From: a virus
DNA: 54,940 nucleotides
Strand: one strand, 5' to 3'
Virus record (IMG/VR): IMGVR_UViG_3300049846_002234
Coordinates: 1-54,940 of that record
Each line of letters starts with the position of its first letter. Position 1 is the stretch's first letter. Positions 1 to 54,940 of this stretch are shown piece by piece. Made by a program: the position numbers and the translations under genes. A model generated the notes under the pieces. The model did no database searches and had not been told where the DNA came from. It was given only the letters and a program-made list of their open reading frames with translations.

Positions 1-51
1 CGCGCGGGCGGGGGCCGGGGGGCCGGGGGAGGCGTTGAGCTTCGCATCCAT
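1..51 (-). CDS. N-terminal part of a small Pro/Ala-rich protein crossing the window edge
   Basis: An ATG at base 51 on the - strand is preceded by GGGAG six bases upstream, a good ribosome binding site. The frame reads M-D-A-K-L-N-A-S and then a Pro/Ala/Arg run and is still open at base 1, exactly on a codon boundary. If the sequence is circular the same frame continues from base 54940 to a stop at 54851-54853, giving a 46-residue basic, proline-rich protein of unknown function. It would be the first gene of the - strand unit. A GC-rich random frame can also stay open this long, so the call is tentative. Confidence 0.4.
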   Translation of the reverse strand, partial: MDAKLNASPGPPAPARA

Positions 52-263
52 TTTTTCTCCCGACTTTTTCTGTCGGCGGGCCTGGCTGGCGTCGTCCCAC
101 GTTTATCCCGCTGATACTTCCCAGGGATGATGGGACAATCTAGGGTCTCTCCCGGGCGTTGCACACTTTCTGCGCTCCCAGCGCTCCCATCGTCCCAATC
201 CCACACCCCCTGGGCGGGCAGGGACTTGACGGCGTAGGGGAGGCGCTGCGACACTCCTCAGCC
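52..263. promoter_or_regulatory. Divergent control region
   Basis: This gene-free stretch separates the - strand start at 51 from the + strand start at 264. It holds a small hairpin (CCGAC at 60-64 pairing with GTCGG at 72-76), a tandem 9-bp repeat GCGCTCCCA at 172-180 and 181-189, and three similar boxes: TCGTCCCA near 92 and near 190, and TGGGACAA in the opposite orientation near 131. Such repeated boxes in a divergent region suggest operators. A weak - strand promoter (TTGTCC, 16-bp spacer, TATCAG) overlaps the inverted box. No convincing + strand sigma-70 promoter was found. Confidence 0.45.
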
Positions 264-623
264 ATGAGCCTTCTCGACACGCTCCAGCGCGCCCTGGGAC
301 CAGGGGATCTGGCGCGGATCGTGTCCGCCCAGGAGCGCCAAGCGGCTGCCCTCGAGCGGTTGGTGGAGCTCGCCGAGGTGGCCCTGGGGGTAGATCCGCC
401 CACGCTGACGGCGGCGGCCACAGCAACCCCAGGCACGGTGGAGATCGGCGAGGCGGATCGCACCGCCCTGCGGAAGATCGAGGAGATCACCCTGGCGCTC
501 GCCTCGGCCATGGGGCGCACCCCCACCGACGAGGAGATTCACGCGGAACTCGACCGGCAGGAAGCCGTGGAGGCGGAGGCGGCCCGCGCCGCCGCCGGGT
601 GGGGGATGCATGGGCTCCACTAG
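264..623 (+). CDS. Hypothetical protein with a short sigma-factor-like segment
   Basis: This is the first gene of the + strand unit, 119 residues. ATG at 264 is chosen because the upstream in-frame extension is unlike protein. The N-terminus (SLLDTLQRAL) is helical and Gln/Glu/Leu-rich. Residues about 70-90 contain GRTPTDEEIHAEL, which resembles the start of sigma-70 region 3 (typically GREPTDEEIAEEL). No region 2 or region 4 is present, so it is not a complete sigma factor; the match may be chance or mark a small regulator. The Shine-Dalgarno-like GGGGAGG lies about 20 bases upstream, too far to be ideal. The gene overlaps the next by 14 bases. Confidence 0.6.
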   Translation: MSLLDTLQRALGPGDLARIVSAQERQAAALERLVELAEVALGVDPPTLTAAATATPGTVEIGEADRTALRKIEEITLALASAMGRTPTDEEIHAELDRQEAVEAEAARAAAGWGMHGLH

Positions 624-1308
624 CACGCTGGCGCCCATCGCCGCCGCTGCCCTCGCTGAGGTGGCGAAGTTGGAAGCCCGCATCGGGGGGCGCGACGTGC
701 TCATTGGGGCGCTGGCTACGGCCACGCTCGACAAGCCGGGGAATCGGCTCCTGCACATGCTGGCCGACCCGTCCAACGCCAACGCGCCGCTCCTCGAGCT
801 GTGCCGCGCCGCAGGCCTGCGCCCTGGCGCCCTGATCGAGGCCGTCTCCCAGGGGCTCACCGCTGCCAGCCACCTGGAAGCGCGGGTACTCGTCGCCCAA
901 GGCACCCCAGCCGTCGTCCGCGACGTGATGGTCAAGGCGGCGCCCCGCGAGGAAACCTGCTACGACTGTGGCGGGACGCAGACCAAGACGCCTGATCCGA
1001 CCGACGAGGTACCCAATCCCTCGCCGGAGCCCTGCGCCACCTGCAACGGGCGGGGCACCCTCGCCTACGCCGCCGACCCCGAAGCGCGCAAGCTCGCGCT
1101 CGACCTCTCGGGCCTGCTCCCCAAGGCCGGCGGGATCTCCATCACCAACACCCAGCAGCTCGCCAACGTCGTCGCCGGCGGGGGGAGTGGTGACGGCGAC
1201 CGCCTGCAGGAAGCGATGGATCAGATTCTCTTCGGCGGTGGCCCAGCCGCCGCGCTCCCTCCCATCGACGTGACGCCGACCCCCTCCGCTCCTGCGGACC
1301 CGGTGTAG
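610..1308 (+). CDS. Zinc-finger protein of unknown function (DnaJ-like CxxC pairs)
   Basis: The 232-residue protein has a helical N-terminal half and, in the middle, two Cys pairs: CYDCGG and CATCNGRG. They lie about 25 residues apart and resemble half of a DnaJ-type zinc centre (CxxCxGxG). The C-terminus is Gly, Pro and Ala rich. It overlaps the preceding gene by 14 bases, so the two are probably translationally coupled. A small terminase subunit or other DNA-binding role is possible from the zinc centre and position, but no helix-turn-helix is evident. Function unknown. Confidence 0.65.
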   Translation: MGSTSTLAPIAAAALAEVAKLEARIGGRDVLIGALATATLDKPGNRLLHMLADPSNANAPLLELCRAAGLRPGALIEAVSQGLTAASHLEARVLVAQGTPAVVRDVMVKAAPREETCYDCGGTQTKTPDPTDEVPNPSPEPCATCNGRGTLAYAADPEARKLALDLSGLLPKAGGISITNTQQLANVVAGGGSGDGDRLQEAMDQILFGGGPAAALPPIDVTPTPSAPADPV

Positions 1309-1317
1309 GAGATGCGT

Positions 1318-1548
1318 ATGGCGGCTCTTGACCCGGAGCTCTTGGATGAGATGCTGGCAGAGCTCTCAGCACGGCGCCTGCCCAAGAACGACCTCCCGAA
1401 GTACGTGGCCCTGATCTTCGCCGCCGCTGTCGCCTGGGGCGCCTTCGAGGCCCGCATGCGTGTGGTGGAGGATCGCTACGACCAGCTCAAGGCGGCGATC
1501 ATCGAAATGAAGGATGACCTCCGGGCCATCCGGGAACGCCGGCCGTGA
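1318..1548 (+). CDS. Small one-TM protein upstream of the endolysin (holin- or spanin-like)
   Basis: The 76-residue protein has one hydrophobic segment (about residues 27-43, VALIFAAAVAWGAF) followed by a charged helix with heptad-like spacing. ATG at 1318 is preferred over ATG at 1312 because GGAG at 1308-1311 then has a 6-base spacing. The stop overlaps the GTG start of the endolysin gene, a coupling typical of lysis genes. A holin or an inner-membrane spanin subunit are both possible; one TM plus a coiled coil fits a spanin better. Inference from topology and context only. Confidence 0.6.
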   Translation: MAALDPELLDEMLAELSARRLPKNDLPKYVALIFAAAVAWGAFEARMRVVEDRYDQLKAAIIEMKDDLRAIRERRP

Positions 1549-2099
1549 GCCCTGACCAGGCGGACGAGGCGATCCTCGCCGGGATCCTCCAACGCGAAGG
1601 CGGCTACCGCAACGTCCCGGGGGACCGGGGCGGCCCGACCAACTTCGGCATCACCGCCGCCACCTTGGGTGCCTGGCGGAAGCTGGGGCGGCCGGCGACG
1701 GTGGAGGAGGTGCAGGCGCTGCCCCTCGAGGAGGCGCGGGAGATCTACCGCAGCCAGTACATCGCCCCCTTCGATCGCATCCCGCACGCGGCGCTCCGCG
1801 AGCAGCTCATCGACTTCGGGGTGAACAGCGGGCCCGGCACCGCCGCCAACCACCTGCAGCGAGTGTTGGGGATTCCTGAGACCGGGACGGTCGGCGCCAA
1901 TACCCTCGCGGTCCTCGAGCAGGTCTCCCGCCTCACCATCGGCACCCGGCCGGCCCTCGCACTCGTCAACGATGCGCTGGTCGCCTCCAGACTCCTCCTC
2001 ATCGATCGGCTGGAGGATGGGGGGAAGATCCCGTCCACCGACGAAGAGGGTGTAGAATCGCGGGCACTCGGGTTCTTCCTCGCACGGCCCAACGGCTGA
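1545..2099 (+). CDS. Endolysin, GH108-type N-acetylmuramidase with peptidoglycan-binding tail
   Basis: The 184-residue protein matches the GH108 lysozyme-like family. Residues 17-21 read REGGY with catalytic Glu18, followed by DRGGPTNFGIT (27-37), the family's G-G-x-T-N-x-G-I signature. The C-terminal half (LIDFGVNSGP, then a helical repeat) resembles the PG_binding_3 domain that usually follows. It would cut the peptidoglycan glycan backbone at lysis. No signal peptide is visible, so a holin would be needed for release. It starts with GTG overlapping the TGA of the TM-protein gene. Length is normal for the family. Confidence 0.9.
   Translation: MSPDQADEAILAGILQREGGYRNVPGDRGGPTNFGITAATLGAWRKLGRPATVEEVQALPLEEAREIYRSQYIAPFDRIPHAALREQLIDFGVNSGPGTAANHLQRVLGIPETGTVGANTLAVLEQVSRLTIGTRPALALVNDALVASRLLLIDRLEDGGKIPSTDEEGVESRALGFFLARPNG
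2053..2058 (+). promoter_or_regulatory. TAGAAT box (possible -10 element)
   Basis: GTAGAATC occurs near the 3' end of the endolysin gene, about 73 bases before the next start at 2131. The same octamer recurs at four other places in the + unit (17246, 26407, 36735 and 43852), each at or just before a gene start. No matching -35 was found, and this copy is the weakest case because it lies inside coding sequence. Confidence 0.3.
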
Positions 2100-2130
2100 G
2101 CGGCCCGGGGCAGGAGACGCACACTCCGCC

Positions 2131-2403
2131 ATGCAGCCACCGAAGTACGACACGCTCACCAAAGAGCTCGCCGCACGTCTCACCTGGGCGCACACGCACA
2201 CGCCGAACCTGGTCCACGAGCCGCGCAAGGCCCGCTGGCTGTCGTCGGCGAACCTGAGCGAGACGCTCCGCCACCAGTACGAGACCCCACGGGCGGTGCG
2301 ACGCCGCCTGGGGCTCTCCGCCCGCCAGTACAAGAAGCGCCTCAAGGCCCACAAGCGCACCGGCTACCTTCCCCAGGCGTTCATGCGCCGGCAGGTGGGC
2401 TGA
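2131..2403 (+). CDS. Hypothetical basic protein
   Basis: A 90-residue, strongly basic protein, rich in Arg, Lys and His, with a central RRRLGLSARQYKKRLKAHKR stretch that could bind nucleic acid. GGAG stands about 15 bases upstream of the ATG. No family recognised. Its stop overlaps the ATG of the next gene. The basic segment suggests a DNA- or RNA-binding accessory protein, but nothing more can be said. Confidence 0.55.
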   Translation: MQPPKYDTLTKELAARLTWAHTHTPNLVHEPRKARWLSSANLSETLRHQYETPRAVRRRLGLSARQYKKRLKAHKRTGYLPQAFMRRQVG

Positions 2404-2636
2404 TGCCGGCCCCGTCTGACGCGGAGCTCCGCGATGTCATCCGGGCTCTCGCCATCATCCGAGGCCACGAGGAGCGTCTCCCCCCGGATCTGGTGTACTC
2501 CCGGATCCTCAGCACGTACGTGGAGTACCGCGTGCGCGCCGTCGGGCACGAATCCGCGCTGGCGGTCATCGCCAAGCACCTCGCGGATCGCTACCCCACC
2601 GCCCCCGCCCTGATCACGCCGGCGACTGTCGGCTAG
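2403..2636 (+). CDS. Hypothetical protein
   Basis: A 77-residue protein starting at an ATG that overlaps the preceding stop. Predicted helical (RDVIRALAIIRGHEE; SALAVIAKHLADRY), no cysteines, no TM segment. Unknown function. The coupling to the basic protein upstream suggests the pair is made together. Confidence 0.55.
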   Translation: MPAPSDAELRDVIRALAIIRGHEERLPPDLVYSRILSTYVEYRVRAVGHESALAVIAKHLADRYPTAPALITPATVG

Positions 2637-2646
2637 GAGCTGCCCG

Positions 2647-4278
2647 ATGGCTACATTCCGTACGTGGGATCGTCAGCACTACCTGCGCGTCTATAACCCG
2701 GCGATCGCGCGGCCCGACGGGCGCCAGGGGCAGCTCTTCGCCGACAGCACCGGCGTCGGCCCGGATGAGATCTTCGAAGTCGTCCCGGCGGGCAGCGACA
2801 CGTTCGGGCTCAAGATCCATGGCGTGTTCGTCTCGATGCAGCCGGACGGGCGGGTCGAAGTGAACCGGCCGAAGCTCCAGTCGTGGGAGCGGTTCCGCCT
2901 GGTGCCGGGAGTCGACGGCGGCCAGGGCATCCGCTCGGTGGCGTGGGGGTATCTCCTCGCGGCCGAACAGGGTGGGGGTGGCGCGGTGACCACTCGGACG
3001 TACGACGCCGCAGAGCCCTGGGAGAGCTTCTTCCCGGTGGGCGTAGGGCTGGGCGGGAACGCCTGGGCGGGTGGGCTTCACGGGGCGATCCGCCGGATTG
3101 GCCCGCGCGCCCTCGGCGACGATCGCGGCCCGCAGCTCTACGCCTCGCTCTCACGCTTCTACCACGGCAGCGAGATCCGCACGAACCCCGATCGCGTGAA
3201 GCGGGACGTGGCGAACGACGTGGCGGTGGGCTACGACGCCGCCCGCGTGCTCTTCCAGGTGGGCTCACTCGACAGCCGGGACTATTGGGCCGGGCACGTC
3301 GCCGATCAGAACGCCCCCGGCTACGAGAACGACGTACGCCGGCTGCTCGACACCTACCGCGCCGGCGGGCTGCGCCTCTCCTCGGCCTGCCTGATCGGCA
3401 AGGGCAACGGCACCGACCGGCAGAGCGTGCGCCGCGCGCACGTCCAGCGTCTCGCCAGCATCATGAAGGACTACCCGGATGTGATCCTGGTGGCGCAGAT
3501 GATGAACGAGCCGACGATCCTGGGGTACGCCAGCGAGGGGGAGCTCCTCGAGCTGGAAGCCCTCTTCCGCCAGATCGCGCCGCGCATCGTCACCAGCACG
3601 GGCGCCTACCCCGACAACGGCTACGGTGAGTCGGTCGACACCTGGGGACAGGTGGGCACCCCGCATCTCCCCCGCGACACCGACAAGAGCGAGATGCAGG
3701 ATCGCCCGTGGCGCCAGCCGTGGGAGATCGCCATGCTCGGGAAGGCGTGGGTGAACGACGAGCCGATTGGCCCGGGCGCCTCGGTGAACAGCGAGCGCCG
3801 GGCGAAGGTACTGCGCTCGCACGCAGCGGTGAGCTACATCAGCGGGGCGGCGAGCTACGTCTTCCACGCTGACGAGGGCATCCGTGGGCTGGGCGATCTC
3901 CCCCAGGTGCCGGGGTACCTCTACTCTCCCAAGGCCAAGCGCTTCCTGCCCGGCGGTCTCGCCAACGGCACGCTGCAGAACAGCAACAGCAACTTCCCGA
4001 ACCGGCATTGGGATCTCGACCCCATGTACTACCGCGCCGGCAACGGCAACACCCGAGGGATCGTCCGCTGCTTCGGCATGCAGCTCGACGGCCGCCAGTA
4101 CACCATCCCCTTCGGGCCGGTGAGCGACTTCGAGCTGATCGCGCGGCGGGGCATGCGTGTTGAGTGTTACCAGCAGGATCTCGGCGAGCAGCTCTGGACC
4201 AAGGGCGTGTCCCCCGGCGAGCGTGTGCGGTTCTCGGGCGAGCACCCCGACTACCTGCTCATTTCCACAGTGCTCTGA
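2647..4278 (+). CDS. Beta-trefoil plus TIM-barrel glycoside-hydrolase-like protein (virion depolymerase candidate)
   Basis: 543 residues. The first 110-130 resemble a fascin-type beta-trefoil (TWDRQHYLRVYN; G-V-F-V-S; WERFRLVPG), a fold used for carbohydrate or surface binding. The rest resembles a clan GH-A (cellulase-like) TIM barrel: Asn287-Glu288 in MMNEP would be the acid/base and Glu372 in NDEP the nucleophile, 84 residues later. A second protein in this genome (32084-34105) has the same arrangement. In a phage this suggests a tail or virion enzyme that degrades capsule or exopolysaccharide; its place next to the lysin gene would also allow a released depolymerase. No signal peptide. 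Substrate unknown. Confidence 0.7.
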   Translation: MATFRTWDRQHYLRVYNPAIARPDGRQGQLFADSTGVGPDEIFEVVPAGSDTFGLKIHGVFVSMQPDGRVEVNRPKLQSWERFRLVPGVDGGQGIRSVAWGYLLAAEQGGGGAVTTRTYDAAEPWESFFPVGVGLGGNAWAGGLHGAIRRIGPRALGDDRGPQLYASLSRFYHGSEIRTNPDRVKRDVANDVAVGYDAARVLFQVGSLDSRDYWAGHVADQNAPGYENDVRRLLDTYRAGGLRLSSACLIGKGNGTDRQSVRRAHVQRLASIMKDYPDVILVAQMMNEPTILGYASEGELLELEALFRQIAPRIVTSTGAYPDNGYGESVDTWGQVGTPHLPRDTDKSEMQDRPWRQPWEIAMLGKAWVNDEPIGPGASVNSERRAKVLRSHAAVSYISGAASYVFHADEGIRGLGDLPQVPGYLYSPKAKRFLPGGLANGTLQNSNSNFPNRHWDLDPMYYRAGNGNTRGIVRCFGMQLDGRQYTIPFGPVSDFELIARRGMRVECYQQDLGEQLWTKGVSPGERVRFSGEHPDYLLISTVL

Positions 4279-4289
4279 CGGAGGCGCAG

Positions 4290-4523
4290 ATGAAGATCCC
4301 GAATCTCGGTGACATTCAAGCGGCGATCAACGCGCAGATCGCCGCGCGTGGGCTCGATCAGTACGTGGAGTACGTCCAGTACCTGCCCGGCGATGCGCCG
4401 GCGCCGGAGGACGCGACCCACACGCTGACGCTCGAGAGCAAGAGCGGCGCGAAGGTGCAGGTGGCGATCAAGGCGAAGGGCTTCTACAGCGCGATCGCTG
4501 ACATCGCGCTCAGCGTGCTCTGA
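4290..4523 (+). CDS. Hypothetical protein
   Basis: A 77-residue protein; ATG at 4290 follows GGAGG with good spacing. It has a helical N-terminus (IQAAINAQIAARGL), then a short beta-rich part (HTLTLESKSGAKVQVAIKAK). No family recognised. It lies between the depolymerase candidate and the small protein at 4529, which has a similar helix-then-beta plan. Confidence 0.6.
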   Translation: MKIPNLGDIQAAINAQIAARGLDQYVEYVQYLPGDAPAPEDATHTLTLESKSGAKVQVAIKAKGFYSAIADIALSVL

Positions 4524-4528
4524 CGGCC

Positions 4529-4783
4529 ATGGCGGACGATCCCCTCTTCCGCGATCAACGCACCGAGGCTGGAGCCCTCCTCCGCTCCGGCCTCGATCTC
4601 GTCACGCAGATGGAGATCCCGCCCGGCAAGACGCTGGTGGGCGTGGTCGTTGCCGACAAGGATTCGCGCGTCCTGGGCTTCGCCGTACGCACCGGCAAGG
4701 GCTGGGAGTTCCATGGCCAGGTCTCGCAAGAGGTGGCGGCGGGGAAGAAGGGGATTCGCGCGACGCTGGCGGTGGTGATCTGA
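4529..4783 (+). CDS. Hypothetical protein
   Basis: An 84-residue protein with a predicted alpha plus beta fold (LVGVVVADKDSRVLGFAV; WEFHGQVSQEVAAG). Its stop overlaps the ATG of the HExxH gene that follows, so the two are coupled. No recognised domain. Confidence 0.6.
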   Translation: MADDPLFRDQRTEAGALLRSGLDLVTQMEIPPGKTLVGVVVADKDSRVLGFAVRTGKGWEFHGQVSQEVAAGKKGIRATLAVVI

Positions 4784-5205
4784 TGGAGCTGCCCCTCCTG
4801 CTTGCGGGACAGGCGGATCCTCCACGCTTCCGCTTGCATGAGGTGGACGACCCGATCTACAAGGTGCGTCTCTGCGTGTGCCATGGGCCGGAACAGGCAT
4901 TCTGCGACGACGTGAACACCACGATCCAGGATGACCAGCCGATCACCCCGCACCCTGGCGCGGCCGCGCGCTCCTGTGTGGCGCGAACGCCGGCTGGCCA
5001 TCTGCGCGTGTGGATCTGGCTCTCTTCCGACCAGCCCACCCCCGACCGGGCGCGCGTCGCGGCCCTCGTCGCCCATGAAGCGCTCCACGGAGCACTCGGC
5101 GTCTTTCAGGCGATCGGGCTCGCCCCCACCAAGAAGAGCGAGGAAGCCCTCACCTACTACGTGGAGTGGCTGACGTACGAAGCGCTTCAGTACCTCTGGG
5201 GATAG
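4783..5205 (+). CDS. Putative small zincin (HExxH) metallopeptidase
   Basis: The 140-residue protein carries AHEALHGAL: His98, Glu99 and His102 form an HExxH zinc-binding and catalytic motif. Glu120 and Glu121, about 20 residues later in SEEALTYYVEW, are well placed to supply the third ligand as in gluzincins. This is close to a minimal zincin core. Cys31, Cys33 and Cys41 lie in the N-terminal part. It sits directly before the terminase gene. It could process a virion protein, act on the host, or be a degenerate metallopeptidase; the motif is clear but activity is inference. Confidence 0.6.
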   Translation: MELPLLLAGQADPPRFRLHEVDDPIYKVRLCVCHGPEQAFCDDVNTTIQDDQPITPHPGAAARSCVARTPAGHLRVWIWLSSDQPTPDRARVAALVAHEALHGALGVFQAIGLAPTKKSEEALTYYVEWLTYEALQYLWG

Positions 5206-5208
5206 CCT

Positions 5209-6570
5209 GTGTATCACCCCGAAGTCGTCGCCGCCCGCTTCGCCCAGATCCTCGCCTCCCCCATCGGCGCGGCGTTCAAGGCGCAGTTCGGCGGCGCCCC
5301 CGCGCCTCTCCCCGCCGACGAGTGCCACCGGCGCACACGCCAGCTCGCGGCGATCTGGGATGCGAAGAAGGGTGCCCCCTCCCGCCGACTCACCGAGGAC
5401 GAGCAGCGCTTCGTCACCAACGAGCGCATCCTCAGCAAGATCGACTACCGCTACTTCGCTGAGCGGTACTCCTTCATCATCCACCCCGCGAAGGGTCTCA
5501 CCCCGATCTTCCCGCTCTTCACCTCACAAGAGCTGATCCTCGCGGCTATCGCGCGGGTGGAGTACGAACGCTGGCAGGCCGGGCACCCTGACGGGCTCCT
5601 CTGCAACATCCTCAAAGGGCGGCAGCTCGGCGCGAGCACTCTGTGCCAGTCGATCCTGGCGCACCGGGTGATGACGCAGACCTACACCAAGGGGCTGATC
5701 GCGTCCGACGTGCCGCAAAACTCCGGCTCCACGGGTCTGTTCGGCATGCTCGAGCTCACCGTGGAGCACTGCCCGTGGTGGTTGAAGCCGGGCGAGCAGT
5801 ACCACACCAAGGACCATCACATCGTCTTCACCAATCACGCCTCGGTGATCGTGGAGTCGGGTAAGTCGATGAAGGGGGCGCTGCAGGACGACGGCGGCAG
5901 CAAGGGGCAGATCGGGCGCAGTAAAACCTACTCGATCGCGCATCTCTCGGAGCTCTCCACCTGGGAGAACGCCGGCCAGATCGATGACGCGCTCATGCCG
6001 GCGATCCCGATGACGCCCCGCACCTTCATGGCGAAGGAGAGCACGGCCAAGGGGCGCCACAACTGGTGGCACAAGGAGTGGCTGACTACCCAGGCCGGCA
6101 ATGGGCGCAGCTTCAACATCTTCATCCCCTGGTACGCCGAGCGCAGCAAGTACTGGGCACCCTGCCCGACGAATTGGGATCCGCCGGACTTCGTGATCGC
6201 CTACGCCGCCCGCGTCGCCGAGCATGGCCCGCGCTGGATGGGGGGAGAGAGCTACCGTCTCTCCAAGGAACAGCTCTACTGGTACTTCCTGCAGCGCCGC
6301 GCCGCCGAGGACAAGGGGACGCTCTACAAGTTCCTGGAGGAGTACCCGGCCGAACCCGAGGAAGCGTTTCAGTACTCCGGGCGCAGCATCTTCACCCCCG
6401 CCGAGATCGACTACCTCCGCAACCGGGCCAAGCCCGCACGGATGGTGTACCGCGTCCTCCCCAACACCCTCATCGCGGACTTGCGCGACCACGCCCTGTC
6501 CCCGCAGGATCTCGAGGACGAGCTCTCAATGCCGGCGCACACCGCCGATGTCGCTGAGGAGATGACCTGA
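5209..6570 (+). CDS. terL: Terminase large subunit, ATPase domain (split gene, part 1)
   Basis: 453 residues, GTG start. It is the DNA-packaging motor ATPase: Walker A region LKGRQLGAST (135-144) and Walker B region ending H-L-S-E with catalytic Glu248. The C-terminal part (EEYPAEPEEAFQYSG, then IFTPAEI) is the usual linker just before the nuclease domain, but this protein ends there. The nuclease domain is encoded by the separate gene at 6713, with a 47-codon gene between. All three are linked by TGATG overlaps. The packaging motor must therefore be assembled from two chains. Family identity is secure; how the halves associate is inferred. Confidence 0.9.
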   Translation: MYHPEVVAARFAQILASPIGAAFKAQFGGAPAPLPADECHRRTRQLAAIWDAKKGAPSRRLTEDEQRFVTNERILSKIDYRYFAERYSFIIHPAKGLTPIFPLFTSQELILAAIARVEYERWQAGHPDGLLCNILKGRQLGASTLCQSILAHRVMTQTYTKGLIASDVPQNSGSTGLFGMLELTVEHCPWWLKPGEQYHTKDHHIVFTNHASVIVESGKSMKGALQDDGGSKGQIGRSKTYSIAHLSELSTWENAGQIDDALMPAIPMTPRTFMAKESTAKGRHNWWHKEWLTTQAGNGRSFNIFIPWYAERSKYWAPCPTNWDPPDFVIAYAARVAEHGPRWMGGESYRLSKEQLYWYFLQRRAAEDKGTLYKFLEEYPAEPEEAFQYSGRSIFTPAEIDYLRNRAKPARMVYRVLPNTLIADLRDHALSPQDLEDELSMPAHTADVAEEMT

Positions 6571-6713
6571 TGCACCACAAGCGCCGCCGCCCGAAGTCTC
6601 GTCGTGCTGGCTGTTGTTGCGGTGGGAAGTGGGCCAAGCAGGAATGGGCACCCAAGTACTACCGGGTGAAGGGGCTCCGTGGCCCGCGCAAGAAGCGGGA
6701 TCTGGAGGACTGA
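6570..6713 (+). CDS. 47-residue basic Cys-rich protein between the terminase halves
   Basis: ATG overlaps the terminase ATPase stop and its own TGA overlaps the ATG of the nuclease gene. The product is very basic (KRRRPKSRRAG at the N-terminus) with a C-C-C-G-G cluster at 15-19 and RGPRKKRD near the end. Small Arg/Lys-rich proteins with an R-A-G-C motif are common near phage packaging genes, so it may be a DNA-binding helper rather than debris. Perfect stop-start overlaps on both sides argue that it is translated. Confidence 0.65.
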   Translation: MHHKRRRPKSRRAGCCCGGKWAKQEWAPKYYRVKGLRGPRKKRDLED

Positions 6714-7699
6714 TGCCCCCCGCCGCTCGCGGGCTCCCCCCGCTCCCACGCAAGCTGGCCCGTCTCACCGATGACCTGGCGATCATTCCCCAGGGCTACG
6801 GCTTCCTGCCGCTCGCCCTGCGGGATCTCCTCCCTGGCGGTCCCCACGCCGACGGGCTAGGGCTCTGCGCGATCTACGAGCCCCCGCTCCGGGGGTTCAA
6901 GTACGTCGTCGCGGCCGACATCAGCGACGGGCTGGGCAAGGATCGCACCTCCATCGACGTGATCCGGCAGGGGACGGTGGCGCGGACGGAAGAGCAGGTC
7001 GCCCACTTCATCTCGGATCGGGTGAAGCCGCGCGAGGCGGCCTTCATCGTGGATGCCCTCGGACACCTCTACTGCGACGATGAGGGCCGGGAAGCCTGTG
7101 TCGCCATCGAGACCAACAACCACGGGCTCAGCACCCAGGACACCTTGCGCCTCCACCTCGGGTACCGGCACTTCTACGTGATGGAGCATGTGGGCGCGGC
7201 CGCGCACGCCAACCGCTTCAGCGCCCGGGAAGGGTGGTACACCACCCAGCGCACGCGCCCGATCGTGCTCGACCACCTCTACGAAGCGCTCACCACCTAC
7301 GACCCGGTGACCGGCGAGCCGGATCTCCTCATCAACTCCCCGCACACCTTGGGGGAGCTGCACGACTTCCAGACCGACGGAGCGCTGGCGGATGCGGCTG
7401 CCGCCGCTGGCGCGCATGACGACTGCCTGATGTCGCTCGCCATCGGGCACTACGTGAGCTGGCGGCTGGCCGGCGGAGAGCGGGAGCCCCTGGCCGATCG
7501 GCGCCGGCGCCTGCGTATGATCGAGCAGCGCCGCGCCTCCCTCTCTGCCTACGACGGGAGCGGCGCCAGCTACCAGACCATGCCGTACACCGAAGAGGAG
7601 ATCGCCCAGGTGCAGGGGGGCCGGGTGGATCGCCTCGACCCTGAGCTGGAAGAGCTCCTGTACGATCTCCGGGGAGAGACCTACGATGGCTTCTACTAA
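6713..7699 (+). CDS. terL: Terminase large subunit, nuclease domain (split gene, part 2)
   Basis: 328 residues. It matches the RNase H-fold nuclease of large terminases: VVAADISDGLGKDRT with Asp69, AIETNNHG with Glu133, and HDDCLMSLAIG with Asp236/Asp237 form the expected acidic metal-binding set in the right order. In standard large terminases this domain follows the ATPase in one chain. Here it is a free gene in a different frame, separated by 142 bases from the ATPase gene. ATG at 6713 overlaps the previous TGA. The C-terminus (RRRRLRMIEQRRASL and an acidic tail) may contact the portal or the ATPase chain. Confidence 0.88.
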   Translation: MPPAARGLPPLPRKLARLTDDLAIIPQGYGFLPLALRDLLPGGPHADGLGLCAIYEPPLRGFKYVVAADISDGLGKDRTSIDVIRQGTVARTEEQVAHFISDRVKPREAAFIVDALGHLYCDDEGREACVAIETNNHGLSTQDTLRLHLGYRHFYVMEHVGAAAHANRFSAREGWYTTQRTRPIVLDHLYEALTTYDPVTGEPDLLINSPHTLGELHDFQTDGALADAAAAAGAHDDCLMSLAIGHYVSWRLAGGEREPLADRRRRLRMIEQRRASLSAYDGSGASYQTMPYTEEEIAQVQGGRVDRLDPELEELLYDLRGETYDGFY

Positions 7700-7958
7700 A
7701 GGCGCACTCAGATCTCGTGTGTTCGAGGGCTGGGCGCCCCGGATGGGGGTGATGTGCCTGGCCCAGCTCGACACCGGGCCACGGCCGTTCCTGCCGATCG
7801 CCCAGGCCGGCCCCGACGGGACGTGGGTGGGGTGGCTCTTCCCGCTCATCCCCACCGACGATGCCTCGCAGGATCTCCGTATCGCCGGCCACAGCCCCGC
7901 CGCTCGCCGCGCCCCGTGCTACTGTAAGGTCGCGCTCGCCGCCTTGCGGCAGCTCTGA
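7686..7958 (+). CDS. Hypothetical protein
   Basis: A 90-residue protein overlapping the end of the terminase nuclease gene by 14 bases, with GGGGAGA upstream of its ATG. It is beta-rich and Trp/Gly-containing (DGTWVGWLFPL) with a C-terminal Cys pair (CYC). No family recognised. The position between terminase and portal is usual for small packaging or head genes. Confidence 0.6.
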   Translation: MASTKGALRSRVFEGWAPRMGVMCLAQLDTGPRPFLPIAQAGPDGTWVGWLFPLIPTDDASQDLRIAGHSPAARRAPCYCKVALAALRQL

Positions 7959-7971
7959 GGAGTCGCACCCT

Positions 7972-8430
7972 ATGAAGATCAGCCTTTCCGACGACCTGAT
8001 GGACGCCTTGGCGGCGCAGCTCCGTCCTGGGCAGGACATCACCGCCCTGGTGGAAGCGCGCCTCGCCCAGCTCCTGACGATCCCCCTCGGCCACCCCTTC
8101 CTCGTGCTCAGTCACAGTGACCTGGACGCGATCGGGATGGCAGCGGGCCGCACCATGCCCCCGCTCTCTGCCGCGCAGATCATCGCCTACATCGAACGGC
8201 TCGGCCGGGTCCGTCTCGGCGACGTGAAGATCGAGTTCTCCGTCGGCCACCTCGAGGAAATCGCCCGTCTCGCCGCCCGCGAAGGGCAGGATCCCGCGCA
8301 GTACATCGGCCGGGTGGCCGCCACGATCCTCTCGCAGTTCTTCCGCAGCCCGGCCATGGCAGGGGAAATTCCCTCAGTGCGTACGGTGGAGTACCTGGAG
8401 GGAGCGCCTGACGCGCCCGTTACGGCATGA
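7972..8430 (+). CDS. Hypothetical protein with a ribbon-helix-helix-like N-terminus
   Basis: 152 residues; ATG at 7972 follows GAGGAG. The N-terminus (MKISLSDDLMDALAAQL) has the short-strand-then-helices look of a ribbon-helix-helix DNA-binding protein, but the spacing was not verified. The rest is helical (HLEEIARLAAREGQDPAQYI). It may be a packaging or regulatory protein; a small terminase subunit is one option, since none was otherwise identified. The stop overlaps the next ATG (ATGA). Confidence 0.6.
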   Translation: MKISLSDDLMDALAAQLRPGQDITALVEARLAQLLTIPLGHPFLVLSHSDLDAIGMAAGRTMPPLSAAQIIAYIERLGRVRLGDVKIEFSVGHLEEIARLAAREGQDPAQYIGRVAATILSQFFRSPAMAGEIPSVRTVEYLEGAPDAPVTA

Positions 8431-8933
8431 GCCACAACGCGGTCCTCTACCAGATCTTCCAGTGCCAGACCTGCGGCACGGCGCGGCGGCGCCCCCACCA
8501 GATCGGGGATGCGCCCGAGTGTTGCAACGCCCCCATGAAGTGGCGCCGCACTGCGACGATGATCGACCCTCCAGCGCCCCGCTTCGGACAGGCGCCCAGC
8601 ATCGACTTCCGCAACACCAGCCCGATCGAAGTGCCCATCGGGGCCAACGGGATCCGTTTCGAGTCGCTCCATGAGCTCCGGCAGTTCGAGAAGGAGAGCG
8701 AGGCGCTGGCGGCTGAGGGGATCGGGCAGCCCTACGTCATCCGGGGCTACTCCCAGAACAAGAGCAACATGAACGTCAACACCCTGGGCACGGTTGAGGA
8801 AGCCCCTCCACCCTCCTTCACCGACGCGAAGGGACGGCCACGCTTCAAGGTGACCCAGGGCACGGTCGATGAGACGATGGGCCCAGGCGCGTCCGAGGAT
8901 CTCGCCTCGGCGCTGCCCATGGATCCGATCTAG
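8427..8933 (+). CDS. Zinc-ribbon hypothetical protein
   Basis: 168 residues. The N-terminus has CQTCGTA followed 15-20 residues later by ECCNAPMKW, a zinc-ribbon arrangement. A middle part (GIRFESLHELRQFEKESEALAAE) is helical, and the C-terminus is low-complexity with Pro, Thr and Gly. It is placed directly before the portal gene and coupled to the gene upstream by ATGA. Proteins of this plan are common in phage head modules; function unknown. Confidence 0.65.
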   Translation: MSHNAVLYQIFQCQTCGTARRRPHQIGDAPECCNAPMKWRRTATMIDPPAPRFGQAPSIDFRNTSPIEVPIGANGIRFESLHELRQFEKESEALAAEGIGQPYVIRGYSQNKSNMNVNTLGTVEEAPPPSFTDAKGRPRFKVTQGTVDETMGPGASEDLASALPMDPI

Positions 8934-8945
8934 GCGGAGCGGCGC

Positions 8946-11072
8946 ATGCCTTCGTACTCTCCTGCAGGGTTCCACGACTTCCCGGTGATGTCGGATGACG
9001 CGCTCAACGGGCGGGATCCGCGCTACAACTCCCGTCTGATGGGGTGGTTGGACGAGGCGATCGCCGAGGGCGACGGCTTCATTCAGCAGGATCCGAACTA
9101 CAACCGCATGGCCGAGGGGATGGCGTACGTCTCCGGCGACCACAAGCTAGGGTTGCAGGGGATCGCGCCGGGCACGCTCGGCGACATCGAGAAGTTCTCA
9201 CTCAATCTCTGCCGGCGGGCGGCACAAGCCCACGTCTCAGCGCTCACCGATCTCAAGCCGACCTTCGGGTGGCGCTCGCTGAACCCCAAGTACGCGCCCA
9301 CCGCCGATCTCCTCAACAAGCTGACGATCGCGTGGTACCTGAACAACATGGCGGATGTCGCCTTCGCCGACGTGATGAAGATCGCCTGGGCGTGTGGCAC
9401 GGCCGACATGATGATCGAGTGGGATCACCAGAAGCAGGATCACCTGGTGATCGCCAAGGATCCCCGGGACACCCTGCCGATCCGGCCCTCGCGCTACGGT
9501 GGGGTCCAAGCCTGGCAGGGGGTGATCTTCCGCGAGGTGCATTCGGTGAACGTGCTGCGGGACATGTACCCGCACCACGCAGGGTACATCGTCCCCACGG
9601 CTGACGGGCTGCTCGCCTCGATCAAGGGGCTCTTCCAGCGCATCGCACCCCCCATGCAGTCTCCCGGTGGGGACACCCTCTCAGGGCTCTCGGGCATGCC
9701 GCGTGGCGCCGGCCCGGTGCGTTCGGGGGATGTCCTCTACTACCGCTGCTATCTCACCGATCGCAGCCGCAACCTCAAGAGCACCCCGGTGGTCGTGGGC
9801 GACCCGACCAAGCCGTGGGCGTACACGGTAGAGCCGGGCGATCTCCTGTACCCCAACAAGCGTCTCATCATCCGCACCGACCGCGCGGTGCTCTACGACG
9901 GCGGGGCGCCGTACCTCCACGGGCTCTACCCATTCGTGCGCTTCATGCCCTGGCGCCTGCCCTGGTTCTTCTTCGGGCAGTCGGCACTCGCCGATCTCAT
10001 CCCGGTGAACGATGCGATCAACCGTCTCGGGCGTGGGGTGCTCCTGGGGCTCGAGCAGTGGCTCAACCGTTCGACCGTGATCGACACCAACGCCGTCGGG
10101 GAAACGGCGGCCCGGGTGTACAACGCACGCCGGCCGGGACAGAACATCAAGCTGCGCGGGCAGGTGATCGATGTCGAGAAGGCGTTCCGGCCGATCGACG
10201 GGCCACAACCACAGGTGCTGGCGCTGGCAGGCACGACCCTCACCGAGCTCACCGCCCGGTTTGAGTCACTCGCTGGCACCGGCAACCTCGAAGCCCTGCA
10301 GCAGCTTAAGCAGCTCCCCGCCGAGGGCACGATCGAGAAGTTCTACCAGGCGATGACGCCTGAGCTGCGTCTGGAAGGGCGCATGTTTGAAGCGTTCCTC
10401 CGCGACGCCAGCCAGCAGATCCTGCACAACAGCCTGCAATTCCAGACCTCCGCCAAGCGCATCCACATGCTGGGGGATGCCGGGGCGACCCTGGAGGACT
10501 TCGATCTCGAGCCTGGCACGCTCCTTCCGGCGATGTCGGCGACGGTCACCGACCCGATGACGGGGATGCCGGCGCCCAACCCCGACTACGACCCCGCCTT
10601 CGACAGCACCATCCCCCGGGACGTGCGCGCGAAGGCAATGGCGAAGCTGATGGCGTTCGTCGTGGCGCCCAACTCGGTCCTGGCCTTCAACGCCCAGGAA
10701 GAGAAGATGATGGACTTCCAGCTCGCCCGCATGGGGTACCTGGACATCTGGACGCTCATGGAACGGCTGGAACGGCCCAACATGGGGGCGCCGCCGCCGA
10801 TCCCGCTGCCGCCGCTCAAGCCGCCGACGACGCCAGAGGAGCTGCAGGAAGGGCTGATGTCCGGGCGCTTCGTCCCCAACCCGACCCAGCCGGGGACGGT
10901 GCTCGAGATGCGGTCGCCGCTCACCATCACCGAACGGCTGATGGCCCAGCAGATGCTGGGGATCGGCATGACGCAGAACCCGGCCGGCCGCAAGGCGACG
11001 GGCGGGGATTCGCCCAAGGTCGAGGAGAAGGACGGCGGGAGCCGGACCACCGTCACAGAAAGCGAGAAGTAG
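8946..11072 (+). CDS. Portal protein
   Basis: 708 residues, the size of podovirus-type portals. It has the portal pattern: N-terminal helical domain, central ADLIPVNDAINRLGRGVLLG and LEALQQLKQLP segments that fit the stem/clip and long helix, and a Pro-rich then acidic C-terminus. The order terminase, portal, scaffold, capsid supports the call. It would form the dodecameric ring through which DNA is packaged and ejected. GGCGGAGCGGC lies just before ATG 8946. Confidence 0.85.
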   Translation: MPSYSPAGFHDFPVMSDDALNGRDPRYNSRLMGWLDEAIAEGDGFIQQDPNYNRMAEGMAYVSGDHKLGLQGIAPGTLGDIEKFSLNLCRRAAQAHVSALTDLKPTFGWRSLNPKYAPTADLLNKLTIAWYLNNMADVAFADVMKIAWACGTADMMIEWDHQKQDHLVIAKDPRDTLPIRPSRYGGVQAWQGVIFREVHSVNVLRDMYPHHAGYIVPTADGLLASIKGLFQRIAPPMQSPGGDTLSGLSGMPRGAGPVRSGDVLYYRCYLTDRSRNLKSTPVVVGDPTKPWAYTVEPGDLLYPNKRLIIRTDRAVLYDGGAPYLHGLYPFVRFMPWRLPWFFFGQSALADLIPVNDAINRLGRGVLLGLEQWLNRSTVIDTNAVGETAARVYNARRPGQNIKLRGQVIDVEKAFRPIDGPQPQVLALAGTTLTELTARFESLAGTGNLEALQQLKQLPAEGTIEKFYQAMTPELRLEGRMFEAFLRDASQQILHNSLQFQTSAKRIHMLGDAGATLEDFDLEPGTLLPAMSATVTDPMTGMPAPNPDYDPAFDSTIPRDVRAKAMAKLMAFVVAPNSVLAFNAQEEKMMDFQLARMGYLDIWTLMERLERPNMGAPPPIPLPPLKPPTTPEELQEGLMSGRFVPNPTQPGTVLEMRSPLTITERLMAQQMLGIGMTQNPAGRKATGGDSPKVEEKDGGSRTTVTESEK

Positions 11073-11075
11073 CTG

Positions 11076-11312
11076 ATGGCCAAGCGTCCTATGCCCAAGA
11101 CGCCCGCCCCTTCTGCCCCGCCCAAGCTGTCGCGGGCGGCCGAAGAGGTGCTGCGCGACAACAACACCGCCGTGGAGCGGTCGTACGGCAGCAACAGCGT
11201 GGTCGGCTATCCCCTCAAGGTGGACTACGCGAAGGCGCTGCGCGACCCCCGGACGATGCGCCCGCCCAAGCAGGGGGACATCGAGCTCCCCAAGGAACGG
11301 CGGAAGAAGTAG
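11076..11312 (+). CDS. Hypothetical basic protein downstream of portal
   Basis: A 78-residue protein with a Pro/Lys-rich start (AKRPMPKTPAP) and a Lys/Arg-rich end (PKERRKK). It lacks TM segments and cysteines. It begins 3 bases after the portal stop. Probably a minor head protein or packaging accessory; no family recognised. Confidence 0.6.
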   Translation: MAKRPMPKTPAPSAPPKLSRAAEEVLRDNNTAVERSYGSNSVVGYPLKVDYAKALRDPRTMRPPKQGDIELPKERRKK

Positions 11313-11316
11313 CGCC

Positions 11317-11520
11317 ATGCCGCTTCCAACCGCCGACGCCCAGCTCCAGCAAGCGCTGCTGCACATCGGGGAAGGACGGGATCTCTCGTCCCTCTTCGAG
11401 GGGCTACATGCGACGCGCCACACAGGGCCGGTCACGCTCGTCCTGCACCTCAAGAACGGCGTCCCCAAGGCGGTTGACGTGGGTACCTTCCAGCGGATCC
11501 GCTTGACACCCTCCACGTAA
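11317..11520 (+). CDS. Hypothetical protein
   Basis: A 67-residue protein with a small alpha/beta plan (QLQQALLHIGEGRDL; VTLVLHLKNGVPKAV). It is the last gene before a terminator-like hairpin at 11583-11616, so it may close the terminase-portal subunit of the operon. No recognised domain. Confidence 0.55.
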   Translation: MPLPTADAQLQQALLHIGEGRDLSSLFEGLHATRHTGPVTLVLHLKNGVPKAVDVGTFQRIRLTPST

Positions 11521-11582
11521 TCAGGCAGGCTGATCCGCAATCAAGGCTTTCGCGGGGCGCGCACCAGCGCCACCCCGCATGC

Positions 11583-11616
11583 GGCCGGCAGGGGTTACAC
11601 CATCCCCTTGCCGGCC
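11583..11616 (+). terminator. Terminator-like hairpin before the scaffold/capsid genes
   Basis: GGCCGGC at 11583-11589 and GGGG at 11591-11594 pair with CCCC at 11604-11607 and GCCGGCC at 11610-11616, with a 9-base loop and one bulged base, followed by CTTTG. The stem is strong but the T tract is short. A second, weaker inverted repeat (GCGGGG with CCCCGC) lies just upstream. It sits in the 119-base gap between 11520 and 11640, which otherwise holds no gene. Confidence 0.6.
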
Positions 11617-11639
11617 CTTTGTGCGTACAGGACCGGATC

Positions 11640-12011
11640 ATGGCTGCACCCGCGAATCTCACCGACTACGCCGGCCGCAGTGGTCCCTCGTCCATCCTCG
11701 ATGGCCCGCCGCCGCACCCCCAGCTCCAGTCGCCGATCAGCGGTGCGCTGGGCGGCCCGATGGGCCCGCCGACGGCCCGGCAGCTTCCGACCGAACAGAT
11801 CCTCGCCCTGATGCAGAGCGGCTCTTCGATCGGGGACATGCTCGACACCATGGCGCAGATGGCACCCGACATCGCGCCCGATTTCGCGGCGTGCAAGGAG
11901 CTTCTCCAGCGCGCCCTCGCCAAGCTGATGACAGCAGGAGGCGGCCTGACGCCCCCCGGTCCCGTGTTGGGGCCAGTCCCTGGGGTCACCCCAGGGGCGC
12001 GGATGGGGTGA
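11640..12011 (+). CDS. Hypothetical Pro/Met-rich protein before the scaffold
   Basis: 123 residues. ATG at 11640 (MAAPANL) is preferred to the GTG upstream because that would lie in the hairpin stem. The N-terminal half is Pro/Gly/Ser-rich and probably disordered; the C-terminal half is helical (IAPDFAACKELLQRALAKLM). It precedes the scaffold-like gene and may be a head-assembly factor. No family recognised. Confidence 0.6.
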   Translation: MAAPANLTDYAGRSGPSSILDGPPPHPQLQSPISGALGGPMGPPTARQLPTEQILALMQSGSSIGDMLDTMAQMAPDIAPDFAACKELLQRALAKLMTAGGGLTPPGPVLGPVPGVTPGARMG

Positions 12012-12026
12012 GCAGAGCCTTCGGCG

Positions 12027-12038
12027 CTGATCGATCAG
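12027..12038. repeat. 12-bp palindrome CTGATCGATCAG
   Basis: A perfect 12-bp palindrome in the 46-base gap before the scaffold-like gene. It could be a protein-binding site or chance. Confidence 0.3.
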
Positions 12039-12057
12039 GGAAAGCACAACACGCACC

Positions 12058-12822
12058 ATGGCCAATCCACAGGTTCAGGCCCAGGGCAAGGAATTTGTCG
12101 CTGGTGTCCTGCAGCACCTCCCGGATGCGCTTCGCGCGCAGATGGAGACCTTCCTCGCCACGCCAGACGCCACCGCCTTCGTCACTGAAGTCGGCAACGG
12201 CGCTCTTCGGCAGGCGGACTACTCCCGGCGCATGAACGAGGTGCAGGATTCGCACCGCGCGCTCAAGAAGTGGCATGGTGAGCTCACCGATTGGGTGGCG
12301 ACCATGCAGGCGGGGGATGCCGCGCCTCTGGCTCCTGCGACGGGGACCGCAGCGGCCGCGCCCACCGTGACCGCCGGCGTGTCGCCCGACGACGTGCGGC
12401 AGACGATCAACCAGGAACTCGGCCGCCGCGAGGTGTACTTCGCGGCCTTCACGGCGGAGGCCGTGCGGCTGGCCCAGGACCACATGCGGATGTTCGGGGA
12501 GACCCTCGACATCAACACGCTCCTGCAGCACCCCCGCCTCGGCGAGCTGCGCCTGGATGGCGCCTACGCTGAGGTGTTCAAGGACAAGTTGGCGGCGCAC
12601 AAGGCGGCGGCCGATGCCAAGGCGCGTGAAGCGCTGGAGGCGGAGATCCGTGGCAAGGTGCTCGCAGAAATTCGACAGCAGCCGGCTTCCGGCGGCCTGC
12701 CGTACGTCCTCGGCGAAAGTTCGACGCTCGACGGTCTCACCCCCACAGGAGAGACTGCCAAGCCGTTCGATCCGAACGCTGCGCTGGCGATGTACGAAGG
12801 GCTGGTCGGCGCCAAGGCTTAG
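12058..12822 (+). CDS. Scaffolding-like protein
   Basis: 254 residues, immediately before the major capsid gene. It is highly charged, Ala/Glu/Lys-rich and mostly helical (EVFKDKLAAHKAAADAKARE), with a flexible Ala/Pro/Thr middle (residues about 90-115). The C-terminus holds a conserved-looking FDPNAALAMYEGL. This matches the composition and place of phage scaffolding proteins, which nucleate procapsid assembly and then leave. No protease domain was seen, so the scaffold is probably released rather than being a protease fusion. Confidence 0.75.
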   Translation: MANPQVQAQGKEFVAGVLQHLPDALRAQMETFLATPDATAFVTEVGNGALRQADYSRRMNEVQDSHRALKKWHGELTDWVATMQAGDAAPLAPATGTAAAAPTVTAGVSPDDVRQTINQELGRREVYFAAFTAEAVRLAQDHMRMFGETLDINTLLQHPRLGELRLDGAYAEVFKDKLAAHKAAADAKAREALEAEIRGKVLAEIRQQPASGGLPYVLGESSTLDGLTPTGETAKPFDPNAALAMYEGLVGAKA

Positions 12823-12863
12823 AAGCGCCAGGGCGATCCCCTCGGTGCGTGTGAGAGGACACC

Positions 12864-13922
12864 ATGCCGTTTTCCCCGCAGCTCGATGAACTGAACACCG
12901 TCACCCAGAAGATGATCATGCCGGGGACGGCGGACAACTACTTCCGCTCCGGCCCGCTGATGTCGAAGCTGAAGACCCGCTTCAACCGGCGCTGGAACGG
13001 CCCGCAGATCCAGGAGAACTTCCTGTACGACGCCCCGAAGGGCGCCGCCTACGCGCGAGGCGGCAACTTCGGGCCGCAGACCCGCAAGCAGACCAAGACG
13101 GGCCTGCTCTTCAACGCCCGCTACTACCAGATCTCGGTGGTGGAATACCTCGAGGACATCGAGGTGGAGCTGGCCGGCCCGCAGGCGGTGTTCTCGACGG
13201 TGCGCCAGGATCTGCGCGAGGCGGCGCTCGCTATGTCGGCGATGCTCGAGATCGCGGCCTTCCGGCACGGTCAGAACGTCGGCAGCGACAATCGCTCGCT
13301 CGAGATCAACGGTCTCGAAGAGGCGATGACCGACGGCAGCAACCAGACGTGGAGCGGCAACACGTTCCCGAGCTACGGCGGCCAGACCCGCACGGGTGTG
13401 GGCAGCGCCCTCAACAGCCCGACGGGCTTCATCTCCAACCCGTCGAACGCGACGATGAGCTACCGGCTCCTCACGCACACCTACAACTCGTGCGTGCTGG
13501 GCAGCCAGTACCCCGACACCGGCATCACGACGAACCGCTGCATGGCGTTCATGAGCGAGACGTTCCTGCCGCACCAGCTCGTGGACACCAAGGATCCCGA
13601 GATCGCCTTCCCCGGCCTGAAGTTCCAGAACGCGACGATCATGCAGTCGCAGTACTGCCCCGGGCAGGACGGCGTGAACGACGACAACATCGGCAACTAC
13701 AACGCGGCGGGTGAGACGTTCTGGTGGCTGAACTTCGGTCCCCAGGGCGACGACGCGCACATCCGGCTGTGGATCGCGCAGTCGCCCAAGTTCGCCTTCG
13801 GCTTCACCGGCTTCAAGGGCGCGCAGGACAACAACACGCTGGTGGGGCAGACGCTCTTCGCCGGCACCATCACCAACCGCATGCCGCGTCTGCACCGGAC
13901 GATCTACGGCATCACCGGCTAA
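12864..13922 (+). CDS. Major capsid protein
   Basis: 352 residues, directly after the scaffold-like gene and followed by a strong hairpin, as expected for the most highly expressed gene. The sequence shows HK97-fold type features: an N-terminal arm, a spine-helix-like stretch (VRQDLREAALAMSAMLEIAAF) and a beta-rich C-terminal part (NTLVGQTLFAGTITNRMPRLHR). Codon use is strongly C-ending. It would form the icosahedral shell. No N-terminal cleavage site was identified. Confidence 0.85.
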   Translation: MPFSPQLDELNTVTQKMIMPGTADNYFRSGPLMSKLKTRFNRRWNGPQIQENFLYDAPKGAAYARGGNFGPQTRKQTKTGLLFNARYYQISVVEYLEDIEVELAGPQAVFSTVRQDLREAALAMSAMLEIAAFRHGQNVGSDNRSLEINGLEEAMTDGSNQTWSGNTFPSYGGQTRTGVGSALNSPTGFISNPSNATMSYRLLTHTYNSCVLGSQYPDTGITTNRCMAFMSETFLPHQLVDTKDPEIAFPGLKFQNATIMQSQYCPGQDGVNDDNIGNYNAAGETFWWLNFGPQGDDAHIRLWIAQSPKFAFGFTGFKGAQDNNTLVGQTLFAGTITNRMPRLHRTIYGITG

Positions 13923-13929
13923 CCGGCCC

Positions 13930-13965
13930 GGAGGGGGTGGGAGCCTGACTTCTCCCACCTCCCCC
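13930..13965 (+). terminator. Terminator hairpin after the major capsid gene
   Basis: GGAGGGGGTGGGAG (13930-13943) pairs with CTCCCACCTCCCCC (13952-13965) over 12 of 14 positions with an 8-base loop, followed by TTGCC. It lies in the 97-base gap after the capsid stop. The T tract is poor, so it may be partial termination or 3' end protection of the capsid message. Confidence 0.6.
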
Positions 13966-14019
13966 TTGCCATCATCAGGGGGTGTGGCGCGAGCCTGACC
14001 CCAGGCAGGAGACAGCATC

Positions 14020-14583
14020 ATGAGCAACGGACAGGGCCGCTACCAGAACCAGTACCTCCCCAACGGCGGCAACCCCGCCGACACCAACATCGCCATCGCC
14101 TCGTTCCGGTACGCAGGCGCGATCGGCACCTTCTTCTCCTACAAGCAGAAGGACGCCGATGGTGTGTACCGCCGCAAGGTGTACATGCTGGTCAAGACCA
14201 ACGCCACCCTCGCCACCGCGCCGGAAGATGGCGGCGTGGCCTGGTGGAGCGACCAGGACACCTTCGAGGTGACCACGCTGGCCACCAACCGTGGTCGCGT
14301 CGCCGGCGTGTTCGTCAACGTGGCGAGCGTCTCGAGCGTCTGCTTCATCCAGATCCTCGGGCGTCACCCGGGTGTGCGCTTCGTCGGGGCGCCGACGGCC
14401 GCGCCTTCGGCTGCCGGCCTCATCGTGGTGCCGTCGGCCACCGCTGGTCAGGCGGATGCCTTCCCGGCTGTGCCGGGCGCGGGCTTCCCGGTCTACCTGC
14501 CGGAGCTCGGGCTCACTGTCGGCACCGCCACCGGCAACTACGCGCCGGTCTACCTGACCATCGGCGCCAAGTGGATGGCGTAA
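14020..14583 (+). CDS. Head protein, decoration-like
   Basis: 187 residues, next gene after the major capsid and bracketed by hairpins on both sides, implying separate expression control. It is beta-rich, with a Gly/Pro/Ala-rich segment (APTAAPSAAG) and a C-terminal beta pattern (GFPVYLPELGLTVG). Position and composition suggest a capsid-decorating or head-completion protein. No specific family recognised. Confidence 0.6.
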   Translation: MSNGQGRYQNQYLPNGGNPADTNIAIASFRYAGAIGTFFSYKQKDADGVYRRKVYMLVKTNATLATAPEDGGVAWWSDQDTFEVTTLATNRGRVAGVFVNVASVSSVCFIQILGRHPGVRFVGAPTAAPSAAGLIVVPSATAGQADAFPAVPGAGFPVYLPELGLTVGTATGNYAPVYLTIGAKWMA

Positions 14584-14598
14584 AGGGCTGCCTCCGAC

Positions 14599-14664
14599 GG
14601 GTGCGTGGTGCGACGCACCCAGAGGAGCAGAGAGGGGCGCGGGGACAGGTTGCACTGTCCCCGC
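14599..14664 (+). terminator. Tandem hairpins ending in a rho-independent-type terminator
   Basis: Two perfect stems occur in the 107-base gap. GGGTGCGT (14599-14606) pairs with ACGCACCC (14613-14620). GCGGGGACAG (14639-14648) pairs with CTGTCCCCGC (14655-14664) with a 6-base loop and is followed by TCTTCCTC. The second is the best intrinsic terminator in the window. Confidence 0.75.
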
Positions 14665-14690
14665 TCTTCCTCGCCCTGTGAGGAGACATC

Positions 14691-15005
14691 ATGACCATCG
14701 ACAAGACGGCTTCTGCCATCCCGTTCCACGACAAGTCCGCCGATCGCCTCCGCAAGACGTTCAAGTTCAGCGGCCCGTCGAGCTACGCGACGGGGGGCGA
14801 CGCGATCAATCCCGGCACGGAGCTGGGCATGTCCCAGATCCACTGCTGGCTGGGCAACATCGTGAGCAACGGCACGGTGGTGCTCGTCACCTTCTACGAC
14901 GCGGCCAACAAGAAGCTCAAGTACTTCGACATGGCCGGCGCCGAGATCTCCGCCGCAACCAACCTCTCGACCTACTCCGGCTACGCCGAAGTGATCGGGC
15001 GGTAG
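14691..15005 (+). CDS. Hypothetical head protein
   Basis: 104 residues, with GAGGAG before the ATG. Beta-rich (TVVLVTFYDAANKKLKYF) with no TM or Cys-pair motif. It begins a new segment after the terminator at 14664 and precedes an adaptor-like gene, so a structural role is likely. No family recognised. Confidence 0.6.
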   Translation: MTIDKTASAIPFHDKSADRLRKTFKFSGPSSYATGGDAINPGTELGMSQIHCWLGNIVSNGTVVLVTFYDAANKKLKYFDMAGAEISAATNLSTYSGYAEVIGR

Positions 15006-15022
15006 TTCGCTGAGGTCCGTCC

Positions 15023-15988
15023 ATGCCCACGCTCGGTGAGGTGATCGCGGAAGTGCAGCTCACAGCGGCTGCCGTTCCGTCGTTGCTCATCCGGTCGTGG
15101 GCAAAGGACGTGTACGCCCAGCTCTGCGCGGGCAGCCGTTGGGGCTGGCAGCGCAAGACGGCCACGGTGCGTGTGTCCGCGTCTCGATCCCTCGCGGCGG
15201 TGTCCCTCACCAGCGGGCAGGCGGCGATCACGAGCGCGGCGCTCTTCCTCGCGGCCGACGCCGGCCGGCAGCTCTGGCTAGGCATCGGCGAGCCGGTCGT
15301 GACCATCTTGAGCGTCACGGACGCCTCCAACGCGACTCTCACCGCCAACTACGACGGGACGAGCGGGGCGCGCAGTGCCGAGGTGTTCACGGCGTACTAC
15401 CAGCCGGGGAGTGACTTCCAGCAGTTCGTCGGCCTGACGGACCTGGGGAATCAGCGCCCGCTGCCCTTCTGGCTCACCCGCGAACAGGCGCGTCTCTGGG
15501 ATCCCAGCGGCGTCATCGCCGGGCAGGCCCGCGCGCTCATCGCCGAGGAGCATGTGGCGCCGTCTGTGGGGGTGCGCCCGCGCATCCGCTACAGTTGGTG
15601 GCCCCGGAACACGGTCGGTGGCACCTACGAAGTGCGGTATCTGGCCGGGCCGCAGGTGGCGACGCTCAACGAAGAGACGGAGATCCCAGGGGTACTCGCC
15701 GACCACCTCTACGTGCTCAAGGATGGGATACTGGCGCGGTGTGCCGCCTACCCTGGCACGCCGACGACGAAGAACCCGTACTTCAACCTGACCCTGGCGG
15801 AGCGCCTGGGGACGCAGTACGCCGTCGGACGGAAGGATCTCAGCATCGTTGACGACGATCAGGGACCGTCCCAGATCATCGACAGCATCGACTGGCGCTA
15901 CGTCGAGCGCGGCCTCAGCGGAGATCAGGCGTACCAGTTCTCGGACGCCTCTGCCGCCGGCGTCATGGGCAGTTCGTGGTACAACTAG
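15023..15988 (+). CDS. Head-tail adaptor-like structural protein
   Basis: 321 residues. The helical start (LIRSWAKDVYAQLCAGSRW) followed by a beta-rich middle and a C-terminal helical part resembles gp4-like adaptor proteins that dock below the portal in podoviruses. Two more proteins of similar plan lie at 26696 and 27409. A central beta insertion (about residues 55-115) makes it longer than the usual adaptor. Confidence 0.55.
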   Translation: MPTLGEVIAEVQLTAAAVPSLLIRSWAKDVYAQLCAGSRWGWQRKTATVRVSASRSLAAVSLTSGQAAITSAALFLAADAGRQLWLGIGEPVVTILSVTDASNATLTANYDGTSGARSAEVFTAYYQPGSDFQQFVGLTDLGNQRPLPFWLTREQARLWDPSGVIAGQARALIAEEHVAPSVGVRPRIRYSWWPRNTVGGTYEVRYLAGPQVATLNEETEIPGVLADHLYVLKDGILARCAAYPGTPTTKNPYFNLTLAERLGTQYAVGRKDLSIVDDDQGPSQIIDSIDWRYVERGLSGDQAYQFSDASAAGVMGSSWYN

Positions 15989-16002
15989 GCAGGAGCAGCG
16001 AC

Positions 16003-16227
16003 ATGGACAGCATCTTCCAGAACCCGATCGCCCCCACGCCCGACCCCAAGAGCGGGCACGAGGGCACGCGCGGCGGCTTCGATCTCCCCGACGGCCAGAA
16101 GGAAACGCCCGGCCTCGAGATCGGCACGCTGCCCACGCTCACCAGCGTGAAGGACGCGCCCGGCGCTAGCAGCACCGGGAGCGGCTTCGACGTGATCGCG
16201 CACCACAAGGCCGGCCTCGAGTTCTAG
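16003..16227 (+). CDS. Hypothetical small protein, disordered
   Basis: 74 residues; ATG at 16003 follows AGGAG. Rich in Pro, Gly, Ser, Thr and Asp throughout (TPDPKSGHEGTRGGFDLPDG), so probably unfolded alone. Small proteins of this type often act as linkers or minor head proteins. Function unknown. Confidence 0.55.
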   Translation: MDSIFQNPIAPTPDPKSGHEGTRGGFDLPDGQKETPGLEIGTLPTLTSVKDAPGASSTGSGFDVIAHHKAGLEF

Positions 16228-16231
16228 CGCC

Positions 16232-16573
16232 ATGTGGGTCGACCCCGGCACCGCCGTCGAAAGCGCGATGAGCTCGGTCGCTACGGCCGGGCTCATCAGC
16301 TATGCCCTCGAGTGGGCGAAGAAGTCGGCGCTCCTGCCCTTCGTCACCGCCGACAAGAAAACGCTGTTGCGGTGGTTGAACGCCTTGACGGCGCTGGCCG
16401 CCGCGATCGGTCTCCACTGGACCTACAGTCCCGACGCGCGCCAGCTCGTCATCGACATCCCAACGGCGAGCGTGGCGCTCTCTGGCCTCTGGGCCTGGGG
16501 GCAGCAGTGGGCGCTGCAGCAGATGGCCTACGATGGCGTCGTGGCGCGCGGTACTGCGCCTCCGGTGTCCTGA
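16232..16573 (+). CDS. Membrane protein, holin-like
   Basis: 113 residues with two hydrophobic stretches: about residues 48-64 (LNALTALAAAIGLHW) and 78-96 (ASVALSGLWAWGQQWAL), plus an amphipathic N-terminus (TAGLISYALEWAKKS). Charge pattern and size fit a small holin, but it is 14 kb from the endolysin. It is coupled to the zinc-ribbon gene by a TGATG overlap. An alternative is a membrane component of the ejection machinery. Confidence 0.55.
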   Translation: MWVDPGTAVESAMSSVATAGLISYALEWAKKSALLPFVTADKKTLLRWLNALTALAAAIGLHWTYSPDARQLVIDIPTASVALSGLWAWGQQWALQQMAYDGVVARGTAPPVS

Positions 16574-16833
16574 TGGCCTCCCGCTACTTCTGCCCTGAGT
16601 GCCGGCGCCAGTTCGTGGAGCCTGTCGCGCAGGGTGGGCTGGGCCCGGCCTTCGACGGGCATCACTGCCCGCTGTGTGGGGGGCAGTACCTCTCCCAGGT
16701 GGAGTTCGTCGCCCCCTTCCCCGGCGGCGACTACGACCCTGACGCTCTGTGGGAAGCCCGTCCTGGACTGCCTCCGCAGCACCCTCACGATCCCCTCCGT
16801 CTCCGGCTCTCCCCCCTCCTCGCCACGTCATGA
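16573..16833 (+). CDS. Zinc-ribbon protein
   Basis: 86 residues. CPECRRQF near the start and CPLCGGQY about 26 residues later make a four-Cys zinc ribbon. The C-terminal part is Pro/Leu/His-rich and low-complexity. ATG overlaps the stop of the membrane-protein gene, and its TGA overlaps the ATG of the next Cys-rich gene. Probably nucleic-acid or protein binding; unknown. Confidence 0.65.
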   Translation: MASRYFCPECRRQFVEPVAQGGLGPAFDGHHCPLCGGQYLSQVEFVAPFPGGDYDPDALWEARPGLPPQHPHDPLRLRLSPLLATS

Positions 16834-17249
16834 AGCGCTCGATGGCCGCCGGCGCCGGGTACCTGGTCATTGACCATTCCAACAGCCCTGGGATCTCCGC
16901 CGCCGACGCCGCGCGGCTGGGCATCCTGGCCGCGCCCGGCGGGACGGTGCTCGAGCGTGACACGGTGACGTGCGCGCACTGCCACTGCGTGGTGGTGCTC
17001 AACCCCGAACGGGTCCGTGCCCGTGCCACCTGCTTGAAGTGTGCCAGCTACATCTGCGACGGGTGCGAGGCGATCCGCGTGGCCATGGGCGGGGCGTGTC
17101 TGCCCTTCGAGCGGGTGCTGGAACGGGCCCAGGAGCTCCTGGTGCGCTACGCCGGGCAGCCCGATCACCCCGCGCTTGCCGCGCTCGGGAGGCTCTCGCT
17201 GCTCGCCGTGCCCGATCCTGCTCGTATCGTCGTGCCACATTCTGTGTAG
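16830..17249 (+). CDS. Conserved phage-type Cys-rich protein
   Basis: 139 residues, start ATG 16830 overlapping the previous TGA. The N-terminus MKRSMAAGAGYLVIDHSNSP is of a kind I recognise from uncharacterised tailed-phage proteins. It then has CAHCHC and CLKC...CDGCE, enough cysteines for one or two zinc sites. The C-terminal half is helical (FERVLERAQELLVRYAG). It is part of a coupled trio with 16232 and 16573. Function unknown. Confidence 0.7.
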   Translation: MKRSMAAGAGYLVIDHSNSPGISAADAARLGILAAPGGTVLERDTVTCAHCHCVVVLNPERVRARATCLKCASYICDGCEAIRVAMGGACLPFERVLERAQELLVRYAGQPDHPALAALGRLSLLAVPDPARIVVPHSV

Positions 17250-17252
17250 AAT
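17247..17252 (+). promoter_or_regulatory. TAGAAT box before 17298 (possible -10)
   Basis: TAGAAT overlaps the stop of the preceding gene; its first three bases are the stop codon. It lies 45 bases before ATG 17298, with GGGAG in between as ribosome binding site. It shares GTAGAATC with the boxes at 26407 and 36735. No -35 match. Confidence 0.4.
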
Positions 17253-17297
17253 CAGGGGCGTTGGTCGGCGCACCCCGGCCCTTCCGGGAGATCAACC

Positions 17298-17789
17298 ATG
17301 CAGCTCGCAGCCGCTTTCACGTCGTGGACCCCTGCAGCGGTCGCCGACACGACCAACTTCACCGACTCCGCGCACCACACGGTGCAGGGCGGTACCTCGA
17401 CGCAGCGCAGTGAGGTGCTGGCGGTCGAGATCGTCGGCCTCGCCGGCGCCAGCGCCCCCACGCCCCTGTGGATGGGGCGGCACTCCACCGTCGGCGGCAC
17501 GCTCACCGCAGGCCGACTGGCACCGCAGGACGGCTCGGCGGCGCTCATCGCCAACCCGCCGGTGTCCTACCAGGCGTCGACCACCAAGCCGCAGCGCAGC
17601 GCCACCCTGGGGTACATGATCAACCTGGGGCTCAATGCGTTCGGCGGGCTCCTGCGCTGGTACCGTGGCCCGGAGCAGCGCTTCTCGATGGTCGGCAACA
17701 CGGCCAGCCTCGGCGAGCTCGGCATCTCGTGCGTGACGGGTGGCACGCCGGGCGCCGTGCAGACCAACATCACGCTCGAGACACTCTAG
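17298..17789 (+). CDS. Structural protein of unknown role
   Basis: 163 residues, beta-rich, Ala/Gly/Thr-rich, without Cys pairs or TM segments (one Cys near the end). GGGAG precedes the ATG. Composition is like that of phage head or tail proteins. It is the last gene before the fibre block and is followed by a gap with GC-rich palindromes. Confidence 0.55.
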   Translation: MQLAAAFTSWTPAAVADTTNFTDSAHHTVQGGTSTQRSEVLAVEIVGLAGASAPTPLWMGRHSTVGGTLTAGRLAPQDGSAALIANPPVSYQASTTKPQRSATLGYMINLGLNAFGGLLRWYRGPEQRFSMVGNTASLGELGISCVTGGTPGAVQTNITLETL

Positions 17790-17878
17790 AGCGGCCGGCA
17801 GCCGCCGGCGGCGCGTCTCCCCTACCTGCCGCCGGTCGGCAGCCCGTGCGACGTGTGTACACCCACGGAGGAGAGATC
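17790..17878. other. 89-bp gap with GC-rich palindromes
   Basis: CTGCCG (17826-17831) pairs with CGGCAG (17837-17842) over a 5-base loop, and a GCCGCCGGCGGC palindrome lies just upstream. No T tract follows, so this may be a weak terminator or an RNA structure before the signal-peptide gene. GGAGGAGAG at the end is its ribosome binding site. Confidence 0.4.
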
Positions 17879-19546
17879 ATGCGGAAGTCCCTGGTGCTGC
17901 TGACCCTGTTGAGCTGTCTGTGCCTGCCGGAAGGGGCGGTAGCGCAGACGCCCAATCTGCCTCGGATCACCGATGCGCCGGTGTATCTCGGCTCGTTCGC
18001 GGTGCCGTTGGTGGATCGGCAGAGTGTCGCGCTCGACTACGGAGGGTACGCGCTCGGCATGGGGGCGGATGGCACCTCGCTCTACATCGGCTGCCACGAC
18101 TACACCGATCAGCTCGCCCGGGTGAGCATCCCGGCGATCGGCGGCGTAGCGACGATTCTCGAGGACTGCACCACGATCCCCAACGTGCAGGAGATCGTCC
18201 CGGGAACCAACAAAGCCGTCCTCGCCAACGGGCTGCAGCTCGGGGGCACGCTCATCTGGAACAACCGGGTCATCGTCACGGCCTTCACCAACTACGACAA
18301 CGCGGCAGACGGCCCAGGAGGGATGCAGCTCTCCCACTTCGGCGGGTCCACCATCGCCACACTCGCCGGGCCTCGCAAGGTGTCGGACTCGGTGAACACG
18401 CCCGTCGGCATGACGGGCGGCTACATGGGGATCGTCCCGCCCGAGTGGCGGACGGCTGTGGGTGGCCCGGCGCTCACTGGCCTGTGCTGCATCAGCATCC
18501 TCTCCCGTACCAGCTATGGGCCGAGTGCTCATGCCTTCGATCCCGATCTGGTGGTAGCGGGTTCTGGTCTGGTGCCGTCGGTGGCGCTGGTCGGCTACCC
18601 CGATGCCCACCAGACCCTCGGCGCCTACGACGCAGACAATCCGTACTACAACAGCGCCTGGAGTGTCGGTGGTGTGGCCTGGCCGAACAACACCAAGTCG
18701 GTGTACTTCGTCGCCAACGCCCCCAAGGGACCGTACTGCTACGGCGTCGGCGACCCCGTGCAGGCCAACCACAACGTGGTCATCAATGGTGAGCTGCACT
18801 GTTACGACCCCCTCAACAGCAACAAGGGACCACACGGGTACCCGTACGGGCCTGTGCTCCTCGAGTATGACGCGACCGATTTTGCAGCGGCCAAGGCGGG
18901 AACCAAGCAGTACTGGCAAGTCGTGCCTGTCGCCAAGATCGATCTTCCAGGAGGGGTGACGGCGGCACGTATCACCAGCGCCACCTTCAACCCGACCACG
19001 GGGGAGATCTGGGCGACGTTCTTCTACAACAACCTGCCGAGAGTGCATGGCTGGCGTGTTGGAAGCGTGGTGGCCCCGCCGCCGCCCGTGTCCCCCACAG
19101 GAACGCTCACCGCGACGCCTTCCACCGTATCTGCCGGCCAGTCCTTCAGCCTGACCTGGACAACGGCCAACGCAACGACGGCGGCGATCGACAAAGGGGT
19201 AGGAGCGTTGACGCCCGTCGCGGGAGGGTCGAAGACGCTGGTGAGCCCGAACGCGACGACCACCTACACACTCACGGCGACAGGCGCGGGTGGGACGGCG
19301 GTCGTCAGAACGACCGTGGAGGTGACGGGGGCATCCGCGAGTACGTGCGTCTCCGACCCCCTCTCGGTTTCCGTCACAGCCTGGCCGGGTATCGGCGAGG
19401 GGAGTCGTACCGGGAGCTTCACCTGGAGTGTCGCTGGGGCGACGGTGACGTGGAAAGAGTACCGCTTCGTTGTGGCGAACGGACGAGCTAACAGCTTCGT
19501 ATTGACAGACTCTCGTGGGTGTACCACGACGGTGTTCAGACCGTAA
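17879..19546 (+). CDS. Secreted-type protein: Sec signal peptide, beta-propeller-like region, Ig-like domain
   Basis: 555 residues from ATG 17879, preceded by GGAGGAGAG. Residues 1-22 are a textbook signal peptide (MRK, hydrophobic LVLLTLLSCLCL, then AVA|Q). About residues 30-395 are beta-rich with repeated Gly-Asn-Asp turns, suggestive of a propeller or sheet-repeat fold. Residues about 405-485 are an Ig-like domain (TATPSTVSAGQSFSLTW). A short Cys-containing C-terminal domain follows. The Ig-like domain is closely similar to two in the fibre at 32084. A signal peptide on such a protein is unusual for a phage: it would be exported unless the peptide is kept as a virion anchor. Function unknown. 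Confidence 0.7.
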   Translation: MRKSLVLLTLLSCLCLPEGAVAQTPNLPRITDAPVYLGSFAVPLVDRQSVALDYGGYALGMGADGTSLYIGCHDYTDQLARVSIPAIGGVATILEDCTTIPNVQEIVPGTNKAVLANGLQLGGTLIWNNRVIVTAFTNYDNAADGPGGMQLSHFGGSTIATLAGPRKVSDSVNTPVGMTGGYMGIVPPEWRTAVGGPALTGLCCISILSRTSYGPSAHAFDPDLVVAGSGLVPSVALVGYPDAHQTLGAYDADNPYYNSAWSVGGVAWPNNTKSVYFVANAPKGPYCYGVGDPVQANHNVVINGELHCYDPLNSNKGPHGYPYGPVLLEYDATDFAAAKAGTKQYWQVVPVAKIDLPGGVTAARITSATFNPTTGEIWATFFYNNLPRVHGWRVGSVVAPPPPVSPTGTLTATPSTVSAGQSFSLTWTTANATTAAIDKGVGALTPVAGGSKTLVSPNATTTYTLTATGAGGTAVVRTTVEVTGASASTCVSDPLSVSVTAWPGIGEGSRTGSFTWSVAGATVTWKEYRFVVANGRANSFVLTDSRGCTTTVFRP

Positions 19547-19559
19547 GAGGAACCCTCCG

Positions 19560-22229
19560 ATGCGGAAACTGGTCCTTGTACTCGCTATTCTCGCGCTGGC
19601 CACCTCGGTATCGGCGCAGCCGATCACCACGGCGGCGAACGCGGCGTTCGGCGTCGTGTCGACCACCTACGACGCGAGCGCCACCAGCATCGTGCTCTCG
19701 TCGGGACATGGCGCGCGGTTCGGCTCGACGTTCCCCGTCCGGGCGGTCTGGTACAACGCGACCGACTACCCGGGCGGGGTGGACTCGACGGGCACGGTCG
19801 ACCCGAACATCGAGTGGATCGAGATCACGGCGCGGGCGACCGATACGCTGACCGTGACGCGCGCCATCGAAGGACCGGCGGCGTCGACCAAGAACACGGG
19901 CGGCAAGACCTACTGGATCGTCGCCGTGCCCGTGACGGCCGCGAGCTGGAACGCCGTGCTCGCCTCGCTCGGGGCCAGCCCGCAGGCGCTGAAAACCACC
20001 TCGTCGCCCACGTTCGGCGGCTTGACCGTCGACACCGACACGTTCTGCGTCGACGCGACCAACAACCGACTCGGCATTGGGACGTGCGCGCCAGACTTCG
20101 CGGTCCACGCAATCGCCAACGCCACTAACATTTGGGCCTTCGACACCTACAGCAGCAATTCGGCGTTCCGCTTCCGCAGCGGCAACGGCACCAGTTCAGC
20201 TATCACCCGCAAGGCGAGCAGCGAAGGGCTCGGCGCGTTGCAGTGGTGGGGCGCGGCGAAGGATGACGGGCTGTCAGGTGCCACGTTCATCACCGGCAAC
20301 GCCACGCTACGCGTGATGACCCGTGAAGCATTCACGACGACCGGGCGCGGCACGCAATTCGAGTTCCAGCCGACCGCCGTCGGCAGCACCTCCGTCGCGA
20401 CGGCCGCGACGCTCAGCAGCGATGCGCTCGGATTGGCAGCGGGTGTCGACCTGACGCTCGCGGCCGGAAGCGAAGTGCAGCACGCCTCCGAGTACGTGTC
20501 GCGCGGCACCACAGGCTTTACCCTCTATCCGGGCGGAACCAGCACGAATAACACGGACCATCAGATCCGTTGGAGCGGTGCGAACAACGCCGGCGGCGGC
20601 ACGACCAGTAACCAGATTATTCAACTGTTCCGTAATCGCATCGATGGGAGCACGAACTACTTCAACCCCGTGATCCGGTGGGCACCTACAGATGGCACCA
20701 ACAATGGCGCCGACGTAGGGGAGTTTGGCGTCGAGGGAAACTGGACGAACGCCGGCGGCTACACGCTGCGCCGGATCTACCTCTGGGACTTCGTGAGAAA
20801 CAGCGGTGCGGGCGGCACGATCTGGCGCTGGGAAGACAGCCAGCCGGGGCAGTTCAACATCGGCGGCGATGACCTGGACATGAACCTGCACGTCGACCAG
20901 GGGCACTACATCGCCAAGAGCTATTCCAACACGGCGGGCACGGGCACGAGCGTCGACCTGTATCGCTTCCGCAACGCGATTGCGAGCGACCCCGATCGGG
21001 CGCGAAGCGGCGACGTGCTCGGGCGCGTGCGTGCGTTCGGCGGCGAGGGCGCGACCGACACCGCCACCGCGACGACGCCGACCGCCGCTTCGGCCGAACT
21101 GCGGTTCGACGCGGCGGCGAGCCACACCACATCGGACCATGCCGCGCAGACGGTGATCGCCACGGCGGGCAGCGGCTCGACGACCCTGACCGACCGCTTC
21201 AAGGTCGATTACACAGGGACGCAGATTTTGGAGTCGCTCTCGCTGAGCGGCGACAACCAGCCCGCGCAAATCGCGGCCAACACGAACGACTACGCCATCA
21301 GCAGCACGGCGGCGGTCACGGTGGTCGACGCCGACCAAATCCGCACGATCACCGGCATGACGGGCGGCATCGACGGGCGCCAGCACACGATCATCAACGA
21401 CGGCGCGTCCGACTCGGTGATCATCCTGCGCCACGACGACACGGGCAGCACGGCGGCGAACCGCTTCACGATGCCGAACGACGTGGTGCTCGAGCCCGGC
21501 CAGCCCGCGACGTTCTGGTACAACTCCACGGCCTCGCGCTGGCAACTGCTCGCCACGCCCTCGAACAACCGCACGGTCTACCTGCCGTTCGAGGACAACG
21601 ACCTGCTCAACACGGCCAGCGCCGACACGAAGGAGGCGACGGAGACGTGGAACTACGCCGTGATCTCCTCGGGCACGCAGGCGAAGGTCGCGGCGGACGG
21701 GACGCACCGGGGCATCCTCCGCACGCTGAGCAGCACCACGACCAACAGCGGCGGCGTCATGAACACGGCGGTCGACTCGTTCCGCCTCGCGGGCGGCGAG
21801 TACACCGAGTTCGTGTTCAACGTCGACACCACGACGAACACGACGATCCGCATGGGCTTCCTCGACACGGCCACCTCGGCGGATGCGACCGATGGGGCGT
21901 ACATCGAGATTCCCGCGAGCACGGCCCCGACCTGCAAGACGGCGAACAACAGCACCCGCACGACCAGCGCGACCATCGCCACGATTGCGACGGCGACGTG
22001 GTATCGGGCGCGCATCGAGGTCGACAACACGGCAGCGAACGTGACCTGCACGATCTTCGACGCCAACGGCAACAGCCTCGGCAGTCAGACCAACAGCGCC
22101 AACATCCCCACGGCGGCGGGGAGGGAGACCGGCCACGGCTACGTCGCCACCAACAGCGGCACGACCGCCGTGAACCTGATCCAGATGGACTACATGAGCG
22201 TCGGCACGCGCCGCGCCATCATCCGGTAG
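19560..22229 (+). CDS. Large tail-fibre-like protein with Sec signal peptide
   Basis: 889 residues. ATG 19560 follows AGAGGA. Residues 1-19 form a signal peptide (MRKLVLVLAILALATSVSA|Q). The rest is Ser/Thr/Asn/Gly-rich beta repeat sequence typical of fibres and of bacterial surface adhesins. The C-terminal quarter resembles a concanavalin-like or jelly-roll domain (RMGFLDTATSADATDGAYIE). Local base composition drops in about 20100-20700, hinting at a mosaic origin. It could be a receptor-binding fibre or an exported surface protein. Confidence 0.7.
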   Translation: MRKLVLVLAILALATSVSAQPITTAANAAFGVVSTTYDASATSIVLSSGHGARFGSTFPVRAVWYNATDYPGGVDSTGTVDPNIEWIEITARATDTLTVTRAIEGPAASTKNTGGKTYWIVAVPVTAASWNAVLASLGASPQALKTTSSPTFGGLTVDTDTFCVDATNNRLGIGTCAPDFAVHAIANATNIWAFDTYSSNSAFRFRSGNGTSSAITRKASSEGLGALQWWGAAKDDGLSGATFITGNATLRVMTREAFTTTGRGTQFEFQPTAVGSTSVATAATLSSDALGLAAGVDLTLAAGSEVQHASEYVSRGTTGFTLYPGGTSTNNTDHQIRWSGANNAGGGTTSNQIIQLFRNRIDGSTNYFNPVIRWAPTDGTNNGADVGEFGVEGNWTNAGGYTLRRIYLWDFVRNSGAGGTIWRWEDSQPGQFNIGGDDLDMNLHVDQGHYIAKSYSNTAGTGTSVDLYRFRNAIASDPDRARSGDVLGRVRAFGGEGATDTATATTPTAASAELRFDAAASHTTSDHAAQTVIATAGSGSTTLTDRFKVDYTGTQILESLSLSGDNQPAQIAANTNDYAISSTAAVTVVDADQIRTITGMTGGIDGRQHTIINDGASDSVIILRHDDTGSTAANRFTMPNDVVLEPGQPATFWYNSTASRWQLLATPSNNRTVYLPFEDNDLLNTASADTKEATETWNYAVISSGTQAKVAADGTHRGILRTLSSTTTNSGGVMNTAVDSFRLAGGEYTEFVFNVDTTTNTTIRMGFLDTATSADATDGAYIEIPASTAPTCKTANNSTRTTSATIATIATATWYRARIEVDNTAANVTCTIFDANGNSLGSQTNSANIPTAAGRETGHGYVATNSGTTAVNLIQMDYMSVGTRRAIIR

Positions 22230-22233
22230 CACG

Positions 22234-23337
22234 ATGACCTTCCCTGGCGGCCTCACTCCGGGCGGGCTTCCGTGGGGCGGCGTTGCGGCTGACGCCCCAC
22301 CGGCAGGTCCAGATCCGTTTGCGGGGGCTGTCTGGGCACTCCCCGTGGGGATGCCGTGGCGGCTGCCCCCGACCATCACCAATGCCGCCATCCTGGCAGA
22401 CGCCACCCTTCCAACGGCTGGGGTATCTGCGCTGCCCCCCGCGCGTGTCGCCGCTCCCCGTGTAGACTGGCTGGCCTCGCCTGGCCTGCCGATCCTCTCG
22501 CCGTTCCTCGAGGACGCGCCCGTGCGTCCTGGGGGGCAGCCTCGGCTCCCGAACAGCCCTGTGGCGGCTGGGGCGTTCCTCCTGGCCGGCAACGCCCTGC
22601 TGGCGTCCCCGGAGATGCCGGTGGCCCTGGCCAGCCAGCCTCCCATCCGCGCTGGGTATCAGCGGCGCGTCGATGTCGGGGGAGCCAGCCCCGTCCTCCT
22701 TGCCACGCCTACCTTCCCGGCGGGCGTGCAGACTACGCCGCTCCCCCAGCGCCTCCCCATCAACGGGCCTGTGGCGCTGGACTTCTGGTGGGGAACCAAC
22801 GCGCCTGCGGTTGAGCTCCCGGCAGGTCGGCAGGCGGTACTCATCCCCCAGCGGTTGTTCGTGCCGGATGCGACACGGGTTGGGACGATTCTCCCCATCT
22901 TCGGCGAACCGCCGCCGCCCGGCGCCGCACTCCTGGCGTTGGTGCGCCCTGTCGTGCTGGGGGTGCCGCCGTCGCGTGTTGACACCCTGCTGCTCCTCAC
23001 GACGGTGGCAGACATGCCCGTCGGGGGGCGTGGGGCCACACGCCCAGGACGGCTGCCAGACCGCCCGATGGCGACCGCACAGGCGTGGCTGCAGTACCTT
23101 CCCTCGCCAGCCACGACGATGCCTCCGGGGCAGACCTACGCCCCCCGACCGCCTGCCGCACGTTGGACGGCGCCGGTATCCCCGTACCTGGCGGCCTACG
23201 TACTCTCGGTGCCCCCCGCCCCCTTCGACGGGGCGCTCATGTGGCAATTCCAGGACGGGCCGACGGTGTACACTTTCGGCGGGCCAGACGGCACCACCTG
23301 GGTGTTCGCCGCCGACATCACGACGTGGGAGTGGTAA
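22234..23337 (+). CDS. Hypothetical Pro/Ala/Leu-rich repetitive protein
   Basis: 367 residues, starting 4 bases after the fibre stop without a clear ribosome binding site. About one residue in six is proline, and short motifs such as P-x-x-P with ALLA/LLA recur across the length. The C-terminus differs (MWQFQDGPTVYTFGGPDG) and may be a small folded domain. No TM or zinc motif. The proline spacing suggests an extended rod or a linker between fibre components. Unknown family. Confidence 0.55.
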   Translation: MTFPGGLTPGGLPWGGVAADAPPAGPDPFAGAVWALPVGMPWRLPPTITNAAILADATLPTAGVSALPPARVAAPRVDWLASPGLPILSPFLEDAPVRPGGQPRLPNSPVAAGAFLLAGNALLASPEMPVALASQPPIRAGYQRRVDVGGASPVLLATPTFPAGVQTTPLPQRLPINGPVALDFWWGTNAPAVELPAGRQAVLIPQRLFVPDATRVGTILPIFGEPPPPGAALLALVRPVVLGVPPSRVDTLLLLTTVADMPVGGRGATRPGRLPDRPMATAQAWLQYLPSPATTMPPGQTYAPRPPAARWTAPVSPYLAAYVLSVPPAPFDGALMWQFQDGPTVYTFGGPDGTTWVFAADITTWEW

Positions 23338-23340
23338 GCC

Positions 23341-23664
23341 ATGTTGGTCAACCAGAACGTCACGCCGAAGCAGCCCGGGGAGTCGCGGAAGTACGGCGGC
23401 GACTGGCGGCCGGCGCTCGCCCGCTTCCCAGGGGTCACCATCGTCGGGTCGGCGTGGAGTCTCGTTCCTGGGAGTGACGGAGCGCTCACCCTCGGGACTG
23501 CCGCCATCAATGGGGCAGGGGATCAGACCAGCGTGCTTCTCGGTGGGGGGACGGCAGGCGTCGTCTATACCCTGAAGAACAGCGTTACCTTGTCGGACGG
23601 CCAGATCCTGTACGGGTACGGCGTCCTCGAAGTCGCCTCAGAAGAGGCTATGTTGCGCGTCTGA
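23341..23664 (+). CDS. Small beta-rich structural protein
   Basis: 107 residues, 3 bases after the previous stop. The pattern GTAAINGAGDQTSVLLGGGTAG, then TLSDGQILYGY is one I recognise from small uncharacterised tailed-phage proteins found next to fibre genes. It may attach or modify the fibre. No catalytic motif. Confidence 0.6.
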   Translation: MLVNQNVTPKQPGESRKYGGDWRPALARFPGVTIVGSAWSLVPGSDGALTLGTAAINGAGDQTSVLLGGGTAGVVYTLKNSVTLSDGQILYGYGVLEVASEEAMLRV

Positions 23665-23680
23665 GCGCCCGGAGATCGTC

Positions 23681-24124
23681 ATGAGCCAGTTGGGTCGCCT
23701 CCACCGGATCGCCACCAACCCTGCCACGCAGTTCATCAGCGCCATCGCGCAGAACGCGGGGGAGTACCTCGGGCTCTCCGCCACGGAGCTCGGCATCACC
23801 GCCAAGGGGCGCGTGGCGCGGGTGGTCCTCCGCACCATCGAGAACAAGGATTGGGAGGTGTACTTCTACGCCACCTCGGCCAACAACACCGCCCTCCCCA
23901 GCACCAACAAGTACCTCGGCCGGTGCGCCTTCGTGGCCGCCGACGGCAAGCAGATCGCGGCGACCGGGCCGTACCTCTACGACAAGGCGTGTGACGTGCC
24001 GGTCGAGGATGCGGGGGGCGCGAGCAAGATCCACGTCGTGCTGGTGAATCGTGGGACGCTCACCACCGCCGGCGCCGATCGCATCGGCCTCGAGCTCCAC
24101 GTCGACCCCACGCACGGAGACTGA
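23681..24124 (+). CDS. Hypothetical structural protein
   Basis: 147 residues with a mixed alpha/beta pattern, no TM and no zinc site. The ATG follows GGAGATC. The C-terminal part (KIHVVLVNRGTLTTAGADRIG) is beta-rich. It is sandwiched between fibre-block genes, and its stop is followed after one base by the start of the next signal-peptide gene. Confidence 0.55.
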   Translation: MSQLGRLHRIATNPATQFISAIAQNAGEYLGLSATELGITAKGRVARVVLRTIENKDWEVYFYATSANNTALPSTNKYLGRCAFVAADGKQIAATGPYLYDKACDVPVEDAGGASKIHVVLVNRGTLTTAGADRIGLELHVDPTHGD

Positions 24125-24125
24125 T

Positions 24126-26405
24126 ATGCGTCGCTGGCTCTCCCTTCTCGTCCTCCTCGCCGTCGGGGCGCTCGCGTACCCGTCCGCGCAGACGCTCAGC
24201 TCGCAGGTACTGCAGCTCCTCATCCGCACCAACGTGTGGACGGGGAGACAGACCTTCAACGACCTGCGCCTGCCCGACGCCTCGCCAGCCGATACCAGCG
24301 CGCGGTTGTACCAGATCGGCGGCTCGCTGTACTGGAACGGTGGGGCGGTCGCTGGCGGCGGTGGCGGGCCGGCGCTGCACACCCTGCTGGGGTCGAGCCA
24401 CACCGACACCACCTCTGCCACCGTGGTGCGTGGTGCTCTCATCACCGGGCAGGGCGGAACCCCTACGTGGTCGATGCTTACCCTGGGCAGCGCGGGAACG
24501 ATGTTGCGGAGCGATGGCACCGATGTCGCCTGGGGCACCGACGCGAGCGCCCTCACGGCCCTCAACGCCACGCAGCTCACCTCCGGGACGGTCCCGCTCG
24601 CCCGCCTGAGCGGCATCACCAACACGGAGATCGCGGGCGGCGCGGCGATCGCCTGGACCAAGTTGGACAAGACGGGGAGCAGTCTGGCGGATCTGACGAC
24701 GCGATCGGCGACGGACCTGACGACGGGCACCCTCGCTGATGCCCGCCTGTCCGCCAATGTGAGCCTCTTCGGGGCGGCGGTCGACAACGCGGAGATCACG
24801 GCGGCGACGATCACCTTCGCCAAGTGGGCGAGCAACGCCTGCACGGCTGGGCAGTACCCGCAGTACGACGGCGCCAACTGGATCTGCAGCACGGTGACGC
24901 CGGGGTCGGGCACGGTCACGAGTGTCGGACTGACCATGCCGGCGATCTTCTCGGTGACGGGATCGCCGGTGACGGGAAGTGGGACGCTGGCGGCGACGCT
25001 GGCGAACCAGAGCGCCAACCTGGTGTGGGCGGGCCCGAGCACGGGGGCGGCGGCCGCGCCGACCTTCCGCAGCCTGGTGTACGCGGATCTCCCCACGAGC
25101 GCGGCGACGGCTGGGACGTACCCCAAGGTGACGATCAACGCCCAGGGGATCGTCACCGGCACCGCCAACCAGATCACCCTCACCACCGACGTGACGGGGG
25201 TGCTCCCCTTGGCGAACGGTGGGACGGGGCTGAACGCGGCGAGCGACGATTCCGTGCTGCTCAGCAACGGCACCACGTGGGCGGCGGTGGCGGTGAACAA
25301 CTGCACGGCCGGGCTCACCTACACGACGGCGACCAACACCTTCGGGTGCGTGGCCTCGGTGGCGAGCCATGCGCTGCTCTCAGGGAGTCACAGCGATACC
25401 CTGGCCGCGAGCGTGGTGCGAGGGGATCTGATCATCGGGAGCAGCACGCCGCAGTGGGTGCGGCTGGCTGTGGGCGCCAACCCCAGCGTGCTCTACAGCA
25501 ACGGCAGCGACCCGGCGTGGAAGAAGTACGAGATCCTGCTCTCTGGCACGATCACACAGGCAGATGGCTCTGTAACTTCACAGCCGTCCGGATGGTACAA
25601 CGTCGATCCCAGCAACTTCTTTCTGCACTTCGGTACGGTGCAGAACATGTCCGCGTACATCGCCGGCACGACGGGGCGCTATACGACAGGCACGTCGATC
25701 CTTGGTGCCGCCTTGCACGTATCCGCGCAGGGTGGGCCGGCGACGGGAGATGAGTGGTACGGATCGGCCGTGTTGGCGAGCCCGCAGTTGCAGGCAGGCA
25801 CCTCAGGCACGCACTCGATCATCGCGGCGATGGCGACGAGCTTCCAGGTAGCGTCGTGGGGCTCCGGCACTGGCACAGTCACCAACACCGCTGGGTACTA
25901 CTACACCCAGGGTGCGATCACGCCGTCAGTCACAGGGAAGAAGTACTCCTTCTTCGCCGACGACGGCGTGGCGCGATTTGACGATGGGGTTGAGGAACGC
26001 GGCCGCACCACCCTCATGGGCGAGTGGGCTTCCCCCTCCTACTCAGCCGGGAGCTACACCGCCAACGGGGCGATGACGTGGACGGTCGACAGCGGCGATG
26101 TCTCCGCGTTCAACTACACGGAAATCGGCCTGACACAGACGATCAGCCTGATCTTGTCAACGACCACGGTTGGAGGTACCCCCAATACCGAGCTGCGGGT
26201 GGCCATCCCCAACAGCCGCACGGCGGCCCGTACGACCGTGGGGACGTGTGTCGGCCTCGACAACAGCGTGAACTTCCAGGGCTTCTGGCAGGCCACGGCA
26301 GGCAACGCCTACGTGTCGATCTACAACGACCCCTCCGCCGGTACCAACTGGACGGCGGCGACCAACACGACGCAGATCCGGTGCGACATCACGGTGTCCT
26401 TCTAG
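24126..26405 (+). CDS. Tail-fibre protein with phage fibre repeats and Sec signal peptide
   Basis: 759 residues from ATG 24126, preceded by GGAGACTG. Residues 1-21 look like a signal peptide (MRRWLSLLVLLAVGALAYPSA|Q). Residues about 250-420 have clear phage-fibre repeats, including GTVTSVGLTMPAIFSVTGSP, FRSLVYADLP and LPLANGGTGLN, typical of long tail fibres. The C-terminal part is a beta-rich tip. The fibre repeats make a virion role likely; the signal peptide is then the oddity. Two other genes in the block share the same arrangement. Confidence 0.8.
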   Translation: MRRWLSLLVLLAVGALAYPSAQTLSSQVLQLLIRTNVWTGRQTFNDLRLPDASPADTSARLYQIGGSLYWNGGAVAGGGGGPALHTLLGSSHTDTTSATVVRGALITGQGGTPTWSMLTLGSAGTMLRSDGTDVAWGTDASALTALNATQLTSGTVPLARLSGITNTEIAGGAAIAWTKLDKTGSSLADLTTRSATDLTTGTLADARLSANVSLFGAAVDNAEITAATITFAKWASNACTAGQYPQYDGANWICSTVTPGSGTVTSVGLTMPAIFSVTGSPVTGSGTLAATLANQSANLVWAGPSTGAAAAPTFRSLVYADLPTSAATAGTYPKVTINAQGIVTGTANQITLTTDVTGVLPLANGGTGLNAASDDSVLLSNGTTWAAVAVNNCTAGLTYTTATNTFGCVASVASHALLSGSHSDTLAASVVRGDLIIGSSTPQWVRLAVGANPSVLYSNGSDPAWKKYEILLSGTITQADGSVTSQPSGWYNVDPSNFFLHFGTVQNMSAYIAGTTGRYTTGTSILGAALHVSAQGGPATGDEWYGSAVLASPQLQAGTSGTHSIIAAMATSFQVASWGSGTGTVTNTAGYYYTQGAITPSVTGKKYSFFADDGVARFDDGVEERGRTTLMGEWASPSYSAGSYTANGAMTWTVDSGDVSAFNYTEIGLTQTISLILSTTTVGGTPNTELRVAIPNSRTAARTTVGTCVGLDNSVNFQGFWQATAGNAYVSIYNDPSAGTNWTAATNTTQIRCDITVSF

Positions 26406-26407
26406 GG

Positions 26408-26413
26408 TAGAAT
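26408..26413 (+). promoter_or_regulatory. TAGAAT box 6 nt before ATG 26420 (leaderless-type start)
   Basis: GGTAGAATC ends six bases before the ATG and no good Shine-Dalgarno sequence is present. The same layout occurs at 36736-36741 before ATG 36748. With a -10 at this distance transcription would start at or next to the A of the ATG, giving a leaderless message. Confidence 0.5.
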
Positions 26414-26419
26414 CCGCCC

Positions 26420-26692
26420 ATGCGCACCCTGACCCCGCTCCGTCTGTCCGTCCTGATCCTCGTCGCGCTGGTGACCTTCCTCGCCTGCGGCGCCGCCGGC
26501 GCCTGGGCGTACCAGGAGTACACCGCCTACCGGCAGATGCAGACCCTCTTGCCGCAGATGATCAACGTCATCAACGCGCACGAACAGGTGCTGCAGAAGA
26601 TCACGGGGGCGCCAACGATTGCGCCTTCGACGGGTGGTGGAGCGTCGCCGGGCGGCGGACCCGGAGCGGGGGCTCCGCCCCCCGCCAAGTAG
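26420..26692 (+). CDS. Small membrane or lipoprotein-like protein (spanin candidate)
   Basis: 90 residues. Residues 7-30 are hydrophobic (LRLSVLILVALVTFLACG), then comes a short helix (QMQTLLPQMINVINAHEQVL) and a Gly/Pro/Ala-rich tail. The FLAC sequence is near a lipobox, so a lipoprotein is possible; a simple membrane anchor is equally likely. This plan fits a spanin subunit or a membrane anchor. Start as above, without Shine-Dalgarno. Confidence 0.55.
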   Translation: MRTLTPLRLSVLILVALVTFLACGAAGAWAYQEYTAYRQMQTLLPQMINVINAHEQVLQKITGAPTIAPSTGGGASPGGGPGAGAPPPAK

Positions 26693-26695
26693 GTC

Positions 26696-27412
26696 ATGGC
26701 CTACACCAGCGTCACGCTCGCCGAGCTCGACAAGCGGCTGGTCGAACGGCTGGATCAGCATCCGTACTACACGGTGCAGGATCGCTACGATGCGCTCCGC
26801 ATGGTGCTGAAGATCTGGCAGGCGGCGACGGGGGTGTGGCGTGGGGAAGTCACGGCCACCGCGATTGTGGGCGATCCGTACGTCCCTGTTCCTGGCCTGG
26901 TACAGGTCACGGGGGTACGGTGGGGCGGCGTGCCCCTCTCTCCCACCACCATCCACGAGCTCGACGCGACCCAGCCCAACTGGCGGCTCGAGGTGGCAGG
27001 GGCAGGCGGGCGCCCCGCTACTCCCAAGTACTGGGCTCCGATCGGGCTCACCGCCGTGGCGCTCTGGCCGACGCCGGCCGCGACGACCGCGATCACCTGT
27101 CAAGGACTGGTCCTGCCTCCCGCGCCGGCGCCCGGCGCGCAGCTCGTCACGATCGATGTCGCCGACTTCTGGGTCGATACCTTGGCGGATCTCGCCGCGT
27201 GGTGGGTGACCGGCAAGGCAATGCCGGCTGAGCAGGACAAGTTCCAGCCGCACTTCGCGGCGGCCTTGCAGATGCTGGCGCGTGTACGCGGCACCTCCGA
27301 AGCCTCCAGCCCGTTCCAGGCGCTCCTCGAAGCCCTGGTGGGGAAGACGGCGCGGCCGACCGGACGGGATCTCTCCGCCAGCTCGCCCAACCCGGCTGAG
27401 GGCGCATCGTGA
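26696..27412 (+). CDS. Head-tail adaptor-like protein
   Basis: 238 residues. The helical N-terminus (LAELDKRLVERLDQH), central beta part, and helical C-terminus (FQPHFAAALQMLARVRG) resemble podovirus adaptor or tail-tube-A-like proteins. It precedes a second adaptor-like gene, to which it is coupled by a GTGA overlap, and then the nozzle-like gene. This order fits the portal-distal part of a short tail. Confidence 0.55.
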   Translation: MAYTSVTLAELDKRLVERLDQHPYYTVQDRYDALRMVLKIWQAATGVWRGEVTATAIVGDPYVPVPGLVQVTGVRWGGVPLSPTTIHELDATQPNWRLEVAGAGGRPATPKYWAPIGLTAVALWPTPAATTAITCQGLVLPPAPAPGAQLVTIDVADFWVDTLADLAAWWVTGKAMPAEQDKFQPHFAAALQMLARVRGTSEASSPFQALLEALVGKTARPTGRDLSASSPNPAEGAS

Positions 27413-28029
27413 AGGACGACGCCCTCCTCTCCGTGATTCAGCGGTACGTCCAGGAGCCGGTGGTCGACGGCGGGCGTACCTGGGCGCTGGGGCTCTGGAC
27501 GCGGGAAGAGGTGGTCGCCTACCTCGCCGCAGCGGAAGAGGACTTCATCCAGCGTACCCAGGTGATCGTCGGGTGGCAGCTTCAGGACTACACAGCGGGG
27601 GCCGGAGCGACCACCCTGGATCCTGAAGTGATCGAGGTGCTCACGGTGTCGGTGACCCAGGCCGGGCGGGGGACACCCTGTCCACTGGTCAGCCGGCATG
27701 AGGCGGATCTCCTCTACCCGGGATGGCCCAACCTCTCTGGGCGCCCGCGTGCGGCGATCTACGGGGATGCGGGCACGGCGACCTTGACGCTGGTTCCCCC
27801 ACCTGACGCATCCGGGCAGGTCCACCTGCACGTGATCCCGGTCCCTGAGCCGCTCAGCGGCGACGGCGACCCCCTCACCGTCGGCGATCTCTGGGAGCCG
27901 TTCGTCGTCGCTGGGGCACTCGCGCGGATGTTCGCCAAGCCCGGACAGGCGTACAATCCCCAACGGCGGGATCAGGCCAACGCGATCTTCGAGTTCGGGG
28001 TAGCCCTGGCGCTGCAGCGGACGGCTTGA
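27409..28029 (+). CDS. Head-tail adaptor-like protein
   Basis: 206 residues, GTG start overlapping the previous TGA. LWTREEVVAYLAAAEEDFIQ and the long C-terminal helix region (ALARMFAKPGQAYNPQR) are typical of gp4-like adaptors. It stands directly before the nozzle-like gene. The pairing of two adaptors with a nozzle argues for a short, multi-ring tail. Confidence 0.6.
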   Translation: MKDDALLSVIQRYVQEPVVDGGRTWALGLWTREEVVAYLAAAEEDFIQRTQVIVGWQLQDYTAGAGATTLDPEVIEVLTVSVTQAGRGTPCPLVSRHEADLLYPGWPNLSGRPRAAIYGDAGTATLTLVPPPDASGQVHLHVIPVPEPLSGDGDPLTVGDLWEPFVVAGALARMFAKPGQAYNPQRRDQANAIFEFGVALALQRTA

Positions 28030-28049
28030 TCCTCCGCCGGGAGGAGCTG

Positions 28050-31000
28050 ATGGAGACCCCAGGATACTCGCCGCAGGCAGCCGCGCTGGTGGTCCTCCGT
28101 CCGGGAGCGCGCGGTCTGGTGGTCAACGCCGCCCCTGAGCTCCTGCCGCCGGAAGCCGCGCAGCTCCTCGAGAATGTGCGCGTGGACCGTGATGGGCGCC
28201 TGCGCCTGCGTCCTGGCTGGGTGCTGCAGTTCACCCTCCCCTCCAGCGGCCCTGTACACTCCCTCGCCCGTCTCTACCTGCCCTCGAGCGGTACCTATGT
28301 CGCGTTCGTGGGCTCGGGCACGGTCCTCTGGCGTGGAGCGACGCCTGCCACCATGCAGGCGGTGAACACCGTCCTCAGCGGCAACCCCCTGGTCATGCTG
28401 CCGTACCGCCCGGCGATCTCCGGCGACCCGTGGATGATCGTCGGAGATACCTCGGTGCTCGGGCAGGTACCTCCGAGTGGCGAGGCGATGCTCCTGGGGC
28501 TGCCGGCACCGGATGTCGTGTGCAGCACGCGGATTGTCGACATCCTCACGACCAAGATCTGCGACTTCCACGGGGCCGTGTCACAGGCAACCGCCTGGAC
28601 GATGACGGCCGGCGTGGACGATTCCGTCCCCAAGGCCCAAGGCGCCGGGGCGCCCGTCGCCGCCGACATCACAGGGATCCAGGGCAACGCTGTCGAGTTC
28701 ACCACCAACATCGGCAATGCGCTCAAGGGCTACACCTCGATCATGGGCCTGCCGGTGACGATGGATCTCACCACGTTGCAAGGTGGGTTCCGTGCGGCGG
28801 GGCAGGACGACATCATCCATATGTGGATCCGGCTGAGCCGGCCGGGCATCGTGGAAGAGGTGCGCGTCTATCTGGTGTGCTCGTCTGGCTTCTCTCCCAG
28901 CGTCGTTCCAGGGCAGCACGGATCGCTCAACACCGATGCGTTCGTCCATGCCTTCCGCCCGAGCGACATCACCGGGTTCCTGGAGAACAAGCAAAGCGGC
29001 ACCGCTGCGGCGGAACAGACGCAGCGTACCCAGGTGATCGATGAGTACTTGCGCCTGCCTGACGAGGACGATTCCGACGATGCCAAGGATGGCGTGCGCC
29101 GGCGCTTCCCCAACGACAGCACGGGACGCGGCACGCACACCAGTTCGCGGGTACCGGATGAGATGGCGCCCGGGCGCAACGTGTGGACGGAGTTCGGCGC
29201 CCTCGGCAAGCCCCTCCGGCGCAGCGATTTCGAGCGTATCGGTACGACAACGGGGCGCGGCTGGGGCACCATCACCGGGATCGTGATCGTCATCAAGACG
29301 ACGACGAATGAGGTGGTGAGCCTGGCGTGTGACGATTGGTACCTCACGGGTGGGTACGGGCTGGATTCGAGCGAGCCGGGCGCCGCGTCCTACGACTACC
29401 GCTACACCCACTACCACCTCGACACCGGGGATGAGGGCAACCCCAGCCCCATCCAGGGCGAGACATCCCGACTCTTCCCGATGCGGCAGCGCACGGCGAT
29501 CCTCCCGACGGCGTACACCGGGGCTGGAAGTACGCGGGTGCGCCAGCGCTTCTACCGGCGGGGCGGGACGATCACCGACGACTGGTACTACGTCGGGCAG
29601 AACACTGCGAACGGGGCGGAGTTCGTGGACACGTTGGAAGATCTGGAGATCGCGGCCGCGCCCACACTCGAGATCGACAACTATCAGCCGGTCCCCACCG
29701 TGGACACCCAGGGCAACACGGTCAAGGCGGCGGTGCTGCCTGCTGTGTGGGGACCGCACGATGGGGCGATCTACGGCTGTGGGGATCGCTACCGCCCGGG
29801 GCATCTCTATCGCAGCAAGACCGGGCGGCCGGGGAGCTGGCCTCCCGATCTGGTGGTGGAAGTGTGCAGCCCCAGCGAGGAGCTACTCAACGGCTTCGTG
29901 CATTCGGGGCAGGGCTTCGTCTTCTCCCGGCGGCGGCTGTTCCTGATCTCGGCGAACGCCGTCACCGGCGGGGCGATGGCGGTGCAGGACACGCCGTGTC
30001 AGAAGGGCTTGGCCGGCCGGTGGGCGTTTGCGGTGGGCCCGGAAGGCATCGCTTTCATCAGCGATGACGGGATCTACGGGACGGATGGGGGCGGCCCGGC
30101 GCAGGAGCTGTCGGCGGACATCCGCCCGTTGTGGTTCGGGCAGACGACGATCGGGGCGGTGGCGATCAACCTGGCGAGTGAGACCAACCTGCGCCTCTTC
30201 TGGGGCAAGGGCACGCTCTACTTCCAGTACCTCGGCCTCGACGGCAACCTCCACCAGCTTGTGTGCGCGCGAAACGGCGGGCGGCTGGTCTGGTCCCGCG
30301 ACGTGATGCCGGCCACGCCTGGCGCGTTCTACTTCGATGCGGAGAACCCGGAGCTCCCCCCGTACCTCGGATCGGGGGATGCCGGGCCCGCCACCATCTA
30401 CAGCTTCGACGGCCGGGATGATGATGGCGTGCCGATCACGGCGCAGTACATCTCTCCCGAGTTGAGCTTCGATCGCCCCCGCGAGGAAAAGCAGCTCGGC
30501 GATCTCATGGTGGAGACCGATGGGCTCGGGGCTGCGGGGTTGTCCGTGGCGGTGACGCTGGACGATCGCACGATCCTCCCCACCCAGACGATCACAGGCG
30601 CCGATCAGCAGCAGCAGCGGGTGCTGGTGACGCCAGACCCGGGGGTGGAGCACCGCTTCCGCTCTGCCCGTATCCATGTGGTCCTTCCAGGGGACACGGC
30701 AGGTGCCGCCCCGGAGCTTCGACAGCTCCAGTTCACGGCGACCCCGCTGGTGGAAGAGACAGAGCGCCGCATGGGTGTGTGGGAGCCGCTCGGGAAGAAC
30801 GGGGCGTATCTCACCGGCGTGGTGATCACCTGCGACACTCGGGAGAACGTGCTGGCTCGCACCGACAACACGCTGGGCGCCAACACGCGGAACGTCCAGA
30901 TCGAGTACTCCCGGGGCGGCGGAGCCGTCGGGGTGCTCGGGCCGTACCTCATCGACGCCAGTCAGGGACGGCGCAACATCTACCTGAGCTGGTCGGGGGT

Positions 31001-32087
31001 GATCGCGGATCAGGTACGCATCGTCCCCCTCGATGCCAACCCGTGGTTGCTCTACGCCCTCAAGTGGCAGGCCACCGACGAGCCTCCCTCGCAGGGGGTG
31101 TGGGACAGCGGTGAGGAGATTCTGGGCGATACCTACTACACCGGCCTGGATCTGGTGGTGCGTGGGGAAGGGGTGGCGGCAATCTACGTCGACAACCAGC
31201 TCGTCTCCACCTACGACTTCCGCACCACCTCCACGGAACCCTCGAAGGTCACGAGCACGACGGCCAAGACGTACCTCCACCACACCTTCGGGCCGGGGTA
31301 CGGGCACATCTACCGCTGTGTCATCGCGGCCGGTGCGGCGGGCGTGCAGGTGTACGCGCACAAGTGGCTGGCGGCGCCGGTGCCTGGGGAACAGAGCAAC
31401 TGGAACCGCAACTTCGAGCTCGCCGGGACACTCACCGAGAAGATGGTGAAGGGGGTACTGCTCGAGTGCGACACCGGCGGGCTCACCAAAACGGTCGACG
31501 TGCAGGCAGACGGGGTGACGGCCACGACCCTGAGTGTGACGGCGAACGGCCGGCAGGTGCTCCACCTGAGCTTCCCGCAGTTCCGGGCGCGGGTGCTGCG
31601 GATGCTCCCCACGGATTCGGCACTCTCCCGCCTGTTCTCGGTCCAGTGGATCTTCGATGAAGAGCCGCTGGCCCTGGCGCGATGGGAAACGCAACTCCTC
31701 GATCACGGTCAGCGGGACTACCATTCGATCTTCCGTCTGATTGTGGACTACCGGGCGGCGGCGGCCGTGACGCTGACGATCGAGGGGTATACCCGCGATG
31801 GGTTCCGCGCGTTCCAGCATGAGTACCTCCTGCCGGCGGCAAACGAACGTGTCAAGCGTGTCGTGTCGGTGCAGGCGCGCATGGCGATCCTGTGGAAGTA
31901 CACCTTCACCAGTGCCACACCCTTCAACCTCTACCGCGAGGGGTGCGGCATCACTGTGATCCCACTGTCGGGGGAGGAACGGCAGGATATCTCGGCGCCG
32001 TTCGGCAACGATGACCTCGACCACGGGCGGGCGCTCGGCAACGCGAGCGGCGTGGCGTCGACGCCGAACAACGGAGCGCTCGAATGA
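28050..32087 (+). CDS. Large tail protein, tail-nozzle/tubular-B-like
   Basis: 1345 residues. ATG 28050 is chosen over TTG 28026 because GGGAGGAG precedes it. The N-terminus (LVVNAAPELLPPEAAQLLEN, then R-L-R-L-R-P-G) is the typical start of T7 gp12/P22 gp10-like nozzle proteins, which form a beta-propeller hexamer closing a short tail. The middle repeats the propeller pattern (VAFVGSGTVLW and FVFSRRRLFLIS regions). At over 1300 residues it is longer than usual for the family; the C-terminal 500 are extra beta domains that may carry fibres. It overlaps the next gene by ATGA. Confidence 0.75.
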   Translation: METPGYSPQAAALVVLRPGARGLVVNAAPELLPPEAAQLLENVRVDRDGRLRLRPGWVLQFTLPSSGPVHSLARLYLPSSGTYVAFVGSGTVLWRGATPATMQAVNTVLSGNPLVMLPYRPAISGDPWMIVGDTSVLGQVPPSGEAMLLGLPAPDVVCSTRIVDILTTKICDFHGAVSQATAWTMTAGVDDSVPKAQGAGAPVAADITGIQGNAVEFTTNIGNALKGYTSIMGLPVTMDLTTLQGGFRAAGQDDIIHMWIRLSRPGIVEEVRVYLVCSSGFSPSVVPGQHGSLNTDAFVHAFRPSDITGFLENKQSGTAAAEQTQRTQVIDEYLRLPDEDDSDDAKDGVRRRFPNDSTGRGTHTSSRVPDEMAPGRNVWTEFGALGKPLRRSDFERIGTTTGRGWGTITGIVIVIKTTTNEVVSLACDDWYLTGGYGLDSSEPGAASYDYRYTHYHLDTGDEGNPSPIQGETSRLFPMRQRTAILPTAYTGAGSTRVRQRFYRRGGTITDDWYYVGQNTANGAEFVDTLEDLEIAAAPTLEIDNYQPVPTVDTQGNTVKAAVLPAVWGPHDGAIYGCGDRYRPGHLYRSKTGRPGSWPPDLVVEVCSPSEELLNGFVHSGQGFVFSRRRLFLISANAVTGGAMAVQDTPCQKGLAGRWAFAVGPEGIAFISDDGIYGTDGGGPAQELSADIRPLWFGQTTIGAVAINLASETNLRLFWGKGTLYFQYLGLDGNLHQLVCARNGGRLVWSRDVMPATPGAFYFDAENPELPPYLGSGDAGPATIYSFDGRDDDGVPITAQYISPELSFDRPREEKQLGDLMVETDGLGAAGLSVAVTLDDRTILPTQTITGADQQQQRVLVTPDPGVEHRFRSARIHVVLPGDTAGAAPELRQLQFTATPLVEETERRMGVWEPLGKNGAYLTGVVITCDTRENVLARTDNTLGANTRNVQIEYSRGGGAVGVLGPYLIDASQGRRNIYLSWSGVIADQVRIVPLDANPWLLYALKWQATDEPPSQGVWDSGEEILGDTYYTGLDLVVRGEGVAAIYVDNQLVSTYDFRTTSTEPSKVTSTTAKTYLHHTFGPGYGHIYRCVIAAGAAGVQVYAHKWLAAPVPGEQSNWNRNFELAGTLTEKMVKGVLLECDTGGLTKTVDVQADGVTATTLSVTANGRQVLHLSFPQFRARVLRMLPTDSALSRLFSVQWIFDEEPLALARWETQLLDHGQRDYHSIFRLIVDYRAAAAVTLTIEGYTRDGFRAFQHEYLLPAANERVKRVVSVQARMAILWKYTFTSATPFNLYREGCGITVIPLSGEERQDISAPFGNDDLDHGRALGNASGVASTPNNGALE

Positions 32088-34105
32088 GCGACGGGCTGCG
32101 CGCCTTCCTCAGCCGCCTCGGCGACGCCAACATGCGGACGGGGCTACGGGGGCTGATCGACCGTCTGGTGGCGATCGAGAGCAAGGTGACGGATCTCGAC
32201 GGCACCGTGCTCAAGACGGGCTCGCCGGTGGATGCCTATGGGCAGCGGATCAAGCACCTGGCCGACCCGCGCGTGGACACCGATGCGGTGCCGCTGGGGT
32301 ACATGCGGAAGTTCATCAACGCGACGATCCTCGCGCAGAACCCTCCGACACGGCCCACAACCGACGCGGGGACCAACGGGAGCAACGGATTCCCCCTCCC
32401 TACCGGCACCTTTACCGCGACGCCCAACTCCCTCGGCGTCGGGGGTGGGAACGTCACCTTCGGCTGGACCTCGCAGAACGCCACCAGCGTTGAGCACTCG
32501 ACGTACGGACAGCTCCCCCTGTCTGGCAGCGCCGTCCTCAACGTCACGGTGTCCACGACCTTCACCCTGCTCCTGCGCGGGCCGGGAGGCATCTCCACCC
32601 TCTCTGTGACGGTGACGGTCGCTTCCAGTCCGCCTCCGACGCCGACGCCGACTGGCAGCCTGGTTGCCATTCCAACGACGGTCGCGGCGGGGCAGGTGGT
32701 CACGCTCTCCTGGACGGCCACGAACACGACCAGTGCGACGATCTCCCCTGGCGTGGGCGCGGTGACGCCGATCGCAGCAGGAACGGTGACTGTGGCGCCG
32801 ACCCAGAGCACCACCTACGAGTTGCGGTTGCAAGGGCCGGGCGGAGTGAAGATCTACCAGGTGCTGGTGACCGTGACAGGGGGGAACCCACCGCCTACCA
32901 GCGGGTACTCCGCCGGCGTCCTGGGGTGGGGCTTCTCCAACAATGGCGTGCGGTTCGAGTGGCGCGGGATGACCTCCTTCCTCACGCTGCGCGACATGCT
33001 CGATCCGGCACGGCGGTACAAGGCGTACCAAATGCTCGATTGGATGGCGGCTGGCAAGGTCACCGTCCCGCGCATCATCTGCTCCCTGTGTGGCAGCTTC
33101 TGGGAGGATAAGGGATTCGGACTCTACCCCGATCAGTACCCGGACTTCCACAAGACGCTGGCCGATCTGGTGGTGTACTGCAATAGCAAGGGCATGATGC
33201 CGGAGATCGTGATCTTCGGCGGCTTCATCGAGATCTGGGGCTACGACCTCAACAAGCTCAAGGCGCACACGGAAGCGGTGGCCCGGGCACTCCTGCCGTA
33301 CCGTGGGTGCTTTGTCGAGATCTGCAACGAATGGAACGCGATCGGCTTCACGTCTGGCGCGCACGTCCGCCTGTTGGCAGAAGCCTACCTGGCGATCGAT
33401 CCGAATCGTGTCCTGGCGTGCAGCTCTGCGACGGGTGACACCGACAACTACACAGGGTTCATCCTTCCAGACGCCCAGGGAAACCCAGCGCCGGGCAGCT
33501 ACCTCACCATGCACGTGCGCCGGGATCAGACGCCGACCCGCGCGCAGTGGGTGATCGTCCACTACGGCAACCCGACGATCCTGAACGGGACGCGCCCGGC
33601 GGTGAGCGATGAGCCGGTGAATGCCGGCCCGGCGCAGTTCGGGGTGCATGAGGACGACCCGCAGTACTGGTACGCCTTCGCGGCGATGAGCCGGATGATG
33701 GGCTTCTCGACCACCTTCCACTACGAGGGCGGGCTGTTCGATGATGTCCCGCAGGGCATCACCCAGCTCTGCTTCGCCTGGTGGATGGCCGCGATGACCT
33801 ATCCCTCACCAGACAGCGGGGGGCAGCTCTTCGCCGCCCTGCCGAGTGGGGTGGCGTTTGGTCCGTGCCCCTGGCCGAACAGCGGGGCGAACACCGGGCT
33901 CATCGGGCGCACCGTCGCTGGAGGGGCGGCGTTTGCGATCACGTTCGGCGCGGCTGCGTTGCCGGCTGTGGGGGCTGGCTGGCAGGCCGCGCAGGTCGAC
34001 GGATTCACGGTCGGCACGTTCACGCCCGCCGGGGCGACGCCGTACGGGGGTCCGTTCTCGGCCATTCGCGGCTACTTCGTGTCCCCCAAGACGTTTGGTA
34101 CCTAG
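32084..34105 (+). CDS. Tail fibre/spike with two Ig-like domains and a TIM-barrel glycosidase-like domain
   Basis: 673 residues. The N-terminus ends with a phage-fibre docking motif (HLADPRVDTDAVPLGYMRKF, about 60-79). Two Ig-like domains follow (about 105-180 and 188-268), closely similar to that in 17879-19546. Residues about 275-560 resemble a clan GH-A TIM barrel: Asn415-Glu416-Trp417 would be the acid/base and Glu510 in SDEP the nucleophile. The C-terminus is a beta domain. The docking motif ties the enzyme to the tail, supporting a polysaccharide-degrading spike. It is coupled to the nozzle gene by ATGA. Confidence 0.78.
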   Translation: MSDGLRAFLSRLGDANMRTGLRGLIDRLVAIESKVTDLDGTVLKTGSPVDAYGQRIKHLADPRVDTDAVPLGYMRKFINATILAQNPPTRPTTDAGTNGSNGFPLPTGTFTATPNSLGVGGGNVTFGWTSQNATSVEHSTYGQLPLSGSAVLNVTVSTTFTLLLRGPGGISTLSVTVTVASSPPPTPTPTGSLVAIPTTVAAGQVVTLSWTATNTTSATISPGVGAVTPIAAGTVTVAPTQSTTYELRLQGPGGVKIYQVLVTVTGGNPPPTSGYSAGVLGWGFSNNGVRFEWRGMTSFLTLRDMLDPARRYKAYQMLDWMAAGKVTVPRIICSLCGSFWEDKGFGLYPDQYPDFHKTLADLVVYCNSKGMMPEIVIFGGFIEIWGYDLNKLKAHTEAVARALLPYRGCFVEICNEWNAIGFTSGAHVRLLAEAYLAIDPNRVLACSSATGDTDNYTGFILPDAQGNPAPGSYLTMHVRRDQTPTRAQWVIVHYGNPTILNGTRPAVSDEPVNAGPAQFGVHEDDPQYWYAFAAMSRMMGFSTTFHYEGGLFDDVPQGITQLCFAWWMAAMTYPSPDSGGQLFAALPSGVAFGPCPWPNSGANTGLIGRTVAGGAAFAITFGAAALPAVGAGWQAAQVDGFTVGTFTPAGATPYGGPFSAIRGYFVSPKTFGT

Positions 34106-34117
34106 GAGCGCACCATC

Positions 34118-34510
34118 ATGACGATTGACGAGCTGACCTTTACGGAATTTCTCGAGCGCTGGCCTGACGCCCCAGGGGAGCTCTCCCGCTACGCGGCCCG
34201 AGGGATGGATGGCGTCGTGCTGGCGGTGTCGGATGACGCCGGCGATCTGGTCGGCTACTGGCCGGTCTGGCATGCCGTCCACCTCGACGGGCTCTGGCTG
34301 TCGCCGGAGCTCAAGGAGGAGGGGCCGGGTACGTTGCGGTCGCTTTTGCTGCGGGTGTTTGCTACGCTACACGCCAATGGGGTGAGTACCGCCTGCGCGA
34401 TGCTCCCCCCGGACGGGCCGAGTGCGGAGCAGGCCGCCCGGCTCGGATTCGCCCGCGCACCCGGGGACTTGTATCTCCTGACGATCCCCGCCCCACAGGC
34501 GGAGTCGTAA
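34118..34510 (+). CDS. GNAT-like protein (putative)
   Basis: 130 residues. The order beta (GVVLAVSDDAGDLVGYWPVW), beta (HLDGLWLSP), helix (GTLRSLLLRVFATLHANG), then AARLGFARAPGDLYLL at the end resembles the C-terminal half of GNAT acetyltransferases, where the final G-F strand is conserved. The acetyl-CoA loop (R/Q-x-x-G-x-G/A) is not clear: only EEGPGTL is present. A degenerate GNAT fold, common in phage structural modules, is the best guess. Confidence 0.5.
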   Translation: MTIDELTFTEFLERWPDAPGELSRYAARGMDGVVLAVSDDAGDLVGYWPVWHAVHLDGLWLSPELKEEGPGTLRSLLLRVFATLHANGVSTACAMLPPDGPSAEQAARLGFARAPGDLYLLTIPAPQAES

Positions 34511-34541
34511 CAGGGCGTACTGAGGGAGAGCGGGAGGCGCC

Positions 34542-35264
34542 ATGGGTGCTGCAGCAGTCGTCGCGGCTCCGGTCATCAAAGCCGTTGCCGTCGGCGCCAT
34601 TGGCGCCATGGTGAGCAAGAAGATGGGCAAGGCGCCCAACCTCACCGCTGAGGGTGGCGCTACCCGCAACCAGCTCTTCGACTCCTCCAAGATCCTCCAG
34701 AACGCCGGCCAGCAGCAACTCGCCACGGGAAGTGCGCTCACCAGCGCCGGGATGCGGTCCTTCAACGCGGGGGACACCGACCTGAACGCGGCGAGCGGCT
34801 ACCTCCGCACGCTGGTCGGCGGGAGTCGGGGGGCCATGACCGCCGCGCTCGGCCCGGAGATCGGCGCCATCACCTCCGCGTATCGCGGCGCGCAGAGCGG
34901 GCTGGATCGGGGCGGCGCGACCGGCGCGGTGCGCGAGATGGCGACGGCGGACCTGGCACGGGAGAAAGCCGGGCGGATCTCGGGACTGGCCATGGCCGTG
35001 CGCCCGCAGGCGGTGGGGCAGCTCTCGCAGATCGGGCAGGCCCGGCAGAGCGCCGGGGCCGGGATCGTAGGAATGGGACAGGGCGCCACCGGCACGGGGA
35101 TCTCGGCACTCAGCGGCGCCAACTCGCCCCTGTCCACCATCTACCAGGGTGAGCTGTGGCGGATGGGGATTCAGGCCCAGAACCAGGCAGCGATCGGGCA
35201 GTTCTTCGCCAACCTGATGTACGAGGCGCTGAAGAACCGGGGCGGCAGCAGCGGAGGCAAGTAG
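34542..35264 (+). CDS. Internal virion/ejection protein (small)
   Basis: 240 residues. The N-terminus is hydrophobic (AAVVAAPVIKAVAVGAIGAM), followed by Ala/Gly/Ser/Gln-rich helices without Cys. Position before two larger proteins matches the three-gene ejection set of podoviruses, whose products leave the capsid and build a channel across the envelope. GGGAGG precedes the ATG. Assigned by position and composition. Confidence 0.6.
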   Translation: MGAAAVVAAPVIKAVAVGAIGAMVSKKMGKAPNLTAEGGATRNQLFDSSKILQNAGQQQLATGSALTSAGMRSFNAGDTDLNAASGYLRTLVGGSRGAMTAALGPEIGAITSAYRGAQSGLDRGGATGAVREMATADLAREKAGRISGLAMAVRPQAVGQLSQIGQARQSAGAGIVGMGQGATGTGISALSGANSPLSTIYQGELWRMGIQAQNQAAIGQFFANLMYEALKNRGGSSGGK

Positions 35265-35268
35265 GGCC

Positions 35269-36738
35269 ATGAGCTACTTCGTAGGGCTGCTCAACGGGCT
35301 GGATCAGCGGCGGCGGGAAGAGCGCGAGCAGGCGACCAAGGACGCCAACGCTGAACAGGATCGGGAAGTCGGGCTGCTGATGCAGCTCGCCCAGGGGGAT
35401 GATCCTGAGATCGCCTCGATGGCGGGGGCAGGCCTGCTCGAGATCCTCTCTGGCAACAAGAAGGTGACCGGCGCCAAGGGACTGCGCGGGTTCCTCGGCG
35501 AGGTGGATCGGAGTAGCTACCTGCCCCAGATCCGGGCGACGCTGCAGGCGCGCGGAGCACAGCCGCCGACGCCGGGGGTGCCCGGAGGCGCGGCACTGCC
35601 GGGGGCGAGTCCGGTGGAACCGAAGGCGCAGGGGGCGAAGGCTGGACAGCCGCCGATGCTCGAGATGCCGCTGGTGAGCCGGCAGGGGCTGGGCCTGGTG
35701 CCCTCGGCGCCGCCGGGCGGTCCCGGCAGCGACGGGCTGGGATTGCTTCCCGGTGGTGCGCCATCGGGGTTCACGCAAGATGGTGGCGGGGCGGCTGTTG
35801 GGCCTGCGTCGGGTCCAATGGGAGCGGCTGCCCTGCCACCTCCACCGCCTGAAGCCCCGCAGCAGCGCTACGCCCGGCTGTTCCCCAGCGCGAGCGAGGT
35901 GGCGCAGCGGACCAAGGTGGCGGAGCTGATGGCGCGGTTCCAGGTGGCGATGCAAGCCCTCGACAAGGCCGACACCCCCGACAAGCGCAACTTGGTCATG
36001 GCCATGAACGGGGCGCCCCAGGCGCAGCTCCGACCGACGGCGTACAACGTGACCTTCATCAACGAGCTGGGGATGGAGGATCACGGCGTCGGTGTGATGG
36101 ACGCGGATGGCACGGTGAACATCGACGGTCGACAGGTGCGGCCGATCACGGTCGAGCCGGTCAACCAGCGGAGCCGGGCGCCGCAGCACTTCCAGCGTCT
36201 CAACAAGCAAACGAATCTGATGGAGCGGGTGACCTACGATCCCGACACCATGGAAACGCTGCGTGTCGACCCGTTGAATATCCCCGCGAACCTCCCGCCG
36301 CAGCTCGAAGGCGGACAGGTGCCGCTCGCCGGCGGCGGGATCGGTGTCGTTCCCCGTGGCGCCCCTCCGGGCACGGTGGTGCCGATCCCGGGGGCACGGC
36401 AGCGCCCGACGAGCACGCGCACGCCCGACCCAAAGAAGAGCGAGCGGGCCCGGGCGGCGGCGGCCTTCCTGGCAGACGTGAAGGCGGAGATCACGAACAC
36501 CGCCAAGACGAAGAAGGACTTGGTGACGGGTGCGATGCCCGACATCCCCGTGTCAACGAAGGATGCGATCACCAAGCGGAAGACTGCTGGGCAGTTCGTC
36601 ACCTACCAGGAGCTGCTCCTCGCCTCACAAGGGCTTGGAGCGCCGCCTCCTGACGCGCCGGCCGCGCCAACCGGGGCGCTCGGATCTCCTGAAGGTGCTG
36701 GACAGATCGATGAACTCCTCCGCCGTCGCCGGCGGTAG
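35269..36738 (+). CDS. Internal virion/ejection protein (middle)
   Basis: 489 residues. Charged N-terminal helix (LDQRRREEREQATKDANAEQ), a long Pro/Gly-rich disordered centre (about 100-190), a more ordered middle (SEVAQRTKVAELMARFQVAM) and a basic C-terminus ending RRRRR. The alternation of helix and disorder fits a protein that must pass the narrow portal unfolded. It ends 9 bases before the giant gene. Confidence 0.6.
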   Translation: MSYFVGLLNGLDQRRREEREQATKDANAEQDREVGLLMQLAQGDDPEIASMAGAGLLEILSGNKKVTGAKGLRGFLGEVDRSSYLPQIRATLQARGAQPPTPGVPGGAALPGASPVEPKAQGAKAGQPPMLEMPLVSRQGLGLVPSAPPGGPGSDGLGLLPGGAPSGFTQDGGGAAVGPASGPMGAAALPPPPPEAPQQRYARLFPSASEVAQRTKVAELMARFQVAMQALDKADTPDKRNLVMAMNGAPQAQLRPTAYNVTFINELGMEDHGVGVMDADGTVNIDGRQVRPITVEPVNQRSRAPQHFQRLNKQTNLMERVTYDPDTMETLRVDPLNIPANLPPQLEGGQVPLAGGGIGVVPRGAPPGTVVPIPGARQRPTSTRTPDPKKSERARAAAAFLADVKAEITNTAKTKKDLVTGAMPDIPVSTKDAITKRKTAGQFVTYQELLLASQGLGAPPPDAPAAPTGALGSPEGAGQIDELLRRRRR

Positions 36739-36741
36739 AAT
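36736..36741 (+). promoter_or_regulatory. TAGAAT box 6 nt before ATG 36748 (leaderless-type start)
   Basis: GGTAGAATC, six bases, then ATG: the same arrangement as at 26408. The first three bases of the box are the stop of the preceding gene. No Shine-Dalgarno sequence is present. Confidence 0.5.
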
Positions 36742-36747
36742 CGCGCC

Positions 36748-39700
36748 ATGCCGAAGGGCGCTCCACCTCCTGCCCCGCCTCCGCCGGATCAGCTCAAGGC
36801 GCTCGGGATCAACCAGCCGGCACCGCAGCCCAAGGCGACCTACGCCGATCTGGTGGAGGCGGTACGCCTGGCCTACCCTGGCCGGTACGACGACGAAGAT
36901 CCGACCGCCCTCGCCGAGAGCGTGCTGGAGGTGTACCCGCATCTGCGCGATGCGATCGACCCTGCCACGCGCGGTATGGAGCTCCTCCCCTCGCATGAAG
37001 GAGGGCCGCGCACCAGCCGCGATTTCGTCCGGGGGAAGGGTCCGAACGAGTGGCTGCCCAAGCCCCCCACGCCGACGCCGGTCGGGACGCCGGAAGAGCG
37101 GGCGGCCACACTGAACAACCGCACGCCGGCCCTCTTCTCCGGCGATACCCTCATCACCAGCGGCCTGCGCGTGGGCGGCAGCATGGCGGGCGGGCTGGCT
37201 GGCACGGCGATCGCCGCCGCGACACTCAATCCCTTGGCCGTCCCCGCTGGGCTCTTCGCCGGCGGGTCGGCGGGTGAGGCGGCCGCTCAGCTCTACGAGC
37301 GGGAAGCCGGCATCTCCGAAGAGATCTCCCCCTGGAACGTCATCGCGCAGGGCGCCCTCAACACGGTGCCGGTCGCACGGGGTGCCAAGGCCGGGGCGGC
37401 GGGCATGGCGCGGTTGGTCGGCGCCAACGCCGTCAGGGGCGGGGCGGTGCGGCGTGGCGCGGCTGCTGTCGTCAACGCCACCCGCAACACCCAGCTCCCC
37501 GCGCGGATGCTGAGCAACGCCTTTGAAGGAGCGGTGACCAGCGCCGGCGGCAACGCACTGGAGCTCGGCTTCGAACAGAACCGCCTCCCCACCCTCGAGG
37601 AATCGGCCGCCGCCTCCCTGGCCGGTGCCGGGTTCGGCGCGGCCTTCACCGGCGGTGGCGCCCTCTACGACAAGGCGAAGGTCGTGCGGGCCAAGCCGGT
37701 CCTCAAGGCCGCGCACGACGTGATGGACACCTTGGATCTCTCCCGGGGTGGCACCCCGCTGCCGTCAGAGGCGTGGCAGGCGGCCAGTGCCCCGGTGATC
37801 GAGGCGATCCAGAAGGCCAAGAAGCTCGACCCCGAGGGCGGGCAGGCGGCGTTCCAGCGCCTCCTCAGCATCCTCGACGGGCAGCATCAGGCCGGGCTCC
37901 AGACCAAGGCGGCAGCGTTCCTTCAGGGCTTCGCCGAGAAGGCCGAGGCCATGAGCGATGGGGCACGGCTGGATCTCGCCAAGCAGCTCCTCGATCGGGT
38001 GAAGGCTGACGGGCTGAACGCTGAGGGACTGGACGAGGTGATCCGTACCCTGGCGGGGATTGATACCAACGCCCGAATGTCCCAGGCGGCGGGTGGGATG
38101 AAGCTGCTGCCCCCGGCGCCCCCGGAGAACATCCTGGGCGCGGGCGGCAAGGACATCCTGCCGGTGGAGCCTCGGTACGCCGAAGGGCCGGGAGGCCCGC
38201 CGATCGAGGTGCTCCCCGAGGGCGAGGTGCTCGTGGGCGCCCGTACCGACCTGCAGGGGCCGCCGCCGCTCGTCGCCGACCAGCCGCAGGGTCCACGTCC
38301 GGTCGTCACCGGCCGACTGCGTGAAGCCGCCCCGCTCCCGCCTGAGCCTCCGCCGCCACCTGTCGACTGGCGGCAGGCGGAAGGCCCAGAGCAGGTAGCC
38401 GCCCGCATCGAGGGCCAGCGCTTCTCCCGGATCGCCCAGCAGGGCACCACGGCCGAGGTGGCGCGCGGGCTGGCGGGGGTGGATCGGGCGCGTCTTGCGG
38501 GGGCCGAGCAGCCGCTGCTGGGCGGGCTGCCCCCGGAGCCGGCGCTCAACTACAACTTCGACCCGCGCCCGCCGGAGGCGCCGGCGCCGCGCGCCATTCC
38601 TGGCGAGCAGACGGGGGTGGATGCCCTCTACCCGGTGCGTGCAGGCACGATCGATCGGGAAACCGCGATGTGGCTGCGGGTGGTGCTGGCCGATCTCAAG
38701 GAGTTCGGCTACCAGGAGCCGGGGAAGCACAGCAAGGGGGTCGCGGCGGATCGCGCGCAGGAGCGCTACGACGGAGGGTCGGCCTTCTCCAAGAACCAGG
38801 CAGCCGCCCGGGTCGGCGGCAGCAAGGTGGCCCGGACCATCGCCCTCATCGCAGGAGGCGACCCGGAGAAGCCGGGGGCGCCGGCGCTCAAGGAGCAGAT
38901 CGAGAAGTTCCTCAACGGGGAGCAGGTGACGCCCTCCCCGCGCGTGGCGGCGGCGATCAAGTACGCCGCGCTCCTCAAGCAGGCGTGGGACGGCAAGAAG
39001 CTCACCAGCGGGAACCTGTTGCCCAAGCACCTGCGGGGCGCCGGGCTCGTCAACGCGAAGCTGAACGACGTGTACCTCCCGACGCTCCCGCCCTCGGTCG
39101 CGCTGGGACTGGACGAGGCGGACGATCTCCTCGCGCAGTTCGCCCCCGAGGTGCTGGCGACCAAGCAGCGTATGCAGGCGGAGGTGGCGGCCGATGATGG
39201 GACGCCGGCGTACACGCCCCGGGCGGGCGAAGCGCCGGAAGGGGTGCGTCAGTTCCTCGCCGAGCTGAGCCACGACGACCTGAAGATGCTCCACGCCGAG
39301 CTCCTGCAGCAGGGGCCGGACGCCGCGCAGCACCGGGGGTGGGTGGCGGATGCGCTCGAGCAGCGCGGGATCGCCCGTCCCGAGCAGGGCATCCTCACGC
39401 CTGAGAGCCTGCCGATGCTCCCGCCGGAGCCGGGTCCGCGCCTGTTCGATCTGGAGGCGGCCGCTAGTGGTGAGGTTCCACGTGGAACCCCAGATGTTGT
39501 GGAGGGCGCGGGCGCACGTGCTGAGGTGCCTGCTGAGGAGCCCTACACCCCGCCGGTGAGCGACCTGCCGCCGGGGCATCCCGACGCGCCGCCCGACATC
39601 CCGCCTTTCGACATCCCGGAGGGGAAGCTCCGCGTGCGTCAGGCGAGCACAGGCGCCTGGGAAGTCACCGTCGATGGCGAGCTGGCAGCCACGGTGACGC

Positions 39701-42700
39701 GCGAGGCCAACCCCGACGCGCCCAAGCCCTGGCGGATGTCGGTGGTGGGCCCGGATGGGGAGCTCGTCGCCAAGAGCCAGCATGCGACCCTGGACGAGGC
39801 GGCGCGGCGTGCGACGGCAGCGGTGCGGGAAGTGCCCACCGGACGCGATGGCTTCCCTTCCCTCCTCTCCGACGAATCCGGCGCGGTCGGCACCCCGGCC
39901 CAGCGTGCCGCGTCCCGTGCCCGCTCGCTCAAGGCGCTGGCCGATTCCCCCGGCGCCCGGCGCGACTTCCGCATGAGCGAGGACACGCTCGCGCAGGTCC
40001 GCAAGGTCATCGCCCAGGCCGGCGAGGCGGAAGAAGCCGGGCTCCTGGTGGGTACCCCTGACGGGCAGATCCGGCGCGTCATCCGCAGCCGCAACACCGC
40101 CGCCGACCCTGCCACGACGTTCGAGATCGACCCGCGCACCATCGCCGCGACCCAGAAGCGGGCGGCGGCTGAGGGGCTCGTGGTGCTGGGGAGCTGGCAC
40201 AGCCAGCCGACCGGGAGCGCCCAGCCCAGCAAGGCCGACCTCCAGGGCGGCGTGGCCGACCTTCCCATGCTCATCATCGGCGCCAAGGAGGGGGAGATCC
40301 GCGACGTGCGGGTGTGGCAGCCCCAGGGGAAGTCCGCGTGGACGGAGGGCAGCCTCGACATCGGCGAGCTCACCCAGCGCCCGGGGAGCAACATCCCCAC
40401 CACCAAGAAGAGCGTCCTGGCGACCATCCGCAAGATCCCCCGCTTCACCGGGGCGATGGGCGATGACGTGGCGCTGGGGAAGTACCTCTCCGCGCACGAG
40501 CGCGAGCTCTCCACCGAGCCGTTCTTCCACAAGGCGCAGGCGGCCCTGGCGGCGGGCAACCCCCGGAAAGCCTGGCTGGAGCTGCAGATCGGGCAGGTGG
40601 CGTACGGCAACCTCACCAAGGCGGCCGCCGAGAACCTGCCCCACCAAGAGTCGCTCGCCATCGGCAAGCAGATCGCCGCCCTCGAAGCCACTGGCGCGCA
40701 ATCGCCGGCCGGCCAGCTCTGGGCGCTCTACGACGGGCGCACGGTCTGGGTCGAGGGCGTGGGGCGCATCGTCGCCACCCCGGACCTGCCACCGGCGCTC
40801 AAGGGGAAGGGTGTGACGGCGGGCCCGGGCGGCATCCTGCGACCGCCGGCGGCGACTGAGGCACTCCCGGATGTGGCCGCGCGTGACGCCCTCACCCTCG
40901 AGGTGGTCAACGATGTCCTCAGCGATGTCAAGGCGTCGGGGGTGCTGGACGACCCCACCAAGGAGGCCGGAACGCGCCTCTTCCGGCAGGTGGCCGAACA
41001 GATGCTGTTGCAGCCGGCCCGCTTCAAGGCGATCAACGCGCTGGGGGCGGACCTGTCCCCGGAGCAGGTGGCCGCGCACTTCACCGAGACCGTGACGGAG
41101 AGCGCGCGGATCCTGGCGGCGCTCAGCGCCTGGAAGCGCGAGCACGCCGAGGGCATCCGTCGTATCGAGGGGATCACCGGCGCCAGTGGGAAGGTCGAGG
41201 ATCTGGTGGTGCGCGGCAAGGGGCGCACGGTCGGCAAGCTGAGCGAGCTCTACAAGGCCGAGACGCTCGACGCGCTCACGCAGGGCGCCGGGAACTCCTG
41301 GGATCGGGTGATCCTGCTACAGACGCTCACCCCCGGGCAGATCAGCGCCTTCGATCAGCTCGGCCGGGCGAGCCGGGGCTTCATGCTCAGCCAGTGGTCG
41401 ACGGCGCTCCGCAACGTCTACAGTGCCACCGGGCGCTGGGGGAGCGAGGCGAGCGACGCCGTACTCAAGGGGCTGGCCTACACCACCACCGGCGATTTCG
41501 GTAAGGCCAAGGCGGCGTACGCCCGGGCGGGCGACCTCCTGCGCTACGCCCCGATCCTCCGCCCTGACGGCTGGGTGATGCCGTGGAAGGCCCGCTCGAG
41601 CGAGTGGGAGACGATCTTCACCACCAGCGGGCAGTTCCTCGGCATGGGGAAGGACCGGCAGGCGGTGCTCGCCGCGCTACGTGCGGTGCCCGACAAGGCC
41701 GCGACGTTCCTCGGCGGCACCGGGTTCGGCGAGCTGCGCCGGCAGGGACAGAGCGCCAGCTCCATCCTGAATTGGGCCGCCAGCGAGAAGGTGCAGCAGA
41801 CGCTGACCATGTTCAACCGGGCGCAGGAGTACACCATCCGCTCGGCGATGCTGCACGTGGCCCTGAACGAGCAGCTCCGGCTGCGCGGACTCGATCCGCA
41901 CACCGCGCTCAGCCTGCCGCCCGACGCCCTGCGCGCCCGACTCGGCGAGGATGCCTACACCCAAGTGTTCGATCGCGCCGTCGGCGAGGCGCTGAACTTC
42001 ACCTTCGCGGGGGATCTCATCCACAAGGGGTACGGCAAGGACATGCTCAACCGGCCGCTGGGGGCCCGGAACACCGCCATCATCGACGTACTCAACAAGT
42101 TCCCGCTGGTCCGTGAAGGCTATCCCTTCGCCAAGTTCAACCTCAGTGCCGCGCCACGCTACCTGTGGGATCACTCGGGGATCGGGTTGCTGGTGGAACC
42201 GCTCTACGCCAAGGTGTCGAAGCGGGGGCGCTACCATCTCGGCACCACGGGCAAGCGATTCCGCGACGTGCTGATCCCGGAGATCGATCAGAAGGTGGCG
42301 GCGGCCAACAGTGAGATGGGCACGGCGCTGCTGAAGTGGCAGGCGGTGAAGGATGAGATCACCGCACGCCGGCGCCTGGACGCGCAGTACAAGAAGCTGA
42401 GTGTCGAGCAGGCGGAGCTGCCGGGCGTGCAGGACAAGATCCGCGCGAACCGCACCGTCCTCAACAGCCTCGAGGCGAAGAGCATGGAGGCGGGCGACGC
42501 CTACCTCGCCGCAGACACCAACCTCAAGAAGCTCCAGGCGCAGAAAACGACCCTCGCTGAAACGGTCGCGCAGGCAGCGGCGGCGGATGCCCCCGAAGAC
42601 TTCGCCACGCTGTTCGCGCGCAACATGACCGGCGCGGCTGTGATGTTGCCGCTCGCCATGATGATCCGCGCCGACCAGAAGGATCAGGGCGTGCCCTGGT

Positions 42701-43887
42701 ACAAGGTGAAGGTGAGCGAGAACCACGCGCTGGATCTCCGTCCCTTCGCGCCGTTCGTGCAGTACCTCTTCGTCGCCGATGTGCTGCAGGACTTCTACGA
42801 CAACACCAATTGGGGGGCGGTCAGCGAGGATCTGGATCTCGGGAAGTACTCCTGGGACAACATCGGCGACGCCTTCTTCAAGGGTGGGCACTACGACGGG
42901 CAGTACTCCGCCGATGACATCGCCAAGGGGCTGCTGATGATGGTGGCCGCCCCGCTGCAGGATCTGGTGGAGTTTCCCAGCAGCGTGTACCAGTTCTACG
43001 AGGGGAAGTACACCGCCAAGAGCCTCGGCAAGGAGCTCTCCACCGTCCTCTTCTCCACCAGCCAGATCGCCGGCACGACCCTTTCGGTGGTCGAGGCGCT
43101 GGCCGACATCACCACCGAGGGGCTGCCTGGGTCCGAACGCCTGAGCAACCTGGCGACGAACACCGTCGGGCAGATGCTGGCCCGCTTCACCATGCCCTTT
43201 GCACAGTTCAAGGGGTTGAGTGCGCTCTACGACGAGGAGGAAGCGTACGCCCGCATCGCCGACCAGGGCGAGGACTTCAGTGCCGCACCCCTGGGGCAGA
43301 TGTTCGGCAACCTGCCCTTCATCGGGGCGGCGATGATCCCCGAGACCTACAACCAGCTCACCGGACAGCCGCTGGCGACGCAGTACCCGGCGATGCGGAG
43401 TCTCCTCGGCGTCACCATGAGCTCGTGGGACACCATCAGCGGGGAGATCACCAAGATCGGTATGCCGGGGCAGTCGGTGTACATCCGCAAGACGGGAGAC
43501 ATCTACGTCGACAAGCTGGTGGGGTACCACTACGCGCGCCTGATCCAGCAGTACCTGCCGCAGGTGCTCGAGAACGAGAGCTACAAGCGCCTCGATTCGG
43601 CAGCCCTCAAGCGGGATGTGATGGGGAAGATCCTGCCGAAGCTGAAGAAGGCCGCGATCGGCTACACGGCGCAGGATCTGGGCGCGGAGCGTATCAAGGC
43701 CGCGCAGGCGGGGAGTGAGACGCGCCGGCGGCAGGTGCGTGTGGAGCGGCTGCAGCAGCTCCTGGCGGACGAGGGGCTCAGGGATCTGGCGCCGGAAGAG
43801 CCGGAGGAGCCGGAGGAACCTGAGGTGCCGGAGGTCGAGGAACCCGATGAGGTAGAATCGACCTCAACAGAACTGCCACCGCAGTAG
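36748..43887 (+). CDS. Giant internal virion polyvalent protein with JAMM-like domain
   Basis: 2379 residues, the largest gene. Near residues 150-180 is a Gly/Ala hydrophobic stretch (GGLAGTAIAAATLNP). Pro-rich linkers join several domains. Residues about 1075-1190 resemble a JAB/JAMM metallopeptidase: Glu1096 (EEAGLLVG), His1151, then Ser1161-x-x-Asp1164, but the second His is Gln1153 (W-H-S-Q-P). Residues about 1510-1990 resemble large polyvalent-protein-associated regions seen in other phage giant proteins, including a coiled coil (KLSVEQAELPGVQDKIRANR). The C-terminus is an acidic EEP repeat. Likely packaged in the capsid and ejected with DNA; in that family such proteins carry effector domains that protect the incoming genome. 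A parS-like palindrome is embedded at 39474-39489. Confidence 0.75.
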   Translation: MPKGAPPPAPPPPDQLKALGINQPAPQPKATYADLVEAVRLAYPGRYDDEDPTALAESVLEVYPHLRDAIDPATRGMELLPSHEGGPRTSRDFVRGKGPNEWLPKPPTPTPVGTPEERAATLNNRTPALFSGDTLITSGLRVGGSMAGGLAGTAIAAATLNPLAVPAGLFAGGSAGEAAAQLYEREAGISEEISPWNVIAQGALNTVPVARGAKAGAAGMARLVGANAVRGGAVRRGAAAVVNATRNTQLPARMLSNAFEGAVTSAGGNALELGFEQNRLPTLEESAAASLAGAGFGAAFTGGGALYDKAKVVRAKPVLKAAHDVMDTLDLSRGGTPLPSEAWQAASAPVIEAIQKAKKLDPEGGQAAFQRLLSILDGQHQAGLQTKAAAFLQGFAEKAEAMSDGARLDLAKQLLDRVKADGLNAEGLDEVIRTLAGIDTNARMSQAAGGMKLLPPAPPENILGAGGKDILPVEPRYAEGPGGPPIEVLPEGEVLVGARTDLQGPPPLVADQPQGPRPVVTGRLREAAPLPPEPPPPPVDWRQAEGPEQVAARIEGQRFSRIAQQGTTAEVARGLAGVDRARLAGAEQPLLGGLPPEPALNYNFDPRPPEAPAPRAIPGEQTGVDALYPVRAGTIDRETAMWLRVVLADLKEFGYQEPGKHSKGVAADRAQERYDGGSAFSKNQAAARVGGSKVARTIALIAGGDPEKPGAPALKEQIEKFLNGEQVTPSPRVAAAIKYAALLKQAWDGKKLTSGNLLPKHLRGAGLVNAKLNDVYLPTLPPSVALGLDEADDLLAQFAPEVLATKQRMQAEVAADDGTPAYTPRAGEAPEGVRQFLAELSHDDLKMLHAELLQQGPDAAQHRGWVADALEQRGIARPEQGILTPESLPMLPPEPGPRLFDLEAAASGEVPRGTPDVVEGAGARAEVPAEEPYTPPVSDLPPGHPDAPPDIPPFDIPEGKLRVRQASTGAWEVTVDGELAATVTREANPDAPKPWRMSVVGPDGELVAKSQHATLDEAARRATAAVREVPTGRDGFPSLLSDESGAVGTPAQRAASRARSLKALADSPGARRDFRMSEDTLAQVRKVIAQAGEAEEAGLLVGTPDGQIRRVIRSRNTAADPATTFEIDPRTIAATQKRAAAEGLVVLGSWHSQPTGSAQPSKADLQGGVADLPMLIIGAKEGEIRDVRVWQPQGKSAWTEGSLDIGELTQRPGSNIPTTKKSVLATIRKIPRFTGAMGDDVALGKYLSAHERELSTEPFFHKAQAALAAGNPRKAWLELQIGQVAYGNLTKAAAENLPHQESLAIGKQIAALEATGAQSPAGQLWALYDGRTVWVEGVGRIVATPDLPPALKGKGVTAGPGGILRPPAATEALPDVAARDALTLEVVNDVLSDVKASGVLDDPTKEAGTRLFRQVAEQMLLQPARFKAINALGADLSPEQVAAHFTETVTESARILAALSAWKREHAEGIRRIEGITGASGKVEDLVVRGKGRTVGKLSELYKAETLDALTQGAGNSWDRVILLQTLTPGQISAFDQLGRASRGFMLSQWSTALRNVYSATGRWGSEASDAVLKGLAYTTTGDFGKAKAAYARAGDLLRYAPILRPDGWVMPWKARSSEWETIFTTSGQFLGMGKDRQAVLAALRAVPDKAATFLGGTGFGELRRQGQSASSILNWAASEKVQQTLTMFNRAQEYTIRSAMLHVALNEQLRLRGLDPHTALSLPPDALRARLGEDAYTQVFDRAVGEALNFTFAGDLIHKGYGKDMLNRPLGARNTAIIDVLNKFPLVREGYPFAKFNLSAAPRYLWDHSGIGLLVEPLYAKVSKRGRYHLGTTGKRFRDVLIPEIDQKVAAANSEMGTALLKWQAVKDEITARRRLDAQYKKLSVEQAELPGVQDKIRANRTVLNSLEAKSMEAGDAYLAADTNLKKLQAQKTTLAETVAQAAAADAPEDFATLFARNMTGAAVMLPLAMMIRADQKDQGVPWYKVKVSENHALDLRPFAPFVQYLFVADVLQDFYDNTNWGAVSEDLDLGKYSWDNIGDAFFKGGHYDGQYSADDIAKGLLMMVAAPLQDLVEFPSSVYQFYEGKYTAKSLGKELSTVLFSTSQIAGTTLSVVEALADITTEGLPGSERLSNLATNTVGQMLARFTMPFAQFKGLSALYDEEEAYARIADQGEDFSAAPLGQMFGNLPFIGAAMIPETYNQLTGQPLATQYPAMRSLLGVTMSSWDTISGEITKIGMPGQSVYIRKTGDIYVDKLVGYHYARLIQQYLPQVLENESYKRLDSAALKRDVMGKILPKLKKAAIGYTAQDLGAERIKAAQAGSETRRRQVRVERLQQLLADEGLRDLAPEEPEEPEEPEVPEVEEPDEVESTSTELPPQ
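39474..39489. promoter_or_regulatory. parS-like 16-bp palindrome (candidate ParB-binding site)
   Basis: GGTTCCACGTGGAACC is a perfect palindrome. Its inner 14 bases equal the chromosomal parS core GTTCCACGTGGAAC bound by ParB. It lies inside the giant gene and encodes V-P-R-G-T with codons GTT CCA CGT GGA ACC: four of the five end in A or T, unlike the G/C-ending codons around it. No other copy was seen in the window. Confidence 0.5.
43853..43858 (+). promoter_or_regulatory. TAGAAT box before 43904 (possible -10)
   Basis: GGTAGAATCG lies near the 3' end of the giant gene, 45 bases before ATG 43904; a strong GGAGG follows. Spacing to the start matches the copy at 17247, which also has a ribosome binding site. 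Confidence 0.4.
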
Positions 43888-43903
43888 AGAGGAGGTGAGG
43901 AGG

Positions 43904-44134
43904 ATGATCGCACGCTGCAAGTTCGTCATCGAGTCGGTGACGCACCACGCCTACGGCGGACGCTCCGTGACGCTTGGTACCCACTACGACGAGAAGCTGT
44001 CGAAGGAAGACCGCGCGTTCTCGAAGGCGACGCCCAACGGCAAGATGACGGTCGATATCAACAACCCGTTGGTGTTCGACCTGTTCACGCCCGGTCGGAA
44101 GGTCTACATCGACGTGAGCGCCGTCGAAGACTAA
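43904..44134 (+). CDS. Conserved small phage-type protein
   Basis: 76 residues. ATG 43904 has GGAGG 8 bases upstream; a GTG three codons earlier overlaps that site and is less likely. The pattern VTHHAYGGRSVTLGTHYDEK, then SKATPNGKMTV and a final hydrophobic-acidic part (GRKVYIDVSAVED) is one I recognise from small tailed-phage proteins of unknown function. It is the last gene of the + unit. Confidence 0.7.
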   Translation: MIARCKFVIESVTHHAYGGRSVTLGTHYDEKLSKEDRAFSKATPNGKMTVDINNPLVFDLFTPGRKVYIDVSAVED

Positions 44135-44137
44135 GCC

Positions 44138-44184
44138 GTCCAGCAGAGCGTGGGGTCGCGCGTATGCCCCAGGCCGCGCTGGAC
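44138..44184. terminator. Bidirectional terminator-like hairpin between convergent units
   Basis: GTCCAGC (44138-44144) pairs with GCTGGAC (44178-44184), and TGGGG (44151-44155) pairs inside with CCCCA (44167-44171). It lies in the 54-base gap between the stop at 44134 and the - strand stop at 44189, where a shared terminator is expected. No T tract on either side. Confidence 0.55.
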
Positions 44185-44188
44185 AGGC

Positions 44189-44371
44189 TTAGGCCGGCGC
44201 CCCACACCCCTCACACCGCCGGTCCTTCGGGTCTGCCAACAAGCCGCAGTACTTGCAGTGCTTGGGCAACGCCGGCAGCGGCGGAGGCACAGGCCCATCG
44301 CGGCGTCGCAGCAAGTCGTTGCGCGACAAGATCCCCTGCAACAGGCTGACATACACGGCGGGGTCGATCAC
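44189..44371 (-). CDS. 60-residue zinc-ribbon protein, last gene of the - unit
   Basis: GTG start at 44371 overlaps the TGA of the polymerase gene (GTGA), a normal coupling. The N-terminal half is helical (PAVYVSLLQGILSRNDLLRR), then comes a Pro-rich linker, and the C-terminus has CKYCG and CEGCG 12 residues apart, a compact zinc ribbon. It may help the polymerase or bind DNA. The longer reading frame upstream in the same phase is a shadow of the polymerase. Confidence 0.65.
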   Translation of the reverse strand: MIDPAVYVSLLQGILSRNDLLRRRDGPVPPPLPALPKHCKYCGLLADPKDRRCEGCGAPA

Positions 44372-45450
44372 GCAAGCACCTTCGCCCGTTGCTCCACCAT
44401 CAGATCCATCACATCCTCTTCCTCGGCCTCGGTCGCCGGGAAGTAGGTACGATCTCCCACCACCGCACTCGCCGGCTTCCATCCGCCAGGCGGCGTCGGG
44501 ATCTTCTCCATCTGATCCCAGCTCCGGCCCATCTTGCCCTCGACGCCAATCGTCACGTGCGTGCCGTAGCCCCACTCGGGCGGGATCGGCATTTCCTCGA
44601 TCGGGCGGAGCATCTCGCCGTAGGTCGCCTCGAGCACGCGATCGATCTGGCGCGGCGGCGCTTCCAGCAGGATCGAATCGTGGATGGGCGCGCGGAGCGG
44701 GGTGCGGCCGTACCACGCGCGGCCGATGTAGTTGGGGTGATCCGGGTTGGCGAAGAGGGCGAGGAGCACTTCCTTCAGGATCCCTGCGGCCGTGCTCTGC
44801 GGGTAGAACGCGATGCAGCTCTTGGCCTCGGGGCCGAGGACGGTTTCGTACCACCGCCCGTTCATCTCGAAGATCGGCCGGTGCTCCCGCTCCGCCTTGA
44901 TCACCTGGGTATCGGTGAGCGGCTGATGGGCGAGCACGCCGTAGAAGTAGTGCTTGTAGCCGAAGGGGTGCGCGTTCTCGTCGGTGAGGATGTTGTAGCC
45001 GAACGCCGGCGGGCCGCCGAGATACCCCTGATCGTGGGCGCGTTGCTGCACCCGGCCCTGCCACGGCTTCACGCCCGGCGCCACGCTGAAGTAGACATCC
45101 TGCACGTGCTTGGCCTCGGCCTCCGAGCGGTAGAGCTCCGGGAACATCAACACCATGCCGCGTGGGGTCATGCCGTAGCCCGTGCCGTGGACGTTGCGCT
45201 TGGCCTTGTTGTATGGACCCTTGTGCGCCGCCTTGATCGCGGCGAACGCCTCGGCGATGTCCTCGTCTGACTGCTGGAGCGACACCGGCTGCTGCACCAG
45301 GTGCGACGCCACGTAGGCGTGGAGTCCCAGCTTGGCCATGCGGTAGACGATCGGATCGCGGGCGAAGAACCCTACCAGCACGGCTTCAATGCCGGAGAAG
45401 TCGATCTCGATCAGGTGGGAACGGGTCCAGACGGCGGGGGCGGAGGACAT
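44368..45450 (-). CDS. polA: DNA polymerase I, palm/fingers part with motifs A, B and C (split gene, part 2)
   Basis: 360 residues. Motif A is IEIDFSGIEA with Asp17. Motif B is NKAKRNVHGTGYGM with Lys84 and Tyr92-Gly93. Motif C is IHDSIL with His257-Asp258. PQSTAAGILKE matches the usual QGTAADIIK helix. There is no thumb or exonuclease; these are in 47767-49794, which ends just before motif A. ATG 45450 is preceded by TAGGAG. At the position of E. coli Phe762 this protein has His88, unusual for the family. The two chains should form one polymerase, but that is inference. Confidence 0.88.
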   Translation of the reverse strand: MSSAPAVWTRSHLIEIDFSGIEAVLVGFFARDPIVYRMAKLGLHAYVASHLVQQPVSLQQSDEDIAEAFAAIKAAHKGPYNKAKRNVHGTGYGMTPRGMVLMFPELYRSEAEAKHVQDVYFSVAPGVKPWQGRVQQRAHDQGYLGGPPAFGYNILTDENAHPFGYKHYFYGVLAHQPLTDTQVIKAEREHRPIFEMNGRWYETVLGPEAKSCIAFYPQSTAAGILKEVLLALFANPDHPNYIGRAWYGRTPLRAPIHDSILLEAPPRQIDRVLEATYGEMLRPIEEMPIPPEWGYGTHVTIGVEGKMGRSWDQMEKIPTPPGGWKPASAVVGDRTYFPATEAEEEDVMDLMVEQRAKVLA

Positions 45451-45464
45451 GGGCGTGAGCACTC

Positions 45465-45908
45465 CTACGCGATCGGCAGCATGAGTTGCTGCCGGATCTC
45501 TCCACGTACCACTACCAGCAGTGACCCCAGGTGGTTCTGCCCCTGGTGTGTGCGCAGGTCTACCCCCCAGAAGGTATCGCCCCACCAGTTGCCTTCCTGC
45601 AAATACTGATCGCCGGTCGCCAGCAGCAACGTCTGGAGACGGGGAATCTTGAACTTCTCGCGGAGCAGGCGGTGCATGATCGGGATCTTCACCGCCTCCC
45701 AATCCTCACGGAGCACGACACGCCTACCTAACCGCTTCGCCATTCCCGGCGAGGCAGCGGCGTGGATCTGCTCACGCATGCGGGCGTCTGTGGTTTTCGC
45801 AGCCTGATAGGCGTGTTCGACCGTCGGCCACATCAGGTCACCCTCGCGGATCACCGACGGGTAGAAGTTGCTCAGGAAGCGGAAGGCGCCGGAGAATTCG
45901 GTGACCAT
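45465..45908 (-). CDS. NADAR-family protein (YbiA-like)
   Basis: 147 residues; start ATG 45908 gives MVTEFSGAFRFLSNFYPS, the standard start of the family, then WPTVEHAYQAAKTTD, a second signature, and GDTFWGVD near the end. NADAR proteins are N-glycosidases acting on ADP-ribose-related substrates; some remove ADP-ribose from guanine in DNA and act as antitoxins to DarT-type toxins. In a phage it might counter an ADP-ribosylating defence or act in NAD metabolism. It sits between the two polymerase halves. Confidence 0.85.
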   Translation of the reverse strand: MVTEFSGAFRFLSNFYPSVIREGDLMWPTVEHAYQAAKTTDARMREQIHAAASPGMAKRLGRRVVLREDWEAVKIPIMHRLLREKFKIPRLQTLLLATGDQYLQEGNWWGDTFWGVDLRTHQGQNHLGSLLVVVRGEIRQQLMLPIA

Positions 45909-45912
45909 AGGG

Positions 45913-46125
45913 CTACCCTTGGCACCAAATGCGGGCGGCAGCCTGCGCTTCCCGCAAGGTGTGACAGATCCGCAACGACTGTTCCTGAAATGGCTCCCCC
46001 TGGCCGACGCGCAAGGACAGCCACACATGCCACTCGTGGAACGCACCGGGCATGTAGGTGATCTCCGCCCGGTACCTTTCGGCGTTGTCCTCATAGCGGA
46101 TGAACTTGACCCATCGGCATCGGCG
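45913..46125 (-). pseudogene. Second copy of the 65-residue protein, in frame after amber, without start codon
   Basis: Seventy sense codons are open from directly after the TAG at 46128-46126 to TAG at 45915-45913. The translation contains YEDNAERYRAEI and ends AAARIWCQG, clearly similar to the upstream protein (YENSVGHYRAEV, AARAWCKG). No ATG, GTG or TTG precedes the similar region; the first ATG is 25 codons in. It is either a decayed duplicate or the second half of a readthrough protein. Confidence 0.6.
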
Positions 46126-46323
46126 CTATCCTTTACACCAGGCGCGAGCCGCCTGCTGTGCGGCGGAGACGCTCGTGAAGCATTCACGACGCACCGCCAT
46201 CCAGTTTTGCTTACCCCGCACCGTCAGGAAGAGCACCTCGAACTGCGCTCTCGCTATCTCCCGCACCTCGGCGCGGTAATGGCCCACGCTGTTCTCGTAG
46301 ACGATGCTGACGATCCTGCCCAT
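46126..46323 (-). CDS. Small hypothetical protein, first of an in-frame tandem pair
   Basis: 65 residues; its ATG overlaps the stop of the HNH gene (ATGA). Beta strands at the start (RIVSIVYENSVGHYRAEVRE), a helix at the end (SAAQQAARAWCKG). It ends at TAG, after which a paralogous sequence continues in the same frame. No known family. Confidence 0.65.
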   Translation of the reverse strand: MGRIVSIVYENSVGHYRAEVREIARAQFEVLFLTVRGKQNWMAVRRECFTSVSAAQQAARAWCKG

Positions 46324-46793
46324 CAGATCCTCTCCACCAGTTCCCGAAACTCCCGCTGTCGTGTGTCGATCTCCCACCACAGCAGGTCCAGCCCAGAAAT
46401 GTGGATGACACACAGATCCCGGCTTTCCTCCCACAGCCGGTCCTCCACGTTCTCCTCCGGTGTCGCCCAATAGAGGTGGGAGTAGTTGTTGCAGCAGAGG
46501 CGATTGCCGCAGCGGTGTGCTGCCACCAGATCGCAGTCGTACTCGGCGACTCCCTCGCCGGCGAAGCAGAGCGCGAGGCGATGTGCCTTGAGCAGACGGG
46601 AGCCACGCCCGCCGAGCTGGATCACCCCCCGGTGCCCCTTCTTCCGCTTGTGGTTCCGCGAGAGCGTACCACGCCAGGGCCAGCACCCGGTGAGGCCGGC
46701 ACGCATGTCGACCTTGGCCCAGAAGCGATCCCACAAGGGAATGGCCGGCTGGGCCCGGCGGGCGGCGATCAGGGTGTCGATGGGGGCGGGCAT
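46323..46793 (-). CDS. HNH endonuclease (homing type)
   Basis: 156 residues. It has the layout of free-standing phage HNH homing enzymes: RFWAKV then CWPWRG near the start, KAHRLAL, and then AHRCGNRLCCNNYSHL with His93, Asn103, His106 and paired cysteines, followed by TPEENVEDR. These enzymes cut an allele that lacks them and promote their own spread. Its place between the two halves of the polymerase gene is striking: insertion next to, or within, polymerase genes is typical of homing enzymes. Confidence 0.85.
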   Translation of the reverse strand: MPAPIDTLIAARRAQPAIPLWDRFWAKVDMRAGLTGCWPWRGTLSRNHKRKKGHRGVIQLGGRGSRLLKAHRLALCFAGEGVAEYDCDLVAAHRCGNRLCCNNYSHLYWATPEENVEDRLWEESRDLCVIHISGLDLLWWEIDTRQREFRELVERI

Positions 46794-46796
46794 CGG

Positions 46797-47078
46797 CTAC
46801 TCCGTGATGCCCTTCAAGTGCGCCCGCAGCCGGGGCGTCGAATTGATGATCGCCTGCCACGCCTCCGACTCGTCACACACCAGGTGGATCCCCGGCGTCC
46901 GCATGAGCGCCTCCATCGCCATCGCCCACTCGACCAGCTCCAAGAGTACCTGCGCGTCGGTGGCGGAGAGCGACGGCGTGCAGATGAACAGACTCTGCCG
47001 TGTCGCGTACTCCAAAATCTCCCGCTGCTCCTGCAACACCGTCTGCGACAACGGACACGGCTTGATACGGTGCGGCAT
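46797..47078 (-). CDS. Hypothetical protein
   Basis: 93 residues; ATG 47078 follows GAGGAGCAGG. Helical (QTVLQEQREILEYATRQSL, then AQVLLELVEWAMAMEALM), with single cysteines. Unknown. It stands just upstream of the HNH gene, 3 bases away. Confidence 0.55.
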   Translation of the reverse strand: MPHRIKPCPLSQTVLQEQREILEYATRQSLFICTPSLSATDAQVLLELVEWAMAMEALMRTPGIHLVCDESEAWQAIINSTPRLRAHLKGITE

Positions 47079-47097
47079 CTTCCTGCTCCTCAGTACG

Positions 47098-47111
47098 AGT
47101 ACGTACGTACT
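47098..47111. repeat. 14-bp palindrome AGTACGTACGTACT
   Basis: A perfect palindrome of alternating GTAC units between the genes ending at 47110 and starting at 47078, with another GTAC on the + strand side. It overlaps the stop of the upstream gene. Such an AT-balanced run is unusual here and may be an operator or a recombination or cleavage site. Confidence 0.4.
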
Positions 47112-47337
47112 ACCTATCGTGTGCGCGTCGTTCCTGGCGGCGGCGCTCCCGGCACGTCGGGCAGCGCCACGGGTTCGTTTCCTGCTCTGGGTTCGGCGCC
47201 CCGCACTTCGGGCAGCGTCCCTGCGCGATCCGCTTGTGGTGCCAGCTCCTGCGGATCTCCCGGAACGCCTCGAGTGCTGCCGGCGTCTGCTTCGACGTAG
47301 AGGAGAAGTACCTGCGATCCGTTTTCGATGTAGGCAT
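47110..47337 (-). CDS. Zinc-ribbon basic protein
   Basis: 75 residues: Lys/Arg/Ser-rich start, helix (ALEAFREIRRSWHHKRIAQG), then CPKCGAPNPE and CPTCRERRRQ about 17 residues apart, a zinc ribbon with a basic tail, likely nucleic-acid binding. It overlaps the gene at 47114-47443 in another frame by about 220 bases, so one of the two frames is probably shorter than listed. Confidence 0.55.
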   Translation of the reverse strand: MPTSKTDRRYFSSTSKQTPAALEAFREIRRSWHHKRIAQGRCPKCGAPNPEQETNPWRCPTCRERRRQERRAHDR

Positions 47338-47443
47338 GCGTCACCATATGGACGGCGCCGTGGCCGGCGACCATGACGGGAGCACCTCCCGAGACGCGCA
47401 TGGATGCCTCGACCAAGGCGATAGTGAGATCGCCGAGCGTCAC
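47114..47443 (-). CDS. Hypothetical protein overlapping the zinc-ribbon gene
   Basis: 109 residues, GTG start overlapping the upstream stop. The first 55 or so residues (LGDLTIALVEASMRVSGGAP, then VMVAGHGAVH and QVLLLYVEADAG) look like a real small alpha/beta phage protein. The rest, Arg/Pro/Gly-rich, reads like a shadow of the zinc-ribbon gene. Either the overlap is real or an indel has fused frames. I trust the N-terminal half only. Confidence 0.45.
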   Translation of the reverse strand: MTLGDLTIALVEASMRVSGGAPVMVAGHGAVHMVTHAYIENGSQVLLLYVEADAGSTRGVPGDPQELAPQADRAGTLPEVRGAEPRAGNEPVALPDVPGAPPPGTTRTR

Positions 47444-47652
47444 GCCTCGCGCTCCTGCTTCGCCTTTCGCTGCTCGGCGTGCTCCACCAGATCCCGTCCC
47501 AGCTTGTCCGCCGCGTCCCTGGCCGCCTGGGTGGCGATGAACGCGGCACGCTCCTGCTGGGCCGTCATGAAGCTATTGGCCTCGGGCGTGAGCGACTGCA
47601 CCGACACCTGGATGCGGAAGTGCTGGTCTTCGTTGCTGCGATCGATCTTCAT
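47440..47652 (-). CDS. Hypothetical charged helical protein
   Basis: 70 residues. ATG 47652 follows GAGGAGG with ideal spacing and is preferred to the longer frame. Short beta start (FRIQVSVQSLTPEAN) and a long charged helix (AARDAADKLGRDLVEHAEQR). First gene of the cassette after the polymerase N-terminal part. Unknown family. Confidence 0.6.
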   Translation of the reverse strand: MKIDRSNEDQHFRIQVSVQSLTPEANSFMTAQQERAAFIATQAARDAADKLGRDLVEHAEQRKAKQEREA

Positions 47653-47766
47653 GGGAACCTCCTCACTGTTCGTGGACGGGTGGGATGTCAATAGCAGGCA
47701 ACCTGATGGCTCGGGGATCGCCACCCCAACCACCGGATCGTCCACGGTCCCACATAGCGGCAGTTG
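47653..47766. other. 114-bp gap in the - unit with an 8-bp inverted repeat
   Basis: No gene. CGTGGACG (47671-47678) and CGTCCACG (47739-47746) are inverted repeats 60 bases apart, with GGGG/CCCC pairing inside. A TTGACA on the - strand near 47691 lacks a convincing -10. It marks the boundary between the polymerase first half and the inserted cassette. Confidence 0.35.
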
Positions 47767-49794
47767 TCAGACATACTCCCCGAGCTCCTCCGGCGTCATC
47801 CCCTTCGCCCACTCCGGGATCTCATCCGTCGCCGTGATCACCGCCCTGAACCCTGCCGCCAGGTTGTTCTCGTCCTTGTCGCCCACCACGTTCTGGATGT
47901 TCGGTGCCACGGCCGAGTTCCTAAGTGTGCTCGGGCGCAGCGTGAAGGTCGGGTGGAAGCGACTCTCCCCGTCCAGGCGCTTGCGAATGCCGATCGCGTA
48001 GGTGCCTCTGACCTTCCCCAGCGCCCGCAGATCGAGGAGGATCGCGTAGAACGGATCCTTGGTGCTCGCGCGCAGCCTGGTGAGGGTATCCCGATCCGTG
48101 CTGTCCTTCTTCGTCTTCTTGTTCCGCCCGGGCTTGTGGCGCTTGTGCTTCATGTAGGCGAGCACCTGGGGCGGCGAATCCGGGTTGAAGGGCTCCTGCC
48201 AGTACCACCGCTTCACGAAGACTTCCCGCTTCTCCAGCGACGGTGACAGGCTCTTGTCCGTACACCGATGGCGCTCCTGTACACCCTCAGCGCCGCAGCT
48301 TCTGCAGCACCACAACGTGCGAGGCACCGTACGATCGACCACACGCGCCTGCTTGTAGAGCTCGATCTTCAGCGGATCCTTGTCGTCGGCGTCGGCGAGG
48401 GGGGCGCCCGTCCTGGTGTTCATCAGTCGCGCCTTCCCATGATCACCAACCGGGGGCTTGGTCAGCCCTTCCTTGGGGGTGAGCTGTCGGAGGGCTTCCG
48501 GGACGATCTCTTGCAACGTCCGCAGCCGGTGCCGTACCTCGAGGGTCAGCTCCGCTTCAAACGTCTCCAGCTTCGGGCGATCCACATGGATCCCCAGGTG
48601 CTGGGCCGGCTTCAGGACATCCTGCATGTAGGTCACGGTGTGGCGGTACGCCGTGTCCCACTGCCCGGCCTCCTTGAGATCCTGCATCACCCCCAGCAGG
48701 ATCCTGAGCGTCTGCGGCCCGTCGCACGCGGCGTAGTAGCCCGGCTCGGTCGAGAACTTGTGTTTCCACGCGCCGTGACGCGAGTAGAACGGCGCCCAGA
48801 AGCCCATGCCTAGCGGGATGTTGGAGTTGAGGTGGTGCGCGAGCCACATGGCATCGAGGACCACGCCAGGGATCCGGTGGCCGAACGCCAACAGCCGGCG
48901 CACGTCGTAATCGCCGTTCCACATCGCGTGCCGCTTGGCAGCGGTGATGAGACGCCGGATCAGCGGCAGGTACTCCGCTGTGTGCGGGACGGTGATCCCC
49001 TGGTCGCGGTGGAAGGCGAAGTTCACCCGGTCGATCTGGAAGCTCTTGTCGTTCTCGTCCAGCTCGTCCTCGGCCTTCCCCTTCTCCTTGTCGGGCGTCT
49101 CGATGTCGGTGGCGAGGATGATCTGAGGGTTGTCCCGCTGCTCCGCCTCGAACGCCTCGACGTAGCCTTCAAACCACTCCACCGGCGGGTCGATCACCGT
49201 CTCGATCGGATCAGGCTTGTACTCCCCGCGTAGTACTTCCAGCGCCACCTGCAGGTCGAAGCTCACCACCCCGAAGAGGTTGATCGCGCCCCGCTGCAGA
49301 TAGCTCGGGTGGAAGGTACACACCACCTTGCTTCCGTCGGGACGGTCATGCACCGTGCCGTGGAAGTTGTTCACCTTCACGTCGTCCACCGAGAAGTTCC
49401 AGAGTCCCAGCGCCTCACGGATGGCGGTGCTCCCCAGGGCGACGACCACCCGGGCCTCGCGCTCGCTGCTCTCCCGATGCTGTCGGCAGTGATCCGCCGC
49501 CGCCTGGGCCCAGCCCTGCTTGATCTCGAACCCCGGCGGGACGCAGCGCAGCACATTCTCATGCCGGTAAGCGTCGCGGCTCACCCCATTGCGGCTGAGG
49601 ATGCGCGTGTGCATCCCCCCGGCCGCCCCGACGAAGGGGCGGCCCATGATCGCCTCTTCGTACCCTGGAGCTTCCCCCAGGAAGAGGAGATTGGTGAGCG
49701 GGCCCGACCCAGGGACGTAGCCATGCCCCATCGCGTGGAGCGGGCAGCCGAGACAGGAGGTGGGCTTCTGGTAGCGGGGGAGCTGATTAGACAT
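47767..49794 (-). CDS. polA: Uracil-DNA glycosylase domain fused to DNA polymerase I exonuclease/thumb (split gene, part 1)
   Basis: 675 residues. Residues 1-190 match family 4-type uracil-DNA glycosylase: C14-x-x-C17, Cys84 and Cys103 could hold a 4Fe-4S cluster, with GEAPG (40-44) and HPSYL (162-166). Residues 225-370 have 3'-5' exonuclease motifs: Asp230-Ile-Glu232, the N-G-D-Y-D segment at 293-297, and Y354-x3-D358. Then come a polymerase thumb and, near the end, a segment ending VAPNIQNV, the counterpart of PolA's N-L-Q-N-I-P. It stops about 30 residues later, before motif A. ATG 49794 overlaps the methyltransferase gene by 8 bases. Confidence 0.85.
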   Translation of the reverse strand: MSNQLPRYQKPTSCLGCPLHAMGHGYVPGSGPLTNLLFLGEAPGYEEAIMGRPFVGAAGGMHTRILSRNGVSRDAYRHENVLRCVPPGFEIKQGWAQAAADHCRQHRESSEREARVVVALGSTAIREALGLWNFSVDDVKVNNFHGTVHDRPDGSKVVCTFHPSYLQRGAINLFGVVSFDLQVALEVLRGEYKPDPIETVIDPPVEWFEGYVEAFEAEQRDNPQIILATDIETPDKEKGKAEDELDENDKSFQIDRVNFAFHRDQGITVPHTAEYLPLIRRLITAAKRHAMWNGDYDVRRLLAFGHRIPGVVLDAMWLAHHLNSNIPLGMGFWAPFYSRHGAWKHKFSTEPGYYAACDGPQTLRILLGVMQDLKEAGQWDTAYRHTVTYMQDVLKPAQHLGIHVDRPKLETFEAELTLEVRHRLRTLQEIVPEALRQLTPKEGLTKPPVGDHGKARLMNTRTGAPLADADDKDPLKIELYKQARVVDRTVPRTLWCCRSCGAEGVQERHRCTDKSLSPSLEKREVFVKRWYWQEPFNPDSPPQVLAYMKHKRHKPGRNKKTKKDSTDRDTLTRLRASTKDPFYAILLDLRALGKVRGTYAIGIRKRLDGESRFHPTFTLRPSTLRNSAVAPNIQNVVGDKDENNLAAGFRAVITATDEIPEWAKGMTPEELGEYV

Positions 49795-50440
49795 GCGCCG
49801 CCTCCTCCGCCGCCACCCGCGCCCGATGCTCCGCCTTGGCCTCGGTGTAGACCCAGGCCGGCGGGTAGTGGAAGCGCACCGCCGGCGCGTTGTAGGCGCC
49901 AGCGAGATGCCAGATCGCCCAGCAGCTCGGCACGGTGTCCTGCGAGTACTTCCCACTCTTCCGGCTCTTGGCATAGGGGTAGCGCGGAAGGTGCAGGATG
50001 TCACTTGGCAGGTGATTCGCCAGGAAGTCCACCTTGGACGGCTCGCTCTTGGTCGCCTCGAAGAAGCTCAGGCGGACGTGCAAGGCGATGATTCGCGCCG
50101 CACGGCTGTGTACCGCGTTCCACAAGATCGGGAACGCCACCGAGTAGGCCGGGTTCTCGACCAGGAGATCGTACGGCTGCCCGCCGTTGGCATCCAGCCA
50201 CACCTGCCACATTTCCGGCTCGCCGGCATCCCCGTGATAGTCCGCCGGCCACACCGGATCGAGATCGTTGGTGATCCAGCGTACGTCGGAGAAGATCTCC
50301 GGGATGCGCCCGCCCCCGACACACGGCGCGAGCCCGACCGCGTTGCACGGCCACCAGCCCCCCACGAGGCGCTCGTATAGCCACTTCACATACGCGCGAG
50401 GCGTCGGGTAGAACTCGTAGGCGTAGGCGTCGGTGCTCAT
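49787..50440 (-). CDS. DNA adenine methyltransferase-like protein
   Basis: 217 residues. FYPTPRAYVKWL, LAPCVGGGRIPEIF (38-51, SAM-binding motif I variant), NDLDP (58-62) and ENPAYS (95-100, variant of N-P-P-Y/F) are in the order of phage SAM-dependent N6-adenine methyltransferases. Both key motifs differ from the standard (APCVGGG for DPCAGSG, NPAY for NPPY), so activity is uncertain. It could protect DNA from restriction. It overlaps the polymerase gene start. Confidence 0.72.
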   Translation of the reverse strand: MSTDAYAYEFYPTPRAYVKWLYERLVGGWWPCNAVGLAPCVGGGRIPEIFSDVRWITNDLDPVWPADYHGDAGEPEMWQVWLDANGGQPYDLLVENPAYSVAFPILWNAVHSRAARIIALHVRLSFFEATKSEPSKVDFLANHLPSDILHLPRYPYAKSRKSGKYSQDTVPSCWAIWHLAGAYNAPAVRFHYPPAWVYTEAKAEHRARVAAEEAAHV

Positions 50441-50444
50441 GGCG

Positions 50445-50840
50445 CTAGATCGGGAGACGGTTGGAGTACTCCACCTCGTCGTGGAAGTAGGACGACCGCG
50501 CCGTCTCCGCCGGGGCGAAGTGGAGGAGCACGTCCGCAAGCGTGTAGCACACCGGGATCTTGCGCTGCCGTGCCCTGAGCAGCTCAGTGAGGGCGCCAGT
50601 CGAGGTATGCCAGCGGGGGAGGAGCCAGATCCCCGAGCACACACCGAGCTGTTTGAGCCCCTGCTGGATCCAAGCGTCGTATTCCACCTCGAAGGCCCGC
50701 ATGTCGAGCGCGGCGAGGTGCGGGCAGATCGCCCCGATCCCTCGGCTGGTGAGCTCCAGGTAGGCGAGCAGCGCCGTGTTGACGTTGGCCCGCTGCTGTT
50801 CGGGGTTGGGGTCGGTGAGCGGGCCGGCGATGTAGATCAC
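50445..50840 (-). CDS. DUF4406/nucleoside 2-deoxyribosyltransferase-like protein
   Basis: 131 residues, GTG start. MIYIAGPLTD at the start, then helix, CPHLAALD, and WLLPRWHTSTGALTELLRAR near residue 75-95 match the DUF4406 and nucleoside deoxyribosyltransferase-like fold. Members may act on deoxynucleosides, which would fit nucleotide metabolism for phage DNA. The C-terminal tail is extra. Four bases separate it from the methyltransferase gene. Confidence 0.7.
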   Translation of the reverse strand: MIYIAGPLTDPNPEQQRANVNTALLAYLELTSRGIGAICPHLAALDMRAFEVEYDAWIQQGLKQLGVCSGIWLLPRWHTSTGALTELLRARQRKIPVCYTLADVLLHFAPAETARSSYFHDEVEYSNRLPI

Positions 50841-50842
50841 GG

Positions 50843-51082
50843 TCAGTCCTTCCTCGCCAGCACGGCGCGTACAAAGCAGTCCTTCGCCTCGAGCAGCTTA
50901 CGCATCCCCGCCACCAGCTCCGCCATGTCGAGGGGATTGCCCGACTCTTCATGCGCGGCAGCGATCTCCACCAGATCCTTCACCGTCTCGCTGATGAGGG
51001 CGCTGACGTTCTGCGCCGTCCCCGGGCGGAGGTGGGCGAAGGTGAAGTACTTGAGGATGGGCAGCTCGCTAGGCCGGGTCAT
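50843..51082 (-). CDS. Conserved small phage-type protein
   Basis: 79 residues from ATG 51082, overlapping the previous gene by 14 bases. LPILKYFTFAHLRPG at the start and a final MRKLLEAKDCFVRAVL are of a kind I recognise from widespread uncharacterised phage early genes. Helical, soluble. Function unknown. Confidence 0.7.
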   Translation of the reverse strand: MTRPSELPILKYFTFAHLRPGTAQNVSALISETVKDLVEIAAAHEESGNPLDMAELVAGMRKLLEAKDCFVRAVLARKD

Positions 51083-51380
51083 TGTCCGGCGCCTCCTGCA
51101 TGATCTCCTCCTCAGTCGCCAGTGGGCGCGGATCGGGATCCTCCTCCAGCCGCTCTTCCAGCATCGGCACCACGCCACGCTCGAGAATCTCCGGGAACGT
51201 CCCCAGCGTCGCCCCCCGAATGCTCCAGGGCACACCACCATCGCTGTGCCTCTCCGTGATCGACCGAGCGATCGTCCCCTCCACCCAGCTCCGAGGGCCG
51301 GTGTACTCGATGATCCGCAGCACCCGCACCCGGTCCTCGGCTGCCGCTGCCAGTACCTCTCTGAATCTGTCGCTCGCCAT
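51069..51380 (-). CDS. Hypothetical protein
   Basis: 103 residues. The start is helical and charged (ASDRFREVLAAAAEDRV), the middle beta (VRVLRIIEYTGPRSWVEG) and the end acidic (EERLEEDPDPRP). This resembles small phage proteins that bear one strand-rich domain. ATG 51380 is preceded by GAGGCGAG. Unknown function. Confidence 0.55.
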   Translation of the reverse strand: MASDRFREVLAAAAEDRVRVLRIIEYTGPRSWVEGTIARSITERHSDGGVPWSIRGATLGTFPEILERGVVPMLEERLEEDPDPRPLATEEEIMQEAPDNDPA

Positions 51381-51481
51381 ACTCGCCTCCTCGCGCCTGT
51401 AGTTGGCGGCCTCAGCCCTAGCCGCCCACGCCCACCCTACCTAGCCTGTTTGCCGACCCGTGGGTTCCACCCTGGCTCCAG

Positions 51482-51847
51482 CTACCGCTTCTGCAGTCGC
51501 CGCCGCTTCTCTTCTACCCTGGCCTTCCACGCCTGTTGCAGTTCCACACCGTGCGCCCAGGAGAGTGTGAGTTGCGGCCACGGCACACCGCGTACCATCC
51601 CTGGGGGCAGCTCGTCGTCCTCCGCCCTATCCAGCCACACCCGGGTGTTCAACCCGTCGTAGTCGTGGGCGATCAGCGTGATCGCATCGAGATCGACCAT
51701 CCCCATCCCGTTAGGGAGCTCGTACAGCGCCGTCTGCGCCAGCTCCCGCATGACGATCTCGGTGTCGCGGATGCTCGCCGAGGCCTTCCACAGCAGCCAC
51801 AGCAGCAGCACCACAACGCCGGTTGTCCCTGCCCACAGCCAGTCCAT
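51482..51847 (-). CDS. One-TM membrane protein
   Basis: 121 residues. ATG 51847 is preferred to ATG 51850 (ATGATG) because GGAGG then has a 5-base spacing; the upstream helicase stop overlaps at TAATG. Residues 3-22 form one TM segment (WAGTTGVVVLLLWLLWKA). The soluble part has alpha/beta sequence and a basic C-terminus (RVEEKRRRLQKR). A membrane protein in an early unit might act in superinfection exclusion or membrane anchoring. Unknown family. The 101 bases downstream (51381-51481) hold no gene. Confidence 0.6.
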   Translation of the reverse strand: MDWLWAGTTGVVVLLLWLLWKASASIRDTEIVMRELAQTALYELPNGMGMVDLDAITLIAHDYDGLNTRVWLDRAEDDELPPGMVRGVPWPQLTLSWAHGVELQQAWKARVEEKRRRLQKR

Positions 51848-51849
51848 CA

Positions 51850-53403
51850 TTACCTCCACCGTTCCACCCGAGGATCGAAGTTGGTCTTGGCGCGGAGCTG
51901 TTCCATCGTCCCGACGATCTGCAGCCCGGCGAGCGTCCTAGCACGACTCACGCCCACGTAGAGCATGGCCGGCGCTGCCCAGAAGGGGTCAGCGATGTTG
52001 AGCTGTACCTCATCCAGGCTGAGTCCCTGACTCTTGTGTACCGTGGTGGCGTAGGCCAGCCGTAGCGGCATGTAGGTGATCGTCCCTACCACCTCCCACG
52101 GCTGCTTGCGGTCGCCGGTGGGCTTCCTGAACTCGGCCTCGACCATGGGGATCGTCACCACCCGCTCGTTGCGCCGGAGCTTCACTTGCGCGGAGCGTTG
52201 AGTGGGTTGGTCCGTCGAGCTGCTCGCGCCTGGCCCCAGGTACTCCGCCAGATCTCCATTGGCCGCCACCAGCTCCCGATCCCCGCCGAGGTTGTCGTAG
52301 AAGTTGGAGAGCACCATCACGAGCGCCCCTGGCTTGAGGGCCAGCGTCGCGGGGATGTTCTTCCACTCCGGGCGCTCCTTGCCCTGCCGGGTGGAGGTGT
52401 AGAGGACCGGCGCCGTCGTCAGCTCCCGGAGGCGCAGCAGATTGTGCCGATCCACCTCGGCGTTCTTCGCGTAGATGGTCGTACCGGGGAAGTGGGGGTC
52501 TCCGCTCCGTCGCAGGCACGAGCGGAGTACCTCGAGCGCTTCGAGCGCCTCCCGCTTCCTGAGCGCCTGGAGCGCGGCGACGAATCCCAGGTCGGCCTGC
52601 CGATGGATCTTCGTCAGCCGTACGACGTTCGGCTCGAAGTGCTCCGCCCACTCAGGGGCTTCAAAGGCGTACTTCGCCTTCTCCACCCGGCGCTTGGCCG
52701 TGCCATCCTCCTTGGTCTCCTTGGCGCCGATCGGCGGGAGCTGCAGGAAGTCCCCGACCAGGGTGAGCCCCATTTCCGGCTCGTCCCCGACCAGCACGGC
52801 GCTCTCGTTGTTCACCTCTTCCAGTGCCCGTACCAGGAGAGTGAGCGCGTCGGCCTCCATCATGCTCACCTCGTCCAGGATGATCCGGGTGAGCCCGCCG
52901 GTGCGGAGCTTTCGCAGGCGGTTCTGGAGGAAGTTGTGCAGGTAGTTCTCGCGGAGCGATGCGGTATCGAAGTAGCCGAGCAGGCTGTTCACCGTCACGG
53001 CATCGCCCAGGTTCACGGCCGCAATCCCCGTGGTCGCGCAGAGCACGGCGCCGGGGTGTTCCTGGGCCCAGGCCCGCATGATCGTCGTCTTGCCCGTGCC
53101 GGCGCTGCCGGTGACGTAGCAGTAGCGCGCGTTGGGGACCGCCGAGGTATCGACCACGAGCGGCGTCGGCTTCGGCGTCTCCTCAGGTACGTCCTCGAAG
53201 AAGGTGATCGTCTCGGGGGGCGTTGGAGAGGCTGGCGTGTCGTCATAGCCGCACCCCCAGCAACGCGCGTTCAGCTTCACCACCCCACAGATCGGGCACT
53301 CTGGTGGGTCTTCCCCTGCTGGAGGCGCAGGCGCCGGCGTCTTCGGTGTCTCCACCGCGTACGCCGGCAGCCCGCCATCGTCGTAGTCGTCGTAGTCGTA
53401 CAT
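51850..53403 (-). CDS. SF1 helicase, Pif1/RecD-like, with N-terminal zinc site
   Basis: 517 residues. Motifs in order: Walker A GSAGTGKTT (99-107), Walker B IILDEVSMM with Asp177/Glu178, GDFLQLPP (217-224), ATTVHKSQGL and VGVSRART near the end. These are diagnostic of Pif1/RecD2-type 5'-3' DNA helicases. The N-terminus has an acidic Tyr/Asp stretch and CPIC...CWGC (36, 39, 48, 51), a likely zinc ribbon. It probably serves phage replication with the split polymerase. No primase was found in the window. Confidence 0.9.
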   Translation of the reverse strand: MYDYDDYDDGGLPAYAVETPKTPAPAPPAGEDPPECPICGVVKLNARCWGCGYDDTPASPTPPETITFFEDVPEETPKPTPLVVDTSAVPNARYCYVTGSAGTGKTTIMRAWAQEHPGAVLCATTGIAAVNLGDAVTVNSLLGYFDTASLRENYLHNFLQNRLRKLRTGGLTRIILDEVSMMEADALTLLVRALEEVNNESAVLVGDEPEMGLTLVGDFLQLPPIGAKETKEDGTAKRRVEKAKYAFEAPEWAEHFEPNVVRLTKIHRQADLGFVAALQALRKREALEALEVLRSCLRRSGDPHFPGTTIYAKNAEVDRHNLLRLRELTTAPVLYTSTRQGKERPEWKNIPATLALKPGALVMVLSNFYDNLGGDRELVAANGDLAEYLGPGASSSTDQPTQRSAQVKLRRNERVVTIPMVEAEFRKPTGDRKQPWEVVGTITYMPLRLAYATTVHKSQGLSLDEVQLNIADPFWAAPAMLYVGVSRARTLAGLQIVGTMEQLRAKTNFDPRVERWR

Positions 53404-53433
53404 GGTCGCCTCGCCTGCGAACGTACGGAGCGC

Positions 53434-53646
53434 CTAGCGTGTGCTGGTGAGCGTCACGGTGGCGCCCACCTGGGGGGCGATCTGCTTGAGCAGATGCCGC
53501 ATGGAACGCCGCAGCGCATCCTTCCGCGCGTACGACTCCTTGCTCGCCGCGATCACCCGATTGCCGCGTCGCAGCTCCCAGCCCCAGGTGCCCGTCGTGC
53601 GCTGTACGGGCACGAGCACGATCTTCGCGCGTGAGGGCTTGGCCAT
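53434..53646 (-). CDS. YegP/DUF1508-like small protein (tentative)
   Basis: 70 residues. GWELRRGNRVIAASKESYAR followed by a helix (DALRRSMRHLLKQIA) resembles the strand-turn-strand plus K-x-x-A pattern of YegP-like proteins. Basic overall. Function unknown in the family. It ends 30 bases before the helicase start. Confidence 0.5.
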   Translation of the reverse strand: MAKPSRAKIVLVPVQRTTGTWGWELRRGNRVIAASKESYARKDALRRSMRHLLKQIAPQVGATVTLTSTR

Positions 53647-53649
53647 GGC

Positions 53650-54003
53650 TCAGTGCTTTCCGCCGGGGAAGATGATCGGCGACGGCGGCGCGGGCGGCTC
53701 CCCGGCTGGGGCGGCATCCACCCCCACCAGGAACCCGGGGATGGCCCCACCGGGCATGGCCGCCACGGCGAGATCCATCGAGAACATGAGGCGCTGAGCG
53801 CCGGGCGGCATCTGCGGGTCGAGGATCGGGTCCACGCTCACCAGTTGCATCACCGTGGGAGCGTTGCTGTTGGGGAGGAAGAGGATCTTGTCGCCCAGCG
53901 CCACGGGGATGCCGAGGCGATCGGTGAAGTTCAGCGGCGTGCGCTGTGTGACCTGGGCGTCGTTGTCGTGCTGGCTGTGTCCGTTGCCGTTGTTGCTGCT
54001 CAT
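53650..54003 (-). CDS. Hypothetical protein
   Basis: 117 residues: Asn/Gly/His/Ser-rich N-terminus, beta centre (IPVALGDKILFLPNSNAPTV), Pro/Gly-rich end. No domain recognised. ATG 54003 has only a weak ribosome binding site. It is preceded by the hairpin at 54034-54060, so its expression may be lowered relative to the gene upstream. Confidence 0.55.
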   Translation of the reverse strand: MSSNNGNGHSQHDNDAQVTQRTPLNFTDRLGIPVALGDKILFLPNSNAPTVMQLVSVDPILDPQMPPGAQRLMFSMDLAVAAMPGGAIPGFLVGVDAAPAGEPPAPPSPIIFPGGKH

Positions 54004-54033
54004 GGGTGCGACTCGATTCTTGGAAGTGGGAGG

Positions 54034-54060
54034 CTCGAGAGGGGGTATCCCCCTCCCGAG
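54034..54060 (-). terminator. Hairpin between early genes (attenuator or terminator)
   Basis: CTCGAGAGGGGG (54034-54045) pairs with CCCCCTCCCGAG (54049-54060) over 11 of 12 positions with a 3-base loop. It lies in the 79-base gap between the genes at 54083 and 54003. No T tract. A long stem here could stall transcription or protect the upstream message. Confidence 0.6.
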
Positions 54061-54082
54061 CTCCCGCCGGGGTGCGCGACGG

Positions 54083-54787
54083 TTATGCCGTCGGCGCCGG
54101 CTTCTGGCTGACGCGGCGGTACCGCACCAGGTTCTCGTTGGCGAAGAGGGTGGCGCCGCAGGTGCAGGACAGGCGGGCGTCGTACTTCCCTTCCTGGTTC
54201 TTGTCCACGTCCTTCTCGTAGTAGCGGGCGCCGCATCCCACGATCCGATCGCGGCCCTCCTCGCCGTTCATCTCCACGAGCTGGCCGCCGTCGCCCTCGA
54301 CACGGATGGGCTTCTGGTCGTTGCAGTTCCAGGAGAGCTCCACGTCGGCACCGAACCACTCGCCGCCGTGCTTGAGGAGCACCTCGCCGTAGAGGGGCTG
54401 CGTCTTGGGCAGCGCCTGCTCGCCGAGTGCGAAGAGGAGGTAGTCGAAGTCGCTCGCCGACTTGGCGTTGAGGTCGTCCTTCTTGCCGCGCTTGCGCGCC
54501 CGGGCGCTCACCCGGTTGCCGTGCGGGCGGCCGATGTTGCCGGCGTTCTCGGGGGGCGCCTGCACCACGGTGAGGGCGGCGGCGTCGCGGAACACCACCA
54601 CAAGGTTCCCGTCCTTGTCGTTGTCGAACGCTTCCCGCATGTTGTTGGTGCTCGGGAGCTGGAACACGTACGACCCCGGCTGCAGCATCGGGGGACGGCT
54701 GCCCATCTGCGCCGGCAGTTCCGACAGATCCTTCACTTCGTGCTTGATCACGTCCTTGGACAGGTTGAGTTCGCTGAGCTTCGCCAT
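54083..54787 (-). CDS. Hypothetical early protein with Cys pair
   Basis: 234 residues; ATG 54787 follows GGAG with a 10-base spacing. The sequence is mixed: SYVFQLPSTNNMREAFD, a basic RARKRGKK patch, and beta-rich segments. Near the end SCTCGATLFANENLVRYRR and an earlier GCGARYYEKD give three or four cysteines for a possible metal site. Position first before the hairpin suggests strong early expression; a single-strand DNA-binding role is possible but not shown. Confidence 0.6.
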   Translation of the reverse strand: MAKLSELNLSKDVIKHEVKDLSELPAQMGSRPPMLQPGSYVFQLPSTNNMREAFDNDKDGNLVVVFRDAAALTVVQAPPENAGNIGRPHGNRVSARARKRGKKDDLNAKSASDFDYLLFALGEQALPKTQPLYGEVLLKHGGEWFGADVELSWNCNDQKPIRVEGDGGQLVEMNGEEGRDRIVGCGARYYEKDVDKNQEGKYDARLSCTCGATLFANENLVRYRRVSQKPAPTA

Positions 54788-54850
54788 GTGAATCGGTCTC
54801 CTGGAAACGCAGAACAGATGAACGAGCGTCGTCGGGGCGTCTCAGCCCGA

Positions 54851-54940
54851 CTACGCCTGGGGCGCCGACGGCCGGCGCACCGGCGGCATCGGACGAGCGG
54901 TACCGGGCTTGACGCCCGGGGGTGCCGGCCAGGCGGGACG
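54851..54940 (-). CDS. C-terminal part of the Pro-rich protein starting at base 51 across the edge
   Basis: Twenty-nine codons, then TAG at 54853-54851, open to the window edge exactly on a codon boundary and in frame with the ATG at 51 if the ends join. The sequence (PAWPAPPGVKPGTARPMPPV) has the same Pro/Ala/Arg composition as the N-terminal part. The 63 bases downstream (54788-54850) hold the leader of the next gene. Confidence 0.4.
   Translation of the reverse strand, partial: RPAWPAPPGVKPGTARPMPPVRRPSAPQA

Follow-up and report, generated by a model that had tools for sequence, protein, structure and literature searches.

Predicted Sec signal peptides on fibre-block proteins of a podophage-like virus, and a possible route of fibre export

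The assembly of tailed-phage virions is assumed to take place entirely in the cytoplasm. Other phage products are known to rely on the host's Sec system and signal peptidase, among them the T4 antiholin RI, which has a cleaved signal peptide (PMC8385771), and the Cor-type exclusion lipoproteins (PMC4936722); these, however, are small regulatory or membrane proteins and not large fibres, and in the open-access literature we found signal peptides for phage lysis and exclusion proteins and none for tail fibres. Here, we describe the IMG/VR virus record of a soil phage, 54,940 bases long (IMGVR_UViG_3300049846_002234; 'the window' denotes this whole stretch of DNA), in which three genes of the fibre block, named like all window genes after their start position, appear to encode large proteins with Sec signals.

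The closest described tail fibres are of the GP4 or Lessievirus (BcepMigl) type (PDB 8jov and 8jou, Pfam PF23148): window protein 19560 has the same type of fibre N-terminal domain, and a Gp77-family adaptor gene lies in its block, but the fibres of BcepMigl and CSP3 begin directly at the domain, without a signal peptide. A distant but syntenic parallel is found in Tunturi_1 and Tunturi_2, cultured phages of Tunturiibacter (Acidobacteriota), Tunturi 1-3 being podoviruses according to the paper describing them (PMC11924767). Between its capsid and adaptor genes, the same slot as in the window, Tunturi_1 has five proteins with predicted signals (gp12, 13, 14, 16 and 17), which are conserved in Tunturi_2 and of which some are annotated as tail fibre, tail spike or virion structural protein; however, no homology between these five and the three window proteins is detectable, and a text search of the same paper found no mention of signal peptides. 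The Bradyrhizobium phage ppBdUSDA122-1, a long-tailed phage judging by its tape-measure gene, encodes a tail-collar fibre that starts with a signal peptide and has 18 cysteines in its mature part, but no relation of its N-terminal domain to the window fibres was seen. Finally, some bacterial exported proteins combine a signal peptide with similar tail-fibre-like repeats, although these are chromosomal and several have no phage structural genes around them.

The gene block and its predicted signals

The window is podophage-like, to judge from its genes for terminase, portal, major capsid protein and adaptors. Its identity to Tunturi_1 and Tunturi_2 is 21% for the portal, 27% for the 12058 protein, 26% for the capsid protein and about 26% for 28050, and a closer relative, a contig inside a genome of the phylum Acidobacteriota, shares 37% identity in the portal and 48% in the capsid protein; an acidobacterium is probably the host. 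The fibre block and the genes that bound it are as follows.

17879-19546, + strand: 555-aa protein; predicted signal peptide (17879-17944), then a domain, then a C-terminal virion-protein-like region; 8 mature Cys
19560-22229, + strand: 889-aa tail fibre; predicted signal peptide (19560-19616); podophage fibre N-terminal domain; C-terminal SO2946-like_C; 4 mature Cys
22234-23337, + strand: 367-aa block protein; no convincing signal peptide
23341-23664, + strand: 107-aa Gp77-like podophage fibre-tail adaptor without signal peptide (Pfam PF23148, 5e-17)
23681-24124, + strand: 147-aa protein; family found directly upstream of a signal-bearing protein in several relatives
24126-26405, + strand: 759-aa tail-fibre protein with GTVTSV repeats; predicted signal peptide (24126-24188); 6 mature Cys
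26420-26692, + strand: 90-aa partner of the signal-bearing fibre; a single transmembrane segment at the N-terminus
26696-28029, + strand: two SU10-type adaptor proteins bounding the block (Pfam PF24175, 4e-11 and 3e-15)

Genes 17879, 19560 and 24126 were confirmed at these coordinates, and each is preceded at normal spacing by a Shine-Dalgarno site (GGAGG at 17867-17871, GAGGA at 19547-19551 and GGAG at 24116-24119, respectively). The original prediction that all three begin with a Sec signal ending in Ala-Gln is borne out by these sites, by the predicted cleavage sites and by the signal scores. With the cut marked by an arrow, the N-termini read MRKSLVLLTLLSCLCLPEGAVA↓QTPN for 17879 (site AVA↓Q), MRKLVLVLAILALATSVSA↓QPIT for 19560 (VSA↓Q) and MRRWLSLLVLLAVGALAYPSA↓QTLS for 24126 (PSA↓Q). 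Each has a positive n-region, an uncharged hydrophobic core of 8-15 residues and small residues at -3 and -1, as expected for Sec and signal peptidase I, the weakest feature being the Pro at -3 of the 24126 site, for which ALA↓YPS is an alternative. A home-made scorer of the n-, h- and c-regions, for which 12 established E. coli signal peptides served as calibration (range 5.8-10.6), placed all three in the range of real signals, with scores of 8.97, 11.1 and 10.2 for 17879, 19560 and 24126, values that only 0-0.17% of shuffled versions of the proteins' own N-termini reached. With cleavage fixed at A↓Q, they scored 8.97, 10.5 and 6.5, compared with 9.7 for OmpA, 9.4 for DsbA and 5.8 for PhoA. 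Among the other window genes, only 26420, with its N-terminal membrane segment, scores equally high.

The LLSC motif of 17879, which could suggest a lipoprotein processed by signal peptidase II, is missing from its homologue, and 19560 and 24126 have no Cys at the lipobox +1 position. Twin arginines occur at the start of 24126 and its homologues (MRR or MMRR), 17879 and 19560 beginning with MRK, and the strongly hydrophobic cores suggest Sec.

Relatives of the three proteins and the case for selection

An alignment search with the capsid protein retrieved 78 further viral loci, in which genes were called with a codon model, longest-ORF calling being wrong at GC-rich loci; a homologue of 28050 was present in all 25 long records tested from this set. 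Alignment searches with the portal and with 28050 were too narrow to reach distant viral relatives.

The pattern in the 24126 group is that expected of a cleaved signal. Its two homologues (L208 and L215), about 52% identical over some 400 residues, both bear predicted signals in which only 2-3 of 16 core residues are identical (12-19%) while A↓Q is kept, and the mature N-terminus directly after this site (VLQLLxRxNxWTGxQxFN) is identical at 16-18 of 24 positions (67-75%). Retention of charge, hydrophobicity and A↓Q while the cores drift this far indicates that the signals are under selection; no signal-less form of the 24126 N-terminus was found among the family loci examined. Protein 17879 has a 35% identical homologue with an A↓Q signal of its own, and its residues 406-481 match the virion structural protein family phrog_2155 (2e-10), a recognisable fibre attachment domain not being found in it. 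AlphaFold2 models of 17879 and 24126, built from alignments of 2-3 sequences, had a mean pLDDT of 34-35, too poor for use.

The homologues of 24126 and 17879 start at the same place as the window genes, and a chance signal or mis-called start is very unlikely because the relatives keep both signals and starts. Translation from starts further downstream, which would leave the hydrophobic stretches out of the proteins, is thus scarcely credible, since Shine-Dalgarno sites lie at the called starts, and nothing was found in its favour. The sequences support the view that 17879, 19560 and 24126 are made as pre-proteins bearing true Sec/signal-peptidase-I signals, which would be cleaved, and export of the three proteins is highly probable.

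The original prediction had also offered virion membrane anchoring, in which the hydrophobic N-terminus would be retained and hold the fibre in the virion or a membrane. A hydrophobic helix at the extreme N-terminus is what such an anchor would look like, but the cores are short, the sites are of the signal-peptidase type, the conserved segment begins right after the cleavage site, the lipobox is not conserved between 17879 and its homologue, and tailed virions have no membrane; we consider this reading very improbable and do not retain it.

For 19560, the signal is an addition to a podophage fibre domain. The protein matches Pfam PF22237 (1.5e-28), and across its residues 27-107 it shares 43% identity with the beginning of a 440-aa protein encoded by a relative (L153); the N-terminus of this L153 protein matches PHROG tail-fibre families. 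In L153 the domain begins at the ATG and the frame is closed by a stop one codon upstream, so that this protein cannot carry a signal; the same domain thus exists without one. The same region of 19560 shares 31% identity with the N-terminal part of the tail fibre of BcepMigl, a fibre that in turn matches the GP4 virion tail fibre (PDB 8jov, 9e-38), and a 93-aa protein adjoining the BcepMigl fibre gene matches the 8jou protein (5e-40). Of the three window proteins, only 19560 has this GP4/Lessievirus-type fibre N-terminal domain; the fibre-tail adaptor of that type is encoded in the same block by 23341, which also weakly matches 8jou_D. By analogy with these named families, the N-terminal domain of 19560 would attach the fibre to the tail.

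Distribution of the trait and its linked genes

When the whole block was compared, signal-bearing proteins (score at least 6.5, length at least 110 aa) were found in 7 of 23 non-redundant phages, including the window. Universality of the trait in the family, considered as a candidate, was wrong, as it is absent in 16 of the 23. With the score threshold raised to 8, and among family genes of 200 aa or longer, none of 217 upstream genes and 4 of 227 downstream genes passed, so that the predictor rarely responds to other structural genes. Presence of the trait depends on the phage and not on the host: Tunturi_3, which shares its host strain with Tunturi_1, has several fibre genes and none with a signal, and the idea of a host property was rejected on this ground.

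Two other genes accompany the signals. A gene like 23681 often lies directly upstream of the signal-bearing gene, and in the window (26420), L208, L215 and L217 the signal-bearing protein has downstream of it, either next to it or one gene further on, a 50-90-aa protein with one N-terminal membrane segment; in L214 a small membrane protein is present and not adjacent to the signal-bearing gene, and a membrane call in L161 was set aside as false because the protein is a homologue of a structural protein. Overall, the small membrane gene occurs in 5 of 7 signal-bearing phages versus 0 of 16 others (p=0.0006), co-occurrence p-values being descriptive only because the groups were defined after seeing the data. 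Repeated signals in one block had originally been read as a sign of a real system, and this view gains from the signals kept in homologues, from the use of the same slot for unrelated signal-bearing proteins and from the linked partner gene.

The tail-fibre repeats originally noticed in 24126 were confirmed, the module used as query finding 313 related stretches in viral contigs; 77 usable fibre genes in viral contigs came from a search with the 24126 repeat. About six of 51 non-redundant surveyed fibre genes carry a signal and one more (L035) has a long-form signal; the neighbours of signal-bearing survey fibres are themselves enriched in signals (4/32 versus 6/262, p=0.015). Isolated phages with related fibre modules are mostly signal-less, signals being lacking on the fibres of LE3, Cy-LDV1, Motura, ct76p945, phiLM21, P106B and RHph_N28_2; the Bradyrhizobium phage, in contrast, has one.

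Bdellovibrionales, Bacteroidota and Acidobacteriota also have chromosomally encoded exported proteins with similar repeat modules, so some of these phage genes could be captured bacterial secreted proteins. Such an origin, or a hybrid one, would allow the signal to be an idle relic, bypassed by fast cytoplasmic folding and followed by normal assembly. We regard this as improbable, as the retention of charge, hydrophobicity and A↓Q despite 12-19% core identity argues for selection, and the even cysteine counts described below argue for real export.

Cysteine counts and the possible fate of the proteins

Since cysteines pair up in disulfides, an even number of them is typical of exported proteins. 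Among proteins of at least 250 aa from this lineage and Tunturi_1, the count is even in all 13 mature signal-bearing proteins versus 37 of 71 signal-less proteins of the same blocks (p=0.0006; p=0.005 with one protein per homology group). In 24126, the cysteine pairs 239/254 and 393/408 are each jointly present or absent in the two homologues, and window protein 17879 shares each of the four cysteines of its homologue. These counts are as expected for disulfide folding outside the cytoplasm, which is likely. Even counts and pairing are confined to this lineage, Tunturi_1 and the Bradyrhizobium fibre; the rule fails among unrelated survey phages, with odd counts in L031, L056 and L089. A higher cysteine density in signal-bearing fibres was also considered and rejected, the difference being significant neither in the survey (p=0.10) nor in the family.

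The combined observations suggest that the fibres are exported and possibly added to the virus outside the cytoplasm, a route not known for tailed phages. In the scheme that we favour, the host Sec system would export the pre-proteins 17879, 19560 and 24126 to the periplasm or beyond, the peptide would be removed at A↓Q and the mature proteins would fold with disulfide bonds, while the tail adaptors, which have no signal, would be put together with the capsid inside the cytoplasm. Protein 26420, the small membrane protein, would perhaps hold the exported fibres near the inner membrane until lysis, when they would meet the virion and dock via their N-terminal domain. We give this whole scheme a probability of roughly 0.5. 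The sequences support real starts, selected signal properties, a fibre N-terminal domain after the cleavage site and partner-gene linkage; cleavage, disulfides, docking at lysis and the role of 26420 are what we infer, docking because the fibre N-terminal domain and an adaptor gene occur in one block. Extended more tentatively, a separate fibre route, by which Sec-exported, disulfide-bonded fibres held by a membrane partner join a signal-less virion at lysis, might be used by some podophages and perhaps some long-tailed phages.

The main rival, which we consider rather unlikely, is that the proteins are exported and act in the periplasm or at the cell surface without entering virions, blocking superinfection, occupying or degrading sugars, or freeing progeny from capsule or debris. 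In signal-bearing phages, the block also has genes for large proteins without a signal, so that the functional fibres of the virion may be others than the exported proteins. Moreover, no fibre attachment domain is recognised in the 17879-like protein, the link of a small membrane protein to the signal-bearing genes resembles some exclusion systems, the annotations of Tunturi_1 gp14 and of its counterpart in Tunturi_2 are tail spike and pectin lyase, and the trait is patchy among phages of the family. Against this, 19560 retains a virion-fibre N-terminal domain directly after its signal, the adaptor gene and the position among structural genes point to virion use, and making as many as five proteins in one phage would be an expensive means of exclusion. 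The original prediction had proposed export to coat the infected cell: its export part is supported, while coating is possible but not favoured because of the virion-fibre domain kept by 19560 and of the fibre-adaptor gene present in the block.

If the favoured scheme of export, disulfide folding and docking at lysis were correct, views of fibre assembly, lysis timing and host range would change: export and disulfides would explain why such fibres might fail under cytoplasmic expression, and docking would mean that progeny become fully armed outside the cytoplasm. If the proteins instead act outside the virion, they would form an overlooked set of large phage-secreted fibre-like proteins. As Tunturi_1 is cultured, the question is directly testable under either reading. 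Attachment to the virion outside the cytoplasm was not among the readings of the original prediction.

Residues following the predicted cleavage site

Gln directly follows the chosen cut in 11 of the 12 signal-bearing proteins of the compared phages and in four of the five from Tunturi_1, a cultured acidobacterial podophage; both counts are biased, because wherever a protein offers an A/G/S-Q, that site was taken as the cut. They draw on the signal peptides of the window and on the loci L208, L212, L214, L215, L217, L218 and L003.

Unusual N-termini and fibre-like repeats elsewhere

In the fibre encoded at L035:5341-7716, a locus from the wider survey of fibre genes in viral contigs, the n-region ahead of the signal core is unusually long (VARLTLAIGVLLLACLVTFSCIPAFA, with the predicted cut before QVPA) and is reminiscent of extended signal peptides. 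Virus Rctr41k (L120) encodes, 3' of its tail genes, a 659-aa protein with 11 cysteines (6996-8975), whose start is a possible lipoprotein signal. Phage-fibre repeats together with signal-peptide-like starts also occur on proteins at eight loci (L092, L093, L094, L095, L098, L103, L105 and L113) in bacterial genomes, including those of Bdellovibrionales, Bacteroidota and Acidobacteriota, and at several of these loci phage structural genes are absent nearby.

Split large terminase and largest gene of the window

Two consecutive reading frames of the window together make up the large terminase, each matching one part of a normal terminase:

5209-6570, large terminase, first part
6614-7699, large terminase, second part

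Two relatives, L009 and L010, show this same split. No other gene of the genome comes close in size to the open reading frame of 2,379 aa at 36748-43887.
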